Position numbers and translations under genes: made by a program. The notes under the pieces were generated by a model, which was not told the DNA's origin, did no database searches, and worked only from the letters and a program-made list of their open reading frames with translations. From NCBI RefSeq assembly GCF_021497885.1, contig NZ_CP046523.1:1407501-1471500 (forward strand): a stretch of DNA of 64,000 bases, given 5' to 3'. Source of the DNA: Streptococcus oralis (GTDB lineage Bacteria; Bacillota; Bacilli; Lactobacillales; Streptococcaceae). Below, one piece after another: positions 1 to 64,000 of this stretch. Every line of letters starts with the position of its first letter. Positions within the stretch are counted from its first letter, which is position 1.

Positions 1-3000
1 ACTTGAGCTTACAGAAGCTGAAGCTGATTGACTTGAGCTTACTGATGCGCTAGTTGATTGGCTAGCTGATACTGATGCTGAAGCTGATTGACTTGCTGAT
101 ACTGATGCTGAAGCTGATTCACTCGCAGATACTGATGCTGAAGCGCTTTGGCTTGCTGATACTGATGCTGAAGCTGATTGACTTGCTGATACTGAAGCTG
201 ATTGACTTGCTGATACTGAAGCTGATTGGCTTGCTGATACAGATGCTGAAGTTGATTGACTTGAGCTTACTGATGCTGAAGCTGATTGACTTGCTGATAC
301 TGATGCTGAAGTTGATTGGCTTGCAGATACTGATGCGCTAGCTGATTGGCTTGAGCTTACAGATGCTGAAGCTGATTGACTTGCTGATACTGATGCTGAA
401 GCTGATTGGCTTGCACTGATGCTTGCACTTACTGAAGCTGAAGCGCTTTGGCTCGCACTAATTGACGCAGAGTGGCTCGCGCTTGCTGAGATAGAAGCTG
501 AGTTCTGGTTGTTAGATGCTGAAGCTGAAGCTGATTGGCTTGCACTTACTGATGTTGAAGCACTTTGACTAGCTGATTCTGACGCGCTTGCTGATTGGCT
601 AGCTGATACAGATGCTGAGTGACTTGCACTTACTGATGCTGAAGCTGATTGGCTTGAGCTTACAGAAGCACTTACGCTCGCACTTGCTGAGGCACTTTGG
701 CTCGCACTTGCTGAGCTTGATGCTGATTGGCTTGCACTTACTGATGTTGAAGCACTTTGACTAGCTGATTCTGACGCGCTTGCTGATTGGCTAGCTGATA
801 CAGATGCTGAGTGACTTGCACTTACTGATGCTGAAGCTGATTGGCTTGAGCTTACAGAAGCACTTACGCTCGCACTTGCTGAGGCACTTTGGCTCGCACT
901 TGCTGAGCTTGATGCTGATTGGCTTGAGCTTACAGAAGCACTTACGCTCGCACTTGCTGAGGCACTTTGGCTCGCACTTGCTGAGCTTGATGCTGATTGG
1001 CTTGCACTGATGCTTGCACTTACTGAAGCTGAAGCGCTTTGGCTCGCACTAATTGACGCAGAGTGGCTCGCGCTTGCTGAGATAGAAGCTGAGTTCTGGT
1101 TGTTAGATGCTGAAGCTGAAGCTGATTGGCTTGCACTTACTGATGTTGAAGCACTTTGACTAGCTGATTCTGATGCGCTTGCTGATTGGCTAGCTGATAC
1201 AGATGCTGAGTGACTTGCACTTACTGATGCTGAAGCTGATTGGCTTGAGCTTACAGAAGCACTTACGCTCGCACTTGCTGAGGCACTTTGGCTCGCACTT
1301 GCTGAGCTTGATGCTGATTGGCTTGCACTGATGCTTGCACTTACTGAAGCTGAAGCGCTTTGGCTCGCACTAATTGACGCAGAGTGGCTCGCGCTTGCTG
1401 AGATAGAAGCTGAGTTCTGGTTGTTAGATGCTGAAGCTGAAGCTGATTGGCTTGCACTTACTGATGTTGAAGCACTTTGACTAGCTGATTCTGACGCGCT
1501 TGCTGATTGGCTAGCTGATACAGATGCTGAGTGACTTGCACTTACTGATGCTGAAGCTGATTGGCTTGAGCTTACAGAAGCACTTACGCTCGCACTTGCT
1601 GAGGCACTTTGGCTCGCACTTGCTGAGCTTGATGCTGATTGGCTTGCACTGATGCTTGCACTTACTGAAGCTGAAGCGCTTTGGCTCGCACTAATTGACG
1701 CAGAGTGGCTCGCGCTTGCTGAGATAGAAGCTGAGTTCTGGTTGTTAGATGCTGAAGCTGAAGCTGATTGGCTTGCACTTACTGATGTTGAAGCACTTTG
1801 ACTAGCTGATTCTGACGCGCTTGCTGATTGGCTAGCTGATACAGATGCTGAGTGACTTGCACTTACTGATGCTGAAGCTGATTGGCTTGAGCTTACAGAA
1901 GCACTTACGCTCGCACTTGCTGAGGCACTTTGGCTCGCACTTGCTGAGCTTGATGCTGATTGGCTTGCACTGATGCTTGCACTTACTGAAGCTGAAGCGC
2001 TTTGGCTCGCACTAATTGACGCAGAGTGGCTCGCGCTTGCTGAGATAGAAGCTGAGTTCTGGTTGTTAGATGCTGAAGCTGAAGCTGATTGGCTTGAGCT
2101 TACAGAAGCACTTACGCTCGCACTTGCTGAGGCACTTTGGCTCGCACTTGCTGAGCTTGATGCTGATTGGCTTGCACTGATGCTTGCACTTACTGAAGCT
2201 GAAGCGCTTTGGCTCGCACTAATTGACGCAGAGTGGCTCGCGCTTGCTGAGATAGAAGCTGAGTTCTGGTTGTTAGATGCTGAAGCTGAAGCGCTTTGGC
2301 TCGCACTAATTGACGCAGAGTGGCTCGCGCTTGCTGAGATAGAAGCTGAGTTCTGGTTGTTAGATGCTGAAGCTGAAGCTGATTGGCTTGAGCTTACAGA
2401 AGCACTTACGCTTGCACTTGCTGAGGCACTTTGGCTCGCACTTGCTGAGCTTGATGCTGATTGGCTTGCACTGATGCTTGCTGAGATAGAAGCTGAAGCG
2501 CTTTGGCTTGCACTAATTGACGCAGAGTGGCTCGCGCTTGCTGAGATAGAAGCTGAGTTCTGGTTGTTAGATGCTGAAGCTGAAGCTGATTGGCTTGCAC
2601 TTACTGATGCTGAAGCACTTTGACTAGCTGATTCTGATGCGCTGGCTGATTGGCTAGCTGATACAGATGCTGAGTGACTTGCACTTACTGATGCTGAAGC
2701 TGATTGGCTTGAGCTTACAGAAGCACTTACGCTTGCACTTGCTGAGCTTGATGCTGATTGGCTTGCACTGATGCTTGCTGAGATAGAAGCTGAAGCGCTT
2801 TGGCTCGCGCTTACTGATGTTGAAGCACTTTGACTTGCAGATACAGAGGCGCTTGCTGATTGGCTTGCTGATACTGATGCTGAAGCGCTTTGGCTTGCAC
2901 TAATTGACGCAGAATGGCTCGCGCTTGCTGAGATAGAAGCTGAGTTCTGGTTGTTAGATGCTGAAGCTGAGGCACTTTGGCTGGCGCTTACTGATGCTGA

Positions 3001-3715
3001 AGTACTTTGACTTGCTGATACAGAGGCGCTTGCTGATTGGCTTGCTGATACTGATGCTGAAGTTGATTGACTTGCAGATACTGATGCTGAAGCCGATTGG
3101 CTTGCAGATACTGATGCTGAAGCGCTTTGACTTGAGCTTACTGATGCGCTAGTTGATTGGCTTGAGCTTACTGATGCACTAGCTGATTGACTAGCTGATA
3201 CAGATGCTGAAGCTGAAGCACTTTGGCTGGCGCTTACTGATGCTGAAGTACTTTGACTTGCTGATACAGATGCTGAAGCTGATTGGCTTGAGCTTACAGA
3301 CGCTGATGCTGAACGACTTGCACTAAGCGAGGCACTCGCTGACGCACTCGCCGAACGACTTGAGCTTACTGAAGCTGAAGCTGAGCGACTTGCACTAAGT
3401 GAGGCACTCGCTGACGCACTGGCCGAACGACTTGAACTTACTGAAGCTGAAGCTGAACGACTTGCGCTAAGTGATGCACTCGCTGACGCACTGGCTGAAC
3501 GACTTGCGCTAAGCGATGCACTAGCTGAGGCACTTGAACTTTGGCTTCCTGATACAGAAGCGGATACGCTACTGCTCACGCTCGCACTTGCTGAGGCACT
3601 TTGGCTCGCATTTGCTGAACTTGATGCTGATTGGCTCGCACTGATGCTTGCTGAGATAGAAGCTGAAGAGCTTTGACTTGCAGATACAGAAGCTGAAGCT
3701 GATTGGCTAAGGGAT
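1..3715 (-). repeat. SRR2 serine-rich coding repeat block
   Basis: Over 1200 codons read in the adhesin frame as alternating Ser and Ala/Gln/Val/Ile/Asn, e.g. SQSASASVSASQS and SASNNQNSASIS. In-frame codons show no stop where checked. The first part encoded (about 3300-3540) uses shorter Ser-Ala units. Most of the rest is built from longer, nearly identical modules. The block continues past base 1, so its full size is unknown, and such arrays are prone to assembly collapse. Confidence 0.95.
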
Positions 3716-5916
3716 CCGCTTTCTTTAACATTTACTTGAATGTCCTTAAAGTTAAGCTGTCCAGCTTCGTCAGTAATCTTAATTTTAAGTGTTACAGTTC
3801 CTGTTCCAGTAGGCGTCCCAGAAATTTGGATAGATGGGATATAACCAGTTTTACCAGCCCCTGGTTCAGCGGTTTTAGTAGTAACTGTTAATCCAAGAGC
3901 TTCTAGTTCTTTCTTACCATGAATCAGTTCAACCGCTTGATCTGCAAGGTAAGAACTTTGCCAAGAACCAACAGACTTATCTCCTTTGTTATTACCATCA
4001 TGAACATATAAAGTTTCATTAACTCGTTTACCGACTTCAACCTCAGGAACTAGTGGTTCAGGGGAAGGAATTAGTGAGTCTTTGCTCTTGTTGATAATTG
4101 ACTCCTGCGCAGCCTCAGTTACAACTTCTTCTGGACGGCCTAGATAACTAAAGAATTCAGCATCCTTACCTCCCAATCCATCATTATGTCTGACAAGATA
4201 ATTAGGATTTTCAGTTTTAACAGTCCCCGTAACAGTGACTTTAGGAACATAGGTAAAATCAGCACGTCTTTCCACTCCTTGAACAAACCTCAAGCCCATC
4301 GGTTTGGTCCAACCACCATTACCAGTGTACAAAGTAATAGCATTTCTAGCATCTTGCTCATATCTATACTGTTTATCATTATGGAAATATAAAGTTTCAT
4401 TAACTCTATCTCCTACTTTATATTTTGCAAGAGGAGCCAGTGCTTCTTTTTTCCCTTCGGCATCATACGTTACAGCAGGTCCCTTAAACTGAGTAGTAGT
4501 AAGGTTCATGAATATGCTGGTTTGAGGAAAGCTACGTCCATCAAAGGTCACATCCAGATTGATACTACTTCTAAATGCTTTTGGATTATCACTCTTGAAA
4601 GTTACATATGGAATATAACGTCCAGGAGCCACTTCCACACGACCTGTTTCCGAGGTAATATTATATTTCTCTTGTGCTTCTTGCCAGTTTCGAGTCTCTA
4701 GAGTTTGTCTTGGAGAAAGTCCTGCAAACTCACTATCCTTATATGAACCGTAAGGATATTCGTCCGCATCAAATTGAGACTTATGCATATAATATGTTAC
4801 CGAGAAAGGAACACCTGCTCGTCCCAGAAAGACCCGTTGTCTATTTAAACGACCACTTGTTTCTGGAGAATTGATACTATATGGGTCAGTATTTAGAAAG
4901 AATGGCTCTTTTGAACCAGTATCGATCGGATTTGCTCTAAATCCAGAATACCCTGTCTTTGGTGCAGTCGCTACAGTATTGTCAACCTTTTGGTTTTTCT
5001 CAGCTTGCTTGGTTGTATCCTTGCCTTGGGCTTGGTTCTTATCTGCTACCACACCAGCTGCGATATTGTTGCTTGTCGTTGCTGCTTGGCTGCTGAGTTG
5101 GGTTGCGCTTGACAAAGCGTCACCGAGTTTGCTTGATGCTAAGCTAGCTGCAGGTTTGGTATCGGCATTGAGTGATGCTGATGTAGAAGTTGAGACAGAT
5201 GCTTGTACTTCTGATCCACTCGTTGCACTAGTGCTCTCAACTAGTGAAGTTGAAGCTTGAGCGCTCGCTGACGCTGAGGTAGGAGCTGATGTTGATTGAC
5301 TCGCTGAGGCAGATGCTGGAGCAGTTAACTGACTTGCTGATGTTGAAGCACTTGCAGATACTGACTGACTTGCTGATGTTGAAGCACTTGCAGATGCTGA
5401 CTGACTCGCTGATGTTGAAGCACTTACAGATGCTGACTGACTCGCACTCACTTGAGCCTCAACAGATTGACTGACTGATACAGAAGCTGAGGCAGATGCT
5501 TGTTCCGCTTGAGCTTTCTTTACTTCTGCTTGCGCTTGAGCAATGATTGAGTTAGTACTTGTTTCAGTTGTTTCAGCTGCTTTTGGTTCAGCAGCGATGA
5601 CTGTTTTATCCTTTTCTGCATACTCAGATGTTTCATCTGCGTATACAGTTTGCTCTTGAGTCATCACAAATCCTGCAGCCCCCGCGGCCAGGATTCCCCC
5701 TATACCCGCTAGCGTGTTAAGACTAAGGTGTGCGTGATCAAGTTCTTCAGTGTCTGATAGGGTACTAGAGACAACTTCGCCCATCCCACCGATACGGAAG
5801 AGATCCAATTGAGAGTTCGAGGCTTTTACCCAGTTTTTCCCCGACTTGTAAAGCTTATAACGCTTTTTCTCATCTACGATCTCGAAATCTTTGTTAAACT
5901 TTTTACTTCGAAACAT
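1..5916 (-). CDS. Serine-rich repeat glyco-adhesin, accessory Sec substrate (C-terminus beyond left edge)
   Basis: This is the N-terminal 1972 codons of a giant cell-wall adhesin of the GspB/PsrP/Fap1 family. The frame is open to base 1, so the end and the expected LPxTG anchor lie outside the window. Residues 21-29 (KLYKSGKNW) are the KxYKxGKxW motif of aSec signal peptides. A glycine-rich hydrophobic core follows (about 67-85), with probable cleavage near VYA-DE at 93. Next come a short Ser/Ala repeat block (about 130-255), a non-repetitive region (about 256-733) that is the likely ligand-binding part and ends in a cadherin-like strand pattern (TGTVTLKIKITDEAG), and the long SRR2. The start is ATG 5916 with AGAAAGGAAACAA just upstream. 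It is the last gene of the aSec locus and has its own promoter. GtfA/GtfB probably glycosylate it and SecA2/SecY2 export it. The ligand cannot be told from sequence. Confidence 0.93.
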   Translation of the reverse strand, partial: MFRSKKFNKDFEIVDEKKRYKLYKSGKNWVKASNSQLDLFRIGGMGEVVSSTLSDTEELDHAHLSLNTLAGIGGILAAGAAGFVMTQEQTVYADETSEYAEKDKTVIAAEPKAAETTETSTNSIIAQAQAEVKKAQAEQASASASVSVSQSVEAQVSASQSASVSASTSASQSASASASTSASQSVSASASTSASQLTAPASASASQSTSAPTSASASAQASTSLVESTSATSGSEVQASVSTSTSASLNADTKPAASLASSKLGDALSSATQLSSQAATTSNNIAAGVVADKNQAQGKDTTKQAEKNQKVDNTVATAPKTGYSGFRANPIDTGSKEPFFLNTDPYSINSPETSGRLNRQRVFLGRAGVPFSVTYYMHKSQFDADEYPYGSYKDSEFAGLSPRQTLETRNWQEAQEKYNITSETGRVEVAPGRYIPYVTFKSDNPKAFRSSINLDVTFDGRSFPQTSIFMNLTTTQFKGPAVTYDAEGKKEALAPLAKYKVGDRVNETLYFHNDKQYRYEQDARNAITLYTGNGGWTKPMGLRFVQGVERRADFTYVPKVTVTGTVKTENPNYLVRHNDGLGGKDAEFFSYLGRPEEVVTEAAQESIINKSKDSLIPSPEPLVPEVEVGKRVNETLYVHDGNNKGDKSVGSWQSSYLADQAVELIHGKKELEALGLTVTTKTAEPGAGKTGYIPSIQISGTPTGTGTVTLKIKITDEAGQLNFKDIQVNVKESGSLSQSASASVSASQSSSASISASISASQSASSSANASQSASASASVSSSVSASVSGSQSSSASASASLSASRSASASASASLSASRSASASVSSSRSASASASASLSASRSASASVSSSRSASASASASLSASRSASASVSSSQSASASVSASQSTSASVSASQSASASASVSASQSASASVSSSQSTSASVSSSQSASASVSASQSASASVSASQSTSASVSASQSASASVSASQSTSASVSASQSASASASNNQNSASISASASHSASISASQSASASVSASQSASASVSASQSASTSVSASQSASASISASISASQSASSSASASVSASVSSSQSASASVSASHSASVSASQSASASESASQSASASVSASQSASASASNNQNSASISASASHSASISASQSASASISASISASQSASSSASASQSASASASVSASVSSSQSASASASNNQNSASISASASHSASISASQSASASASNNQNSASISASASHSASISASQSASASVSASISASQSASSSASASQSASASASVSASVSSSQSASASASNNQNSASISASASHSASISASQSASASVSASISASQSASSSASASQSASASASVSASVSSSQSASASVSASHSASVSASQSASASESASQSASTSVSASQSASASASNNQNSASISASASHSASISASQSASASVSASISASQSASSSASASQSASASASVSASVSSSQSASASVSASHSASVSASQSASASESASQSASTSVSASQSASASASNNQNSASISASASHSASISASQSASASVSASISASQSASSSASASQSASASASVSASVSSSQSASASVSASHSASVSASQSASASESASQSASTSVSASQSASASASNNQNSASISASASHSASISASQSASASVSASISASQSASSSASASQSASASASVSASVSSSQSASSSASASQSASASASVSASVSSSQSASASVSASHSASVSASQSASASESASQSASTSVSASQSASSSASASQSASASASVSASVSSSQSASASVSASHSASVSASQSASASESASQSASTSVSASQSASASASNNQNSASISASASHSASISASQSASASVSASISASQSASASVSASQSASASVSSSQSASASVSASQSTSASVSASQSASASVSSSQSTSASVSASQSASVSASQSASVSASQSASASVSASQSASASVSASESASASVSASQSASASVSASQSTSASVSSSQSASASVSSS
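1001..1963 (-). repeat. Three tandem 321-bp (107-codon) macro-repeats inside SRR2
   Basis: The junction cttgcactgatgcttgc recurs at 1001, 1322, 1643 and 1964, exactly 321 bp apart. The three intervening units are almost identical at the DNA level (a few single-base differences such as gatgcg/gacgcg). A shortened copy (207 bp) follows at 1964-2170. The period is a multiple of three, so copy-number change keeps the adhesin frame. Near-identity implies recent unequal recombination or slippage. Confidence 0.9.
5140..5540 (-). repeat. SRR1 short Ser/Ala repeat block
   Basis: Codons for residues about 125-258 of the adhesin read as Ser-Ala-Ser-Thr/Gln repeats (e.g. SASTSASQSASAST), between the signal peptide and the non-repetitive region. 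A short first SRR block at this position is typical of the family and is expected to be O-glycosylated. Confidence 0.8.
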
Positions 5917-5947
5917 TTGTTTCCTTTCTTTTCATCAAAATGCGACC

Positions 5948-5976
5948 CTTTGTTAACCTCATGATCATTAACAAAG
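5948..5976 (-). promoter_or_regulatory. 5' UTR hairpin in the adhesin leader
   Basis: A perfect 9-bp inverted repeat (CTTTGTTAA / TTAACAAAG, 11-nt loop) lies about 30 nt upstream of the adhesin start codon. No T-run follows, so it is not an intrinsic terminator. It could affect translation or transcript stability. Function is unproven. Confidence 0.5.
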
Positions 5977-6111
5977 CGTAGTTGCGCTACCCTCTCAAAA
6001 CCAAAGCCAATAAAAACCGCAGTCAGTCTCAGTTTTTATCCCTTTGACTCAGAAAAAGCAGATTCCATCTGGAATATACCAGTCGTTTTTATCTAGTATA
6101 TACCATTTATT

Positions 6112-6140
6112 ATTCTATCAAAATAGCTCCTCCTTTTCAA
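6112..6140 (-). promoter_or_regulatory. Predicted SigA promoter of the adhesin gene
   Basis: TTGAAA (6140-6135), 17-bp spacer, then TAGAAT (6117-6112) preceded by TGA (extended -10). The predicted leader is about 190 nt. It lies downstream of the terminator closing the gtfA-gtfB unit, so the adhesin is probably transcribed separately. The rest of the 5917-6284 gap holds only the leader and its hairpin. Confidence 0.65.
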
Positions 6141-6283
6141 GCAGTTATACTCGAAATGACAAATGAAAACACATAATTTTTACATAAAATTCGCTTTCAA
6201 GGATCAAATAATTGAAAACGTTTTATTATCTTTCGAAATCTCTTCCTTCCCCCACCCTTTCACACTAGTTCAGTTAGACAGGA

Positions 6284-6315
6284 ACAAAAAAACCTTGACG
6301 AGCAAATCGTCAAGG
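6284..6315 (-). terminator. Intrinsic terminator after the gtfA-gtfB-asp4 unit
   Basis: Perfect 9-bp stem (CCTTGACGA / TCGTCAAGG) with a 5-nt loop, followed on the minus strand by a run of seven T. It sits 40 nt after the asp4-like gene. Confidence 0.85.
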
Positions 6316-6354
6316 TTCATCTTTTCTGGAGACCACCTCCATCCAGAAAAGTTC

Positions 6355-6531
6355 CTAAAAAAAGCGTCCCAACTGCATGAGTAGTGTGACCAAAAGAGTT
6401 ACGAGAAAGAGAACTCCGCCCAGCACGGCAATCATGCTAAAATCTTGCTTCTCCCTTTTTAGGGGTTTCTTTCGATTATCTAGCTGTTCTCGTATATGTT
6501 CTTGTAAAATGCTATTGTCCTTGTTAGACAT
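6355..6531 (-). CDS. asp4: Asp4-like small accessory Sec membrane protein
   Basis: A 58-aa protein with a polar, charged N-terminus (about 1-34) and one hydrophobic segment near 35-54 (SMIAVLGGVLFLVTLLVTLL), ending MQLGRFF. Size, single membrane span and position next to gtfB fit S. gordonii Asp4, a SecE-like partner of SecY2. Identity rests on context and architecture because so short a protein has little diagnostic sequence. The start was placed at ATG 6531 rather than the upstream ATG at 6582 because AAAAGGAGGAGCAC lies directly before it. No second small protein corresponding to SecG-like Asp5 is visible nearby. Confidence 0.65.
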   Translation of the reverse strand: MSNKDNSILQEHIREQLDNRKKPLKREKQDFSMIAVLGGVLFLVTLLVTLLMQLGRFF

Positions 6532-6599
6532 GTGCTCCTCCTTTTCTGTTGATAGAAAGGAACTTGCTTTCATCGAAAGCAAGCCCTTGTCTTATTAGC

Positions 6600-7928
6600 T
6601 TATAAAATTGACTTGTAGGCTTCCAGATCAGCCTGATTCGCCGCCTGTTTTTGCTTAGCAAGGGCAGCCTCCATCTCAGACGGAAGAGAGAGAACTCCCT
6701 GAATCTTACCTACCATGGCTGATACATTTTCCACCGGATAAATGTGGCTTTCTGCAACGAAACGACGATTGTGACAAGTCGTCTCAAAACTGAGAATCAG
6801 CATATTATTCTCAAAAGCTGTTCGACTACCATTGAGAATTTCATCACTGATATTGATATCCAGATACAAGTCACAGCGAGCAAAGAGCTCACTCACCTTA
6901 GCTGGACGAATATTAGGGTAGAGGGAAATATTCGGATAGCGATTTAATTCCATTAAACGACTTGACATCTCAGTAATCGCTCCAATATGGAAATGAACAT
7001 TTGGTAATTGAGTCAAAAGTGGTTCAATTTGCTCGATTTGGTCACTATTCGTCAGAATCAAAGCTTCTGGATTCATATTATTGAGGCGATGGTATTGATA
7101 GAGATAACCAACATTGCGGAAGTAACTCTTCTCTTTTGGTGTCGCAAGCTTGAGGATTTTATCATAAACTTGCTTGTCCTGTACTGCGATACGGATGTTG
7201 CGATGAGGCAACTGCATCGCTGCCTTCATGTTACCCGGCAACTCCTCTCCAATTGGCTCCTGCCAGAAGAGAATATCCTCTGCTCGTCCTTCTTTCGGAG
7301 TCATACCAACGGCTACTAAAAATGGTGTTGCTAGAGAATTGTAGATAATGCGATCTGTATCATACCCACGATAACGCAAGTAAAAGATTACAAATTCTTG
7401 CTTAGAATTGAAAATATGGCGTTTTCCATCAAGAGTTAAGATAATATCCTCTGTTAGATGATTTTCCATAATCACCGTTACGTTATCTTGATTAAAGTAG
7501 CGTGTATGAGTTGGACGTTGGGCATCATCATAGGTAATCTGTGCAAAGAGACGTCCCTTGCGATTGTAAATGTCTGCAGCGCGTACACGACCCTGATCAT
7601 CCAACCACTCGACTGCACGAACGCGACGTTCATGTGTCGGTTGACGGTAAAAGATATTGGCACGTTTCTTACCCATATCCAAGATTTCACCATTAACATT
7701 GCTCGAGCGAATTTCCCACAAATGAGGTTTCGGAACAAGGTTAAAATAAAGAGGTAGATCGTCCTCTGAGGCCACATCTCCAGTAAAGTAACTGTAAGGC
7801 GACTCGACATCAGGTGCGAGGTAGCCATCGTCTCGGATCACGACAACAGGACAGTCTAGCCCAGCTGCCTTAAGTGAACGTAGTAAATCAAAACTCGCTT
7901 GATCATAGCGTTCAAATAAACAAATCAT
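6600..7928 (-). CDS. gtfB: GtfB, glycosyltransferase co-subunit for SRR adhesin O-GlcNAcylation
   Basis: This 442-aa cytosolic protein matches the family length and the family N-terminus (MICLFERYDQASFDLL). GtfB pairs with GtfA to add GlcNAc to Ser/Thr of the unfolded SRR adhesin; GtfB is the substrate-binding subunit and lacks strong catalytic motifs of its own. It shares with GtfA the feature that a central beta-rich region precedes the second Rossmann half (compare FNSKQEFVIFYLRYRG here with FYSKQEFVAHFMRS in GtfA). It lies 27 nt after gtfA. The start is ATG 7928 with GAAAGGC upstream. Confidence 0.9.
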   Translation of the reverse strand: MICLFERYDQASFDLLRSLKAAGLDCPVVVIRDDGYLAPDVESPYSYFTGDVASEDDLPLYFNLVPKPHLWEIRSSNVNGEILDMGKKRANIFYRQPTHERRVRAVEWLDDQGRVRAADIYNRKGRLFAQITYDDAQRPTHTRYFNQDNVTVIMENHLTEDIILTLDGKRHIFNSKQEFVIFYLRYRGYDTDRIIYNSLATPFLVAVGMTPKEGRAEDILFWQEPIGEELPGNMKAAMQLPHRNIRIAVQDKQVYDKILKLATPKEKSYFRNVGYLYQYHRLNNMNPEALILTNSDQIEQIEPLLTQLPNVHFHIGAITEMSSRLMELNRYPNISLYPNIRPAKVSELFARCDLYLDINISDEILNGSRTAFENNMLILSFETTCHNRRFVAESHIYPVENVSAMVGKIQGVLSLPSEMEAALAKQKQAANQADLEAYKSIL

Positions 7929-7955
7929 AGTGTTTATGCCTTTCTTTTCGAATCC

Positions 7956-9485
7956 CTACTGATGCTGTGCAGATTGAACCAGATCGTACCAACGTTGAGC
8001 GATATGCTCATCAAGATATGGTTCTGCCACCTCGTAGGATACACGGGATAGATCTTCTTGGGAATGTTGAGTAAATAGCTGGACAATCTTTTCTGCGTAT
8101 TCCGTTGTCATTGCATCCAGATCATCTGGACGTGCCTCAGGAATCAAGTAACCATTTTCCCCATCACGGATAAAGGTTGGATTTCCATAACGTACATCAA
8201 AACCAATAATTGGCAGACCAGAGCCAACTGCCTCTAACAAGGTCAAACCAAATCCTTCACTTGTGGAGGCAGAGAGGTAAGCAGAGTAATTTCGATACAC
8301 ATCTGCCATGTGGTGATGCCCCATAAGACGGATATAGTCTTCTGCATTTAACTCATGAATCAACTGCTCCAACATGGCTCTTTCGCCACCCGTACCATAG
8401 ATATCAAAAGTAATTTCAGGTAATTGCTCATGTGCCTTCACTACAGAGTGAATCAACCAATCAATATGCTTTTCACTGGCCAAGCGCGAAGCTGTAATCA
8501 ATCCAAACGGCTTGCGCTCTCCTTCTGGATGACGCAATTGATCCAAACTTCCCACTGGAATAGTCAAGATTTCCTTTGGTTTGATGGTTGTATATTGGGC
8601 GAATTGTTCTTTGAGTAGGTTCGTTTGCGCATCGGTCGAGTTAATGATATAGTCCACTTCTTCGGCATGTTCAAACTGATACTCATAATAGTTATTCCAC
8701 AAAATATAGTCTTTCTCAGCAGGATTTTCACTAAAGTGGTCTGCATGAACGATTACGACTAGCTTTGCATCGCCCTTATTAGCAAAGATAGCTTGACCAA
8801 TATCTGTCTCTCGATCTAAAATCAACAAATCTTTGTCCGTCAGAGACAGACTTCTCATAAAATGCGCGACAAACTCTTGCTTAGAATAGAAAACATGATT
8901 TGGGAAACGATAGACTTGCGTTTCCTGTCTACCATCGACTTCATTGATGATTTCTTCATAGGCCACACTACCATCTTCATTGAGCCAGGTACGTTGATAT
9001 AATTGCGCATGACCATTCATCGGACTAAAATACTCAACAAAATTCTTCGTATAAGTGTAGTACTCTTTTTGAATCAGACAACCACGCGAAACAATTTCGG
9101 CGCGTTCAATCAACTCTTTATCCATATCACAGGCATAACAAGTTACAAAATCACCATCACCAAATACTAGTCGAATCGTCTTCATATCGGTGTCGCGGAT
9201 AATTTCGAGAGGCTCTTTATCGAAACTCGCTAAGACCTGCGCTAACGTATAGGTCGTCGGTGCAATTTTGACATCTGTAAAATACTGATAAAGCCAGATA
9301 ACCTCAGAATCTTCAAAGCCGATATTCTTTGTCAAATGTTCAATGTTATCAGCAGATATAAAATCCATAAAGATGAACTTCGCTTCTAAGCCAACACTAC
9401 GAAGCAATTTTGCACGGTAGATCTGCGCATATTCTACACCGCTACTCGCCCAGCCAATCCCCAAATTGATGTTATAAATTGTCAT
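7956..9485 (-). CDS. gtfA: GtfA, GT4-type glycosyltransferase for SRR adhesin
   Basis: The catalytic subunit of the GtfA-GtfB O-GlcNAc transferase, 509 aa. The N-terminus MTIYNINLGIGWASSGVEYA is characteristic. The C-terminal GT-B half carries the E-x7-E nucleotide-sugar motif at E410/E418 (EGFGLTLLE). The inserted beta-sheet domain (about 100-210) binds acceptor protein in known homologues. It acts in the cytosol before export. It lies 14 nt after the DivIVA-like gene, in one apparent unit with gtfB. Confidence 0.93.
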   Translation of the reverse strand: MTIYNINLGIGWASSGVEYAQIYRAKLLRSVGLEAKFIFMDFISADNIEHLTKNIGFEDSEVIWLYQYFTDVKIAPTTYTLAQVLASFDKEPLEIIRDTDMKTIRLVFGDGDFVTCYACDMDKELIERAEIVSRGCLIQKEYYTYTKNFVEYFSPMNGHAQLYQRTWLNEDGSVAYEEIINEVDGRQETQVYRFPNHVFYSKQEFVAHFMRSLSLTDKDLLILDRETDIGQAIFANKGDAKLVVIVHADHFSENPAEKDYILWNNYYEYQFEHAEEVDYIINSTDAQTNLLKEQFAQYTTIKPKEILTIPVGSLDQLRHPEGERKPFGLITASRLASEKHIDWLIHSVVKAHEQLPEITFDIYGTGGERAMLEQLIHELNAEDYIRLMGHHHMADVYRNYSAYLSASTSEGFGLTLLEAVGSGLPIIGFDVRYGNPTFIRDGENGYLIPEARPDDLDAMTTEYAEKIVQLFTQHSQEDLSRVSYEVAEPYLDEHIAQRWYDLVQSAQHQ

Positions 9486-9499
9486 ATTTGATTATCCTC

Positions 9500-10186
9500 T
9501 TACAAAAAGTTATCTCGTTTAATTCTTGAAAGACGTTTGATTCTCTTGCCCTTATCATCATCTAGCTTATCTTCGTCTTTCTTTTTAGGTTTTGCGCGAC
9601 GTGAAGTGATGTAGCTGACAGAGATGGTACTATCTGTTCCTGTTTTTGCAAGGGGTTGTTCGAGATGGATTTTCTCTCTCTCAGGCACCACCTCTTCTTT
9701 CTCCTTAGCAACTTCTTCTGGTCTATCAAGTTCTTTACGCAATTCTTGAATTTTTTTGATATCTTTTGGTTTACCATCGATATCGTCCAGTTCTAGAAAA
9801 TCATCAATTCGACTAATAATATTTTTAATTTTTTCTTTTTGTAAATTATACAATCTCTCAGCCTCTGCCCGTTTTTTGGTCAGAGTATCGATTTCTTCGA
9901 GAATAGATTCTCTCGTATCCAAGTAGTCTTTTTGTGCCTTTTCTAAAACTTCTTTAGCTTCTTTTTCAGCCCTATCATGAGCTTCAATGACAAGAGATTT
10001 GGCGTAAATGACTGCTTCACCGATCTCTTTTTCTTGATTCTTCATAGAGTCGATTTTTTTACGTAGAGATTCGATTTTTTCATTCTTCTTTTGAATTTCA
10101 CGATCGAATCCTTCCTCTAATGCTTCGATACAATCTTCGACTTCCTTAGCACGGTAGTTACCGAACAATGTTTTCTTCAGTCTCAT
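9500..10186 (-). CDS. DivIVA-like coiled-coil protein in the aSec locus
   Basis: A 228-aa protein. Residues about 6-35 (LFGNYRAKEVEDCIEALEEG) resemble the DivIVA N-terminal membrane-targeting domain (consensus F.GY...EVD.FL..L). A long predicted coiled coil follows (about 35-140, with NEKIESLRKKI and AEKEAKEVLEKAQKD), then a variable linker and a very basic tail (about 195-228, rich in Lys/Arg). DivIVA family proteins bind curved membrane and organise poles or septa. Here the gene heads the transcription unit with gtfA and gtfB, which suggests a role in positioning adhesin glycosylation or export. That role is inference. RBS AGAGGGAGC precedes ATG 10186. I do not know it as a standard aSec component. 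Confidence 0.7.
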   Translation of the reverse strand: MRLKKTLFGNYRAKEVEDCIEALEEGFDREIQKKNEKIESLRKKIDSMKNQEKEIGEAVIYAKSLVIEAHDRAEKEAKEVLEKAQKDYLDTRESILEEIDTLTKKRAEAERLYNLQKEKIKNIISRIDDFLELDDIDGKPKDIKKIQELRKELDRPEEVAKEKEEVVPEREKIHLEQPLAKTGTDSTISVSYITSRRAKPKKKDEDKLDDDKGKRIKRLSRIKRDNFL

Positions 10187-10234
10187 TTTGCTCCCTCTAT
10201 TCCTTACTTATTCTGATTTACACCACTACTCCCC

Positions 10235-10243
10235 ATTGTAGCA
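10235..10243 (-). promoter_or_regulatory. Extended -10 promoter for the DivIVA-like/gtfA/gtfB unit
   Basis: TGCTACAAT on the minus strand is an extended -10 (TGN-TACAAT) with no good -35. The 11-mer TATGCTACAAT is identical to the core of the secY2 promoter. It lies about 50 nt before the DivIVA-like start and after a terminator, so this gene group is likely a separate unit. Confidence 0.55.
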
Positions 10244-10343
10244 TAAAATAGCGCAAATTGCTATTCTTTTCTAAGCTCCAAACAAGGAAAATATCCTAAG
10301 CTGCTATCAAGCAAAATCCGAACTTAGCTTAAAATCCATCTAT

Positions 10344-10380
10344 TTCTAAAAAAATGTCTGATTGATAGATCAGACATTTT
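10344..10380 (-). terminator. Intrinsic terminator after the GH1-like gene
   Basis: A 12-bp perfect stem (AAAATGTCTGAT / ATCAGACATTTT) with a 6-nt loop and an extended T-run on the minus strand. It closes the cytosolic-SRR/GH1 cassette and separates it from the DivIVA-like/gtf unit. Confidence 0.85.
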
Positions 10381-10441
10381 CAAAAGTAAAAATACGAACA
10401 CTACTTCTAGGGTAGAAGAAATTCAGTTATTACTTCCTATT

Positions 10442-11617
10442 TTAAAAATTTAGTTCCGTCCAAGTAAGCGGTGTATAGCCAAGCAATTCCACACCATCAT
10501 ACTCGACTGTTTTCACGATCTCTTGGATGTTTGTTTTCAATTCTTCAGTTGCTACGCTATTTGAATCATCCAAGACCACATCATCTTCCACGACGAAGAG
10601 TGGTTTTTGGTAACGATCGTAAAGATTGTTCATCACGAGACGAAGTCCCACAGAATCAATGCGATTTTGATTTTGGCCATTACTTGCATATTTGTTGACA
10701 AAAACTTCTTGGGAATTGCTTGATGCATAATAACTGAAGCTGACAAAGTCAATTTTCCCATCTCTTAGGACAAAGAGGTCGTCATTTTCAATATCCAAGG
10801 CGATTTGATCACGTTCCAAACGACGCAAAAAGTGATTTGGGTAGTATCCACGAACTTGCACGTCTGTAAACAAATAATTTTCCCTATCTTTGACTTCTGC
10901 TTCCATTACATCAATAGCATTTTCAGTTTGCTGACTGTAGTTTTTACTAACAACCATCATCCCACCAAACTGAAACTCTGGGTTGATTGCTTTTCCGAGC
11001 TTGATTGCACGTGCAGAAGCAACTAATTGATAATGAGCTGCTTGCCAAATCACCTGTTCTTGATTGTCATCTGCTCCAAAAGACAATCCTCCACCAAGAA
11101 ACGGCAAATGGTGCAAAACGTTGAACTCATTGAAGGTAATCCAATACTTCACTTTGTCCTTAAAGTACTGAAAGACAGCTTCTGCGTAACGCTCAAAGAG
11201 TTCGATCATCTTGCGGCTTTTCCAAGCTCCATATTTTTCGTATAGATTCAGTGGAAGGTCAAAGTGACTCAAGGTCACAATCGGTTCGATATCTTTTTCT
11301 AATACGTCATCGATGATTGCTTCATAATATTTCAACCCCTCTTCACTCGGCTGCAGCTCTTCACCATTTGGAAAGATGCGTGCCCAAGAAATCGAGATTC
11401 TATAGGCATTAAAACCCATTGATTGAATTAAATTCAGCTCTTCCGTATAATCTCTCTGACCTACTGAAGCAAATCTCCCTAGGATATCATAAGATCCTAA
11501 AGGTACATTTTTGTAGTCAACTGTTCCATTCAGAACTTCTATCCGAGATTGGTCAACTGGTAATACATCTGTAGTACCCAAACCTTTGTTACTATTTGAC
11601 ATCATATTTCTAATCAT
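10442..11617 (-). CDS. Truncated GH1 (6-phospho-beta-glucosidase-like) protein, probable pseudo-enzyme
   Basis: A 391-aa GH1-fold protein against about 460-480 aa for active 6-phospho-beta-glucosidases. Clear family motifs are AYRISISWARIFPNGEE (about 72-88), LSHFDLPL, the acid/base motif TFNEFN (compare TFNEIN in BglA types), and FTDVQVRGYYP. The nucleophile glutamate is kept in FVVEDDV, but the usual ENG is EDD. The N-terminal strand with the sugar-binding GGA..AHQ.EG motif is absent. The protein ends just after LLGYTP, so the final strand and the S-x-K-x-Y phosphate-binding loop are missing. This looks like an intact ORF for a binding or scaffolding protein rather than a working glycosidase (inference). 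It lies 51 nt after the cytosolic SRR gene. RBS AAAAGGAG precedes ATG 11617. Confidence 0.75.
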   Translation of the reverse strand: MIRNMMSNSNKGLGTTDVLPVDQSRIEVLNGTVDYKNVPLGSYDILGRFASVGQRDYTEELNLIQSMGFNAYRISISWARIFPNGEELQPSEEGLKYYEAIIDDVLEKDIEPIVTLSHFDLPLNLYEKYGAWKSRKMIELFERYAEAVFQYFKDKVKYWITFNEFNVLHHLPFLGGGLSFGADDNQEQVIWQAAHYQLVASARAIKLGKAINPEFQFGGMMVVSKNYSQQTENAIDVMEAEVKDRENYLFTDVQVRGYYPNHFLRRLERDQIALDIENDDLFVLRDGKIDFVSFSYYASSNSQEVFVNKYASNGQNQNRIDSVGLRLVMNNLYDRYQKPLFVVEDDVVLDDSNSVATEELKTNIQEIVKTVEYDGVELLGYTPLTWTELNF

Positions 11618-11668
11618 AGTGGCTCCTTTTGATTTTTATTATTTCTATTTAATGATTGCAAGTTCTGT

Positions 11669-14098
11669 TTAGAAGGATTTCTCATCTTCCCTTTTTTGAG
11701 TAATAGCAGCCAAACCAGACAATTCACTTGCAACATTTCTTAAGTCACGTGCTAGGGGTTGCGAACCTGGTCTGAGTAGGTGATAGAGTTGGCGTTCCGT
11801 CATCCTTAAATTTGTTCCATTTGATTCTGAATAGTGAGACAGATGTTTCAGAGAGGCTTGCAAATCTACATTCTTTATTGATTCCTCTCTATTTTCAAGC
11901 CCCTGTTGCTCCTCAGCAATATGTGCTTGAGACAATCCCTCTTCAGAAATTTCAGGTGTCATCACTTCTTGCACTTTTTGCTGGTGAGTTAGAGGGCTCA
12001 TATCCAGTTCAGAGAGGCTCTTATACAGACGTTCCGAAGCATGCAAGTCATGCGCGAATACTTCTGTCTCCGCCACACTCTGTCTATAGGAACCAAATTC
12101 TGATTCTAACATACTATAGGATTGAGATAGGGATGCTTTCCTTAAACTCACCGAATCAGCTACACTCTGACTTTGACTCAAGGATTCAGATATTTGTTGG
12201 CTTTGACTTAAGGATTCGGACTCGCTGAGATAGAGGTTTTCGCTCAAACTTAACGACTCGGACTCAGAAAGTAGATGAGAAATCATCTCACTCAAGGAAA
12301 GAGATTCAGAAATCGATTCCCATTCACTCTGGCTCAGGCTATAGAACTCGGACTCGGAAACACTCTGACTGGCTTGTTCTGATTCGGAATAGCTCCACCA
12401 CTCTGATTCTGAGTGACTTTGGGATTCGGATATGGATTCCCACTCACTCTGGCTTAGGCTATAGAACTCAGACTCGGAGACACTCTGACTGGCTTGTTCT
12501 GATTCGGAATAGCTCCACCACTCTGATTCTGAGTGACTTTGGGATTCGGATATGGATTCCCACTCACTCTGGCTTAGGCTATAGAACTCGAACTCGGAAA
12601 CACTCTGACTCGCTTGTTCTGATTCGGAATAGCTCCACCACTCTGATTCTGAAGAGCTTTGGGATTCGGATATGGATTCCCATTCACTCTGGCTTAGGCT
12701 ATAGAACTCAGACTCGGAGACACTCTGACTCGCTTGTTCTGATTCAGAAGAACTCCACCACTCTGATTCTGAGTGACTTTGGGATTCGGATATGGATTCC
12801 CACTCGCTCTGGCTTAGGCTATAGAACTCAGACTCGGAAACACTCTGACTGGCTTGTTCTGATTCGGAAGAACTCCACCACTCTGATTCTGAGTGACTTT
12901 GGGAGTCGGATATCGATTCCCACTCGCTCTGGCTTAGGCTATAGAACTCAGACTCGGAAACACTCTGACTTACTTGTTCTGATTCGGAGTAGCTCCACCA
13001 CTCTGATTCTGAAGTGCTTTGAGATTCGGAAATCGATTCCCACTCACTCTGGCTCGCTTGCTCTGATTCGGAATAGCTCCACCACTCTGATTCTGAAGAG
13101 CTTTGGGATTCGGATATAGATTCCCATTCACTCTGGCTCAGGCTATAGAACTCAGACTCAGAAACGCTCTGACTTGCTTGCTCCGATTCGGAAGAGCTCC
13201 ACCACTCTGATTCTGAAGAGATTTGGGATTCGGAAACGGATTCCCATTCACTCTGGCTTAAGCTATAGAACTCAGACTCGGAAACACTCTGGCTCGCTTG
13301 CTCTGATTCGGAAGAGCTCCACCACTCTGATTCTGAGTGACTTTGGGATTCGGATATGGATTCCCATTCACTCTGGCTCAGGCTATAGGACTCGGAGACA
13401 CTCTGACTTGCTTGTTCTGATTCGGAAGAACTACACCACTCTGATTCTGAAGAGATTTGGGATTCGGAAACGGATTCCCACTCACTCTGACTTAGGCTAT
13501 AGAACTCAGACTCGGAAACACTCTGACTCGCTTGTTCCGATTCACTCAAGGAAAGAGACTCTGAGTATGCAAGACTTTCACTCAAAGAGAATGCATCCGT
13601 ATCCTGACAAAGGGACTCCCCTGTCAAATGCTCAGAAACAGAGAGGCTATCAACCAAGGAAAGGGACTCAAATTCAGATTCTGAAGAAGAGACCACTAAT
13701 GAGTAGTTCTCAGACATGGACTCTCGAAGCGAGAATCCTTTTGCTGATATACTCTGGCTAAACGACTCACTGTACGAATCTGCGACAGAAAGGCTAAGGG
13801 AAGCTAAAGCGCTAGTTGACAAGCTCTGACTAACATCTCTTATCAAGTCAGCTACACCCAGACTGTTCCTTTCCTGAAAGTCTTCTAAGGCTTCCATGAC
13901 AGAAACTGATTCTGTTGGTAACTCAAGATCTTCACTAGCACTCAGAATAATTTCCTTTTGCTCTTTGAGTTTTCGACTAACGGGCTTTGATTTAGTTGCA
14001 TCCAGGCTACGGTAATCACTATCTTCCCTACCCTTTTGCTTAAACTTTGATATCAAACGTTTAAATCCCTTTAGCTCTTCGTTATTATTTTTGCTCAT
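11669..14098 (-). CDS. Cytosolic Ser/Glu/Trp-rich repeat protein, novel aSec-locus component
   Basis: An 809-aa protein of unknown function. It has no signal peptide, no KxYKxGKxW motif, no membrane segment and no LPxTG motif, so it appears cytosolic. A basic N-terminus (GFKRLISKFKQKGRE, 11-25) leads into Ser-rich sequence (about 85-190). About eleven 40-residue repeats follow (about 185-600), with units such as SESEQASQSVSESEFYSLSQ and SEWESISESQSHSESEWWSS, strongly acidic with regularly spaced Trp. A short SES/SLS block and a non-repetitive C-terminal part (about 660-809, with MTERQLYHLLRPG) complete it. It is an obvious potential substrate for the adjacent GtfA/GtfB because they act on cytosolic Ser-rich chains. 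It has its own consensus promoter just after secA2. RBS TTTGGAG lies 11 nt before ATG 14098. Confidence 0.7.
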   Translation of the reverse strand: MSKNNNEELKGFKRLISKFKQKGREDSDYRSLDATKSKPVSRKLKEQKEIILSASEDLELPTESVSVMEALEDFQERNSLGVADLIRDVSQSLSTSALASLSLSVADSYSESFSQSISAKGFSLRESMSENYSLVVSSSESEFESLSLVDSLSVSEHLTGESLCQDTDAFSLSESLAYSESLSLSESEQASQSVSESEFYSLSQSEWESVSESQISSESEWCSSSESEQASQSVSESYSLSQSEWESISESQSHSESEWWSSSESEQASQSVSESEFYSLSQSEWESVSESQISSESEWWSSSESEQASQSVSESEFYSLSQSEWESISESQSSSESEWWSYSESEQASQSEWESISESQSTSESEWWSYSESEQVSQSVSESEFYSLSQSEWESISDSQSHSESEWWSSSESEQASQSVSESEFYSLSQSEWESISESQSHSESEWWSSSESEQASQSVSESEFYSLSQSEWESISESQSSSESEWWSYSESEQASQSVSEFEFYSLSQSEWESISESQSHSESEWWSYSESEQASQSVSESEFYSLSQSEWESISESQSHSESEWWSYSESEQASQSVSESEFYSLSQSEWESISESLSLSEMISHLLSESESLSLSENLYLSESESLSQSQQISESLSQSQSVADSVSLRKASLSQSYSMLESEFGSYRQSVAETEVFAHDLHASERLYKSLSELDMSPLTHQQKVQEVMTPEISEEGLSQAHIAEEQQGLENREESIKNVDLQASLKHLSHYSESNGTNLRMTERQLYHLLRPGSQPLARDLRNVASELSGLAAITQKREDEKSF
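12300..13548 (-). repeat. 120-bp tandem coding repeats (40-aa Ser/Glu/Trp units)
   Basis: The motif cactctgact recurs at 12361, 12481, 12601, 12721, 12841 and 12961, exactly 120 bp apart, and then continues with shortened units. About ten and a half copies are present. One copy lacks 12 residues and another lacks 2, always in frame. The repeats are distinct in sequence and composition from the Ser/Ala repeats of the adhesin. Confidence 0.92.
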
Positions 14099-14133
14099 AA
14101 TATGATTTTCTCCAAAAATACAGTTATATCATC

Positions 14134-14162
14134 ATTATAAAGTCTACAACAGAATCTGTCAA
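14134..14162 (-). promoter_or_regulatory. Perfect-consensus SigA promoter for the cytosolic SRR/GH1 cassette
   Basis: TTGACA (14162-14157), 17-bp spacer, TATAAT (14139-14134), an exact match to the SigA consensus. It starts 5 nt past the secA2 stop codon. Strong constitutive transcription of the cytosolic repeat protein is predicted. Confidence 0.85.
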
Positions 14163-14166
14163 AGCA

Positions 14167-16554
14167 TTAGCCAAAGAAAACTTCTAACTTCCCAGAAGGC
14201 TTAATATTAATGTAACTCAATGCCATGTTTTTTATAATGTTTAGATTTATATCTGCATTCATTCTTTTGTATGATTTAAAAGCTTCTTTATGAAACTCAA
14301 AGACAGGATTTTTTTGGGCATACCCTTGACTAGATACCAAACCTTGAAATTGCTGTAAATAGTCAACTTGCTCAACCCAACAGTCATCTATCGCTCTCAA
14401 AACGACAGTTCGTTGAAATTGATTGAACAACTCTGAATCCTTGATTTTATCTTTTTTCTGCTGGTATTCTGAAACAAGGAGGTCAGATAAAAACTTTTTA
14501 ACTTGCCGTAAATCCGTGACATCTAGATCATCTGGAATATCCTCGCAGTAATAACTAATGTTATCCAAAACAAAGCGAAATAAATCCGCCCGCTCTTTAA
14601 ACGGTGTTTTACTTGTATAAATGTCCACTGCATCCGATAGGATAGACAAGAAATAAGTCAAATCAAAGTCTGGATGAGAGATGAGCTTATTACGCTTATT
14701 GTAGATAATCTGTCGCTGAATACGGATACTTTCATCATATCGTTCCGTTGAACGTCTGGAAGCCGCTGACGCGTTATCACTATTCTTCTGAGCCTCTTCA
14801 ACCGCATGTCTAATACGACGAGAAGTCAAATGAATCTTTTGTTTTTCCTCTGGTTTTGCAATTTCTTTGTGATAGTACTCACTAATCCATTTGCTACCAG
14901 ACTTGGAAATAAGATCATCCTCAAGAGAAATAAAGAATTTGCTCAACCCTGGAGCGCCTTGTCGTCCGGCACGACCGCGAAGCTGCAAATCCACTCGCTC
15001 ACTGGACATTCTCTCTGTTCCAACAACAGCAAGTCCACCCAACTCAGCAACCCCTTCTTCTAAGATAATATCTGTTCCACGACCTGCCATTGATGTTGCT
15101 ACCGTCACTGCAGAACGTCTACCAGCCAGGGCGATCATCTCAGCCTCTTTCGCTGCATTATGGGCGTTCAACACATTATGGGCGATTCCCTCTTGGAGTA
15201 AGAGCATAGAATAAATCTCAGACATTCCAACTGATCCTGTCGCAATTAAAACTGGCTGACCTTTTTTATGTAATTTTTTGATATACTCCAATGAAGCATA
15301 TAACTTTTGAGGAATCGTGAGATAGATTTCATCTGGATAATCAATTCGTAAATTGGGTTTTCGTGTAGGAACAACTACGACTCCCAAGTCGTAAACGTCT
15401 CTGAACTCATCCTCACAAACTTTACCAGTACCCGTCATCCCTGCTAATTTGGGAAACATTCTAAATAAATTTTGATAGGTAATAGAGGCCATCGAACGCG
15501 TTTCCAATGTGATTTTCACACGTTCTCTGGCTTCTAGTGCTTGGTGCAGTCCTGATTGGAGTTTATTTCCTTCCAAGAGACGTCCTGTCGCCTCATCCAT
15601 CAGTTTAACTTCGCCATTATCCACTGTGTACTGACGATCTTTTTCAAATAAGTGGTTAGCTCTCAAAGCTAGGTTAATTTGACGAATGAGCTGGTAATTA
15701 TCTGGATCATAGGCATTCTGAACGCGGAAATAAACCTCTGCTTCCTTTACTCCTTTTCTCGTCAACCATACAGACGTCCGAGTGGAGTCTAAATTAAAAT
15801 CTTCCCCTTCTTTTAGAGTTTTTACAAACTCATCACACGAGAGAAAGAGGTTGGATTGAACCCGAGGAGAACCTGAAATGATTAGGGGCATCTGCGCACT
15901 ATCTAGCAAGGCTGCATCTACTTCATCGACCAAACAAAAATAAAATTTTGGCAAAAACTTCTTTGATTGAGATGTCGCCAAGTTTTCTTCTAGGTAATCA
16001 AACCCTAACGCACTATGTGTTGTATAGACAATATCATTCTTATAGATTTGTTGTTTTTGAGGAATTTTAAGTTTTTTTGTCGGATCGTCCGAGACACCAA
16101 CCCCAACTGTCATTCCTAAAAATCGAAAAACGGGTGCCATTTGTTTAGCATCACGCGCTGCCAAATATTCATTGGCCGTGACTAGGATCGTACTTTTTTC
16201 CGTCAAAGCATTTAGGTATAAAGGAAGGATAGCTGTCAAGGTTTTTCCTTCCCCTGTTCTCATTTCTGCAATCTGATTGTCTTGCATAACCAAGGCCCCT
16301 AAAACCTGAACATCATAAGGATATAATCCTAATACACGCTTGGCTGCCTCACGAATGGTTGCGTACGCTTCTGGCAAAATGGACTGCAAGCTTTCTCCTC
16401 CAGAAAGGCGTTCTTTAAACCATTTTGTCTGAGCTTGCAGTTTCTCATTTGACATAGCTGCATAACTATCAGATAGTTTATTAACCTTCTCCAAAATCTT
16501 TTTGTAACGCATTAGTTTATAGGAGTTGGTCAAATTGAATCGTTTAGTTTTCAT
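14167..16554 (-). CDS. secA2: SecA2, accessory Sec translocase motor ATPase
   Basis: A 795-aa SecA-family ATPase that drives export of the glycosylated SRR adhesin through SecY2. Walker A is TGEGKT at 100-105. The DEVD Walker B is at 210-213. The helicase-like second motor domain includes TSMAGRGTDI and QLRGRAGRQG. The C-terminus (GKLEVFFG) lacks the Cys-rich zinc and lipid-binding tail of housekeeping SecA, as expected for SecA2. The start ATG 16554 lies inside the end of asp3 (11-nt overlap), showing translational coupling. Confidence 0.96.
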   Translation of the reverse strand: MKTKRFNLTNSYKLMRYKKILEKVNKLSDSYAAMSNEKLQAQTKWFKERLSGGESLQSILPEAYATIREAAKRVLGLYPYDVQVLGALVMQDNQIAEMRTGEGKTLTAILPLYLNALTEKSTILVTANEYLAARDAKQMAPVFRFLGMTVGVGVSDDPTKKLKIPQKQQIYKNDIVYTTHSALGFDYLEENLATSQSKKFLPKFYFCLVDEVDAALLDSAQMPLIISGSPRVQSNLFLSCDEFVKTLKEGEDFNLDSTRTSVWLTRKGVKEAEVYFRVQNAYDPDNYQLIRQINLALRANHLFEKDRQYTVDNGEVKLMDEATGRLLEGNKLQSGLHQALEARERVKITLETRSMASITYQNLFRMFPKLAGMTGTGKVCEDEFRDVYDLGVVVVPTRKPNLRIDYPDEIYLTIPQKLYASLEYIKKLHKKGQPVLIATGSVGMSEIYSMLLLQEGIAHNVLNAHNAAKEAEMIALAGRRSAVTVATSMAGRGTDIILEEGVAELGGLAVVGTERMSSERVDLQLRGRAGRQGAPGLSKFFISLEDDLISKSGSKWISEYYHKEIAKPEEKQKIHLTSRRIRHAVEEAQKNSDNASAASRRSTERYDESIRIQRQIIYNKRNKLISHPDFDLTYFLSILSDAVDIYTSKTPFKERADLFRFVLDNISYYCEDIPDDLDVTDLRQVKKFLSDLLVSEYQQKKDKIKDSELFNQFQRTVVLRAIDDCWVEQVDYLQQFQGLVSSQGYAQKNPVFEFHKEAFKSYKRMNADINLNIIKNMALSYINIKPSGKLEVFFG

Positions 16555-17578
16555 TCTCTCTCATCCACTCTTCAATCTTTTCCAAGTCAATTGCTTGAAG
16601 TAAAAATGACTTATCTAATAAATATTCAATGTTTGCTAGTTCACGTGGTCTAGTCTTCAAGTCCGCATATTCCTTAACTTTTGTCGGATTAAATTGCTGT
16701 AGCAATAATTCTTTAAAAATAGGCGGATTTACTCGACTACGGTAACGTTCCAGCAAGCGTTGATAGTCTAGTTCGCTTAAAAACTCATCCGTCACAAGAG
16801 CGTATGAATTTCCAAATTGTTTGGAGTAATGCAAGGCCGCAATATTAGAAATCGCTCCATAACCAACAAAAGCCACTTTTTCAAAAAGATGCTCTTGCGC
16901 TAATTCTTCAATCGTTTCAAGCAAGGTTTCGTAAAAACGTTCCTCCATGTATAGGAGCGCTTCTCTATAAGACGAATTAACAATCAATACATTTGAGAAA
17001 TGTTCACGAACACGTTCTGGAATAAAACCTGTTCGATTGAGTTCAGGTTCAGTAAAGCAAACATACATCGTTTCTTTCTCGGAATCCTGATGAAGCAAAT
17101 CAGAAATCCAGTAGCGATCCACTGTATAATCCGCCAACTGCTCCTCAGCAACATAAATCCCTTCAAAAAGGAAGCGATGACAACCCGAGCTGACTAACTG
17201 CACCTTATAATATTGTGTATTATCTGGAACGCATACGCTGACTCTCTCTCCCTGTTTAATGATCTGATTCGAAATTTCTTCGTCTCGAGCATCCATAAAT
17301 TCAACTTTTAAGTATGTTGAATTTTCTGGGATGGTTTCTATATGACTGCCAAAAATATAGTTTTGCCCACGTTTCAATTCAGGAAGCTGACTCGTATTGC
17401 GTAAGGCCTGATAGTTTGCCCGTGAATGCCATTCATGAATAACTGTCCCCGAAGGCATGAACTGGTTTTCATACAAAACATGACCACCATCTAACAGTTT
17501 GACAGATGAACCGTATAGATACTGAGATACGCTTTGGATATCCCAATAAGCAAAATAGACTTCTTCCTTGTATCTCAC
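16544..17578 (-). CDS. asp3: Asp3, accessory Sec export protein
   Basis: A 344-aa soluble protein matching Asp3 by opening sequence (KEEVYFAYWDIQSVSQYLYG) and order in the operon. Asp3 forms a cytosolic complex with Asp1 and Asp2 that is needed for adhesin export. The N-terminal half is beta-rich and carbohydrate-binding-like. The C-terminal half (about 190-340, with KVAFVGYGAISNIAALHYSK) is longer than in the shortest Asp3 proteins. It overlaps asp2 by 4 nt at its start and secA2 by 11 nt at its end. Confidence 0.9.
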   Translation of the reverse strand: MRYKEEVYFAYWDIQSVSQYLYGSSVKLLDGGHVLYENQFMPSGTVIHEWHSRANYQALRNTSQLPELKRGQNYIFGSHIETIPENSTYLKVEFMDARDEEISNQIIKQGERVSVCVPDNTQYYKVQLVSSGCHRFLFEGIYVAEEQLADYTVDRYWISDLLHQDSEKETMYVCFTEPELNRTGFIPERVREHFSNVLIVNSSYREALLYMEERFYETLLETIEELAQEHLFEKVAFVGYGAISNIAALHYSKQFGNSYALVTDEFLSELDYQRLLERYRSRVNPPIFKELLLQQFNPTKVKEYADLKTRPRELANIEYLLDKSFLLQAIDLEKIEEWMRENEN

Positions 17579-19152
17579 GATTTAAACTCCCTTTCAAAAC
17601 TATTCATTAATAGCGTTTTATATTGATTAAAGAACCATTCGACAATACCTTGTGTATCGTCGTTGTGTCGTCCAGTCAATCCCTTACTGATAACGCTGAC
17701 GCGGTAATCTCGCTGTCCTAACTCATCCAGCATATCAGGATAGGCCGACATATCATAGTCATCTTGATACATAAAGGAGATAATGAATTTTGTTCTTGAG
17801 AAATCAGCTGACTCAAAAGCCGTCCAGAAACGTTCGTTAAGCTGAGCTGTAGCTCCACTTGATAACTCCCCTATTGTGCGGTACACCAAATCCAGTGACG
17901 TTGGAAATCCTCCCGGACGAATAGTTGACTCATTTTCTGCCATATCTCCTAAGTTGACAAGAGGTTTTCCGACAATGACGGCATGAGGTTCCAACTTAGA
18001 ACTATAGTAAAGGGCGCCAAAAGTACCCATTGATAAACCTGACAAGGTCAGTTGTTCCTTCGTAAAACCGAGTTCATCTAAGCAGTTATGAACCACTTGG
18101 AGAAGCTTTTGTTCCAGCTCCTCCGATCCAAGATAGAATGCGCCCCCTTCTGAACGCGGATCCCCTACTAGTAAGAATGGCGATCCCAAATTATTCATCA
18201 TCCAGTATCCCTCGAATCCCTCTGCAGGACGGTACCCTGAAAAATAGATGTTCAACGGTGGTTTCAAATCTCCTGGATGGAAGAAATAAATCAGTTCTTC
18301 TCTATTTTTATCGCTAATTCGTTTTCCTCCGACTAACAAGTCTCCATAGCCTAGATGGGAGTCTCGATAGTGGCAGGGACCAAGTTTTACAATCCCTTGT
18401 CCCTTTGCTTGAATACTGATACTCAAATAATACGAATCATTTACATCTAACGTCAGAGGCCGATCAAAGCTCGTTTCATCATAAATCCATTCTTGCATGG
18501 GAGAATTTCCAGCTGGAAAACCTTTGACAACGTAGCGGATCGAACAACCTTCTGAAACCCTGAACTCAGGCCACAGATCTAAGGGCATCTCCCCACTCAG
18601 AAAAACATTATGTTGATAGGTCGCAATAGTCTGATAATCCTCGCCGTATCGGCCACACAAACGAAGGTAGTTTGTCCCTTCATAACTGATTTGACCCTCA
18701 AAAGATGGTGCAGCAACTAGATGATTAACACTTAGTTTCGTTCCATTTTGCTTGGAGAAAAAACCACGTGAAAATATATGTAGCATCTGCTCTGGATTTT
18801 CAAAATTTGTTTTCACAGCTTTTTTGCGCAAAAGAAATCGTTCCAGCGTTTTTGTAGTGATTTGACAACGCTCATGATAGAACAGACGGTAAACCTGAAT
18901 TTTCTGATCCAAGATAGTGACATACTCTAAATATTCAGCAGTATCTACCAACACGACATCAAACGGTCTGTCTACTTTTTTCTTTTTTTTCCCGTTTTCC
19001 GCCTCAACTTCTCTATTTAAGATCCCGATATCTTCTGGCAATAAAGAGACGATGTCTTCTGGTTTGACAAATGTCCATTTTATATTACTAGGAATTTCAT
19101 ATTGCTCCTGCCAATTTTCATCAGCAATTTGCAAAACACTAATTTTTTTCAT
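17575..19152 (-). CDS. asp2: Asp2, accessory Sec protein with acetyltransferase-type hydrolase fold
   Basis: This 525-aa protein has an alpha/beta-hydrolase half. The nucleophile elbow GLSMG holds S374, and a candidate catalytic His is H496 (LTGRHNDDT). In S. gordonii, Asp2 O-acetylates GlcNAc on the adhesin and is also required for export. The catalytic residues here look intact, so acetylation is expected. The N-terminal half (about 1-290) is the beta-rich accessory domain. It overlaps asp1 by 14 nt and asp3 by 4 nt. Confidence 0.93.
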   Translation of the reverse strand: MKKISVLQIADENWQEQYEIPSNIKWTFVKPEDIVSLLPEDIGILNREVEAENGKKKKKVDRPFDVVLVDTAEYLEYVTILDQKIQVYRLFYHERCQITTKTLERFLLRKKAVKTNFENPEQMLHIFSRGFFSKQNGTKLSVNHLVAAPSFEGQISYEGTNYLRLCGRYGEDYQTIATYQHNVFLSGEMPLDLWPEFRVSEGCSIRYVVKGFPAGNSPMQEWIYDETSFDRPLTLDVNDSYYLSISIQAKGQGIVKLGPCHYRDSHLGYGDLLVGGKRISDKNREELIYFFHPGDLKPPLNIYFSGYRPAEGFEGYWMMNNLGSPFLLVGDPRSEGGAFYLGSEELEQKLLQVVHNCLDELGFTKEQLTLSGLSMGTFGALYYSSKLEPHAVIVGKPLVNLGDMAENESTIRPGGFPTSLDLVYRTIGELSSGATAQLNERFWTAFESADFSRTKFIISFMYQDDYDMSAYPDMLDELGQRDYRVSVISKGLTGRHNDDTQGIVEWFFNQYKTLLMNSFEREFKS

Positions 19153-20737
19153 TTCCTTTTAATTCCTTTATGGTATTTTTCCACATATCGACAATCTCAC
19201 CCCTTGTATACTGTTCAATCTTCTTGACTGAGTGAACTAGAGATTGATTCCAATGTTCTAAGTTTGTGAGGTAGTATAAGAGTGCCTCTTCGAAATCTGA
19301 AATATCATCTAGAATCCAACCATTTTCTCCATGCTTCACATAAGAGGAACTATACAAGTTAACCTGAGGGATCCCTCCACTAATGCCAGCGATTTGAGTC
19401 AACACATCAGCTGGAGTTCCCAAATCTAGTATAATACGAACGTACTTCAGAACTTTAATCAAATCGCTGTCGCTATGAATGGTCTCAATATCAATCCGTT
19501 CGCGAACAATCTCCTCTTCATCATCAAGAACTCGGTTTTCACCTCTCGCTCTCTTCTCTTTATCAACAAAAATCAATTCTTGTTCATATTCTGGCTTAAG
19601 AGATCGATAGCTTTCTAGTACCTGTTTTATATAGGCCTCTCGGCCAAAATCCTGACTTTGTGTTCCAACCAGCAAGTCAATCCATTCATTTTTCAACATC
19701 ATTTCAAACAAAGTCGTAAACACATATTGAATTTGATCTGCTGGTAGATTGTCGTAATTGACGTAAACAATTAACTCTTTTTTTCTTTGACTATGCCCTA
19801 GGTTTAGATGAGTATCATAAGGCGGAATCTCATAAAATCCTGGCAACTGTTCTAGATCCACATTAGCTGCTATCGTTTCAATTTTATTTAAACTATCAAC
19901 AACGAAGAACGGCGTGTCTGTCAAATCCGTTAGCAGCTGCTCCTGGTTTGTAATTGGATAGCGATCTCCAAAAAAAGACAAGATAACATGATGGTTTTCC
20001 TTAATTTTTTGGAAAAAGTGATTGTGCTGCACATCTGACGAAATCACAATCGTATCATCCTTGGTTAGCGCAGAAGTTAGATACTGATCTAGTTTTTCAT
20101 TGATCAATTCTTCGATATCTCGGTAAACTTCTTTTGCAAATGTAGCCTGCGCCTCAGGGTTGATAAGCACTTGATGATTTTCTGTACCCAAAAATTCCCT
20201 AAACTGCCATGTACCTTGTAAATTTAAATAATCTTGGTAGTAAGGTTGATCATTTTCAAAATAGATGATACTTGAAACAAATCCACGATCATCAAAAATT
20301 AGCTGATGATTTGTCTGCCCACCCTCAAAATAAGTAATATCAAAGAAATTACCTGTTTGTGAAAAGTTAATTTTAGCATAGTGTTCTTGATTTAAATATA
20401 CCTCAATCATAAAAGGAGTATAGAAGAATTCTACTCCTTGAGGCCATTTAATATCTTCCAGACGAATTTTACGTACAGATACATCCGTCAGACCTTGTAT
20501 GGTATCAAATAGATTCCATACAGTTTCTGGCAATATTCTTTGCTGATAAAGAAAGGTTCGAATATGTGGTGAATAGTTCAAAATCAGAGTGGTATTTGCC
20601 TCTCCTGATTGCTGAAACATTCGCAGCAAATTCACCGCATCATCAAACATCATATTTTTAGACACGTAATAGAAAGGCAGGGTGGTAGAATACCATTTCC
20701 GATCTTGTCTATACCAAGATGGTACAAAGTAAAACAT
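19139..20737 (-). CDS. asp1: Asp1, accessory Sec protein (GT-B-like fold)
   Basis: The 532-aa Asp1, recognised by MFYFVPSWY at the N-terminus and by its place directly after secY2. Asp1 has a degenerate glycosyltransferase (GtfA-like) fold and works with Asp2 and Asp3 in handing the glycosylated adhesin to SecA2. A conserved late segment (about 440-500) resembles the sugar-binding half of GT-B proteins (LDLGTPADVLTQIAGISGG). It starts 6 nt after secY2 ends. Confidence 0.93.
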   Translation of the reverse strand: MFYFVPSWYRQDRKWYSTTLPFYYVSKNMMFDDAVNLLRMFQQSGEANTTLILNYSPHIRTFLYQQRILPETVWNLFDTIQGLTDVSVRKIRLEDIKWPQGVEFFYTPFMIEVYLNQEHYAKINFSQTGNFFDITYFEGGQTNHQLIFDDRGFVSSIIYFENDQPYYQDYLNLQGTWQFREFLGTENHQVLINPEAQATFAKEVYRDIEELINEKLDQYLTSALTKDDTIVISSDVQHNHFFQKIKENHHVILSFFGDRYPITNQEQLLTDLTDTPFFVVDSLNKIETIAANVDLEQLPGFYEIPPYDTHLNLGHSQRKKELIVYVNYDNLPADQIQYVFTTLFEMMLKNEWIDLLVGTQSQDFGREAYIKQVLESYRSLKPEYEQELIFVDKEKRARGENRVLDDEEEIVRERIDIETIHSDSDLIKVLKYVRIILDLGTPADVLTQIAGISGGIPQVNLYSSSYVKHGENGWILDDISDFEEALLYYLTNLEHWNQSLVHSVKKIEQYTRGEIVDMWKNTIKELKGNEKN

Positions 20738-20743
20738 ATCCCT

Positions 20744-22003
20744 CTATTCTCCTTTAAATTCTAATTCTTTGTGGTAGTAAGTCCCAATTCTCAAGATACG
20801 TATTTCTTCATGCAAAGGCAAGAGCATACTGACTAAAATGATCAATGTACTTGGTATAGTCAAAAGCAAATTTGGAAGAGGTAGGAAGAAATTAATGAAA
20901 TAGGGTAAACCAATAAAAACGATCAGGTAGAGTGCTCCTACGTTAGATTGTAAGGAAATGTAATGTTTCAAAACTTTTAAAGTTGCTTTCCCAGGCTGGA
21001 TATAATCTAGGTATTCTCCTTGACGTTGTAAACGTTTCGCTGTTTCTTCTGGTTCTAAGTTGATATAGGCAAATAAAATTGCAAGAAGATAGATAGCAAG
21101 CAGGTAAAAGGCTAAACTTAGGGGTTTTGTAAAGTCAAATAAACTACCAAAATTTTTTGTAAAACCATGTCCAAACCAGTCTAATACCAACTGAAGCAAC
21201 ATAATAACACTCGAGGCATACATAATAGGCATTCCCCCAGAGGGAAGAAATTTGATAGGGAGGTAAGATTTGCCATAGTAACGACTACTTAACATGACTC
21301 GATTTAGAGGCAAACGAATTTCAGCTCTCTCGCAGACCACAGCGATATAGCCCAAGAGCAAAAATGAGATCGCCGCACCTACTAGAAAGGCTAATCCTTC
21401 TTTAGAAAAAACAGATTGTCCTATCAATACCACTAATTGGTTAGCAAATTGTAGCAGAATTCCTGAAATAATAATAATTGTCTGCCCGCCTACTCCCTTG
21501 CTAACATTCAAACCAGCCAACCAGATAATAACAAAGCTTCCTGCTACAACAGTTGCTAGTACAGCCATATTATAAATCCAATCATCTACAAGAAGCAAAA
21601 AGCGTCCATTTTCCGAACGAGCCGTGTACATAACAGCTATCCCTTGTAACACGGAAAAAATTAAAGTGAGAATCTTTTGCACAAAATCCGCTTTTTTCAA
21701 TGACCAGGACTGGATATTCCAACTTTTATTCAAGTTGATGACCTGCCAGACAATCATCGTCGTAATCCATGGACCTAATCCCAGAGAAAACATGGAAATC
21801 TGAGAGACATCTACTCCTGCCAAAGAATACAAATAGGCCAAGGGATTTTGCTCAGTTATTTGCGAAAAACCTGTATTGCCATTGTATCCTGGAAGTAAAA
21901 TATGGCGACCAAGTAAATAGATCGCAATGATCAAAATTGTAAAAATTGCTCTTCGGAAAAAAATACTTGTTCGTTTCTGTTTCTTAAGACCGAAATGTTT
22001 CAT
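20744..22003 (-). CDS. secY2: SecY2, accessory Sec translocase channel
   Basis: A 419-aa polytopic membrane protein with about ten predicted spans, shorter than housekeeping SecY as usual for SecY2. It has SecY-like segments (GQTIIIISGILLQFANQLV; RLQRQGEYLDYIQPGKAT). It forms the pore dedicated to the SRR adhesin. It is first in the secY2-asp1-asp2-asp3-secA2 unit. RBS AAAGGATGACAG precedes ATG 22003. Confidence 0.95.
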   Translation of the reverse strand: MKHFGLKKQKRTSIFFRRAIFTILIIAIYLLGRHILLPGYNGNTGFSQITEQNPLAYLYSLAGVDVSQISMFSLGLGPWITTMIVWQVINLNKSWNIQSWSLKKADFVQKILTLIFSVLQGIAVMYTARSENGRFLLLVDDWIYNMAVLATVVAGSFVIIWLAGLNVSKGVGGQTIIIISGILLQFANQLVVLIGQSVFSKEGLAFLVGAAISFLLLGYIAVVCERAEIRLPLNRVMLSSRYYGKSYLPIKFLPSGGMPIMYASSVIMLLQLVLDWFGHGFTKNFGSLFDFTKPLSLAFYLLAIYLLAILFAYINLEPEETAKRLQRQGEYLDYIQPGKATLKVLKHYISLQSNVGALYLIVFIGLPYFINFFLPLPNLLLTIPSTLIILVSMLLPLHEEIRILRIGTYYHKELEFKGE

Positions 22004-22205
22004 CTGTCATCCTTTATTCTTTATATTTAGCAAGTCTTGCGATCATTTTCTAGCAATGTTCATGCACCATCGTAACAGCAAGACAACTCAAGAAAACAGG
22101 CTCATCCCACTGATAATCAAGATAGGATTAACTGGCTTACCATGATATTTCACCTACGAAATACAGGAGCACCTCATGAGTGTAAATCTACTTGGAGCTT
22201 CTCTT

Positions 22206-22455
22206 CTATCCTTGAATATTTTCATGTGAGAACACCTGTTCTTCCATTTTTTCTATTTGAACATTATCAAATGCATAAACGGATTTACTTAATCCTTAAA
22301 ATTTTTATAAGTATATCAACTCTGTCACCATGATTAACATCTAAAAAACCATTCCCATACCAAATCTCTGAAGGGTAAGGAATTTTACGCTTTCTCATCT
22401 GATCATGATCTTTCGAAAGTTGAATGGATTTTATCCGATTTTTCTCATTAAAAAA
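22206..22455 (-). pseudogene. Possible frameshifted gene remnant in the secY2 leader
   Basis: Minus-strand reading gives protein-like sequence, first in one frame (IPYPSEIWYGNGFLDVNHGD, RVDILIKIL). A one-base shift then lets it continue (GLSKSVYAFDNVQIEKMEEQ, VFSHENIQG, stop at 22206). There is no good start and the identity is unknown. SRR loci often carry extra glycosyltransferase genes beside secY2, so this may be the tail of a lost one. The rest of 22004-22480 shows no convincing gene. Confidence 0.3.
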
Positions 22456-22483
22456 TCATTTATAAAAATTACCAGTGCCTACT

Positions 22484-22512
22484 ATTGTAGCATATTTATC
22501 AATTATTTTCAA
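22484..22512 (-). promoter_or_regulatory. Predicted SigA promoter of the secY2-asp-secA2 operon
   Basis: TTGAAA (22512-22507), 17-bp spacer, TACAAT (22489-22484) with TGC in front (extended -10). It implies an unusually long leader of about 470 nt before secY2. Confidence 0.65.
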
Positions 22513-22621
22513 ACACGACCTCTCTTTTTATAAGTGTGAAGAGCACTTTATGAATTTTGAGCAAAATCCATTTGGAATAGGAATGACTATTCCAAACATT
22601 TATTTACTATTACAACTCAGA

Positions 22622-22652
22622 CGAAAAAGACCAGAGCGTCACTCTGGCCTTT
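22622..22652 (-). terminator. Terminator after bgaA
   Basis: Stem GGCCAGAG / CTCTGGTC around a short loop, followed by TTTTT on the minus strand. It lies 29 nt past the beta-galactosidase stop codon. Confidence 0.85.
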
Positions 22653-22680
22653 TCCTGTTCAGTTTAGCTTGTAACTAAAC

Positions 22681-25600
22681 TTAATCTTCTTTTTTGCGAG
22701 TAGTAGCTGCAAGGCCTGCACCTAAGCCCAAGAGAGCCAATCCTGCTGCTAAAGCTGACACCTGAGACTCACTTCCTGTATTTGGAAGGTGACCTTTTTC
22801 AGTTTGTGTCACTTTTTCTTCTTGAGTTTGTGCTCCCGTTTGAGCCAGTTGGTGCGCATCTGGATTGACAGAAACTTGTGGATTTGGTTCTTCTTGTGCT
22901 ACAGCGGTTCCCACTTCCACAATGCGATCTTGCGATGCTACCTTATCAAAGGTTTCCTTTAGAGTGCGTTTCCCATTGTCCACTTCGATGAGATGAACAC
23001 GTACACCTTTTTGGCCTTCTTGGATCACACGAGTTTGCCCTACTGGAAGTTTATCGTTCTTACGTTCTTGAACTTGGAAATCAACTTCCTCTTCTTCCAC
23101 TAGGAGCTCTGGCTTGTGATGAACCAAATCTTTGACACCATCAAGCGGTTGAGCCGTACCTCGCTTAGTTCCTACTTCCACGATACGATCTTGCGCAACT
23201 ATCTTATCAAAGGTTTCTTTCGATGTACGCTTACCGTTTTCGACTTCTACTAGGTGGACACGAATACCTTTTTGACCTTCTTGAAGAACACGACTTTCAC
23301 CCACATAAAGTTTGTCAGTCTTACGTTCTTGAGCTTGGAAATCAATTGCCTCTTCTTCAACCAGAAGTTCTGGTTTTTCATGAACTAAACCTGCAGCTCC
23401 ATCAAGTGGTTGGGCTGTACCTCGCTTAGTTCCATCGAGAAGAACCTGGTTAATAGGTGCCTGGATCACTTCACGGAGTTTCTCTTCACGAGTTCCGTCT
23501 GGACTAACAGATGTAAGAATGCGTTCCTTACCAACTTGTCCTTCTTGAGCCACACGACTTTCACCTACATATAGACTTGGATCTTCTTTTTCAACAGTTT
23601 GGAAGGCAAGTTCCTTTTCGACAACCTCAAGACTTGGATTCTCTTCTTGAATAGCAGGGGCTGTTTTCTCAGAAACTGGTTTTTCCTTGATCAACTGGAT
23701 ACGGTATTCCTTAACTTGTTTTCCACTTTCTGAAACGAGGCGAACAAGTACTGGAAGGTTATCGTCTCTGCTATCAACAACTGTTGAAGCTACTTGATTG
23801 CTTTCCTCGACTGAGACTTTTGGACGTTGACCTTTATAGGTGATTTGATAGTCTTGACGATTTTCAGCGAAATCAGGAAGTTCTTTCCCATCTACTAGAA
23901 TCTTAGATGCAGTGCTTTCTTGAGGCAGTTCGCTTGGTGCAAGGAAGGTCATCTCAATCATCGCAACACCGCTCTTGTCTGCTTTACGCTCCATACGCCA
24001 TCTCATAGCTTTGGCTTTCACAGCTTTAAATGTTACGTTGATTTCATCACCAGCTTCAATGTCTTTATCCGCACGATAAGGAACAGCTTCCCAGTTATCT
24101 GGATTGTTGAATGGATGGGCTGCATCGTAGGCTTGATAGTTTGAATAGTAGGTAGGCACTTCAAAGTCTGGACCGATATAGCGTTCCAAAACAAGTTTAG
24201 ATGGTGCATCCGTACCACTATCTGCAAAGAAGTGGAGTTTGGCTTGCGCAACAGTCCGTTCGACAATCTTGCCATTTTTACGGAAGATTACACCTGCTGA
24301 TACTTCTGGATTAGAAGATGGTGTTGGAGACCAGTTTGTCCAACGACGATTTTCATTGTGGTCTCCATCATTGATATAGTCTACACGGTCATGTGAACTT
24401 GGATCAATATCATTGGTTGCAGAAGCAAAGGCTTGGTTACTGTTTTCATCATAGTTAGGGTTGTTTGAGAGAGCCTCACCAAGTTTGTCTGTCACTCGTA
24501 CAGTAAACTCAGTAACAAGGTCACTACCAAGAACATGGCCTCGAACGGTAAATTGACCTGCTTTTGTCAGCTTTTCTGCTGGAACTTCTTCCCATTCCAC
24601 TGCCAAGTCTTTTGTTTCGTAACCGTCTTTACCTGTGAAGTAAACAGAAACCTTAGTTGGCAATTCAAGAGGTTGCCCTAGTTGCAACAAGCGAGCTTGT
24701 TTGGCCGTGGCAACTGGTTTACGAGAGAGCAAGTCTTTATTGCTTGTAAAGTGTAGACGGTATTCTCCTAGGATGTCGCCATTTTCAGCCTTCGCGATAA
24801 CACGAACTGGCTCACCTTCACGAACGCTTGGAACAACAGTCGCGAGACCATTGTTGCTAACACTTGCCGTTACTGCAGGAACTTTTCCATCTGCAGACTC
24901 AAGGTAGTAGTCTGTCAAATCAGGGTTGAAGTTTGCTAAATCTTTGCCGTCAACTTGGATCCTTGTTTGTCCTTGTCTGGCTGCTGCAACTTGTTTCGCA
25001 AAGATTTGTACTTCTGTGATAGAAGTTCCTTTCTTGCTATCAAGTCGAACCATACGAATGCGAACCGCATAGGTCTCAACTTTATCAAAGCTGAAATGAT
25101 TCATTTCTCCAGCCTTGAGTTGAGCTGGTGCTTTGAGATTGCTTACCTCTTTCCAGTTTGCAGGATCATTAAAGGCATGGTTTTCCTCACCTACAAAGCT
25201 AGGGTTTTTAGGGGCGGTTGGAACGGTCTTACCGACATAATATTCAATCACATAAGACTTCGGTACACCAACTCCGTGGTCTTCGTGGAATCCGACACTT
25301 AGATTATCAACGGAACGTTTGCTCAAGATACCTGAATCTCCAAATAGAACACCGACTGAAGCTTCTGGATTACTACGGTTCCAGTTTGTCCAACGGTTAG
25401 CTGGGCGGTCATTAAAGGAAATCAATTTATCGTTGACGTTTGAAACAGGGTCGCTCGGATTTGAGTCTGAAGCAAAGGCAAGTGGCAATTCTGAACCTGT
25501 CCATTGGTCAGAAATGTTTGCCCCCTGCTCAGTTTGAGCAGACACACGAACATGAAGTTTGGTAGTTAATTGCGTACCTTCTAGGCGACCAGTGACGGTA

Positions 25601-28600
25601 AAGACACCTTCCTTAGCGTATTGGTCTGATTGAATCGCATCCCATGTAACCTTAGCTGATGAAACGTGACCATTTGAATCGTAGGTACGAACACTTTCTG
25701 GTAATTGCGGTGCTTCTGCGATTGGGGTCGTCACACTAACTTCTTCAACTGAAACGATACCTTCTACAGATACTTTAGCACGCGCTTCAAGATCAAGACC
25801 TTCAACTTTACCTAGAACTTCAAAGGTTTGATAGTGGTCGAGTTTTTCTTTTGGAATGGCTTGCCAAGTGACTTTGTGGGCTTTAGGGAAACCTTTGTCA
25901 TACTCAACCGTTACTGTTGCTGGAAGACTTGGTTCCTGATGCAAGTCTGTTACTACGTTTACTGGACGGATAGATTGGGCTACTTTTTTCTCAGTATTGG
26001 CCTGGATCGTGAGATCGATTTGACCTGTAGCCCCCTCATATTCTGCTTTGAGTGTGACTGTTCCTGGTTTATGTAACTCAAGCATTCCTTTACGAACTGC
26101 GACTTCCCCTTCACCACTTGTAGAGAAGGTCACTTTATCAGCTGGTAAAACTGCTTGCGTTCCGTCCTGATATTGAGCCCGAACAGACAATTTGACTGTT
26201 TGGTCTTCTTTGAGACCGTCAGCTTGCTCTACTTGTAAGCTCAAGTGGTCAATTTTCGGTGCTTCTTCAAGGAACTGAATTGCGTATGTTTGAAGAGGAC
26301 CACCATCTTTTGGTTGAACATAGATGCTTGCACGCATACCGTTTGCTGCACTTGCTTGAAGGACTGTAACAGTTGCATTTTCAGCACTTGCTGTGACTTC
26401 TGGCAATTGGGCACCATAAGCAAGAGTGCGGTATTGCATTGGATGTTGACTAGTGAGGCCTGTAACGGCTTCACCACCAACACTTACAGTTGGCACTACA
26501 GGTGCAGTTGGATTTCCTTCTTCTACCACAAGAGTAGCATGAACGGTTTCGCCTCCTAGTTGGCCAGTCATTTGAATACGTGATCCTGCAACTGAAAGTT
26601 TAGCTTTATCTGCTTCCGCAATCTCCCAGTTATCAACTTCGTATTCTTGAACGCTTCCATCTGTTACAGCGATAGAAACGTATTTATCAACAGCATTCAA
26701 GTCTGTTCCTGGAGCAACACGTTTAACAGTTGGTAGTTCTTTCGCAATTGCTAGAACCTCGACACGAGCCTCTACCTCACGTCCATCTGCCATACCTTTA
26801 ACAGTCACAACTCCAGCTTGGCTTACATCTACAGGAGACCATGTTACTGGACGTTTTTCACGACTGCCATCACTGTAGACAAAAGCTACGGTCTTCGGCA
26901 TTTTTGGTTCTTTCTCGATAACAGTACGTACTTTTGGTACCTCTGTTCCTAGAACTGTCTTTTCTTGTCCTTCTTTCTTACCAGTAAAGACTGTTACTTG
27001 ACCAGATTTCAAGAGATCTGAATGAGCTGTCAGTGTAAATTTACCTGCTTGTTCAGTTGATTTGACAATGGCAACACCTTTACCGTTAAAGGCTCTGCGA
27101 ATCCAAGAACCATCTGGTTGCGCCTTATAGCGTTCACGGCTGGCTTGTTCCCCATTATCAACACCTACCAGTTGACCTTGTCCATGCAATTGGAAACGAA
27201 CCAAATTATTGGCAGTTGGCACTACATTTCCTTGACTGTCAACGATTTCGTAGTAGATGTAGGTCAAGTCTTTTCCATCTGCTGCGATTGCATGTTCTTC
27301 CTTGACGAGGCGAACACCTGCTGGTTGGCCTGCAGTAGTGATCTTATCACGTGCAATTTCTTTTCCAGCTTCATCGCGAGCTACAGCTTCCAAGGTACCT
27401 GGTTGGTACGCAACCTTCCACTCAAGATAGAGTTCCTTGGCATTGGCACCTTCTTGGTAGGTACGACCATCGCTGGTTTGTTTTTTGTTGAAGGTCTTAA
27501 CGCCGAGAGATTGACCGTTCAAGAACAATTCTACGCTTGCAGCGTTAGAGTAGGCACGAACTGGGATTTTTCCGTCTGCATCTTCAACTTTCGATGCCAA
27601 TTCTCTATTTTCCCAGTTCCAGTGAGGAAGAAGGTGTACCATTGGTTTCTTCTTGGCAGAAACCCATTGGCTTTGGTAGAGATAGAAGTCATGTTTTGGA
27701 ATACCAGCTGTATCTACGATTCCAAAATAAGAGCTCTTAACGGGAGTTTGGTTTTGGTTGTGCCATGGTGTAGGCTCACCGATATAGTCCGTACCAGTCC
27801 AGATAAACTGTCCAGCATAGCCAGCATTGTCACGGTCAAAAGTCCATGAATCTGTTGCCGTTTTACCCCAGCCAACTCGGTCATTGCCATAGTCAGACTG
27901 TTCGTAGTTACGTTCAGGTCCGTTACTATGTTTCAACTCACGTTCAGGGCGATAATAGCTACCACGTGTACGGGTTGCTGAAGATGTTTCTGAACCGTAA
28001 ATCAACCATTTTGGATGTTTCGCACGAAGTTTCTTGTAGTTGTCTTCTGAGTAGTTGAAACCAACTGCATCAAGTTCTTCGGCAATCTTCTCATGACCAC
28101 CACTACCATCTCCAAAGCGGAACTTATCTGCTCCCATGGTAACATAACGAGTCTTATCAACATCTTTAATCACTTTTACTAAGCGTTTAACCGTTGCAAG
28201 TGAGTGTGCATCACCGTTGGCTTCACCGATTTCATTTCCGATAGACCACATGAAGACAGCTGGGTTATTTTTGTCTCTTTCGACCATGGTACGAAGATCA
28301 TAGTCAGACCATTTTTCACCTTTTCTAGCTTCTGGGTGAGTAGCATCTTTTTCAAAGAAACGTCCGTAGTCATAAGGTTTCTTACCACCATACCAAGTAT
28401 CAAAGGCCTCTTCCTGAACGAGCAAACCAAGTTCTGCTGCGATTTGCAAGGTCTGTGGACTTGCAGGGTTATGAGTTGTACGGATGGCGTTAACGCCCAT
28501 CTCCTTCATTTGTTTGAGACGACGGTATTCTGCCTTATAATTTTCTTCTGCTCCAAGCGCTCCGTGGTCATGGTGCAAGGAAACACCATGGAATTTAATG

Positions 28601-29922
28601 CGTTCACCATTCAAAGAGAAACCTTCATTTGGAGTCCAATGATAATAACGGTAACCAAACAAATCTTTCTTAGCATCGACTAATTGACCGTCACGGTAAA
28701 CACGCGTAATCAATTCGTACAAGGCAGGTTTATCATTTAAAACTGTCCAGAGTTTTGGTTGTTCAACTTCTAAAATCGCATCAAGGCTTGTTGATTCATG
28801 TGCTTTCAAGGTACGACTCGCTGTACGAACCAAACCTGTCACTGCCTGACCACCGCGTTCAACGATTTGATATTCTGCCACTAGTTCATGGTCTTTATCA
28901 TCTGTATTGACGATTTTGCTAGCCACATGAGTTTCAACCTTGCCATGTTGCTGTTCTTCAAGTTTTGGCGTTAAGATGGTTGTCCCATTTTTCTCAACAT
29001 GAACCTTATCTGTCACTTGCAAGGTCACATCACGGTAGATACCACTACCTGAGTACCAACGGCTACTTGGTTGTTTGTTAACCGCATGGACAGCAATCAC
29101 ATTCTCACGACCATCTTTGTGAAGGTATTTGGTGATATCGTATGAGAACTGGTTATAACCATTTGGATAATGTCCCACTAACTGGCCATTGACATAGACT
29201 TGAGAATCCATGTAGACACCGTCAAAAGTCAAACGAACATTCTTCTTGAGGTCTTTTTCATCAAGTTTAAAGGTCTTACGATACCAAGCTTCACCACCAT
29301 TGAGCTGTCCACCTTCGTTTTGAGCAGGTGATTGATGGTCAAAATCGTTAAAGATACTCCAGTCGTGTGGAAGGTCCAATTTTTGCCATGTTGATACATC
29401 GGCATCTGATTTCACAGCTTCTTTAGGATTCGCATTGAGTTTAAAGTGCCAATTTTGATTAAAATTCACTTTTCTATCTTCAATCATTTGATTCACTTCT
29501 TCATTTGTCGCAGCTTTCAAATCTTCCTTGACAGGCTTTTCTTGACTTGAAACTTGAGATTCTACCTTTGGAGCAGTTTCTTCAGGTTTTAGAGATGCTT
29601 TCTCCTCTTTTGGAGCTACAGGTTCCTCTTCTTTCACCTCTGGTTTGCTTGCTTCAATTGGAGCAGCTTGACTCTGGTCGACACTTGCAGTATCCTTGTG
29701 CTCTGCTACGGCTTGATCTTCTTTTTCCTCCACTGCCGGACTTTCCTCTTTTGCTTGTTCCACAGTGTGGGCGATAGGAGTTTCATCCGCGAAAACTGGT
29801 GATTCTCCAATGACACTTCCTCCAAATAGAACCGCACAGGTTCCAATCATGACAGAGCAAGCTCCTACGGCAAACTTACGAATGCTGTAGACTATTTTAC
29901 GATTCCAATGGCCTTTTTCCAT
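22681..29922 (-). CDS. bgaA: Cell-wall-anchored beta-galactosidase, BgaA type
   Basis: A 2413-aa surface exo-beta-galactosidase that trims galactose from host N-glycans and, in pneumococcus, also acts as an adhesin. Domains in order: YSIRK signal peptide (YSIRKFAVGACSVMIG; cleavage near residue 45), acidic linker, GH2 catalytic core with acid/base E564 (WSIGNEIGE) and nucleophile E645 (YGSETSS), and Ig-like and bacterial Big domains (about 980-1480). Two CBM71-like galactose-binding modules follow (NRWTNWNRSNPEASVGV and RRWTNWSPTPSSNPEVS regions), then three G5-like repeats (about 2130-2330), and an LPNTG sortase motif with hydrophobic span and positive tail. It is longer than the roughly 2230-aa pneumococcal protein, apparently in its C-terminal repeats. 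Transcription is likely catabolite controlled (cre sites upstream). Confidence 0.95.
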   Translation of the reverse strand: MEKGHWNRKIVYSIRKFAVGACSVMIGTCAVLFGGSVIGESPVFADETPIAHTVEQAKEESPAVEEKEDQAVAEHKDTASVDQSQAAPIEASKPEVKEEEPVAPKEEKASLKPEETAPKVESQVSSQEKPVKEDLKAATNEEVNQMIEDRKVNFNQNWHFKLNANPKEAVKSDADVSTWQKLDLPHDWSIFNDFDHQSPAQNEGGQLNGGEAWYRKTFKLDEKDLKKNVRLTFDGVYMDSQVYVNGQLVGHYPNGYNQFSYDITKYLHKDGRENVIAVHAVNKQPSSRWYSGSGIYRDVTLQVTDKVHVEKNGTTILTPKLEEQQHGKVETHVASKIVNTDDKDHELVAEYQIVERGGQAVTGLVRTASRTLKAHESTSLDAILEVEQPKLWTVLNDKPALYELITRVYRDGQLVDAKKDLFGYRYYHWTPNEGFSLNGERIKFHGVSLHHDHGALGAEENYKAEYRRLKQMKEMGVNAIRTTHNPASPQTLQIAAELGLLVQEEAFDTWYGGKKPYDYGRFFEKDATHPEARKGEKWSDYDLRTMVERDKNNPAVFMWSIGNEIGEANGDAHSLATVKRLVKVIKDVDKTRYVTMGADKFRFGDGSGGHEKIAEELDAVGFNYSEDNYKKLRAKHPKWLIYGSETSSATRTRGSYYRPERELKHSNGPERNYEQSDYGNDRVGWGKTATDSWTFDRDNAGYAGQFIWTGTDYIGEPTPWHNQNQTPVKSSYFGIVDTAGIPKHDFYLYQSQWVSAKKKPMVHLLPHWNWENRELASKVEDADGKIPVRAYSNAASVELFLNGQSLGVKTFNKKQTSDGRTYQEGANAKELYLEWKVAYQPGTLEAVARDEAGKEIARDKITTAGQPAGVRLVKEEHAIAADGKDLTYIYYEIVDSQGNVVPTANNLVRFQLHGQGQLVGVDNGEQASRERYKAQPDGSWIRRAFNGKGVAIVKSTEQAGKFTLTAHSDLLKSGQVTVFTGKKEGQEKTVLGTEVPKVRTVIEKEPKMPKTVAFVYSDGSREKRPVTWSPVDVSQAGVVTVKGMADGREVEARVEVLAIAKELPTVKRVAPGTDLNAVDKYVSIAVTDGSVQEYEVDNWEIAEADKAKLSVAGSRIQMTGQLGGETVHATLVVEEGNPTAPVVPTVSVGGEAVTGLTSQHPMQYRTLAYGAQLPEVTASAENATVTVLQASAANGMRASIYVQPKDGGPLQTYAIQFLEEAPKIDHLSLQVEQADGLKEDQTVKLSVRAQYQDGTQAVLPADKVTFSTSGEGEVAVRKGMLELHKPGTVTLKAEYEGATGQIDLTIQANTEKKVAQSIRPVNVVTDLHQEPSLPATVTVEYDKGFPKAHKVTWQAIPKEKLDHYQTFEVLGKVEGLDLEARAKVSVEGIVSVEEVSVTTPIAEAPQLPESVRTYDSNGHVSSAKVTWDAIQSDQYAKEGVFTVTGRLEGTQLTTKLHVRVSAQTEQGANISDQWTGSELPLAFASDSNPSDPVSNVNDKLISFNDRPANRWTNWNRSNPEASVGVLFGDSGILSKRSVDNLSVGFHEDHGVGVPKSYVIEYYVGKTVPTAPKNPSFVGEENHAFNDPANWKEVSNLKAPAQLKAGEMNHFSFDKVETYAVRIRMVRLDSKKGTSITEVQIFAKQVAAARQGQTRIQVDGKDLANFNPDLTDYYLESADGKVPAVTASVSNNGLATVVPSVREGEPVRVIAKAENGDILGEYRLHFTSNKDLLSRKPVATAKQARLLQLGQPLELPTKVSVYFTGKDGYETKDLAVEWEEVPAEKLTKAGQFTVRGHVLGSDLVTEFTVRVTDKLGEALSNNPNYDENSNQAFASATNDIDPSSHDRVDYINDGDHNENRRWTNWSPTPSSNPEVSAGVIFRKNGKIVERTVAQAKLHFFADSGTDAPSKLVLERYIGPDFEVPTYYSNYQAYDAAHPFNNPDNWEAVPYRADKDIEAGDEINVTFKAVKAKAMRWRMERKADKSGVAMIEMTFLAPSELPQESTASKILVDGKELPDFAENRQDYQITYKGQRPKVSVEESNQVASTVVDSRDDNLPVLVRLVSESGKQVKEYRIQLIKEKPVSEKTAPAIQEENPSLEVVEKELAFQTVEKEDPSLYVGESRVAQEGQVGKERILTSVSPDGTREEKLREVIQAPINQVLLDGTKRGTAQPLDGAAGLVHEKPELLVEEEAIDFQAQERKTDKLYVGESRVLQEGQKGIRVHLVEVENGKRTSKETFDKIVAQDRIVEVGTKRGTAQPLDGVKDLVHHKPELLVEEEEVDFQVQERKNDKLPVGQTRVIQEGQKGVRVHLIEVDNGKRTLKETFDKVASQDRIVEVGTAVAQEEPNPQVSVNPDAHQLAQTGAQTQEEKVTQTEKGHLPNTGSESQVSALAAGLALLGLGAGLAATTRKKED

Positions 29923-29935
29923 AAAACCCTCCCTT

Positions 29936-29951
29936 TAGTAACCGCTTCCAT
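29936..29951 (-). promoter_or_regulatory. CcpA operator (cre) in the bgaA leader
   Basis: ATGGAAGCGGTTACTA matches the cre consensus WTGNAARCGNWWWCAW at all but one position. It lies between the predicted transcription start and the bgaA start codon. A weaker cre-like site (ATTGAAGCGTTATCC) lies at about 29961-29975. Roadblock-type catabolite repression of bgaA is predicted. Confidence 0.7.
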
Positions 29952-29989
29952 TTTTGATAACGGATAACGCTTCAATGGACTTTATACTT

Positions 29990-30018
29990 ATTCTATAAAA
30001 TGATATAGATAACTTCAA
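29990..30018 (-). promoter_or_regulatory. Predicted SigA promoter of bgaA
   Basis: TTGAAG (30018-30013), 17-bp spacer, TAGAAT (29995-29990). Transcription would start near 29983, just upstream of the cre sites. Confidence 0.7.
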
Positions 30019-30137
30019 TCCTCCAAACTAAAAAATCATAATTTTTGTTGTTTTTTCTATAATTTGTAGAAGATTCAAAAAAAGTGAATGTAGATTTAGA
30101 ACAAAAACAAACAATTTTTGACACTCAGTAAAACATG

Positions 30138-30164
30138 ATAAAAAAGTTCCTTTTGTAAGGAACT
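30138..30164 (-). terminator. Terminator after the miaA-hflX-rnz-SDR operon
   Basis: Stem AGTTCCTT / AAGGAACT followed by TTTTT on the minus strand, directly downstream of the SDR gene. Confidence 0.8.
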
Positions 30165-30168
30165 CCTT

Positions 30169-30924
30169 TTACTTATAATTAAAGACTCCCCCTGCCAACT
30201 TATCAGCTAGCTTAGGAAAGAGAGTATAAAACTTATGGGCTAGGTTCAACAAAACTGGGAGATTGAGTTCTCTTTTGTTTTTTCCTATGGTTTTGACAAT
30301 CTTTCTAGCGACTGCATCTGGTTCCAAGAGAAAGCGATCAACAGACTTGAGGTAGCTGCCATCCGGGTCTGCCTGGTTAAAAAAGGCAGTACGAATCGGT
30401 CCTGGATTGACTGTCGTCACATAAACACCATAGGGCATGAGTTCGAGGCGCAGAGCGTTTGAAAATCCAATCGCTGCAAACTTTGTCGCTGAGTAGAGAC
30501 TGGACTTGCTAGTCGCTATCAAACCTGCCATACTGACGATATTGATAATATGCCCCTTTCGGCTTTCCTTCATGCGAGCTCCAAGACGACGAGACAGATT
30601 CATCAAAGCAAAGGTATTGACCTTAAACATCTGGTGAATATCTTGATCAGAAATCTGGTCAAATTCCTCAAAAATTCCATAGCCAGCGTTGTTAATTAAG
30701 ACATCAATCTTGCCATAACGGAGATAGAGGTCAGCTACCAGATCTTCTAGGGCTGAGTCATCAGTAATATCGATTTCAATCAATTCTACACGGGGATGAT
30801 TTCCATATAGCTCCAACAGTTTTTCCTTGTTTCTACCTAGTAAGATGAGTTGGTCATCTGGCAAGAGTTTGACCATTTCTTGGGCTAGACCACCACTGGC
30901 ACCTGTAATGAGAATTGTAGACAT
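30169..30924 (-). CDS. Short-chain dehydrogenase/reductase (SDR)
   Basis: A 251-aa classical SDR. The nucleotide-binding TGASGGLAQE is at 7-16, NNAGYG near 82-87, catalytic Ser in NIVSMAGL, and the YSATK active-site motif near 148-152. The substrate cannot be predicted. The C-terminal hydrophobic-basic stretch (LLNLAHKFYTLFPKLADKL) is common in the DltE/YqjQ-like subgroup. It is last in the operon, 20 nt after rnz. RBS AAAGGATAAAT. Confidence 0.85.
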   Translation of the reverse strand: MSTILITGASGGLAQEMVKLLPDDQLILLGRNKEKLLELYGNHPRVELIEIDITDDSALEDLVADLYLRYGKIDVLINNAGYGIFEEFDQISDQDIHQMFKVNTFALMNLSRRLGARMKESRKGHIINIVSMAGLIATSKSSLYSATKFAAIGFSNALRLELMPYGVYVTTVNPGPIRTAFFNQADPDGSYLKSVDRFLLEPDAVARKIVKTIGKNKRELNLPVLLNLAHKFYTLFPKLADKLAGGVFNYK

Positions 30925-30944
30925 ATTTATCCTTTCTCAATCTT

Positions 30945-31874
30945 CTAAATTTCCACTTCTTCCAAGTCTTTGACCACATGAACATTTTCAAAAACAGTTG
31001 CTGCATCTTTCTTGAGCTGACTGATATCTTTTGAGAGGAAACGAGCACTGATATGATTGAGCAGGAGGCGCTTGGCACCTGCTTCTGCTGCTACTTGTGC
31101 TGCCTGCATATTGGTTGAGTGACCGTGATTGCGAGCAATTTTTTCATCTCCCTTGCCATAAGTCGACTCGTGGACAAGGACATCGGCGTTGACAGCCAGA
31201 CGCACACTGACATTGGTTTTTCGGGTGTCACCCAGAATAGTAATAATCTTACCAGGTCGTGGTGCTGAGATATAGTCTGCTGCCTTGATCTCGGTGCCAT
31301 CTTCTAGAACAACATCTTGCCCGTTTTTGATTTTTCCAAAGAGCGGGCCAAATGGGACACCAGCAGCCTTGAGTTTCTCAGCATCCAAGGTCCCTTCTAG
31401 ATCCTTTTGCATGACACGATAGCCGACACAGAAAATAGTGTGGTCCAGCTCCTCTGCATACACAGTGAATTTATCGGTCTCAAGGATTTTCCCAAGGGAA
31501 TCTTGGTCAAATTCATGAAAACGAATACGGTAAGGCAGGCGAGAACCTGACACACGAAGGCTGGTTAAGACAAATGACTTGATCCCTTGCGGCCCATAAA
31601 TGTCCAAATCTGTCTGCTCTTCATTAGCCTGAAAAGCACGGCTGGAGAGAAAACCTGGTAAACCAAAAATGTGGTCTCCATGCAGGTGGGTGATAAAGAT
31701 TTTGCTGACCTTACGTGGTCGAATCGTGGTTTCCAGAATACGATTTTGCGTTCCTTCTCCACAGTCAAAGAGCCAAACTTCGTTAATCTCGTCCAAGAGT
31801 TTCAGAGCGAGACTAGAGACGTTGCGGGCTTTAGAGGGCTGACCAGCCCCTGTTCCTAAAAATTGAATATCCAT
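30945..31874 (-). CDS. rnz: Ribonuclease Z
   Basis: A 309-aa metallo-beta-lactamase-fold tRNA 3'-endonuclease. The zinc motif [13 protein letters not shown] is at about 62-74, with later ligands in LGDTRKT and GHST(N). Length and order fit bacterial RNase Z. It trims tRNA precursors that lack encoded CCA. It lies in an operon with hflX and miaA, another tRNA maturation gene. The start ATG 31874 has only a weak AGAAAG upstream, so coupling to the preceding gene 14 nt away is likely. Confidence 0.95.
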
Positions 31875-31888
31875 TCGATACTTTCTAA

Positions 31889-32512
31889 TTAATCAATATA
31901 TAACATGGCTGTGCGGTTTTCCGATCGGAAATAGCGCTTGCCAGAAAAAGCAGCAGCTTCTTGCAGTAAATCCTCTTGGCTATAGCCTTTGAGACGTTTG
32001 CGACCATCTGCTAAGTTTTCCAAGTCTGTCAAAGCTGTGAGATTTTCTACACTAACAACTTCCTCGTCCCCGACATGCTTCATATAAATCTTTCCAGACT
32101 CTTCAAAGACGAGTTGATGGGGGAAAATTTGCGCAATCTCAAAAAGCAAGTCATCCGAGATTTCCTCTTCATTTTCAGAGAAAATCCGCCCCAGCCCCTT
32201 ACTCTCATAGCAAAAGCCAAAGGATTTGCCAGATAAATTAAGACGAATAAAAGGCTTATTTTCAAAGGTGAAACTTGGCTCAGCATTGTAGAGGTTCAGT
32301 TCATGACTGAGTTCTGCAAAATAATCCGTCGCAGCTTCAGGACTCTTTTTCTGGTAGAGTTCAGCAAAGTAGGCATTGACGACACTTGGTGGAGGTGTGA
32401 TGAGAGCTAGCTGCTCCTGCTCTGTTTTACCAGCTAGAAGTTGAGCTAAATAAAGCTTGTCTAAGCTTGTATAGCCACCATACTTGAGGGCCAAAGTTTT
32501 GATATCAGTCAT
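31889..32512 (-). CDS. Conserved streptococcal hypothetical protein
   Basis: A 207-aa soluble protein with no motif I can assign. It has an alpha-helical start ([20 protein letters not shown]), then a mixed region ([20 protein letters not shown]) and a C-terminal helix followed by [15 protein letters not shown]. It overlaps hflX by 8 nt, which places it in the miaA-hflX-rnz operon. RBS GGAGG lies 11 nt before the ATG. Function unknown. Confidence 0.75.
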
Positions 32513-33743
32513 AAAATTCTTCTAACCTCCATTTATTTCTCTCCGAAATGTAGCCTCTGATGACTTCTCCGTCATCCTGATAATCGCGATCCTCCAGAAT
32601 CGCTACACTTTCTAAATCATGAATCTTGTAAGACTTAGAAAAAGGCACGCGCAGAGTAAAGACTTCAAAAATCTCCTTGATTTTCTCTAAAAACAATGCT
32701 TGCAACTGCTCACGACTATCCTCAGACTTGGCAGAAATGAGGACATAAGGCGTTTGGGTCGGCGTGAAATCCTCCACCAAATCCGCTTTATTGTAAAGAG
32801 TCAGGCGAGGAATATCCTCCATATCCAAGTCTTTCATGATAGACAGAACCGTTTTTTCATGTTCCTCGTGATAAGGATTGCTGGCATCGATGACATGAAC
32901 CAGAAGATCCACATGCTTGCTTTCTTCCAAGGTTGACTTAAAACTGGACACCAATTCAGTCGGTAGGTCTTGGATAAAGCCGACGGTATCAGTCAAGGTT
33001 ACCTGTAGATTGCCCCCCAGATGGATACTCTTGGTTGTCGCATCTAGAGTCGCAAACAGCTCGTCTGCTTCATACTGGATCTTACTGGTCAAGGTGTTCA
33101 TGATGGTTGATTTCCCAGCATTGGTGTAGCCAATCAAACCAATCTTAAAGGTACTTGACTCCAGACGTTTTTCTCTGACTGTCGCCCGATTTTTCTCAAC
33201 CACCTTGAGCTGGCGCTCGATATCTGTGATTTGATTACGAACACTACGACGGTTCAGTTCCAGCTGACTTTCACCAGGTCCACGGGAACCAATTCCCCCT
33301 GCCTGACGGCTGAGCATAATCCCCTGACCAACCAAGCGAGGCAAGAGATACTTGAGCTGAGCCAAATGAACTTGGAGTTTTCCTTCATGGCTTCGAGCCC
33401 GCATGGCAAAGATATCCAGAATCAACTGCATACGGTCAATGACCTTGACACCGAGAACTTCTTCTAGATTGACATTTTGCCGTGGAGTCAAACGATTATT
33501 GACGATGACAGTAGTAATTTCTTCCGCATCTACCATGAGTGCAATCTCTTCCAACTTACCAGAACCGACGAAGGTCTTGGAGTCATACTTTTCACGTTTT
33601 TGTCTGTAGCTATCGACTACGACTGCTCCAGCAGTGTTGGCTAGACTAGCCAGTTCTTCCATGGAGAGGTCAAAATTATCCATGCCCTGCAGTTCAACAC
33701 CAATGAGCAGGACTCGTTCCTCTTTTTTCTCCGTTTCAATCAT
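32505..33743 (-). CDS. hflX: HflX ribosome-associated GTPase
   Basis: A 412-aa GTPase of the Obg-HflX class that splits stalled or hibernating ribosomes in studied bacteria. The N-terminal HflX domain (about 1-190) includes GSGKLEEI and the glycine-rich [14 protein letters not shown]. The G domain has G1 GYTNAGKST near 204-212, G3 DTVGFI, G4 NKAD and G5 SAKS. It overlaps miaA by 8 nt. RBS GAGGAG sits 7 nt before ATG 33743. Confidence 0.95.
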
Positions 33744-34620
33744 TTAAAAACTCCTCAATCTGGCTTAAAATGCGGTCCTGCACGCCAGAATCTCCAATCT
33801 GATAAAAGGTGACCTGCATGCGATTTCGGAACCAGGTCAACTGGCGCTTGGCAAAACGACGAGTCGCCTGTTTGAGACTCTCGCTCGCTTCCTCAAGAGT
33901 TTGCTCCCCACGGAAATATGGAAAGAGTTCCTTGTAGCCAATGCCTTTAGCAGCCTGCACATCAGGGTAATGGTCAAAAAGCCACTTGACCTCATCCAAA
34001 AGCCCGGCCTCAAACATCAAATCTACTCGACGATTGATACGTTCATAAAGCTGACTTCGTTCATCATCCAGGCAGATAATCAATGGTTCATACAAGGTCT
34101 CTTGATTCTCCAAATCCTGAGCAAAATGGGCGATTTCCAAGGCCCGCATAGCTCGACGACGGTTAAACTGGGGAATTTCAAGACCTGCTTGCTTCACGAG
34201 ATGGGCTAATTCCTCATCTGAATAAGGCTCCAAACTAGCTCGATAGGCTAAAATCTCCTCATGAGGTGTCTCCCCACCTAGATGGTAGCCTTCCAACAAG
34301 CTCTGGATATAAAGCCCTGTGCCTCCAGCGATAATAGCAAGCTTGCCACGACTTTGGATGTCCTCTATGGCTGCCTTAGCTTCTGAAACAAAATCAAAAG
34401 CCGAGTAAGACTCGGTTACCTCTCTAACATCGATTAAATGATGAGGAACAGCTGCTTGCTCCTCTGGGCTAGCCTTGGCCGTCCCAATATCCAACCCTCT
34501 GTATACTTGCTGACTGTCACCACTGACCACCTCTCCACCAAAGCGCTTGGCTACTTCAATAGCAAGGGCTGTCTTCCCAACAGCAGTCGGCCCAACAATC
34601 ACAATTATTTTTGTTTTCAT
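33736..34620 (-). CDS. miaA: tRNA dimethylallyltransferase
   Basis: A 294-aa enzyme that prenylates A37 of tRNAs reading UNN codons, using DMAPP. The P-loop [10 protein letters not shown] is at 10-19, [17 protein letters not shown] near 35-51, and [11 protein letters not shown] near 97-107. Start ATG 34620 was chosen over an ATG 24 nt upstream because AAGGA precedes it at good spacing and it gives the normal family length. It is first gene of the miaA-hflX-hypothetical-rnz-SDR operon. Confidence 0.95.
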
Positions 34621-34629
34621 CTTTTTTCC

Positions 34630-34658
34630 TTGAAAAATTCCCATTTTTTCGTTACTAT
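34630..34658 (+). promoter_or_regulatory. Predicted promoter for the DUF3042 gene
   Basis: TTGAAA (34630-34635), 17-bp spacer, TACTAT (34653-34658). It points to the small gene at 34741 and overlaps the divergent miaA promoter. Confidence 0.55.
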
Positions 34659-34659
34659 T

Positions 34660-34668
34660 ATTATATCA
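34660..34668 (-). promoter_or_regulatory. Extended -10 promoter for the miaA operon
   Basis: TGATATAAT on the minus strand is a TGN-TATAAT extended -10. It lies one base from the -10 of the opposing DUF3042 promoter. The implied miaA leader is about 35 nt. Confidence 0.6.
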
Positions 34669-34740
34669 TAAAAAGGTCAGTCAGAAAAATGCTACCTCTT
34701 GAGGAGTCTGGCTGATCGGGAAGATAAAGGAGGAAGACTC

Positions 34741-34911
34741 ATGGCTAAAGGATTCGCTAAAGGTCTTGTAACAGGTGTCGCAGGAACTGTCGCTGCCGTT
34801 GCAGGTGCAGTATACGCAATTAAAAAGAAAGTGATTGAGCCAGAAGAGCAAAAAGCAGCTTTCATCGAAGAAAACCGCAAAAAAGCAGCTCGCCGACGCG
34901 TATCACATTAA
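34741..34911 (+). CDS. DUF3042 small protein
   Basis: A 56-aa protein with a glycine/alanine-rich membrane-type helix near the N-terminus (GLVTGVAGTVAAVAGAVYAI, 7-26) followed by a charged helix (IEPEEQKAAFIEENRKKAAR). Sequence and size fit the DUF3042 family of Firmicutes, whose role is unknown. The start is ATG 34741 with AAGGAGGAAGACTC in front; an ATG 42 nt further up has no RBS. It is monocistronic, between a strong promoter and a terminator. Confidence 0.85.
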   Translation: MAKGFAKGLVTGVAGTVAAVAGAVYAIKKKVIEPEEQKAAFIEENRKKAARRRVSH

Positions 34912-34916
34912 GCAAC

Positions 34917-34946
34917 AAAAGAAGTTGAGAAATCTCAACTTCTTTT
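34917..34946 (+). terminator. Bidirectional terminator between DUF3042 gene and thyA
   Basis: Stem AGAAGTTGAGA / TCTCAACTTCT with A-run before and T-run after. It serves both convergent genes. Confidence 0.9.
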
Positions 34947-34953
34947 TATTTTC

Positions 34954-35793
34954 TTAAATAGCCAAATCAAACTTCAGTTGTGGCTTGACTGGATCATAGT
35001 CAACTAACTCAAAGTCCTCCACTTTGATATCAAAGAAATTGGTCCCATCTGGTACATTCAAGACCAAACGTGGTTGGCAGTTTGACGGCTCACGACGGAG
35101 CAATTCCTCTGCTTGTTCAAACTGATTATCATAGATATGGAGATTATTAATAAAGTAGAAGAACTTCCCTACTTTCCAGCCAAAGTGTTTAGCAATCATC
35201 ATTTGAAGAGCCACATACTGCATGGCATTGATGTGGTGGGCCACTAGCATGTCATTAGAGCGCTGGGTCAAGGTCGCATCCAGATAGATTTCCCCATCAA
35301 CACGACGGACATCAAACATGGTCTGAAAGGCGCATGGAAGGAGGCCTTCCGTCTCCTCAAAAGCTTGATAATCCCAGAGTGAGATGATATTACGACGATT
35401 CCAAGGATTGGCTTCCAACTGCTTGAGTATCTTGTTGATGATATCGTGCTTTTTAACCACAGCCCCATAGCGCTCACCGATGGTCCCCGTCTCTCCCACT
35501 TCCCAGTCATTCCAGTAGTGGACATTGTACTTGTCATTGAGCACTTCTAGGCTATTAGACTGATCCTGGTAAATCCAGAGTACTTCCTTGATGGCGGATT
35601 TGATAGCAATCGGGCGCAAGGTTGTGATGGGGAATTCCCCCTTAGACAAATCATACTCCGCAAAGGCACCCGTTATGTACTTGGAGTTGGCAACAGTCCC
35701 ATCCTTGTACTTAGGACGAGCCCGCTCAGAAAAGACACCGTCTTTGAGGATTCGTTCAATATTCTCTTTAAAAATCGTATCTGCTTTTGTCAT
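34954..35793 (-). CDS. thyA: Thymidylate synthase
   Basis: A 279-aa ThyA that makes dTMP from dUMP with methylene-tetrahydrofolate. The active-site Cys lies in [13 protein letters not shown] (about C154). Other family motifs are [38 protein letters not shown] and NLHIYDNQF. It converges on the DUF3042 gene across a shared terminator. RBS AAAGAGGTAAGC precedes ATG 35793. Confidence 0.96.
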
Positions 35794-35822
35794 TTACGCT
35801 TACCTCTTTTGTAGTCTTAACT

Positions 35823-35831
35823 AGTATAGCA
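35823..35831 (-). promoter_or_regulatory. Extended -10 promoter for thyA
   Basis: TGCTATACT (TGN-TATACT) on the minus strand, 30 nt upstream of thyA. The -35 region falls in the end of the HD-hydrolase gene. Confidence 0.5.
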
Positions 35832-35845
35832 TAAAAAGAGCTTTT

Positions 35846-36280
35846 CTACATACTCAGATAATCAATCGCATTCTTGTATTTTTCTAATCGTTCCAAATCC
35901 TTGTCAGTGACAGAACTCAGTCTCGATAAATCTGAATTATGTTTTAAATCTGCTAATTTGACAACGCGTGCTAGAGAATTAGATTTCACATTTTCTAGAT
36001 ATGTTTGATAGTCTTGTCCCTTTTTCTTTGACAAAACCTGAACGGCAGCAACTACTGTTTCTGGTAAACCCGCATTTAGTAACTCTTCAGCAGTAACAGA
36101 ACTATCCTCAATAACATCATGTAGTAGAGCCACTGCTTTCTCTTCTTCAGAATCAACTTGGCTCGCAACAAAAATTGGATGTTCTATATAATCTATCCCT
36201 GCCTTATCAAATTGCCCTCTATGAGCTTCCATAGCGATAGATAATGCTAATTCAAGCATGGGCTGTTTTGATGTGTTCAT
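35846..36280 (-). CDS. HD-domain (p)ppGpp hydrolase-like protein
   Basis: A 144-aa protein with the RelA/SpoT-type HD hydrolase signature: GIDYIEHPIFVA (about 28-39), the HD pair in ALLHDVIEDSS, and VVKLADLKHN. There is no synthetase, TGS or ACT domain. The size resembles small stand-alone alarmone hydrolases (MESH1-like). Actual substrate is not shown by sequence and other nucleotides are possible. RBS AAGGAG precedes ATG 36280. It sits between thyA and glucokinase with no clear operon partner. Confidence 0.8.
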   Translation of the reverse strand: MNTSKQPMLELALSIAMEAHRGQFDKAGIDYIEHPIFVASQVDSEEEKAVALLHDVIEDSSVTAEELLNAGLPETVVAAVQVLSKKKGQDYQTYLENVKSNSLARVVKLADLKHNSDLSRLSSVTDKDLERLEKYKNAIDYLSM

Positions 36281-36330
36281 CTAGCGACTCCTTCCCAAAA
36301 TTTAAACCTATTCCGTTTTATTTGATTTCT

Positions 36331-36360
36331 AAAAAAGAGCTTGATAAACACCAAGCTCTA
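36331..36360 (-). terminator. Terminator after glucokinase gene
   Basis: Stem AGAGCTTG / CAAGCTCT with TTTTTT following on the minus strand. Confidence 0.85.
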
Positions 36361-36373
36361 TTATCAATCTATC

Positions 36374-37333
36374 TTATTGCAATACAAGCGATGCTGCTCC
36401 GATAACTCCAGCGTCATTTCCTAGAGTTGCAAGAGCCAATTTAGTGGATGTGCGTACTTGAGGGAAGGTATTTTCATCATAAACTTTTTGCACGCCTTGG
36501 AGAAGGAATTCTCCAGCTGCTGACACCCCACCACCGATAACAATCGTTGATGGGTTGAGGATGGAGCCGATATTAGCACAAGCAATTCCCAAGTAACGTG
36601 AGAAGTTACGGTAAACGATCAAGGCAAGGTCGTCCCCTTCTTTAGCCAAGTCAAAAACAGTTTTAGCAGTTACTTCTTCACCGTCATCAATCAAGCGTTT
36701 CAAGGCAGCATCGCCTTCGTATTCATCTGCATAACGACGAGTCAAGTTGACAATCCCTGTTGCAGAAGCAACTGTCTCAAGACAACCTTTCTTACCGCAA
36801 GTACATGCGATTGGTTGGTCAAAGTCAACAGTGATGTGGCCAAGCTCACCTGCTGCACCAGCCACACCGTGAAGCAGTTTTCCTTCAGCGACGATACCAC
36901 CACCAACACCGGTACCAAGTGTCATAAAGACAACGTCCGGTTGGTTGTCACCAGCACCCATCCAGCGCTCACCAAGAGCAGCTACGTTGGCATCATTGTC
37001 GATGAAGAATGGAATACCCAAGGCTTTTTCAATCTTTTCTTTAATCGGTTGAAGGGTTTTCCAGTTTAGGTTGTAGGCACCGATAACAGTCCCTTTTTCA
37101 CGGTCAACCACACCAGGTGATCCCATCCCAATGCCTCGGAAGTCTGTAGCTGACAATCCAAGCAAGTCCAAACGATGCTGAATAGACTCAATCATATCAT
37201 CTACAATATGGCTTCCTTCGTCCAAAATATTGGTCTTAATAGACCATTTTTCTTGGATTTCTCCCTCTTGAGTTAAAATTGCAAACTTGATAGATGTTCC
37301 ACCAAGGTCAATCCCAATAATCTTTTGACTCAT
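36374..37333 (-). CDS. glk: ROK-family glucokinase
   Basis: A 319-aa kinase that phosphorylates glucose to glucose-6-phosphate in the cytosol. The ATP-binding IGIDLGGTSIKFAI is at 6-19. The ROK signature has GELGHITVD with the zinc site CTCGKKGCLE (about 178-187), and catalytic Asp lies in FFIDNDANVAALGE. It is well conserved in streptococci and supplies G6P from non-PTS glucose, for example sugars released by surface glycosidases. It is monocistronic with its own promoter and terminator. RBS AAAGGAGAAGACG. Confidence 0.95.
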   Translation of the reverse strand: MSQKIIGIDLGGTSIKFAILTQEGEIQEKWSIKTNILDEGSHIVDDMIESIQHRLDLLGLSATDFRGIGMGSPGVVDREKGTVIGAYNLNWKTLQPIKEKIEKALGIPFFIDNDANVAALGERWMGAGDNQPDVVFMTLGTGVGGGIVAEGKLLHGVAGAAGELGHITVDFDQPIACTCGKKGCLETVASATGIVNLTRRYADEYEGDAALKRLIDDGEEVTAKTVFDLAKEGDDLALIVYRNFSRYLGIACANIGSILNPSTIVIGGGVSAAGEFLLQGVQKVYDENTFPQVRTSTKLALATLGNDAGVIGAASLVLQ

Positions 37334-37370
37334 CGTCTTCTCCTTTTTAATTGAAAATGCTTACAGATAT

Positions 37371-37399
37371 AGTATAACAGAATCGTCTGTTTTGTGCAA
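37371..37399 (-). promoter_or_regulatory. Predicted SigA promoter of glk
   Basis: TTGCAC (37399-37394), 17-bp spacer, TATACT (37376-37371) with TGT extension. Confidence 0.7.
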
Positions 37400-37458
37400 A
37401 GGTTTGCAGGCTACAAGCCAAAATTAAAACATCTCATTTGCTTCACTATTTGTAAAAA

Positions 37459-39090
37459 TTAGTCACCTAAATGTTGAATTGCATAGTTTGCTTCTTCTTT
37501 TGTAAATTTTCCAATCCAAGAAGAAGTTAGCCTGTCATAAATTTCAATTTTTGAGATATTACTATATTTTCGGTATTCTCTTGCTTTAGCTAAGGCATTT
37601 GCTTTGTAATCTGCATTCAAGTGATCGATGGCATACTGCACTGCTGAACTTGAAAAACCATGAAACATTAATTGGTCATAGAGAGCTTTTTTTGACATAT
37701 TTGCCCACGAATTATAGCTTTTCGCTCTCCTTAAAGCAGCATTGTACTGGTTCCCATCTGCTGGTTTTGGTTGCCGCACACCATCGTATCCTACATAGTA
37801 ACGGCCACCATCTACCCATTTTTCCCTTACCATTTTGCCTTCAGAATCAACATAGTAACGGCCACCATCTACCCATTCATTCTTGGCCATCTTTCCATCT
37901 GATTTGAGATAAGAATTTCCTACCCATTTATTGCGAGCAGAGCTTCCTTCTGCTGTTAGATAATAATATGAACCATAGTTTTTATCATAAATCCAGTCAC
38001 TTTTAACCTTTTTTCCATCAGAATCAACATAATAACGACCACCATCTACCCATTCATTTTTAGCTCTCTTTCCATCTGATTTGAGGTAGTAATTTCCTAC
38101 CCAGCCAGACTGAACTTTAGATTGTGATTTATCCTGTTTAGGAGTTGTTTCTTTAGCTTTTTCAGTCGGTTTTGGTGCCGGTGTTTTTGGTTTATCAGCA
38201 GGTTTTTGTGCTGGTGTTTTCGGTTTCTCAGCAGGTTTTTGAGCTGGCGTTTTCGGTTTCTCAGCTGGTTTTTGAGCTGGCGTTTTCGGTTTCTCAGCAG
38301 GTTTTTGAGCTGGCGTTTTCGGTTTCTCAGCTGGTTTTGGTGCTGGTGTTTTCGGTTTCTCAGCAGGTTTTTGAGCTGGCGTTTTCGGTTTCTCAGCTGG
38401 TTTTGGTGCTGGCGTTTTCGGTTTCTCAGCTGGTTTTTGAGCTGGCGTTTTCGGTTTCTCAGCTGGTTTTGGTGCTGGTGTTTTTGGTTTCTCAGCAGGT
38501 TTTTGTGCTGGTGTTTTTGGTTTCTCAGCAGGTTTTTGAGCTGGCGTTTTCGGTTTCTCAGCGGGTTTCGGTGCTGGCGTTTTCGGTTTCTCAGCTGGTT
38601 TTGGTGCTGGCTTCGGCGCGGGTTTCGGTGCCGGATTCGGTGCGGGTTTTGGTGCCGGCTTCGGCGCGGGTTTTGGTGCCGGCTTCGGCGCGGGTTTCGG
38701 TGCCGGATTCGGTGCGGGTTTTGGTGCCGGCTTCGGCGCGGGTTTTGGTGCTGGCTTCGACGCGGGTTTTGGTGCTGGCTTTGGCGCGGGTTTTGGTGCT
38801 GGCTTCGACGCGGGTTTTGGTGCCGGTGTTTTTGGTTTATCAGCAGGTTTTTGTGCTGGTGTTTTCGGTTTCTCAGCAGGATTTTGCGCTGGTGTTTTCG
38901 ATTTCTCAGCTTGATTTGGCGCCGAAGTTGTATTCTCTTTTACAACCTTACCATTTTTAGGTGCGTCCTTTTCTTGAGCAGAAACATGCTGAGCCGAAAA
39001 AGGAAAGGCTCCAGTTGTATCTGCAAATGAAATAAGTCCCAGTGTTGCAGTTGCTAAGCTGGTTACTAAAATTTTTTTTGATTTTTTCAT
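37459..39090 (-). CDS. Secreted protein: Pro-rich stalk, choline-binding-like repeats, C-terminal Ltp-type domain
   Basis: A 543-aa exported protein. A signal peptide (1-38, cleavage near VSA-QE) leads to a long [15 protein letters not shown] proline-rich stalk (about 65-325). A run of cell-wall/choline-binding-like repeats follows (about 335-450), with units such as [17 protein letters not shown], which would attach it to phosphocholine teichoic acid. The C-terminus (about 455-543) has two helical repeats ([38 protein letters not shown]) like the host-cell-surface-exposed lipoprotein (Ltp) family PF07553, known in prophage superinfection exclusion. There is no lipobox or LPxTG. Start ATG 39090 has GGAG 6 nt upstream; an ATG 12 nt earlier has none. 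The repeats diverge from classical GW-type choline repeats, so choline binding is probable rather than certain. Confidence 0.8.
38130..38880 (-). repeat. Proline-rich coding repeats of the choline-binding-like protein
   Basis: Two nested repeat types are seen in frame: an 11-codon unit of the [11 protein letters not shown] type (about 33 bp) in 38170-38600, and short PKPAPKPA units (12-24 bp) in 38600-38820. They encode an extended cell-wall-spanning stalk and probably vary in length between strains. Confidence 0.9.
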
Positions 39091-39124
39091 AAAAATCTCC
39101 ATGTTTTTAATGATTTATACCCAT

Positions 39125-39154
39125 AGTATATCATATGCTTAATTTTTCTTTCAA
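39125..39154 (-). promoter_or_regulatory. Predicted promoter of the choline-binding-like gene
   Basis: TTGAAA (39154-39149), 18-bp spacer, TATACT (39130-39125) with TGA extension. Confidence 0.6.
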
Positions 39155-39208
39155 ATTAAATATTAAATATTAACAAATAAATCTGAAACTAAATTGAAAA
39201 ATCCATAG

Positions 39209-40924
39209 TTATATCACTTCCAACTCATACAAGCCTCTGACTGCGTTACAGCCGTAGATATCCTCCGCCTGAGCTAGGTCTTTTAAAGTCAAGACTTTTT
39301 CCTCTACCTGTTTTCTTTCCAGCAAATGCTGACGATAAATCCCCGGCAAAATTCGTAGGTTGGTAGGCGGTGTGTAGAGTTTTCCAGCAATTTTCAAAAC
39401 TAGATTCCCGATAGAGGTTTCCAATAGCTCTCCTGTTGCATTATGGTAAATGATTTCCTGTTCTCCTAGGTTCAAATGTGGTCGGTGAGTGGTTTTGAAG
39501 TAGGTAAAGGATTGATTCAAATCCGCTTCCTGCAGGCAAAGTTTGGCTTGGCAGAAGGTCGGACTAAGGGGTGTTAATACTTGGCGACTGAGTTCCAGCT
39601 CTCCAGATTTGCTGAGACTAATTCGCAAACGGTAGTCTTGATTAATATCACAAACTTTGCACTCTTCCTCTATCTTTTGTCTCAGGTTTTTCGGATCAAA
39701 AGGATAGGCAAAATAACGACTCGCCTTTGTCAGTCTTTCCAAATGTTGCTCTTCAAACAGCAAACTCTTTTGGCTGATTTTCCCTGTAGTAATAAGTTGG
39801 AAACGAGCTTGTTTACGATAAAGAACTGCCGCCTTTTGATGAACCTCACGGTATTCAGATTCCCAGGTGCTATCCCAAGTAATGCCGCCACCCACTCCAT
39901 AGATGGCTTTCCCTTGATGCAGTTGAATGGTTCGAATGGCGACATTGAAAATTCGTCGCCCATTTGGAAGCAAGAGACCAATCGTTCCGCAGTAGACTCC
40001 TCTGGGTTGGGGTTCCAAGTTCTTGATTATTTCCATAGTCGCAATTTTCGGCGCTCCCGTTATGGATCCACAAGGAAAGAGAGAGCGAAAAATGGCAACC
40101 AAGTCCACATCCAATCGTAACTGACTCTTGATGGTCGACGTCATCTGCCAAACAGTTGAATACTGCTCCACTTGACATAGACGCTCCACATATTCACTGC
40201 CCACTTCAGAAATACGGTTCATATCATTGCGCAAGAGATCCACAATCATCATATTTTCAGAGCGATTTTTAGGATCCTGCTCCAACCAGCTAGCTTGGGC
40301 AAGGTCTTCTTGGTCAGTCACTCCCCGCTGGGTTGTTCCTTTCATCGGGCGAGTTGTTAATTCCCGGTCATTTTGCTCAAAAAAGAGCTCTGGACTCATG
40401 GAAATCACTGCCATCTCGTCATGTTCAATATAAGCATTGTAGCCCGCCTCCTGCTCTACCACCATACGATTGTAAATGGCAAAAGGATTGGCACTTAAGT
40501 CTTGCTTGAGTTGGACGGTGTAGTTGACCTGGTAGGTATCCCCCTGTCGCAAATGATGGTGAATCTGGGCAATAGCCTTTTCATAGTCCTCTGCAGATGT
40601 TTCTTCCTGCCACTTTGAAGGAAGATCTACTTCTTCATAAGTCAGAGGAATAGGCGATGTTTTCACCCTATCGTGAACGGTAAAGTAAAGCAAATACTCG
40701 CCCAGTAGAGGAAGCTTGTGAACGGTTAATTTTTCCTCAAAAGCAGGTGCAGCCTCATAGCTGACATAGCCCACGACATAATAGCCTTGCTCTTGGTAGT
40801 TTTCCACTTGTGCCAGCAAGTCTGCCACTTCTGATAAATCTCTCGTTTTTAACTCTTTAATCGGTTGGGTAAAGGTGTATCTCGCCCCCAAAGCTCTAAA
40901 ATCAATCACTGTTTTTCTATGCAT
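39209..40924 (-). CDS. pabB: Aminodeoxychorismate synthase component I fused to 4-amino-4-deoxychorismate lyase
   Basis: A 571-aa two-domain folate enzyme. The N-terminal PabB chorismate-binding domain (about 1-360) has RPMKGTTQRG carrying the PabB-type Lys, MIVDLLRNDMNRI, and GSITGAPKIATMEII. The C-terminal half (about 375-571) resembles the PLP-dependent PabC lyase (NATGELLETSIGNLVLKI; LPGIYRQHLLE). Together with a PabA glutaminase encoded elsewhere it would convert chorismate to p-aminobenzoate. Such PabBC fusions are usual in streptococci. It is monocistronic. Confidence 0.92.
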   Translation of the reverse strand: MHRKTVIDFRALGARYTFTQPIKELKTRDLSEVADLLAQVENYQEQGYYVVGYVSYEAAPAFEEKLTVHKLPLLGEYLLYFTVHDRVKTSPIPLTYEEVDLPSKWQEETSAEDYEKAIAQIHHHLRQGDTYQVNYTVQLKQDLSANPFAIYNRMVVEQEAGYNAYIEHDEMAVISMSPELFFEQNDRELTTRPMKGTTQRGVTDQEDLAQASWLEQDPKNRSENMMIVDLLRNDMNRISEVGSEYVERLCQVEQYSTVWQMTSTIKSQLRLDVDLVAIFRSLFPCGSITGAPKIATMEIIKNLEPQPRGVYCGTIGLLLPNGRRIFNVAIRTIQLHQGKAIYGVGGGITWDSTWESEYREVHQKAAVLYRKQARFQLITTGKISQKSLLFEEQHLERLTKASRYFAYPFDPKNLRQKIEEECKVCDINQDYRLRISLSKSGELELSRQVLTPLSPTFCQAKLCLQEADLNQSFTYFKTTHRPHLNLGEQEIIYHNATGELLETSIGNLVLKIAGKLYTPPTNLRILPGIYRQHLLERKQVEEKVLTLKDLAQAEDIYGCNAVRGLYELEVI

Positions 40925-40940
40925 ATCTTAAGTATAGCAC

Positions 40941-40978
40941 AAAAAGGCAGATGCAGCTTAAGCTGATCCACCTTTTTA
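40941..40978 (-). terminator. Terminator after the M26-type metalloprotease gene
   Basis: Outer stem AAAAAGG / CCTTTTT around an inner AGCTTAAGCT palindrome, 13 nt past the stop codon. The outer strand supplies the T-run. Confidence 0.7.
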
Positions 40979-40990
40979 GTCATTTCGACT

Positions 40991-43900
40991 TTATAACGAT
41001 GCTTTGGCAAATAAATTTCCAGAGAATCCATCTGATTTTTGAAGGAGCTGTTTGTAAACCTTCCATTTAAGATCTTCAGTATTTTTATAATGATTCTTTA
41101 TATTTGGATTTTCCATGCTATCTAGGTCTTTTTGAACAGCTTCATCAAATAAGGACTTCAACTCAGCATAAGTAGAGATAGATCTGCCATTGATTTCGAT
41201 TGTAATGAAGCCATTTTGAGCTTTGTCATAGACTTCTTTATACCAATGTTTCTTCCATGCTTCAAGAGTATCAAATTGGCCATTAGAGACTTTCTTGATA
41301 ATGAAGTCATCACCCAACAACCCTTTGTTTTCCTTGTTAGCTTCCGCCTTATATTTGTTTGAAGCGTAACCAATAAACCCGTTAAGATAACCATAGTATC
41401 CCCACATACGGAAAGCATTATGTTTGAATGAAATCGAACCAACTGTACTCTTGCTGGTGTTTCCACCAAAGATACCCGACATCATATTTACGGTTTGGTA
41501 AGCACTGTCAAAACCTTCCGAACGATAACGTCCATTCCCTGGCATACCATGTTTTGTAACGAAGTTATGATCAACCAATTGATCAATGCTCGTAATCGTC
41601 AATTTTTTCTCATTATCCGTTAAATCACGCAATTTATCCCATTGATGTGGTTCGCCTTTCAGATTGTTTCGGTCAGCGTTCGTACGCCATTCTCGGTCCA
41701 TCTTCTTGAACCACTTGCTGTTGTCGTCCAAGTGTTTTCCAATAACTGCATCTGCTTCTAGATGGTCCAGCAACATCAGAGCCTCGTTATAGTTCTTCAT
41801 ATAGTGATCAATTTCTTCACGGTTCTTTAACTTGTTTGGATCATAATTGTAGATTTGAGTGCCATCATTCTGACGTTCATAAGCCATGTTCAAACCTAAG
41901 GCACCGTATTCACCATTTGGATTTGTCAACGATGGTGACTGGAGCATACCTTGCGCAAAGGACTCTAAGTCCGTCCCTTCACGATGATACCAACCGCCAT
42001 AGTAAGCCATACGATCATTCACGTGAGTCGTTTCATGCGTAAAGGCCGATGTACCAAAATCACTTATCAACTCTGTCATAACAAAGTAGACAGCATCTTG
42101 CTGATTTGGAGCTGCAAAGATATATGCGTAAGCACCATATCCATACTGATAGCCATGATATTTATGGATCCGTCCAAAGAACTCTCGAATCGGAGCATAA
42201 TCTGGTTTCCCATCCTTGTGACCATATCGGTTTGCCCAACCGATACCCGGCGCATCATGATTGTCCCAAACAGGTGTTGGAACACTATTTTCACTCTTGA
42301 GGAGCTTATTACGTACATTATCAGCAGCTAATTTTGACCAAAAGTCTAAGTAGTTCACCTGCTCTTTTGCTCTCTTATTGATTTCACTCTTGAAGGCTTC
42401 ACGAGCCTCCTCAGTATTTTTACCATATTTTTCAAAAGCACTAAAAGAAATGGTATTATAGGTCGAAATCATGAAGAGATGCGAGTTCTTCAAGTTTAAT
42501 AGAGGCAAAATCATCCGACCATGCACGCCATTATTAATCCCTTCATATAGACGATACTTCTTATGAGCAAAATCTGGGTTCAATGATGGCTGTTCTACCA
42601 CATAAGCATTCTTTTCAATTGCCTTTTTAAACCAAACATTCATATCGGTTTCATTTGTAAACAATTTCATGTTATATGTTAGAAACTCATGGAGGCTTCC
42701 TTTACCTGTAGCACCTGCAATCACTCGACTATACGCATCTTGGGATTGGTCGCCCTTAAGATTGTTCTCTTTTGAGCCAATAGTGATCAAGCGATCTAAG
42801 ACATTCACGTTCTTACCATAAAAATCTGGTTTAAACATCATAATATCTTTGATCGACAATCCATCATATTTAATGCCATAGTATTGGTTCAAATAAGCAA
42901 GCCCCATCATAATGTTGGCCTTATTGTCTTCAACCTTCTTAATGAAAGCACGTTGAGCAGCTTCATCATCATTTAGTTGATGATCTTCATTTTCAACAAT
43001 TTGTTTCACCAAGTTTCCAAGATTTTGTTTTACTTCAACAAAACTTTCTTCTAAGAACAAATCACGAATATAGCCATTTTTTCGTTCATCCGTGTTTTCT
43101 TGCGGTTTGTTCCGCTTGTCCATAAGAGCTCGCACCTCAGGAGAAATCAATTCTACACTGGATAATGTTTCTTTTGCCTTTGCAATCAAACCAGCACGAT
43201 CTTTCACTAGCATATTTGGCGTATAAACGATATTCTGGTTGGCCACTTCGTACTCTTTGACTTGTTTTACATCAGAGTCAGCTTTGGCAGTAACGGCCAA
43301 TTCTTCTTTGGTACCATCAGCATAGTGAATCATGATCTGATCAATAGCTGACAAGTCTGTTACAAACTGTCCATTTTTCAAACCAGTAACAGAAAGGACT
43401 TCTTTGGTCACCAAGTTTGAGCTAGCATTTAGTTTATTAGCTTGATTGACAATCCACTCCTTATTATAGAATGGTTGTAATTTTTCAATATTGCGATAGG
43501 CAAGTTCGCGGTCAGCTCTGTAGTCTTGAGTGGCCTTGTACTCGTCTTCACGCTGTGTCAAACGGTTTAATTTATCTACAATAGGCTCATTGATTTCATA
43601 CTCATGCGCTGTGATTCCCAAAGCAGCAATTTTCTTGTCTGCTTCTTCTTGCGAAATAGGCTTAATACGATGCTGTTGTTTAGAATATCTATATGAAGAT
43701 TTTCCTTCACTCACACCAGTAACAACAAAGTTTCGATTTAAGCGGTCACCTGTCCAATAAGGATCATCATCAATATCAGATGAGCCATAGAAAATCTCAC
43801 CATTTTTAACTTTCATCATTGAAACAGTATCTTCAACGGAGCCCAAGGCATTTGTACTGCCTACAACACCGCCCGCGCTAATCGGTTCTCTGACATCGAT

Positions 43901-46900
43901 AGTACCTTTAGCTACAGATTTTTTAATGGCTCCGTCTCGATAAACTGCATGGTTGTCCCCACCATTTTGTGACCAATAGGCGATGCCTGCAACTTTCGCT
44001 TTATTACCCGTTATTTGTGCATCAACATAGGCCTTCTCAACAGAACCTTTCCAGTTTTCTCCAACAATTCCAGCAAGAAAGGCGCCTTGATTCCCACCAG
44101 CATGAAGCTTACCAATGAATGCCACATTTGTTAATCTGCCGTTATTATCAATTTTATTGAGCAAACCTGATACGTCATTATTTCCAACAACTGTACCCGT
44201 TACTTTCACATTATTGATCGTTGTGTTTTTTACAACAGCAGCCAAGGGAGCAACTCTATTTGCCCATGGCATATGAATGTTTACCTTACCAAGGTTAAGG
44301 TCATGGATGTGGGCGCCTTCGGTATCACCTAATAGTGGACGTTCCAAGTTATGAATCGTGTATCGTTGACCGTCTACACTTGATAGCTTGCCTCGGAACT
44401 TCGTCGTTACATATGATTTACCAGCTGCAGGAACATTAACCGCATTCAAGTCCGCACCAATTTTAAATTCACCAGATGGATTGGCCTGCATTGCTTTTAC
44501 AAGTTCATTGAAATCGTAGTAGACATTCCCCTCATGAGTTTTTGGTTTGGCAAAGTAATGAATGTATTCTTCACTGAGCTGGTTGCCATCTGTATGCTGA
44601 ACGAGGTCAGGCGCTTTGGCAGTGACCTTATAAAGCGTTTTTCCATCGACTATCACTTCTTCAATTTTGTCAATCGCAAGACGCGTCATCTTATTATCAC
44701 GTGTAGCAATTTTTAGATAGTAAGGCCTTACATCACTTGGAACAGAGGTTAAGAAGCTACTATCCGTTTCCACGCCATTGTCGTCAACACTTATGAGGCT
44801 TGTTTCTTTTATATTTTTAACTTCGACCTTTTTTAAATCAATTCTCAGTGGTTCTTCTTTGAGAATTTCTTCCTCGTTTCCTTCACCACGATCATAAACC
44901 ATTTTTGTTTCGAGTTTATAGTCCTTGTAATACTGCAAATCTGTTAGAGTTGCAGTCAAGTTATTCGGTGAAACCGTCATGGTTTTGACGACTTCGTCGC
45001 CTTTTTTCAGGGTTAAAGTGATCGATTTAACCGCTGCCTTACTTGGATTTTCCAGATTATAGTGAATCTGAGATGAGCGTTTCAAATCCTGAATATCAAC
45101 CCTTGAAAAAGTCAACACTGGCTTTTCGAAGTTTTTGGTACCTAGTTTAACAATACGGTCTTGGGCTAACTCGATGACCTGTTCAAGAATTTCAGGAGCT
45201 TCCTGCGTCTTGATTCCTTTGATGGTCTTGTAGGTTTTGATAACCTTTTTCTGACCGTCTTTTCCTTCTTGGACCGTAACTTTATCGCCCTTTTTCAGTT
45301 GCGCATCTTCTTCGACTATCTCCTTAAACGGAATTTTTTCAAGACTTTCTTCTACAAGAGTGCCTTCTATTGGTTTCGTACCACGGCTTATTTTTTTAGT
45401 GACTGGTTCTTTGATGACAGTGGTTGTTGTATTTAAAACTTGGTCAGTCTCAACACCTTCGACAGTTTTATAAGTCGTTTTGGTAACTTGGATCCCTTTT
45501 TCACCGTTTTGAACCACTGTTTCTTCGTCAGTGTATTTTGTAGGATCATCAATGATTTCCGTCTGGTAGTCAATCTCTGCGATTGTGTCTTTAGTAATTG
45601 TTCCTTCAGTTACTGTATATTCTGGAAGATCCTCTTGAATAAGGGAGTCACCTTCCTTGCCGGGGAATTGTGTACCTTTGCTTTCAAGTTTCCCAGTATA
45701 CGTTGGCAAACTATCTTGAACAAGGGAGTCACCTTCCTTGCCGGGTTCCTGAGTGCCCTTGCTTTCAAGCTTGCCAGTATACGCTGGGGAATTGTCTTGA
45801 ACGAGGGATTCGCCTTCTTTACCTACTTCTTGAGTGCCTTTGCTTTCAAGTTTTCCAGTATAGGCTGGCAAACTATCTTGAACGAGGGATTCGCCTTCCT
45901 TGCCGGGTTCTTGAGTGCCCTTACTTTCAAGCTTGTCAATATACGCTGGCAAACTATCTTGAATTAGAGATTGACCTTCCTTACCAGTTTCCTGAGTGCC
46001 CTTGCTCTCAAGCTTTTCAGTGTAGGCTGGTAAACTATCTTGAATTAGAGATTGGCCTTCCTTGCCGGGGTCCTGAGTGCCCTTGCTTTCAAGCTTGCCA
46101 GTATACGCTGGGGAATTGTCTTGAACGAGGGATTCGCCTTCTTTACCAGACTCCTGAGTACCCTTGCTTTCAAGTTTCCCAGTATACGTTGGGGAATTGC
46201 CTTGAACGAGGGATTCGCCTTCTTTACCTACTTCTTGAGTGCCCTTGCTCTCAAGTTTCTCAGTATACGCTGGCAAACTATCTTGGACAAGGGACTCGCC
46301 TTCTTTACCTACTTCTTGAGTGCCCTTGCTTTCAAGTTTTTCAGTATACGTTGGCAAACTATCTTGGACAAGGGACTCGCCTTCTTTACCAGCTTCCTGG
46401 GTGCCTTTGCTTGCAAGCTTTTCAGTATACGCTGGGGAATTGTCTTGGACAAGCGATTGACCCTTTTTGCCTTCTTCTTGGGTACCTTTACTTTCAAGTT
46501 TCCCAGTATAATCTGGGGCATTGTCTTGGACTAGAGATTTCCCTTTTTTAGAAAAACTTGCTACTTTTGTATCAGTTCCTTTAAAATAACCAATATACTC
46601 ATATCCTTCAATATCGATCACACCTTTCGCTAATTCTTCATTTGAGGAGGCCGAGATCGTTTGATTGTAAGAAAGTAACTCTTTATTCTCAAAGGCAAAA
46701 GTAGCAAAAGGAATGAAGTTGCTGACACCAAGAGAACCAATCAAAAGCACTCCAAGAACTTTCCGACGCTGTTTTTTAGACACCAAAAAAACAGCTAAAG
46801 ATGCTGTTGCAAGACCAAGACCTGCTAAAGCAAATTCTTTACTTCCTGTATAGGGAAGTTTTTGACTGTTAGTTGCCTTCTTGCGATAAACGACATAAAT

Positions 46901-47155
46901 AATATCTTCATCTTGAAATTCTGTAGGAACTTCATGATGAATCAAGGCTTTTTCAGATTCGGTTAATTCTTGTTCCGCCAGATAACGGTAATGGACTGAA
47001 TTCACTTCAGCTAATTCATCTGCTTGGACTCTACCAGCTGATAACAAACTAGCACCAACAAGAAAGGCCCCGATTGCTACAGGACCAACTCCAACAGTCA
47101 ATTTACGAATAGAATACTTTAGGTTTTTTTGAAACTGTTCTTTTCTTTTTTTCAT
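40991..47155 (-). CDS. Surface zinc metalloprotease, M26 (IgA1 protease/ZmpB) type
   Basis: A large secreted metalloprotease of about 2054 aa. YSIRK-like signal ([20 protein letters not shown]) and cleavage near VQA-DE. As usual in this family the sortase-like motif LPYTG is near the N-terminus (about 100), followed by membrane segments (about 105-160). Then come eleven 27-residue repeats (about 205-505), two G5 domains (about 515-685), a pectin-lyase-like/GLUG region (about 880-1140) and the catalytic domain. The zinc site is HETTH (1707-1711) with likely third ligand E1731 in DLESFAQG. Family members cleave IgA1 or other host glycoproteins; the substrate here is not predictable. ATG 47155 was preferred to GTG 47161 for RBS spacing (AGAAAG, 8 nt). 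Confidence 0.9.
45640..46540 (-). repeat. Eleven 81-bp tandem repeats in the metalloprotease gene
   Basis: The unit is about 27 codons ([11 protein letters not shown], then [10 protein letters not shown]). Two alternating subtypes, DSLPAY and DNSPAY, and a variable dipeptide after GTQE (VG, PG, SG, TG) give a mosaic pattern. They form an extended linker between the membrane-proximal part and the G5 domains. Confidence 0.92.
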
Positions 47156-47157
47156 TC

Positions 47158-47736
47158 TCACATCTTTCTAATAGAATCTTGTGGATACTGCGCACGCGCA
47201 CCCCCGATTAGCTTTGGACGACTAGCTAGAGCTGTTACATGGGCATGGCCAATCTCTCGCAAAACTGGTCGAATCGGAACTTGCACATGCTTGACATGCA
47301 TACCAATTGCGGTATCTCCAATATCCAATCCCGCATGAGCCTTGATAAATTCAACCTCCACTGGATCCTGCATAAACTTGAAGGCCGCCAACTGACCCGA
47401 ACCTCCTGCATGAAGAGTCGGAAGGACACTGACGATTTCCAGACCAAACTGCTCTGCCACCTGACGTTCAACGACGAGGGCACGATTGACGTGTTCACAG
47501 CCTTGAACAGCTAGGTGAATCCCTCTTTCCTCTAGGATATCCAGAATCGTCTTCACAATAATTTCGCCAATTTCTTGGCTGGAATCCTTGCCGATTTGCC
47601 CACCTAAAACCTCACTAGACGAGAGTCCAAGGACAAAGAGAGCCCCCTCACGCAATCCAGCCTTATCCAAAACATCCTCAAGCACCTGCTGTGTCTCTGT
47701 TCCAATTCTATTTTTATCCATCACTCTTGACCTCAT
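47158..47736 (-). CDS. UPF0340 / YwlG-like conserved protein
   Basis: A 192-aa soluble protein of the UPF0340 (TIGR01440) family of Firmicutes. Recognisable stretches are [15 protein letters not shown] (about 38-52), [13 protein letters not shown] and [20 protein letters not shown]. Function is not established. It ends overlapping the GTG that could start the metalloprotease, so the two are probably cotranscribed. Start ATG 47736 has AGGAG 5 nt upstream; an internal ATG at 47721 is a weaker alternative. Confidence 0.85.
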
Positions 47737-47748
47737 TTTTCTCCTACT

Positions 47749-47777
47749 ATCATATCTTTTTTTACTGATTTTATCAA
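47749..47777 (-). promoter_or_regulatory. Predicted promoter for UPF0340 gene and metalloprotease
   Basis: TTGATA (47777-47772), 17-bp spacer, TATGAT (47754-47749). Confidence 0.55.
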
Positions 47778-47894
47778 GGCGAACTAATCACTCAGAGTTG
47801 ACAATGCAAAAACTTTAAAAATGAATTTCCCTTTAGCAACAAAGTAAAGAGTCTGGGACCAGAATGCTTTCCAAAAAGATAACAACTAAAATGA

Positions 47895-47945
47895 CCTGCT
47901 CCCTAAAAAGTTAAACAGAAGATTTAGCTTTTTTAGCGGAGCAGG
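47895..47945 (-). terminator. Long inverted repeat after the MerR gene, probable terminator
   Basis: CCTGCTCCCTAAAAA pairs with TTTTTTAGCGGAGCAGG across a loop of about 19 nt. It starts 19 nt past the MerR stop codon. Its length and GC-rich ends are unusual for a plain terminator, so it may instead be a small repeat element. The rest of 47737-47963 shows nothing else. Confidence 0.5.
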
Positions 47946-47963
47946 ACAAATCTCCAGCGATGC

Positions 47964-48704
47964 TTATTTTATCTGAGTTTGAACATAGTGGGTAATAACA
48001 TCTGATGTGTACTGGGCTGTTCCAGGTCCAAATTTGTCAATGTTTTCCTTAAACTCTGGGTTGTAGACGTAGCCTTTACCGATATGGCCAAATACCTCAA
48101 TAGAGCAGTCAAATCCATAAGTACGAATAGCTTGCAAGAGTTTGGCTGCTTCTTCTTGGTTTTTGGCCGCTGTTTCAGGCAGACCAGCTTGAAGGTTTTG
48201 TGCTAAGGATTGAAAAACTTGGTTAAAGGCGGCTGTGGCCTCGTCTTCGCGACCTTTTTGGCGTTCAAGCGCTTGTCCCATGACTTCTTGACCATATTTC
48301 TCTACCGCCTCTTGGTGGTATTTTTGATGGTCTCGGTAGTTAAATCCAGTAAATTTTTCCTCAATAGACATTTCTATTTCTCCTTTTTGTTCTTGAATGG
48401 TTTTTTGCAAGGTGGAAATCAAAGTATCCAGATGTTGCCTTTCTCGAGTTAGATAGTCCAACTGCCTAGTCAAATGAGGCAATAAATCTGTCCTTTCTTC
48501 CTTTAACAGCTCTGCTATTTTTTCTAAAGAAAAACCTAGATATTTGTAATACAGAATGACCTGCAGGTGTTCCAAATCCTCTTGACTGTAGGTTCGATAG
48601 CCGTTTTCCGACTTTAAGGGAACCAAGAGTCCTATCTTATCGTAGTGGTGCAGGGTCTTGACAGAGACACCTGAAAGCTGCGCAGCTTCTTTTATATGGT
48701 ACAT
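47964..48704 (-). CDS. MerR-family regulator with TipAS-like effector domain
   Basis: A 246-aa regulator. The MerR winged helix (MYHIKEAAQLSGVSVKTLHH at 1-20, GYRTYSQEDLEHL) is followed by a long dimerisation coiled coil (about 78-110). A C-terminal TipAS/antibiotic-recognition-like helical domain occupies about 115-246 (EEKFTGF, GFDCSIEVFGHIGKGYVYN). Proteins of this type bind bulky drugs or peptides and activate promoters with long spacers. Its own promoter has a 19-bp spacer, so autoregulation is likely. It is divergent from an NSS transporter. RBS AAGGAGGAAATC. Confidence 0.9.
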   Translation of the reverse strand: MYHIKEAAQLSGVSVKTLHHYDKIGLLVPLKSENGYRTYSQEDLEHLQVILYYKYLGFSLEKIAELLKEERTDLLPHLTRQLDYLTRERQHLDTLISTLQKTIQEQKGEIEMSIEEKFTGFNYRDHQKYHQEAVEKYGQEVMGQALERQKGREDEATAAFNQVFQSLAQNLQAGLPETAAKNQEEAAKLLQAIRTYGFDCSIEVFGHIGKGYVYNPEFKENIDKFGPGTAQYTSDVITHYVQTQIK

Positions 48705-48724
48705 GATTTCCTCCTTACAAGAAT

Positions 48725-48755
48725 AGTATAACCCCTACCCTTAGGTCAGAGTCAA
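48725..48755 (-). promoter_or_regulatory. MerR-type promoter/operator with 19-bp spacer
   Basis: TTGACT (48755-48750), 19-bp spacer, TATACT (48730-48725). The spacer carries an imperfect dyad (ACCTA-AGGG-TAGGGGT). A 19-bp spacing with a dyad between -35 and -10 is the hallmark of MerR-activated promoters. It drives the merR gene itself. Confidence 0.8.
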
Positions 48756-48816
48756 GCGTTTTTGCGAAAAATTTTTAACTATTTGAGAAAGGTGTGAAAA
48801 CTTGAAAATGGTTTTC

Positions 48817-48845
48817 TTGACAGACCTTAGAAAACATGATAGGAT
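48817..48845 (+). promoter_or_regulatory. Predicted SigA promoter of the NSS transporter
   Basis: TTGACA (48817-48822), 17-bp spacer, TAGGAT (48840-48845). The leader to the start codon is about 105 nt. Confidence 0.65.
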
Positions 48846-48870
48846 AGTCAAGTCTATCAATCAAACAGAA

Positions 48871-48929
48871 GGCTCATAAAGAGCCATTGAGAGAGGGCTA
48901 TTTGACAACTCAAGTAGCCTTTTCTTATT
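48871..48929 (+). promoter_or_regulatory. Leader hairpin plus intrinsic terminator (candidate attenuator) before the NSS transporter
   Basis: A small hairpin (GGCTC/GAGCC, 48871-48885) is followed by a strong one (GGCTA-TTGA / TCAA-TAGCC, loop CAAC, 48896-48919) and TTTTCTTATT. No gene upstream on this strand needs a terminator, so it most likely attenuates the transporter mRNA. AGCC of the first hairpin can pair with GGCT of the second, giving a possible antiterminated form. I do not recognise a known riboswitch class or a T-box. Confidence 0.6.
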
Positions 48930-48955
48930 AAAAAAACGAGATTGGAGTTTCAACT

Positions 48956-50296
48956 ATGTCAGAAAAATCGCAATGGGGCTCAAAACTAGGCTTCATCCTA
49001 GCGTCTGCTGGTTCAGCCATCGGACTTGGTGCCGTTTGGAAGTTTCCTTACATGACTGCTGCTAATGGCGGTGGAGGCTTTTTACTAGTCTTTCTCATTT
49101 CTACCATTTTAATCGGTTTCCCGCTCCTGCTTGCTGAATTTGCCCTTGGTCGTAGTGCTGGCGTTTCCGCTATCAAAGCCTTTGGAAAACTGGGCAACAA
49201 TAGCAAGTACAACTTTATCGGTTGGATTGGTGCCTTTGCCCTCTTTATCCTTCTCTCCTTTTACAGTGTTATTGGAGGTTGGATTCTAGTCTATTTGGGC
49301 ATTGAGTTTGGGAAATTGTTCCAACTTGGTGGAACGGGTGATTATGCTCAGTTATTTACTTCAATCATTTCAAATCCAGCCATTGCCCTCGGCGCACAAG
49401 CTACCTTTATCTTGTTGAATATCTTTATTGTATCACGTGGGGTTCAAAGAGGGATTGAAAGAGCCTCAAAAGTCATGATGCCGCTACTCTTTATCATCTT
49501 TGTCGTGATTATTGGACGCTCTCTCAGCTTGCCAAACGCCATGGAAGGGGTTCTCTACTTCCTCAAACCAGACTTTTCAAAACTAACCAGTGCTGGGCTC
49601 CTCTATGCTCTGGGACAATCTTTCTTTGCCCTCTCACTAGGGGTGACAGCTATGCTGACCTATGCTTCCTACTTGGACAAGAAAACCAATCTGGTCCAGT
49701 CAGGGATTTCCATCGTAGCCATGAACATCTCGGTATCCATCATGGCAGGACTAGCCATTTTCCCAGCCATGTCAGCCTTCAATATCCAGTCTGAAGGGGG
49801 ACCAAGCCTGCTCTTTATCGTCTTGCCTCAACTCTTTGACAAGATGCCTTTTGGAACCATTTTCTACATCCTCTTCCTCTTGCTATTCCTCTTTGCGACG
49901 GTCACTTCTTCCGTAGTGATGCTGGAAATCAATGTGGGCAATATCACCAATCAGGACAACAGCAAGCGTGCTAAATGGAGTGCCATTTTAGGAATCTTGA
50001 CCTTTGTTTTTGGAATTCCTTCAGCCTTATCTTACGGTGTTATGGCGGACGTTCATATCTTTGGGAAGACCTTCTTTGACGCTATGGACTTCTTGGTTTC
50101 CAATCTTCTCATGCCATTTGGAGCCCTCTGCCTTTCTCTCTTTACAGGCTACATCTTTAAAAAGGCTCTTGCTATGGAGGAACTACATCTCGATGAAAGA
50201 GCATGGAAACAGGGACTTTTCCAAGTCTGGCTTTTCCTTCTTCGTTTTATCATTCCTATCATCATCATTGTGGTCTTTATCGCCCAATTTATGTAA
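48956..50296 (+). CDS. NSS-family sodium-dependent transporter
   Basis: A 446-aa neurotransmitter:sodium symporter homologue (LeuT fold), predicted 11-12 membrane spans. The N-terminal signature WGSKLGFILASAGSAIGLGA and WKFPYMTAANGGGGF contain the conserved Na+ and substrate-site segment of TM1 and the TM2 start. Bacterial members take up amino acids such as tryptophan, tyrosine, leucine or alanine; the substrate here is not predictable. RBS GGAG sits 8 nt before ATG 48956. It is monocistronic, divergent from the MerR gene, with a leader terminator. Confidence 0.9.
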   Translation: MSEKSQWGSKLGFILASAGSAIGLGAVWKFPYMTAANGGGGFLLVFLISTILIGFPLLLAEFALGRSAGVSAIKAFGKLGNNSKYNFIGWIGAFALFILLSFYSVIGGWILVYLGIEFGKLFQLGGTGDYAQLFTSIISNPAIALGAQATFILLNIFIVSRGVQRGIERASKVMMPLLFIIFVVIIGRSLSLPNAMEGVLYFLKPDFSKLTSAGLLYALGQSFFALSLGVTAMLTYASYLDKKTNLVQSGISIVAMNISVSIMAGLAIFPAMSAFNIQSEGGPSLLFIVLPQLFDKMPFGTIFYILFLLLFLFATVTSSVVMLEINVGNITNQDNSKRAKWSAILGILTFVFGIPSALSYGVMADVHIFGKTFFDAMDFLVSNLLMPFGALCLSLFTGYIFKKALAMEELHLDERAWKQGLFQVWLFLLRFIIPIIIIVVFIAQFM

Positions 50297-50300
50297 TCAA

Positions 50301-50339
50301 AAAGGACTTGAGTAATGAACTCAGGCCCTTTCTTTTTTA
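50301..50339 (+). terminator. Terminator between NSS transporter and manA
   Basis: Stem AAAGG-CTTGAGT / ACTCAGG-CCCTTT with a T-rich tail. It serves the plus-strand gene and probably the converging manA too. Confidence 0.85.
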
Positions 50340-51281
50340 TGGATGGCTAACAATCAATTCCAAACCTTGCCCTTCCAAGGTCCAAGCTTCAACATCACTT
50401 GGTAGGATAAAGTGGCTGCCTTTTTGGATTGGATAGTTTGTCCCATCAACAGACAGTTGACCTTGACCAGCTAAGACGCTGAACAGGCTGTAGTCAGCTG
50501 TCTTTTCAAAGTCAACTTTTCCAGTAATTTCCCACTTGTAAACTGCGAAGAAGTCATTAGACACAAGAAGAGTTGAACGCAAATCATCAGCTTTGATAGT
50601 TACAGGACGGCTATTGGCAGGCTCTCCAATGTTTAAAACATCGATGGATTTTTCAAGGTGAAGTTCACGCAAGTTGCCCTTGTCGTCCTTGCGGTCAAAG
50701 TCATAGACACGATAGGTGGTATCGCTAGACTGCTGAGTTTCAAGAATCAAGATGCCTGCTCCGATAGCGTGCATGGTGCCACTCGGAACATAGAAGAAAT
50801 CTCCAGCCTTAACTGGCACTTTGGTCAGCAAGGCATCCCAGTTCTTGTCCTCGATTTGCTTACGGAGTTCTTCTTTTGACTTGGCATTATGGCCATAGAT
50901 AATCTCTGAACCTTCATCTGCAGCGATGATGTACCAGCACTCTGTTTTCCCTAACTCGCCTTCATGTTCTAATCCATAGGCATCGTCTGGGTGAACTTGG
51001 ACACTGAGCCAGTCGTTGGCATCGAGAATCTTGGTCAAGAGTGGAAATACAGGCTCTGGACGGTTACCAAATAATTCACGGTGTTCCGCATACAAAGTAG
51101 CTAGGTCTGTTCCCTCAAAACGACCATTTGCTACCTTGGAAACACCATTTGGGTGGGCTGAGATAGCCCAGTATTCGCCAATTTTTTCACTTGGGATGTC
51201 GTATCCAAACTCATCACGTAGCTTGGTTCCGCCCCAGATTTTTTCTTGCATAACTGATTGTAAAAATAATGGTTCTGACAT
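50337..51281 (-). CDS. manA: Mannose-6-phosphate isomerase, class I
   Basis: A 314-aa zinc enzyme interconverting mannose-6-P and fructose-6-P. The cupin metal site is visible in SVQVHPDDAYGLEHEGELGK (about 94-113) and VPSGTMHAIGAGI (about 161-173). The short length is typical of the Firmicutes ManA form. It would feed mannose imported by PTS into glycolysis. RBS CAGGAG. Monocistronic. Confidence 0.94.
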   Translation of the reverse strand: MSEPLFLQSVMQEKIWGGTKLRDEFGYDIPSEKIGEYWAISAHPNGVSKVANGRFEGTDLATLYAEHRELFGNRPEPVFPLLTKILDANDWLSVQVHPDDAYGLEHEGELGKTECWYIIAADEGSEIIYGHNAKSKEELRKQIEDKNWDALLTKVPVKAGDFFYVPSGTMHAIGAGILILETQQSSDTTYRVYDFDRKDDKGNLRELHLEKSIDVLNIGEPANSRPVTIKADDLRSTLLVSNDFFAVYKWEITGKVDFEKTADYSLFSVLAGQGQLSVDGTNYPIQKGSHFILPSDVEAWTLEGQGLELIVSHP

Positions 51282-51310
51282 CTTATTCTCCTGTCTGTTT
51301 TTCTCCCCTC

Positions 51311-51339
51311 ATTATAGCAAAAAGCTCGATCTAATTGAA
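51311..51339 (-). promoter_or_regulatory. Predicted promoter of manA
   Basis: TTCAAT (51339-51334), 17-bp spacer, TATAAT (51316-51311) with TGC extension. The remaining 51340-51508 segment shows no gene. Confidence 0.6.
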
Positions 51340-51508
51340 CTCTTTTTCACATCTTATAAAGTAGGGAGAAGATTTTATAAAAATAGTAACGAAATAATCT
51401 TTTACTTGATGGAGGAACCTCTAAAGCAACACTCAGAAAGCTCGCTGTCAATAGGCTGTTTTCCTCAACTCACCATAAAATTTTCACTTAAGACTATACT
51501 TTGCTAGA

Positions 51509-51528
51509 AAACAGACTGAAACCAGTCT
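51509..51528 (-). terminator. Terminator after the SemiSWEET gene
   Basis: Stem AGACTG / CAGTCT with loop GTTT, followed by GTTTTC on the minus strand. Confidence 0.65.
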
Positions 51529-51532
51529 CCTT

Positions 51533-51793
51533 TTAAACCAAAGCCGTGATAGCCGTTACTAGGCCAAAAACGATACCTGGTGCATTGGCAGCAGCAAGGG
51601 GAATATCTCTTTCCTTTTTGAACAAGCCGTAATAAACCCATAAACTACAGTTGATGGCTGCGACCAAGGGTTGGATGAAGTTTCCTTTTTGACCAGCCAA
51701 GTTGTTCATGATTTGTGGGAAGTAAGACACATACATCATAACGGACATGAAGGTCGCTACCCAACCCAAAGTTTTCATTTGTTTTTCAGACAT
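51533..51793 (-). CDS. SemiSWEET sugar transporter
   Basis: An 86-aa membrane protein with three predicted spans (about 9-27, 38-57, 63-84) and the PQ motif in SYFPQI. Bacterial SemiSWEETs dimerise to form a facilitative sugar pathway; studied ones move sucrose or glucose. Start ATG 51793 was preferred over an ATG 18 nt upstream because GAGG precedes it and it gives a normal length. It stands alone between manA and the VOC gene, so the substrate is unknown. Confidence 0.88.
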   Translation of the reverse strand: MSEKQMKTLGWVATFMSVMMYVSYFPQIMNNLAGQKGNFIQPLVAAINCSLWVYYGLFKKERDIPLAAANAPGIVFGLVTAITALV

Positions 51794-51918
51794 TTTCAAA
51801 ACCTCTTTCATTTTTATGAATCATATTTTATAATCTTTTTTCAAGACAATCAAGACTTTGTAGCTTTTGTTATGAAGATGTAAACTATCACAATCTTGTG
51901 ATAAGAAAGAGGAAACAG

Positions 51919-51945
51919 AAAAAGACCGGATTGCTCCGATCTTTT
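51919..51945 (-). terminator. Terminator after the VOC gene (copy 1 of a duplicated terminator)
   Basis: AAAAGATCGGA / TCCGGTCTTTT stem with GCAA loop and T-run on the minus strand. The same 27 bases recur exactly at 52373-52399. Confidence 0.8.
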
Positions 51946-52010
51946 AATAATTCACATTCTCAATTTCTGTTTTAAAAATAGCTAAGGTTAACGTCAAATG
52001 ACTACGCGCC

Positions 52011-52358
52011 CTACTTCATACGATAAAAATCAATCACTAGACCAGCTGGACCTTTAACTAGTAGCGATTCCGTTCCCCAATCAGTTACAGCCGGACCGTG
52101 TAAAATGTCGGCACCAAGCTCTTTCAACCGTTTGTAGTTCTGCTCTACATCCTCAACCTCAATGTGAAGAATGATTCCTGACTGAAAGTTTTCCAAAGAA
52201 ATCAAATGTTTCTCTGACAACATAAGACAATGACTGCCAATAGTAAACTGAGCAAAACTGTCGTCAACATAATCGGCTTTTTTATCCAAAATACGCTCCA
52301 AGTCAGCACAGACTTGAGGAACATCTGAAACGATGATATCTAATTGATTTAAATTCAT
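52011..52358 (-). CDS. VOC (glyoxalase/bleomycin-resistance fold) protein
   Basis: A 115-aa protein with one vicinal-oxygen-chelate beta-alpha-beta module pair: LDIIVSDVPQVCADLERILD at the start, HIEVEDVEQNYKRLKELGAD in the middle, and KGPAGLVIDFYRMK at the end. Members include dioxygenases, glyoxalases and drug-binding proteins; the function here cannot be assigned. It has identical terminators on both sides. RBS GGAGG precedes ATG 52358. Confidence 0.85.
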   Translation of the reverse strand: MNLNQLDIIVSDVPQVCADLERILDKKADYVDDSFAQFTIGSHCLMLSEKHLISLENFQSGIILHIEVEDVEQNYKRLKELGADILHGPAVTDWGTESLLVKGPAGLVIDFYRMK

Positions 52359-52372
52359 TTACTATCCTCCAT

Positions 52373-52399
52373 AAAAAGACCGGATTGCTCCGATCTTTT
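52373..52399 (-). terminator. Terminator after spxB (copy 2 of a duplicated terminator)
   Basis: Identical over 27 bases to the hairpin at 51919-51945. It lies 70 nt past the spxB stop codon and just before the VOC gene RBS. Confidence 0.8.
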
Positions 52400-52468
52400 C
52401 AAGTTCTACTCTAAGAAAATCAAAGAATAAAATCTACAACGTTTACATTTGATTTTCGATGAGAGGAA

Positions 52469-54244
52469 TTATTTGATTGCGCGTGATTGCAATCCTTCTT
52501 CTTCCAAGAAGAGGCGGAATGGTACGAGTTCTTCTGCTTCGTATTTTTCCTTGAAGGCTTTGATTGCTTCTTCTGAGTGTTGTTTTGGATCCAATTCAAG
52601 TACTTCTACTGGAAGTGGACGATGTTGAGAGATGCGAGCATCGATCACAACAGTTTTACCTTCTTTGTTCAATTTAACAGCTTCTGCAACAACTGCATCG
52701 ATATCTTCGATACGGTCAACTGTAAATCCTACAGCACCTTGCGCTTCAGCGATTTTCGCATAGTCAGCATTAGGGAAGTCACAACCAAACAAGTGTTTGT
52801 TTGTGTCTTCGTATTTGTCCTTGATGAAGGCATATTTACCATTTGAGAAGACAACGTTGATAACTGGAAGGTCGTATTGAACGTTTGTGATAACATCTGG
52901 GTAGCACATGTTAAATGCACCGTCACCCATGATGTTCCATACTTGGCGATCAGGATTGTCTTTCTTAGCAGCGATACCACCAGGAAGGGCAATACCCATT
53001 GTCGCAAAGAGTGGAGATGTACGCCACATGTTCTTAGGTGTCATGTGAAGGTGACGAGTAGATGTTTGAGTAGTGTCACCTACGTCGATTGAGTAGATAG
53101 CGTCTTGGTCAGCATGTTTATTAATAGCATTGTAAACTTGGTACAATTGCAATTCACCCTCAGTTTTACCTTCGAGTTTGTTCATGTAATCACGCCAGTT
53201 TTGGTTGTTCTTCACGTTTGCACGCCACCATGGAGTAGATTCTACTGGGTTTACTTTATCAAGGATTGCTTTCGCTGCTTGACCTGCATCACCAAGGATA
53301 GAAGCGTCAAGGGCATGACGTTTACCAAGTTTGTATGGATCGATATCGACTTGGATGAATTTTTCAGTGTTCTTGAAGGCTTCGTAAACTTCAGCAAATG
53401 GGAAGTTTGAACCAAGGAAAAGAACTGTGTCTGCTTCAAAGACCACTTCGTTGGCTGGTTTCCAACCAACACGGTAAGCAGAACCTGTCAAACCTTCGTA
53501 GTTCCATTCAAAAGCTTCAAAGTTTTTACCAGTTGTGATGATTGGTGCTTTGATTTTACGTGACAATTCAGTAATCACTTCACCAGCTTTAACACCACCG
53601 TAACCAGCGTAGATAACTGGGCGTTCAGCATTGTTCAAGATTTCAACAGCTTTGTCGATTTCAACTTCGTTCAAGGCAGGAGCGATGAATGAACGTTCGT
53701 ATGAACCTGAACCATAGTATGAGTTTTCGTCGATTTCTTGGAAACCGAAGTTTACTGGGATTTCAACAACAGCTGGACCTTTTTTAGAAACTGCAGCACG
53801 GCAAGCTTCGTCGATTACTTTTGGCAATTGCTCAGCGTAAGCGACACGTTTGTTGTAAACAGCGATACCGTTGTACATTGGGTTTTGGTTCAATTCTTGG
53901 AAGGCATCCATGTTGAGTTCGTTAACAGGACGTGATCCAAGGATAGCAAGGAATGGAGTGTTATCCATAGCTGCATCGTAAACACCGTTAATCAAGTGAG
54001 TCGCACCTGGTCCACCTGAACCAACTGCAACCCCGATTGAGCCGCCGAATTTAGCTTGCATAACCGCTGCAAGAGCACCTGTTTCTTCGTGGCGAACTTG
54101 CAAGAAGCGGATATCTTTGTCTTCAGCCAAAGCGTCCATCAATGAGCTGAGTGTTCCTGATGGGATACCGTAGATTGTGTCTACGCCCCATGTTTTCAAT
54201 ACGTTGAGCATTGCTGCAGATGCAGTAATTTTCCCTTGAGTCAT
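52469..54244 (-). CDS. spxB: Pyruvate oxidase SpxB
   Basis: A 591-aa ThDP/FAD enzyme converting pyruvate, phosphate and O2 to acetyl phosphate, CO2 and H2O2. It is the main peroxide source in mitis-group streptococci. The ThDP pyrimidine-domain glutamate lies in [18 protein letters not shown] (about 50-67). The ThDP-Mg motif is [12 protein letters not shown] ending in VVFSN. The length fits the family. It is monocistronic with a leader containing catabolite-type palindromes. RBS GAAGGAG is 10 nt before ATG 54244. Confidence 0.96.
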
Positions 54245-54282
54245 AATGATAACTCTCCTTCAAAATAATTTCATACATTTAC

Positions 54283-54419
54283 AAAAAGCGCTTTTATATG
54301 TTGTTTGAAAGCGATTCAGTAAATTTACAATCCTAATTTACCACATTTACTTTGAGTATCCTAAGAATGTGCTCAGAAGTTTGCATTCTCTATTACAGCA
54401 CAGATTGAAAACGCTTTAG
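54283..54419 (-). promoter_or_regulatory. spxB upstream region with three cre-like palindromes
   Basis: Three CcpA-type elements: AAAAGCGCTTTT (about 54283-54295), TGAATCGCTTTCA (54306-54318) and a TGAAAACGCTTTAG-type site (54406-54419, two mismatches to consensus, plus-strand reading). A candidate promoter, TTACTG-17 bp-ATATAA, overlaps the first two. It suggests carbon-source control of H2O2 production. Exact start site not determined. Confidence 0.5.
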
Positions 54420-54433
54420 AAAACTGTTTTATA

Positions 54434-54459
54434 ATAAAAAAGCGAGTAAGCTCGCTTTT
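54434..54459 (-). terminator. Terminator of the copper operon
   Basis: Perfect 9-bp stem AAAAGCGAG / CTCGCTTTT with TTTTTT tail on the minus strand; it overlaps the copA stop. Confidence 0.85.
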
Positions 54460-56701
54460 AGTCTATTTTACTAAAGTTTAGCATGAGTGAACTGGTTAAA
54501 ACAGATACAGAACTAAAGGCCATGGCTAGACCAGCCAGTTCTGGATTGAGGGCCAATCCAATCCCTGAAAAGACACCAGCTGCAATCGGAATTCCGATGA
54601 CATTGTAGATAAAGGCCCAGAAGAGATTGAGCAAGATACGATTGAAGGTTCTCTTACTCATATCAAAGGCTCGAACCACTCCTGTCAAATCATTGTGAGT
54701 AAGAACAATCCCTGCCGACTCAATAGCAATATCGGTTCCTGCGCCCATGGCAATCCCAACATCTGCTACACTGAGGGCTGGCGCATCATTGATACCATCT
54801 CCGATAAAGGCTACTTTACCAGCCTCTTGTAGTTGATGGACTTCATGCGCTTTTTCTTCTGGCAAGACACCTGCAATGACCTCTTCGATCCCAATTTGCT
54901 CTGCAATAGCATGGGCTACTCCAACATTATCTCCAGTAAGCATGACCGTTCTGAGGCCGCGTTTCTTTAATTTAGCAATGGCTTCTCGAGCATTTTCCTT
55001 AGGGACATCCTGCAAGGCAATTAAGCCTTTTAACTGACCATCTACGGATAGGAAGACAACTGTTTTTGCTTCTTTCTCAAGCAAATCAAATCGTTCTTGA
55101 TAATCATGTGGAATAGCAAGGTCAGCTAAAAGTTTAGCATTCCCCAGCAAGACTTGTTTCCCATTGATAATCCCAGTCACACCTTTTCCGTGCAAGGCTT
55201 GGAAATTTTCCACAGTGTGAAGCTCAAGTCCAGTTTCAGTCGCTCGCTTGACAATGGCCTCAGCCAGTGGGTGTTGAGAAGCTTCTTCCAAGGAAGCTGC
55301 CAATCCAAGCACCTCTACTTCGTCGCCGATGATATCTGTGACCACAGGTTTCCCTTCCGTCAAAGTTCCTGTCTTATCAAAAACAATAGTTTGGACTTTC
55401 TGGATTTCCTGTAGAACCGTTCCATTTTTGAGGAGAACTCCCATCTTGGCACTGCGACCTGTCCCCACCATAAGGGCTGTCGGTGTTGCAAGTCCCAATG
55501 CACAAGGGCAGGCAATAATCAGAACTGCTACTCCATAGAGAAGCGAAGACACAAAGCTCGCTCCAAGCACAACTACACTATCCCTGAGCAAGACGAACCA
55601 AACCCAAAAGGTCACAATCCCTAAAATGACAACTGCTGGGACAAAAATCCCTGAAATTTTATCCGTCAAGTCCTGAATCGGCGCACGACTTGTCTGAGCT
55701 TTCTTCACAAAATCCACAATCTGAGCCAAAACAGTCTCTGAACCAACTTTTTCTGCTCTAAAAACAAGTGTTCCACTATTATTGATGGTTGAACCAATGA
55801 CGGTATCTCCAACTGTCTTGTCCACAGGCAGACTCTCACCTGTCACCATAGACTCATCAATACTAGAGACACCTTCCACTACGATACCATCAACCGCAAT
55901 CTTTTCACCGGGACGCACTCGAATCAGGTCACCTGCCTTGACTTGCTCCAAGGGGACTTGAACATAGTTATCCTCACGCAAGACTTCTGCAGTTTTAGCC
56001 TGCAAGTCAAGTAATTTCTCCACAGCTTGGGAAGTATTTTTCCGCATTTTCTCCTCAAAAACGGCTCCCATAAGAACGAAGAAGAAGATAAATGCAGCAC
56101 TTTCAAAGTAAACGGGGAGACCAGCGAAGAGGGCAACTAAGCTATAGAAATAGGCCACTAGGGTTCCCAGAGCAACCAAGGTATCCATGTTGGCATTGTG
56201 CTTTTTAAAACTAGCCCAAGCACTTTGGATATAAGGACCACCTGCTACTAGCATAATCGGTGTTGTGGCTAAAAAGGTTCCCCAACGCATGACTTGGTGA
56301 CTAATTCCTCCTGTCGACATCCCAATCATGAGAATCACAAGAGGCACAGTAAAGATACTAGTAATCCAAAAACGCTGTAAAAGTGATAGAGATTTTCGAG
56401 TCTTCTCAACTACGGTATAACTCCCCTTTTGCATCTTCATACCACAAGAAAATTCATGTTGGCCTAATTCTTGAGGAGTAAAACGAATTGTCTTCTCCTC
56501 GTCCACACCGATTGGTTCTAGAATACCTTCTTCTTCAAAAAGAATTTCCTTGTAACAGTTTGAAGGGGTTGCACGATGAAAGGTGATCTCAGCTGGAATC
56601 CCTTTTTGGAGTTGGATATGGGCTGGATGATAGCCTTTTTCAGCTCGGATACGGATTTTTTGAATGCCATTTTCTAGGCTTGCTTTCACAATTTCTGTCA
56701 T
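54458..56701 (-). CDS. copA: CopA, copper-exporting P1B-type ATPase
   Basis: A 747-aa ATPase exporting Cu(I). An N-terminal cupredoxin-like domain (about 1-100), with [12 protein letters not shown] as Cu ligands, replaces the usual heavy-metal-associated CxxC domain. It resembles the soluble part of CupA next door. Further on are the TGES actuator motif, [10 protein letters not shown] in the membrane metal site, [11 protein letters not shown] phosphorylation site and [10 protein letters not shown] hinge. Start ATG 56701 is preferred over ATG 56704 because AGGAGG is then 5 nt away. It is last in copY-cupA-copA. Confidence 0.95.
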
Positions 56702-56710
56702 CATCTCCTC

Positions 56711-57082
56711 CTACTCTACAATCATCTTGCCGTGCATCATGTTCATACCACATGCAAAGCCAAACTCTCCAGCTTGCTCAGGTGTGATTTCCACTACATA
56801 CTCTTCACCCATAGGCAAGTCCGCATGCACTCCAAAGTCTGGAAAGACGATCTGATCTAGACAGGGTGAAGGGTCCTTGCGGTCAAAGATAATGCGGGCT
56901 GGCACTGATTTCTTGAGGATAATCAACTCAGGCGTATAGCCCCCCATGACTTCCACTCGAATCTCTTGGTAACCCTTTTTTTGCTGGGCCTTTTGTTCAG
57001 ATTTTTCAGGCTTTTTGAAAAACCAAAACAAGATAAACGCGATAAGGGCAATACAAATAATGGTTACAATACTATTTAACAT
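56711..57082 (-). CDS. cupA: CupA, membrane-anchored copper chaperone
   Basis: A 123-aa protein with one N-terminal membrane span (about 4-22), a Lys/Gln-rich linker and a cupredoxin domain with Cu(I) ligands in DPSPCLDQ and GFACGMNMMHGKM. Pneumococcal CupA passes Cu(I) to the N-terminal domain of CopA. It lies 6 nt before copA and 10 nt after copY. RBS AAAGGAGACGTC. Confidence 0.93.
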   Translation of the reverse strand: MLNSIVTIICIALIAFILFWFFKKPEKSEQKAQQKKGYQEIRVEVMGGYTPELIILKKSVPARIIFDRKDPSPCLDQIVFPDFGVHADLPMGEEYVVEITPEQAGEFGFACGMNMMHGKMIVE

Positions 57083-57092
57083 GACGTCTCCT

Positions 57093-57488
57093 TTACATAC
57101 AATTACATCTTACTTCTGTTACAGCGCTTGATTTCTTCTTAGAAATCACAGCTTCTAAGTCTTCCAAGTCAGCCTGAGTAAAATCACATTCAGCAATCAA
57201 ATCAGCCAACAAGTTCTTAATCCTACGAGAACAAACCTTGTCCTTGATATCTTGGACAAGTAAATCCCGACTTTGGTCCAGAGTTAAAAGGGCTGAATAA
57301 ACAAAGGACTTGCCTTCTTTTTCCCTTGTCAGACACTCTTTCTCAACCAAACGAGCCAAAAGAGTTTGAATGGTTGACTTGGACCAGTCGAACCGCTCCG
57401 CCAGAACCCTGATCAAATCCCTACTGGTCTGCTCTCCTTGCATCCAAATAATCTTCATGACCTGCCATTCTGCATCTGAAATCTGCAT
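57093..57488 (-). CDS. copY: CopY, copper-responsive repressor
   Basis: A 131-aa BlaI/MecI-type winged-helix repressor (SDAEWQVMKIIWMQGEQTSR; DWSKSTIQTLLARLVEKE). It represses the cop operon until Cu(I) displaces Zn. The C-terminus ends RCNCM, a single CxC; the second CxC of the classical CxCx4-5CxC motif is not present before the stop. Other Cys residues (VCSRR, AECDF) could contribute. Start ATG 57488 has AGGAGG 7 nt upstream; the ORF extends to a GTG at 57494. Confidence 0.93.
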   Translation of the reverse strand: MQISDAEWQVMKIIWMQGEQTSRDLIRVLAERFDWSKSTIQTLLARLVEKECLTREKEGKSFVYSALLTLDQSRDLLVQDIKDKVCSRRIKNLLADLIAECDFTQADLEDLEAVISKKKSSAVTEVRCNCM

Positions 57489-57506
57489 AATCACACCTCC
57501 TAAATC

Positions 57507-57558
57507 TACATTTGTCGATTACAGTTATCAGTATATTCCAAAAATCTACATTTGTCAA
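57507..57558 (-). promoter_or_regulatory. cop promoter with two CopY operator boxes
   Basis: TTGACA (57558-57553), 17-bp spacer, TATACT (57535-57530). Two identical boxes, GACAAATGTA on the minus strand, match KACANNTGTA: one (57547-57556) overlaps the -35 and the other (57507-57516) covers the transcription start. Repression by CopY at both is expected. Confidence 0.9.
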
Positions 57559-57649
57559 CTATAATTTTTATTATTTTTTCGAAAAATAGAATTCTAATCA
57601 TGTAACGAGAGATTTGCAGTCAAATTTTTCTATATATACTATAAAAATA

Positions 57650-57658
57650 TGCTATACT
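57650..57658 (+). promoter_or_regulatory. Extended -10 promoter before the TPP riboswitch
   Basis: TGCTATACT is TGN-TATACT, about 20 nt before the riboswitch. A second possible promoter is TTGCAG-17 bp-TACTAT (57614-57642). Confidence 0.55.
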
Positions 57659-57674
57659 GTAGAAAAAAGAAAAC

Positions 57675-57760
57675 AACCACTAGGGGTGCGTAAAGCTGAG
57701 ATTAACGACTGTTAGATCCCTTTGACTCAATCTAGGTAATGCTAGCTGATGGAAGTGGAA
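57675..57760 (+). ncRNA. TPP (thi-box) riboswitch
   Basis: Diagnostic elements in order: ACTAGGGGTGCG, CTGAGA, the variable P3 arm, ATCCCTTTGA, then CTAGGTAATGCTAGC and GGAAGTGG. These are the conserved pyrimidine- and pyrophosphate-sensor cores of the TPP aptamer. It lies 95 nt upstream of thiD, which thiamine pyrophosphate should repress. Confidence 0.95.
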
Positions 57761-57853
57761 ATGATAATGTCGACTACCAGTCTTCTATTTCCTTCCTAAA
57801 ACAGACTTGCTTGTTCTTAAAAATACAAACTTCAGTTGGTTGGGAGGTTTTAG

Positions 57854-58645
57854 ATGACTTATTTACCCGTTGCTCTGACCATTGCTGGGACAGACCCTAG
57901 TGGCGGTGCTGGCATTATGGCTGATTTGAAGTCGTTCCAAGCTAGAGATGTCTATGGAATGGCAGTTGTGACCAGTCTTGTCGCTCAAAATACCAGAGGC
58001 GTTCAGCTAATCGAGCACGTTTCTCCTCAAATGTTGAAAGCCCAATTGGAGAGCGTCTTTTCGGATATCAAGCCTCAGGCTGTAAAAACTGGTATGCTGG
58101 CAACTACTGAAATCATGGAGATTATCCAACCCTATCTTAAAAAGCTGGACTGCCCCTACGTGCTTGACCCTGTTATGGTCGCAACAAGCGGTGATACCCT
58201 GATAGATACTAGTGCGAGAACCTACCTAAAAACAAACCTGCTTCCACTTGCGACTATTATTACACCCAATCTTCCTGAGGCAGAAGAAATTGTTGGTTTC
58301 TCAATTCATAATCCAGAAGATATGCAACGTGCTGGCCGCCTGATTTTAAAAGAATTTGGTCCTCAGTCTGTGGTTATCAAAGGTGGTCATCTTGAAGGTG
58401 GTGCCAAGGATTTCCTCTTTACCAAGGATGAGCAATTTGTCTGGGAAAGCCCAAGAATTCAAACCTGTCACACCCATGGTACTGGATGTACCTTTGCTGC
58501 AGTGATCACGGCTGAACTAGCCAAGGGGAAGACCCTCTATCAGGCAGTAGATAAGGCCAAGGCCTTTATTACAAAAGCCATCCAAGACGCCCCTCAACTC
58601 GGTCATGGTTCTGGTCCAGTCAACCATACAAGCTTTAAAGATTAA
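57854..58645 (+). CDS. thiD: Hydroxymethylpyrimidine/phosphomethylpyrimidine kinase
   Basis: A 263-aa ribokinase-fold kinase making HMP-pyrophosphate. Motifs: TIAGTDPSGGAGIMADLKSF (10-29), VLDPVMVATSGD (about 110-121) and the GTGCTFAAVITAEL anion hole/catalytic Asp region. It is under TPP riboswitch control. It converges with thiE and the remaining thiamine genes across a shared terminator. RBS GGGAGG. Confidence 0.94.
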   Translation: MTYLPVALTIAGTDPSGGAGIMADLKSFQARDVYGMAVVTSLVAQNTRGVQLIEHVSPQMLKAQLESVFSDIKPQAVKTGMLATTEIMEIIQPYLKKLDCPYVLDPVMVATSGDTLIDTSARTYLKTNLLPLATIITPNLPEAEEIVGFSIHNPEDMQRAGRLILKEFGPQSVVIKGGHLEGGAKDFLFTKDEQFVWESPRIQTCHTHGTGCTFAAVITAELAKGKTLYQAVDKAKAFITKAIQDAPQLGHGSGPVNHTSFKD

Positions 58646-58688
58646 AAAAACTCTCTATTTCCCACTTTAAGGGAATTAGAGAGTTTTT
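58646..58688 (+). terminator. Bidirectional terminator between thiD and thiE
   Basis: Stem AAAAACTCTCTA-TTCCC / GGGAA-TAGAGAGTTTTT, A-rich before and T-rich after. It ends both converging units. Confidence 0.9.
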
Positions 58689-58690
58689 GA

Positions 58691-59323
58691 TTAGGAAATA
58701 ATGTCATCCAGCTTTATTAAAAATGCTTGCGTTTTTGCCTCTATATCTTCTGCCTGCATCAAATCACGTACTACAGCTACACCAGCGATACCAGTTGCAG
58801 CAAGTTGGTCAATGTTCTCTGACGTCAAGCCTCCAATAGCAACTACTGGAATGGCGACCGTTTGGCAAATTGTTTTCAAGGTTGAAATCAGGGTGATGGG
58901 TGCATTTTCTTTGGTCGTAGTCGGGAAAATGGCTCCTGTTCCCAAGTAATCCGCACCCGATGTTTCTGCTTCCAGGGCTCTTTTTACTGTTTTAGCAGTG
59001 ACACCGAGGATTTTGTCAGGTCCCAAGACTTGGCGGGCAACTGAAACTGGTAGCTCATCGTCTCCGATATGCAGACCAGCAGCATCAACTGCAAGACAAA
59101 CATCCAAACGATCATCGATAATCAAGGGAACTTGATAGGTATCGGTTATTTCCTTGACTTGTTTTGCCAGTTGATAGTATTGATTGGTTGTGAGTTTTTT
59201 TTCTCGTAGTTGGATGATGGTAACACCTGAACGGCAGGCCGTCTCAACTTTTTCAAGAAAGCTTTCCAAGGAATCTTGGTAGCGATTGGTTACCAGATAT
59301 AGTCTGAGTGCTTCTCTATTCAT
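58691..59323 (-). CDS. thiE: Thiamine phosphate synthase
   Basis: A 210-aa TIM-barrel enzyme joining HMP-PP and thiazole-phosphate into thiamine phosphate. Motifs: [15 protein letters not shown] (about 33-47), [22 protein letters not shown], and the phosphate site [13 protein letters not shown] (about 165-177). It overlaps thiM by 8 nt and is last in the ykoE-to-thiE operon. Confidence 0.95.
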
Positions 59324-60119
59324 AAAAGTCTCCTTTGATGGCTTCTAGCCAGTTTTCGTCTCTTTTTAGGAGAGAGAGCTGATTGAGAGTTTGAAAGCGA
59401 AACTCTTCCAATCCCATTCCTTGGACAAGAATTCTCTCGGCAGAGATATTGAGATAAGAAACCGCTAGACAAGAAGCTTCAAAGGCAGTCTTTCCTTGGC
59501 TAAGAAAAACGGCTGTCAAGGCTCCAACTAAGTCTCCCGTCCCTGTTATCCAGTCTAATTCTGCATAGCCATTTCCCAATACAGCAACCTGATTTTCTGA
59601 AACGATGAGGTCCTTGGGACCCGTGACTAAGAATGACTTACTCGGATAAAGCTGACACCAGTCTTTCAAGGCTTGAAGCAGATCCTCAGTTTCTTGATCT
59701 TTAGCACTAGCATCGACCCCGACTCCGTGGTGTTTTAAGTCAACAAGACTTCGGATTTCCGACATATTTCCTTTAAGGACCGCAGGTCTATAGTCTAAAA
59801 GATCTCTGACTAAATCCTTACGAATGGGGGAAGCCGCTATGCCAACCGCATCTACTACCATTGGGAGAGAAGCTTGGTTTGCATAAGAAGCTGCCCTACG
59901 GATTGCTTTTTCCTTCTCGGCTGACAAATGTCCCAAATTGATGAAAAGAGCCTGGCTTTGTTTGGTAAAATCAAGAACCTCACGGGGATCATCTGCCATG
60001 ACAGGTTTGCATCCCAGAGCCAAAATACCATTAGCCAGCATCTCACAAGAAATCTCATTGGTAATACAGTGAATCAAGGAACTGGTTGCTAGAGGGAAAG
60101 GATTTGTCAATTTCTGCAT
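59316..60119 (-). CDS. thiM: Hydroxyethylthiazole kinase
   Basis: A 267-aa ThiM that phosphorylates the thiazole moiety for salvage. Motifs: VHCITN-like [19 protein letters not shown] (15-33), [16 protein letters not shown], and [17 protein letters not shown] with the catalytic Cys of most homologues apparently replaced by Asp (TGTGDL). It overlaps thiE and touches thiW. Confidence 0.93.
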
Positions 60120-60643
60120 CAGTCTATCCTTTCACCAAAGAAATATCCCTGCACTTTTTTAAAGAATTCCTGCTTGATTAAAAATCGAAAGGCAATAAAG
60201 GAAATCGCTGTACCGATCAAGGTTGCTCCGAAAAATCGAGGGGTGTAGATAAACCAGCTAAGCTTCGCCGCAGATCCTGTAAAGAGAACCATGACAGGAT
60301 AGGAAACAATGGAACCGATAATACCTGTTCCCAAAATCTCTCCTAGAGCAGAATAGTGAAATTTCCGACCATACTTATAAAAGAGACCTGCAAGGAGGGC
60401 TCCGAAAGTAGCTCCTGTAAGAGCTAAAGGTGGAATCCCTTGAGTCGTCATACGGATAAAGGCTGTGACTGTAGCCATGATTAAGGCATAAACAGGCCCC
60501 ATCAAGATCCCTGCAAGAATATTGACTACACTGGACATCGGTGCCATCCCTTCAATTCGAAAGATGGGTGTAAGAACTACGTCAAGAGCAATCATCATGG
60601 ATAAAATGGTCAATTTGTGAACTTGTAATTGGTGGTTTCTCAT
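60119..60643 (-). CDS. thiW: ThiW, ECF-type S component for thiazole uptake
   Basis: A 174-aa membrane protein with about five or six spans ([30 protein letters not shown]). It is the substrate-binding S component of an ECF transporter. The gene context next to thiM and the ThiW-like sequence predict hydroxyethylthiazole as substrate. It needs an energy-coupling module, which could be the YkoC/YkoD proteins here or the general EcfAAT elsewhere. Confidence 0.88.
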
Positions 60644-60646
60644 TTT

Positions 60647-61339
60647 CTATTTCTTCTCTTTTTCTAAGGACTGCAAATCACTCGTCCATGTTTGGTGTTG
60701 GTAAGCCATCTCCCAAAACTTGGCTTCCATGTGGACACTTCGGTGGAAGGCCTCTAGCATTTTTTGTTTGTCCGTCTCGTCGCTTTCGCGATAGAGCTGA
60801 TTGACCAGGGCTTCTTCCTCTTTAATCTGCTGTTCTAACTCATCGGTGATATAGGTTTCAATCCACTGTTGATAAAGAGGATTCGGGGATGGTTTGCGAT
60901 TAAGTGCCTTGCCCAAATCATGGTATAACCAAGGACATGGAAGCAAACTAGCAAAAGCAATGCCCAAGTTTGGCTCTGCAAACTGTCGATAAATATGAGA
61001 AATGTAATGATAACAGGTTGGAGCAATCGGTTGTTCGTCCATTTCCTGGTCGCTGATTCCTAATTCCTTGAAAAATTGTTTACGGATAAACAACTCACCC
61101 TCCACTAGACTCTGGGCATTTTGTTTCAAGAGTCTTTTCATCTCTTGGTTTGAAGTCTTATCAGCCAAGAGGTGATAGGCTTCTGAGAAGGCCTTCAGAT
61201 AGTAGGCATCCTGAATCAGGTAATAGCGAAAAATAGAAGGTTCTAACGTTCCCTCTTGTAACTGTAGAACAAAGGGATGGTGAAAGGAAGCCTGCCAAGC
61301 TTCCTTGGATAATTCCATCGCAATATCTGTAAATTCCAT
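60647..61339 (-). CDS. tenA: TenA family aminopyrimidine aminohydrolase (thiaminase II)
   Basis: A 230-aa all-helical TenA protein. Motifs: HPFVLQLQEGTLEPSIFRYY (21-40), QDAYYLKAFSEAY, and the active-site Cys region ASLLPCPWLYHDLGK (about 131-145). TenA releases HMP from degraded thiamine (aminomethyl pyrimidine) for salvage. It is followed after 3 nt by thiW. Confidence 0.93.
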   Translation of the reverse strand: MEFTDIAMELSKEAWQASFHHPFVLQLQEGTLEPSIFRYYLIQDAYYLKAFSEAYHLLADKTSNQEMKRLLKQNAQSLVEGELFIRKQFFKELGISDQEMDEQPIAPTCYHYISHIYRQFAEPNLGIAFASLLPCPWLYHDLGKALNRKPSPNPLYQQWIETYITDELEQQIKEEEALVNQLYRESDETDKQKMLEAFHRSVHMEAKFWEMAYQHQTWTSDLQSLEKEKK

Positions 61340-61349
61340 AATAACTCCT

Positions 61350-62000
61350 TTATAGAAATAGGCTGGTTTGAAGCAATAAAAAGTAAAGTAGGTAAATCAA
61401 TGTTGTCCTTTGAGGAATATAAAAGGTTCGATAGCGATTCTCCAACTGTGCATGTTCGTCATATCCGTGCGCAGACAAAGCTCTCAGATAAAGATGGCGC
61501 CATCTAAAGACCGTCATCAGAACCTTGCTGTAAATCAAGGGCGACCAAACATGCAGTTCTTGACCACGTAATAAGCAAGCTTCTTTTAGAGACTTGATTT
61601 CTTGCTGAATGAGGGGAAAGGAATTGAATACCACAATCAAGGCATAGGCCCAAGAACGCGATAGTCCCTTTTGGGCCAAGTACAAGAAAAGCTCTTTTAG
61701 GGAAATACTGGAAACAAAGACAAGACCAATACAAACCGTCACAAAAGCCCTCGTCCCAAGTATCACTGCCTGCGAAGCATCCCCATGTAACTGAATTGCC
61801 CAGTAATTAGCCAAAGATGGTAAAATGGCGAGCAAGAGCATCCAAGCTAACATTTTAAATCGACGATAATAGAGCATAAAGAGGATGCAAAATGCGACTA
61901 CAGAAAGATTAAGAGCAATCGAAGGAATGAAAGATGTTTCCAAGGATAAAATTAGAAAGAAGAGGCTGATAACTGGTGTCTTGGTTGCTACTTTGATCAT
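61350..62000 (-). CDS. ykoC: ECF transporter T component, YkoC type
   Basis: A 216-aa membrane protein with five or six spans and a cytosolic helical pair carrying the T-component motif ALIVVFNSFPLIQQEIKSLK and (L)RALSAHGYD, which couple to the ATPases. It partners the double ATPase just upstream and YkoE. RBS GGGGAGGTGAGG precedes ATG 62000, 1 nt after the ATPase gene. Confidence 0.88.
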   Translation of the reverse strand: MIKVATKTPVISLFFLILSLETSFIPSIALNLSVVAFCILFMLYYRRFKMLAWMLLLAILPSLANYWAIQLHGDASQAVILGTRAFVTVCIGLVFVSSISLKELFLYLAQKGLSRSWAYALIVVFNSFPLIQQEIKSLKEACLLRGQELHVWSPLIYSKVLMTVFRWRHLYLRALSAHGYDEHAQLENRYRTFYIPQRTTLIYLLYFLLLQTSLFL

Positions 62001-62001
62001 A

Positions 62002-63387
62002 CTACCTCACCTCCCCTAGAGTATCATTGTTCAGAGAGGGGAGAGGTTTGCTGATGGTCACGTCTTGGAGATGACTGAGCCCCTCACTAGTCATCTCAAT
62101 CCAATAATCAACCACAGAGATCAAGGGATCTAAACGATGGCTAATGATCAAAAAACTTCTTCCTTGATTGCTCTCCTCCAACATCCACTGACAAAAGTAG
62201 TCGCAGGCTCTATCATCCAAACCAGCAAATGGCTCATCTAGCAAGATCACAGAAGCCTTGCTGGTCAAGATGGTCAAAAGCTGAAGAATCTTTTGTTGGC
62301 CACCACTTAATTGATAGGGACTCTTATCAAGCGCCTGCTCCAGATTAAAATATCGTAATGCTTGGAGAATCCGCTGATTTCTCACGGAGTCTGAACTATC
62401 TAATTGCAGTTCCTCTCGCAGGCTGACTCGGATAAACTGCTTCTCAGCTTCCTGAACAACACCCGTCAGATCACGATACAAACTCTTTTTCTTTTTAAGA
62501 ACCCAACCCTTCCAAGTAATGCGACCTTTATACTTTTGAAATTGAAGAATGGAGCGAAAGAGGGTTGATTTCCCGACGCCATTGTCACCCAGGATACAGG
62601 AAATCCCTTGGTAAAATGTGAAATCCGCAATCGAAAAGAGAAGGTGATTACCCAGCTCACAAGTCACACGGTCCATATGGAATAGTTCTGGACTAGAAGC
62701 AACTTCCTTTGAAGCAACCTGTGTCATTTCAGAGGAAGGGATTTGAAACACTTCCCTTAGCTGTCCGTCTATTAACTCAACCATATGGTCGATATAGGCT
62801 TCATAGTCTGATAAATCATGGTCGCACAAAATAACTGTCTTCCCATTAGAGGCCAACTCCTTTAGAATCTCCAATATCTCTATCCTACTTTTGCGGTCAA
62901 TAGAAGCAAAGGGCTCATCCAAGAGATAGACCCTAGGATTCATGGCAAAGAGAACAGCCAGCGCAGCCTTTTGCTTTTCCCCACCTGATAAGTGATGGAT
63001 GGGACGGTGCAAGATTGCCTCGCAACGGCATTGCCGGACTGCCTCAGCTATTTTAGTATCAATCTCTTGGAGGGGATGCCCGATATTCTCCAAGGTAAAA
63101 ATCAGTTCCTCAAACAAATTCTCCATGGTAAATTGATGATTGGGATTTTGAAAGAGAATACCAACCGTCTGAACACGTTTAACGGTAGAAAGCTGACTAA
63201 CCTCGCTCCCATCTATCAGGACTTGACCACTATAGGGCAAGGAAGTGACCTGGGCAATGATTTGAAAGAGACTGGATTTTCCTGAACCACTGCTCCCAAC
63301 TAACAAGGTAAAAGCTTGCGCATGAAAAGTAAAATCAATTGGCTCCGAAAAGATTGGGGACTGAATCCCCCGTAGTTCCAGCCCCAT
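62002..63387 (-). CDS. ykoD: Duplicated ECF ATPase, YkoD type
   Basis: A 461-aa tandem ABC ATPase. First domain: Walker A GSSGSGKSS (32-40), Q-loop FQNPNHQ, signature HLSGGEKQKAAL, Walker B VYLLDEPFAS. Second domain from about 240: Walker A GDNGVGKST, signature YQLSGGQQKILQ, Walker B VILLDEPFAGLDD. Both sites look catalytic. One fused protein replaces the usual two EcfA subunits. It lies between ykoE and ykoC. Confidence 0.93.
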   Translation of the reverse strand: MGLELRGIQSPIFSEPIDFTFHAQAFTLLVGSSGSGKSSLFQIIAQVTSLPYSGQVLIDGSEVSQLSTVKRVQTVGILFQNPNHQFTMENLFEELIFTLENIGHPLQEIDTKIAEAVRQCRCEAILHRPIHHLSGGEKQKAALAVLFAMNPRVYLLDEPFASIDRKSRIEILEILKELASNGKTVILCDHDLSDYEAYIDHMVELIDGQLREVFQIPSSEMTQVASKEVASSPELFHMDRVTCELGNHLLFSIADFTFYQGISCILGDNGVGKSTLFRSILQFQKYKGRITWKGWVLKKKKSLYRDLTGVVQEAEKQFIRVSLREELQLDSSDSVRNQRILQALRYFNLEQALDKSPYQLSGGQQKILQLLTILTSKASVILLDEPFAGLDDRACDYFCQWMLEESNQGRSFLIISHRLDPLISVVDYWIEMTSEGLSHLQDVTISKPLPSLNNDTLGEVR

Positions 63388-63948
63388 CTACGCCTTTCCT
63401 CCAGCCGCAAACTGATGATAGAGTTTGACAATGGCACGAACCAAAATGGTACAGAAGAAAAAGACGGAAATAAAACGCACCACCAGCAAGGAAAGGACAA
63501 AAGGAAGGGAGAAGGCGTAGTAACCTAATTTAATGTATTCATAGACAAAGCTAAAAAGCGTAATCCCAATACTATTAGCAGTTAGAGAGAGCCAACTTTC
63601 ATAGCGATTCTTGGTCACAAGAAAACCAAATTCACTTCCCAACCCTTGAACCAAGCCAGACAAAAGAGCACCTAGACCGAATTGGCTACCATATAGGACT
63701 TCAGCAAGCGCAGCGAGCACTTCTCCAATCGTTGCGCTTCCGACTCTTGGAACAAAGATGGCCGCAATGGGCGCAGCCATACACCAGAGACCAAAAAGGA
63801 TTTCGTTGGCAAAGGCCTGCAAACCAAGAGGGGCCAAGATTAGGGTGAGGATATCAAACAGATAGCCTGAACCCACAAAAACGCCACCAAAAAAGATAGA
63901 CAAGAAAGCAAGTAAGATAACATCTTTTAACTGCCATTTTTTCAACAT
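63388..63948 (-). CDS. ykoE: YkoE-like ECF S component for thiamine precursor
   Basis: A 186-aa membrane protein with about five or six spans (VILLAFLSIFFGGVFVGSGY; LLSGLVQGLGSEFGFLV). With the YkoD ATPase and YkoC it forms a transporter typically regulated by TPP and proposed to import HMP or thiamine. Start ATG 63948 was preferred over ATG 63981 because AAAAGGAG lies directly before it. It is the first gene of the seven-gene minus-strand thiamine operon. Confidence 0.88.
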   Translation of the reverse strand: MLKKWQLKDVILLAFLSIFFGGVFVGSGYLFDILTLILAPLGLQAFANEILFGLWCMAAPIAAIFVPRVGSATIGEVLAALAEVLYGSQFGLGALLSGLVQGLGSEFGFLVTKNRYESWLSLTANSIGITLFSFVYEYIKLGYYAFSLPFVLSLLVVRFISVFFFCTILVRAIVKLYHQFAAGGKA

Positions 63949-64000
63949 AAAAAACTCCTTTTTTAAAGAAAAGTGGGGCATTCAAGGAGAGCTACCAAAA
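63949..64000 (-). other. Leader segment of the ykoE operon, cut by window end
   Basis: Contains the ykoE RBS and an A/T-rich stretch after TGCCCCACTTTT. A TPP riboswitch would be expected further upstream, beyond base 64000, and cannot be confirmed here. Confidence 0.3.

Follow-up and report, generated by a model that had tools for sequence, protein, structure and literature searches.

A leaderless serine-rich repeat protein with GH1-like and DivIVA-like partners in an accessory Sec locus of Streptococcus oralis

In an accessory Sec (aSec) locus of Streptococcus oralis, secA2 and gtfA are separated by a module of three genes, which encode a leaderless serine-rich repeat (SRR) protein, a truncated GH1-like protein and a DivIVA-like coiled-coil protein (DivL). 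The window analyzed is a stretch of 64,000 nt (assembly GCF_021497885.1, contig NZ_CP046523.1, positions 1,407,501 to 1,471,500); coordinates within it are collected in Table 1. As a tentative reading of these sequences, the SRR protein may be a cytosolic, glycosylated scaffold that places the glycosylation and export machinery at one site. A preliminary description had put the SRR gene between secA2 and the glycosyltransferase genes. The gene does follow secA2, but those for the GH1-like protein and DivL intervene before gtfA. That description mentioned neither the two partner genes nor a possible link of the hosts to one-sided fibrils.

Table 1. Features of the aSec locus, in window coordinates
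Feature	Coordinates	Strand	Basis or remark
Canonical SRR adhesin with KxYKxGKxW leader	1..5916	-	TIGR03715 above cut-off; runs off the window's left end
Small ORF, one hydrophobic segment (by eye)	6355..6531	-	No NCBIfam match
gtfB	6600..7928	-	TIGR02919, 528.9 bits, above cut-off
gtfA	7956..9485	-	TIGR02918, 743.5 bits, above cut-off
DivL, DivIVA-like coiled-coil protein, 228 aa	9500..10186	-	PF05103 profile
GH1-like protein, 391 aa, apparently without first and last parts of GH1 barrel	10442..11617	-	Pfam Glyco_hydro_1, E=1.1e-67
Leaderless SRR protein, 809 aa (P0001)	11669..14098	-	ORF, no Pfam family
SRR conserved C-terminal motif region	11684..11794	-	Similar ends in three clades and paralogue P0092
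SRR 40-aa acidic Ser/Glu/Trp tandem repeats	12303..13543	-	Two overlapping TRF arrays, period 120 bp, 93% and 86% matches
SRR conserved N-terminal region, residues 1-180, opening with basic amphipathic helix candidate (residues 8-25)	13559..14098	-	Alignment
Promoter-like site of SRR gene, TTGACA-17 nt-TATAAT	14134..14162	-	Directly behind secA2 stop codon
secA2	14167..16554	-	TIGR03714, 1085 bits
asp3, 344 aa, C-terminal extension of ~200 aa	16544..17578	-	TIGR03711 over 11-141
asp2	17575..19152	-	TIGR03712
asp1	19139..20737	-	TIGR03713
secY2	20744..22003	-	TIGR02920, 246.5 bits, just below cut-off 249.6; PF00344

The canonical adhesin of the window is a gene separate from that of the leaderless SRR protein, and the small ORF occupies the asp4/asp5 position of other loci. 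The extension of Asp3 was considered as a marker of the module and set aside as not exclusive: it is strong in the 21 genomes that hold the module, and distant relatives (18–32% identity) occur in 15 others.

The SRR reading frame is exactly 809 aa long, as first described, but lies on the minus strand; it has no signal peptide, KxYKxGKxW motif or anchor. Its highest 19-residue Kyte–Doolittle mean is 0.83, LPxTG is absent, and an in-frame stop 10 codons above the ATG means that no leader is hidden upstream. The plus-strand frame read over the same interval has stops throughout. Residues 187–640 consist of 41% Ser, 22% Glu and 6.6% Trp, a composition that falls within the Ser-rich repeat definition of SRRP adhesins. 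SEWES occurs 11 times and SEW[W/C]S 10 times, and the net charge of the full protein is -123. Pfam gave no family at E<=0.001, and the sole NCBIfam matches were Ser-rich proteins far below their cut-offs.

Acidic 40-aa units with regular Trp, as noted in the preliminary description, are present in the window, but the Trp pattern does not characterize the family. Trp content is 3.7% in the window protein, 1.1–1.5% in clade B and 0–0.2% in clade C, and we rejected a function for the Trp repeats because clade C is almost without this residue. What the family keeps is both ends and a Ser/Glu-rich middle. The N-terminal region is 46–95% identical to that of the window among the 8 others aligned, and its helix candidate has a hydrophobic moment of 0.63 (shuffle p ~0.01).

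Could the SRR gene be an adhesin gene that has lost its 5' end? It does not look like one, and we rejected this candidate: the 21 genomic homologues, window included, start at the same leaderless N-terminus (9 aligned). A KxYKxGKxW-type leader was not found in the window protein or its 20 genomic homologues, so the check for relatives with aSec signal peptides came out in favor of the original description. Searches with the N-terminal and C-terminal regions each returned 65 proteins, with the same ids and none with a leader; both covered proteins of ~445–1415 aa and longer ones were covered by the N-terminus only, so that a longer protein with the C-terminal region alone would escape. A profile of the N-terminal alignment added 25 proteins, all of 97–312 aa. 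Among these 25, P0091 looks like a fusion with an LPXTG anchor, but its joints are adapter-like (CIRDR, VYKRQ and SYTHL, which we take to be translations of sequencing adapters), and we discounted it as a chimera produced in assembly.

Streptococcus genomes were searched with the SRR N-terminus. This region was present in 21/284, which speaks against a chance reading frame, and DivL occurred in the identical set. The truncated GH1 was confined to these same 21 genomes, with copies 74–100% identical (one, in G125, partial). GtfA was matched in all 21 (E<=1.3e-171); it scored above cut-off in 178/284 genomes, compared with 21/284 for the module. The module is not general to aSec loci, and in two genomes (G248 and G211) gtfA directly follows secA2. 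The order secA2-SRR-GH1-DivL-gtfA was colinear on one stretch in 16/21 genomes and consistent across a contig gap in one more. Hosts of the 14 named loci are S. oralis including subsp. dentisani (5), S. cristatus (6) and Streptococcus sp. (3). Across 375 genomes of the order, drawn evenly from 80 genera, the SRR profile had real matches in two only (G000 and G201); another, in G508, was restricted to positions 90–167, which matched five times within a single open frame (E 2e-4 to 9e-4), and was discarded as presumed low complexity.

The SRR gene has a promoter-like site of perfect sigma-70-type consensus. Between 5500 and 22700 we counted 39 promoter-like sites, the number also found in shuffles, so the perfect site alone is noteworthy: it is the sole 12/12 match among them. 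The same perfect consensus lies upstream of the SRR start in 21/21 module loci (the window and 20/20 others).

Of the partner proteins, DivL was compared with DivIVA: PF05103 was matched by 9/9 DivL members scanned (21 are known; best E=4.1e-6), with the window copy scoring 23.7 bits, below the gathering score of 28. An AF2 model of this copy has a helix at 7–133 and a mostly disordered tail, and is good for the one helix only. No match to the PDB was found by profile at E<=0.1 or by Foldseek at E<=0.001. DivL is only a remote relative of DivIVA; it resembles that family in an N-terminal stretch and a long coiled coil, but differs in its sub-threshold score, its own tail and its place inside an aSec locus.

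The GH1-like protein covers positions 60–405 of the 453 in the Glyco_hydro_1 profile, and its residues 56–384 (of 391) align with 72–425 (of 479) of the 6-phospho-beta-glucosidase BglA (PDB 2xhy). Module copies retain NE164 and E344, with ED where BglA has EN. Glutamates E164 and E344, which we take to be the catalytic pair, are invariant in 7/7 sequences aligned, including two paralogues, where N163 is lost (K there). Unlike BglA, the protein appears to lack the barrel's first and last parts. Truncated frames span 395–430 codons (657 in G125, with N runs), compared with 470–515 for ordinary GH1 genes among the matches listed. The closest full-length relatives (G161, G156) have as neighbors hisS and a gene of PTS-like appearance (both judged by eye), with no SRR gene. 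The AF2 model was poor (mean pLDDT 44.9). Klotho and beta-Klotho (PDB 5van, 5w21), extracellular animal receptors that are binding proteins rather than enzymes, are among the GH1 relatives matched. The GH1-like protein is probably an enzyme no more.

The preliminary description had asked whether homologues always co-occur with secA2 and gtfAB. For GtfA this is so, whereas secA2 and secY2 are absent from the locus in 4/21 genomes. These four make up clade C, which has kept asp1–3, the SRR, GH1-like and DivL genes, and gtfAB. In three of them (G125, G131, G230), DivL-gtfA-gtfB is located apart from asp1-3-SRR and both groups are retained; thus, linkage alone is insufficient to explain co-retention. 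In the complete genome G121, secA2, secY2 and any KxYKxGKxW match were not found genome-wide, yet the module is kept. The G121 branch carries 83 synonymous and 77 nonsynonymous codon changes, versus 564 and 298 in its two siblings (Fisher p=0.0013), and seven control genes show a similar tendency (p=0.036). Selection on this branch looks relaxed, judging from codon changes; in most lineages compared, the module is under purifying selection. Dependence on the whole aSec system, as first supposed, finds no support in clade C and G121, nor in a second SRR gene outside the aSec locus.

This second gene was seen in G020 and G026, the two members of the S. cristatus clade that were inspected. It encodes a leaderless SRR protein, pairs with a truncated GH1 gene, and has no adjoining DivL. 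The pair has the same promoter consensus and a shared C-terminal motif; aligning this motif between the window protein and paralogue P0092 gives a score of 44, whereas 2000 shuffles reached 34 at most. Such a pair would fit an independent cytosolic system of SRR and GH1-like proteins, perhaps a scaffold for sensing or storing sugars, that is merely housed in the aSec locus and borrows GtfAB, and persistence of the clade C module without translocon genes fits that idea as well. We nevertheless consider it rather unlikely. GtfA occurs in 21/21 genomes and no copy was found in GtfA-negative ones, DivL is co-retained with gtfAB, and BLASTP of P0092 against the window protein aligns nothing beyond Ser-rich parts (E=0.36), so that kinship of the two is argued from their similar ends.

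Our tentative preference is for the scaffold. It is favored by co-occurrence of the SRR, DivL and GH1 genes, by the promoter in 21/21 loci, by the leaderless homologues and by the fibril-bearing hosts. It is weakened by G121, translocon-less and apparently relaxed, by a DivL frame interrupted in G093, by the stand-alone SRR and GH1 pair, and by the remoteness of the DivIVA likeness. The SRR protein is predicted to be cytosolic and membrane-near: its amphipathic N-terminus, together with DivL, would anchor the complex to the membrane's inner face. The acidic Ser-rich middle would receive GlcNAc from GtfA/GtfB and, once decorated, would gather GtfAB, Asp1–3 and SecA2/SecY2 there. The GH1-like protein would bind the C-terminal motif or the sugars; as a result, adhesin fibrils would be made and exported on one side of the cell. 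Contacts among the three proteins, glycosylation of SRR by GtfAB, the cytosolic location and the link to one-sided fibrils are what we infer here. Passages of PMC5578698 report that GtfAB work in the cytosol ahead of export, that the SRR protein retained in the cytosol of an S. gordonii secA2 mutant is still glycosylated, and that Asp2 and Asp3 bind the SRR protein.

The same cytosolic activity of GtfAB (PMC5578698) would also suit a decoy or tuner, a non-exported acceptor that absorbs GlcNAc transfer and GtfB/Asp binding and sets the level or length of adhesin glycans, with its partners regulating the sink. A Ser-rich, acceptor-like chain does share its locus with gtfAB, and the perfect promoter consensus would serve such a role. 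But a sink gives no account of a DivIVA-like partner in 21/21 genomes or of the conserved SRR ends, and SRR is kept in G121, where no adhesin with an aSec leader is encoded. We regard this role as distinctly unlikely.

That the gene is a drifting relic of an adhesin stalk, its leader and anchor lost, is very improbable. Length does vary among close relatives (737–825 aa for intact clade A frames), and the frames of G128 and G125 are broken. These two frames, however, sit in assemblies that are 83–86% complete, with adjoining genes broken too, while 16/21 frames are intact at both ends and three more are cut by contig ends. Moreover, N-terminal dN/dS is 0.06–0.13 within clade C, and the promoter consensus is retained throughout. 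Least likely of all is a surface protein without classical leader, which might, for instance, leave through the aSec machinery bound to a partner: the gene does lie amid export genes, but the 21 homologues, where their ends are visible, lack a hydrophobic segment (maximum 19-residue mean 0.65–1.44; contig ends cut off three of the proteins and frame breaks another two) or cell-wall anchor (LPXTG plus membrane segment; C-termini visible in 16), and G121 keeps SRR while devoid of the accessory translocon.

Passages of PMC9446765, in which Ronis 2019 and Handley 2005 are cited, describe tufts of fibrils in S. cristatus and asymmetric (monolateral) SRRP fibrils in S. oralis subsp. dentisani. The module may be linked to one-sided fibrils, the match being of species names, not of strains tested for both. 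More doubtful still is the specific suggestion that a landmark under one side of the coccus, made of GtfAB-decorated SRR, a pseudo-glycosidase and a DivIVA-like coil, decides where fibrils exit in these two taxa. Genome G093 encodes the KxYKxGKxW motif in three ORFs, the longest reported being 5059 codons, and resembles the published monolateral strain F0392 (sameness not established).

The module shares with the SRRP adhesins (GspB, Fap1, PsrP, SrpA; TIGR03715 leader) its Ser-rich repeats and a locus with secA2/secY2/asp1-3/gtfAB. The window protein differs in lacking the KxYKxGKxW leader and LPXTG, and in its acidic Ser/Glu repeats, its own ends and its partner genes. Asp4 and Asp5 are small membrane proteins; like other accessory aSec genes, they are extra genes of some aSec loci, and are set apart from the module by this description. 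Incomplete aSec clusters and pseudo-SRRPs are known from other strains, according to excerpts of PMC6973325. In the literature on aSec, serine-rich repeats and DivIVA taken together, the sole match concerned S. aureus genome co-adaptation, and GH1 was absent from the 12 papers listed of 66 matched.

In the published excerpts, SRR proteins are exported adhesins or pseudogenes; here, a conserved Ser-rich protein appears to be retained inside the cell, with two partners. Whatever its function, the pairing of a leaderless SRR with a truncated GH1 is a system in which no Pfam family covers the SRR member. By keeping Asp1–3, the module and GtfAB, the clade without SecA2/SecY2 at the locus offers a natural experiment on those parts minus export. 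If SRR places the export machinery, it would offer a genetic handle on the one-sided fibrils of some oral cocci, a trait tied in print to the corncob structures of dental plaque.

The serine-rich repeat protein (SRR) of the window is encoded by an open reading frame with an in-frame stop 10 codons upstream of its ATG. It comprises an N-terminal region of 180 residues, ∼10–11 Ser/Glu/Trp repeat units of 40 aa, and a conserved C-terminus. A membrane segment and an anchor were looked for in the window protein, and neither was found. These features bear out the preliminary description of a real 809-aa repeat protein without leader or anchor. Its placement between secA2 and the adhesin glycosyltransferases also holds: SRR directly follows secA2, and genes for a GH1-like protein (391 aa) and a DivIVA-like coiled coil (DivL, 228 aa) lie between SRR and gtfA. 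Transcription runs from a BgaA-like LPXTG β-galactosidase through secY2, asp1, asp2, asp3 and secA2 to SRR, GH1-like, DivL, gtfA, gtfB and a small hydrophobic ORF, followed by the canonical SRR adhesin, which carries the KxYKxGKxW leader and extends beyond the window. The earlier observation was thus right but undersold, as SRR is one of the three members of a conserved module. A Pfam search of SRR gave no family at E ≤ 0.001, and its NCBIfam matches were Ser-rich proteins scoring far below their cut-offs. The family is not in Pfam, and no description of the module was found in the literature searched.

Coordinates of features in the window and in related loci
Feature	Location	Strand	Details
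SRR ORF	window 11669-14098	minus	809 aa
asp3	window 16544-17578		344 aa; extra C-terminal domain of ~200 aa
BgaA-like LPXTG beta-galactosidase	window 22681-29922		2413 aa; adjoins secY2 on its upstream side
Protein with choline-binding repeats and C-terminal Lipoprotein_Ltp domains	window 37459-39102		long tandem repeats of periods 33 and 24
YSIRK-type M26 IgA1 protease-like protein	window 40991-47161		81-bp tandem repeats
Insert between GH1-like and DivL, G019	L058:10932-17579		6.6 kb; ORFs of 135, 818, 475 and 539 aa
Second cassette, G020	L116:5947-10051
Second cassette, G026	L117:9492-13362

The three module genes share one distribution. Matches to the SRR N-terminal region occurred in 21 of 284 Streptococcus genomes. 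DivL matched 45/284 at E ≤ 0.001; the identical 21 genomes were recovered at E ≤ 1e-54, and the remaining 24 fell at E 1e-7 to 1e-3. The GH1-like profile hit 279/284, because ordinary GH1 enzymes are common. Among the matches listed, only the 21 genomes (30 copies) scored at least 667 bits, and the next match, a full-length enzyme, scored 432. GtfA exceeded its cut-off in 178/284 genomes, and the module is therefore a minority feature among GtfA-positive genomes. Two loci without it (G248 and G211) have gtfA directly after secA2. No further match was taken as real across the wider order (375 genomes, 80 genera).

SRR frames were intact at both ends in 16 of the 21 genomes, cut at contig ends in three (G131, G201 and G230), and broken in two (G125 and G128), whose assemblies are 83–86% complete and have broken adjacent genes too. 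The order secA2-SRR-GH1-DivL-gtfA was contiguous in 16/21, a count that takes in G019, with its insert, and G093 and G128, with interrupted frames. The G019 insert is possibly a restriction or defence element; by eye, its 539-aa ORF is perhaps a transposase. DivL was open in 20/21 matches, and the interruption in G093 (L066), at a homopolymer tract, could reflect either sequencing error or on/off switching. G093 also encodes three very long KxYKxGKxW ORFs. G201 is consistent with the same order across a contig gap. G121 keeps SRR-GH1-DivL-gtfA without secA2; its GH1-like and DivL genes are separated by an insertion of transposase-like ORFs and an LPXTG gene (L069). In G125, G131 and G230, a DivL-gtfA-gtfB block lies apart from asp1-3-SRR. 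DivL is ∼565 kb from asp1-3-SRR-GH1 on the same scaffold in G125; SRR ends one G131 contig and GH1-like starts another, with DivL ∼554 kb along the latter; and G230 has SRR, GH1-like and DivL on three contigs, with unrelated genes upstream of DivL. That all parts are kept though split argues for a working link. An LPXTG gene similar to the BgaA-like one lies upstream of asp1 in these three genomes.

SRR is predicted to have its own promoter, based on a consensus match. The stretch from the secA2 stop codon to the SRR start codon contains TTGACA-17-TATAAT, which alone is perfect out of the 39 promoter-like sites present in 17.2 kb. Only the perfect site is noteworthy, because shuffles also give 39. 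It also precedes SRR in 20/20 other loci, including those lacking secA2.

Residues 72–425 of BglA (479 aa) align with the GH1-like protein, which lacks the start and end of the barrel. Both glutamates are kept, and EN of BglA is ED. The GH1-like protein is probably not an ordinary glycosidase; its AF2 model was too poor to read. DivL matched PF05103 in 9/9 members scanned, the window member below the gathering score, and was modelled by AF2 as one helix of 127 residues followed by a mostly disordered tail. The Asp3 encoded at the second aSec locus of G131 is 146 aa long, and C-termini weakly similar to that of the window Asp3 (18–32% identity) occur in 15 other genomes.

By sequence, the module genomes form clades A (8, counting the window; named members S. 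oralis or Streptococcus sp.), B (9; named members S. cristatus or Streptococcus sp.) and C (G121, G125, G131 and G230; named members S. oralis). The expected co-occurrence with the secretion locus held for GtfA, matched in 21/21 module genomes, but not for secA2 and secY2, which are missing from the clade C module loci although asp1-3 and gtfAB persist. In these loci, the asp3-SRR interval appears to hold a short leftover similar to the secA2 end. Separate copies of secY2, asp1-3 and secA2 lie at a second aSec locus in G125, G131 and G230. In G121 (one contig; completeness 100%, rounded), we found one Asp2, no SecA2 over the cut-off (best 889 bits, as for housekeeping SecA), no SecY2 (best 206 bits, as for SecY) and no KxYKxGKxW match. 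Incomplete aSec clusters in other strains are noted in a passage of PMC6973325.

Seven genes compared in three clade C genomes were stop-free, with pairwise dN/dS of 0.03–0.32 (SRR, first 130 codons only). GH1-like dN/dS was 0.05–0.10, between clades only and with high dS. Counting codons altered on a single branch only, synonymous/nonsynonymous changes were 83/77 for G121, 159/98 for G131 and 405/200 for G230 (G121 versus siblings, p = 0.0013). Seven control genes near secA leaned the same way (359/67, 355/46 and 270/34, respectively; p = 0.036). Neutral evolution gives ∼3 nonsynonymous changes per synonymous one. The G121 branch thus looks relaxed relative to its siblings, yet below the neutral ratio, which fits either slow decay or a role diminished by the lack of export.

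A second truncated GH1 (51–52% identical), a paralogue that has lost N163, is found elsewhere in each of the nine clade B genomes. In the two loci opened, a leaderless Ser-rich ORF (963 aa in G020; 885 aa in G026) lies 5′ of it, preceded by a perfect TTGACA-17-TATAAT, and no aSec genes are nearby. The G020 product, P0092, has no hydrophobic segment (maximum 19-residue Kyte–Doolittle mean 0.93) and no LPxTG. It shares a C-terminal motif with the window SRR (score 44 versus a maximum of 34 in 2000 shuffles; p 0.0025–0.015 against other clade members). N-terminal likeness is weaker (p = 0.0015; 0.015–0.046 against others), and BLASTP aligned Ser-rich parts only (E = 0.36). The core common to both cassettes is SRR plus GH1-like, with DivL belonging to the aSec version. 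The C-terminal motif may be a GH1-like partner site.

The 14 named module loci belong to S. oralis (5, one subsp. dentisani), S. cristatus (6) and Streptococcus spp. (3, one being oral taxon 058 F0407). Passages of a corncob paper (PMC9446765, citing Handley 2005 and Ronis 2019) describe tufted fibrils in S. cristatus and asymmetric fibril distribution in S. oralis subsp. dentisani; the Ronis title, as cited there, refers to production of monolateral SRRP fibrils. Module hosts and the one-sided trait coincide at species level only, one-sidedness not being established for every S. oralis strain.

According to parts of PMC5578698, SRR proteins are glycosylated by GtfAB in the cytosol and, without SecA2, remain there glycosylated; Asp2 and Asp3 bind substrate, and Asp1-3 and SecA2 are located at the membrane. 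A Ser-rich protein that is made in the same cell but not exported, as SRR would be, is thus expected to encounter GtfAB and possibly Asp1-3. Rival readings would make SRR a decoy or an independent system. Its N-terminus is amphipathic, with hydrophobic moments of 0.63–0.70 for the proteins tested from clades A and B (p ∼ 0.01) and a weaker 0.46 in G121 (p = 0.045). Taken with the DivIVA-like partner, this suggests, as the most economical reading, the hypothesis that SRR may be a positioning scaffold.
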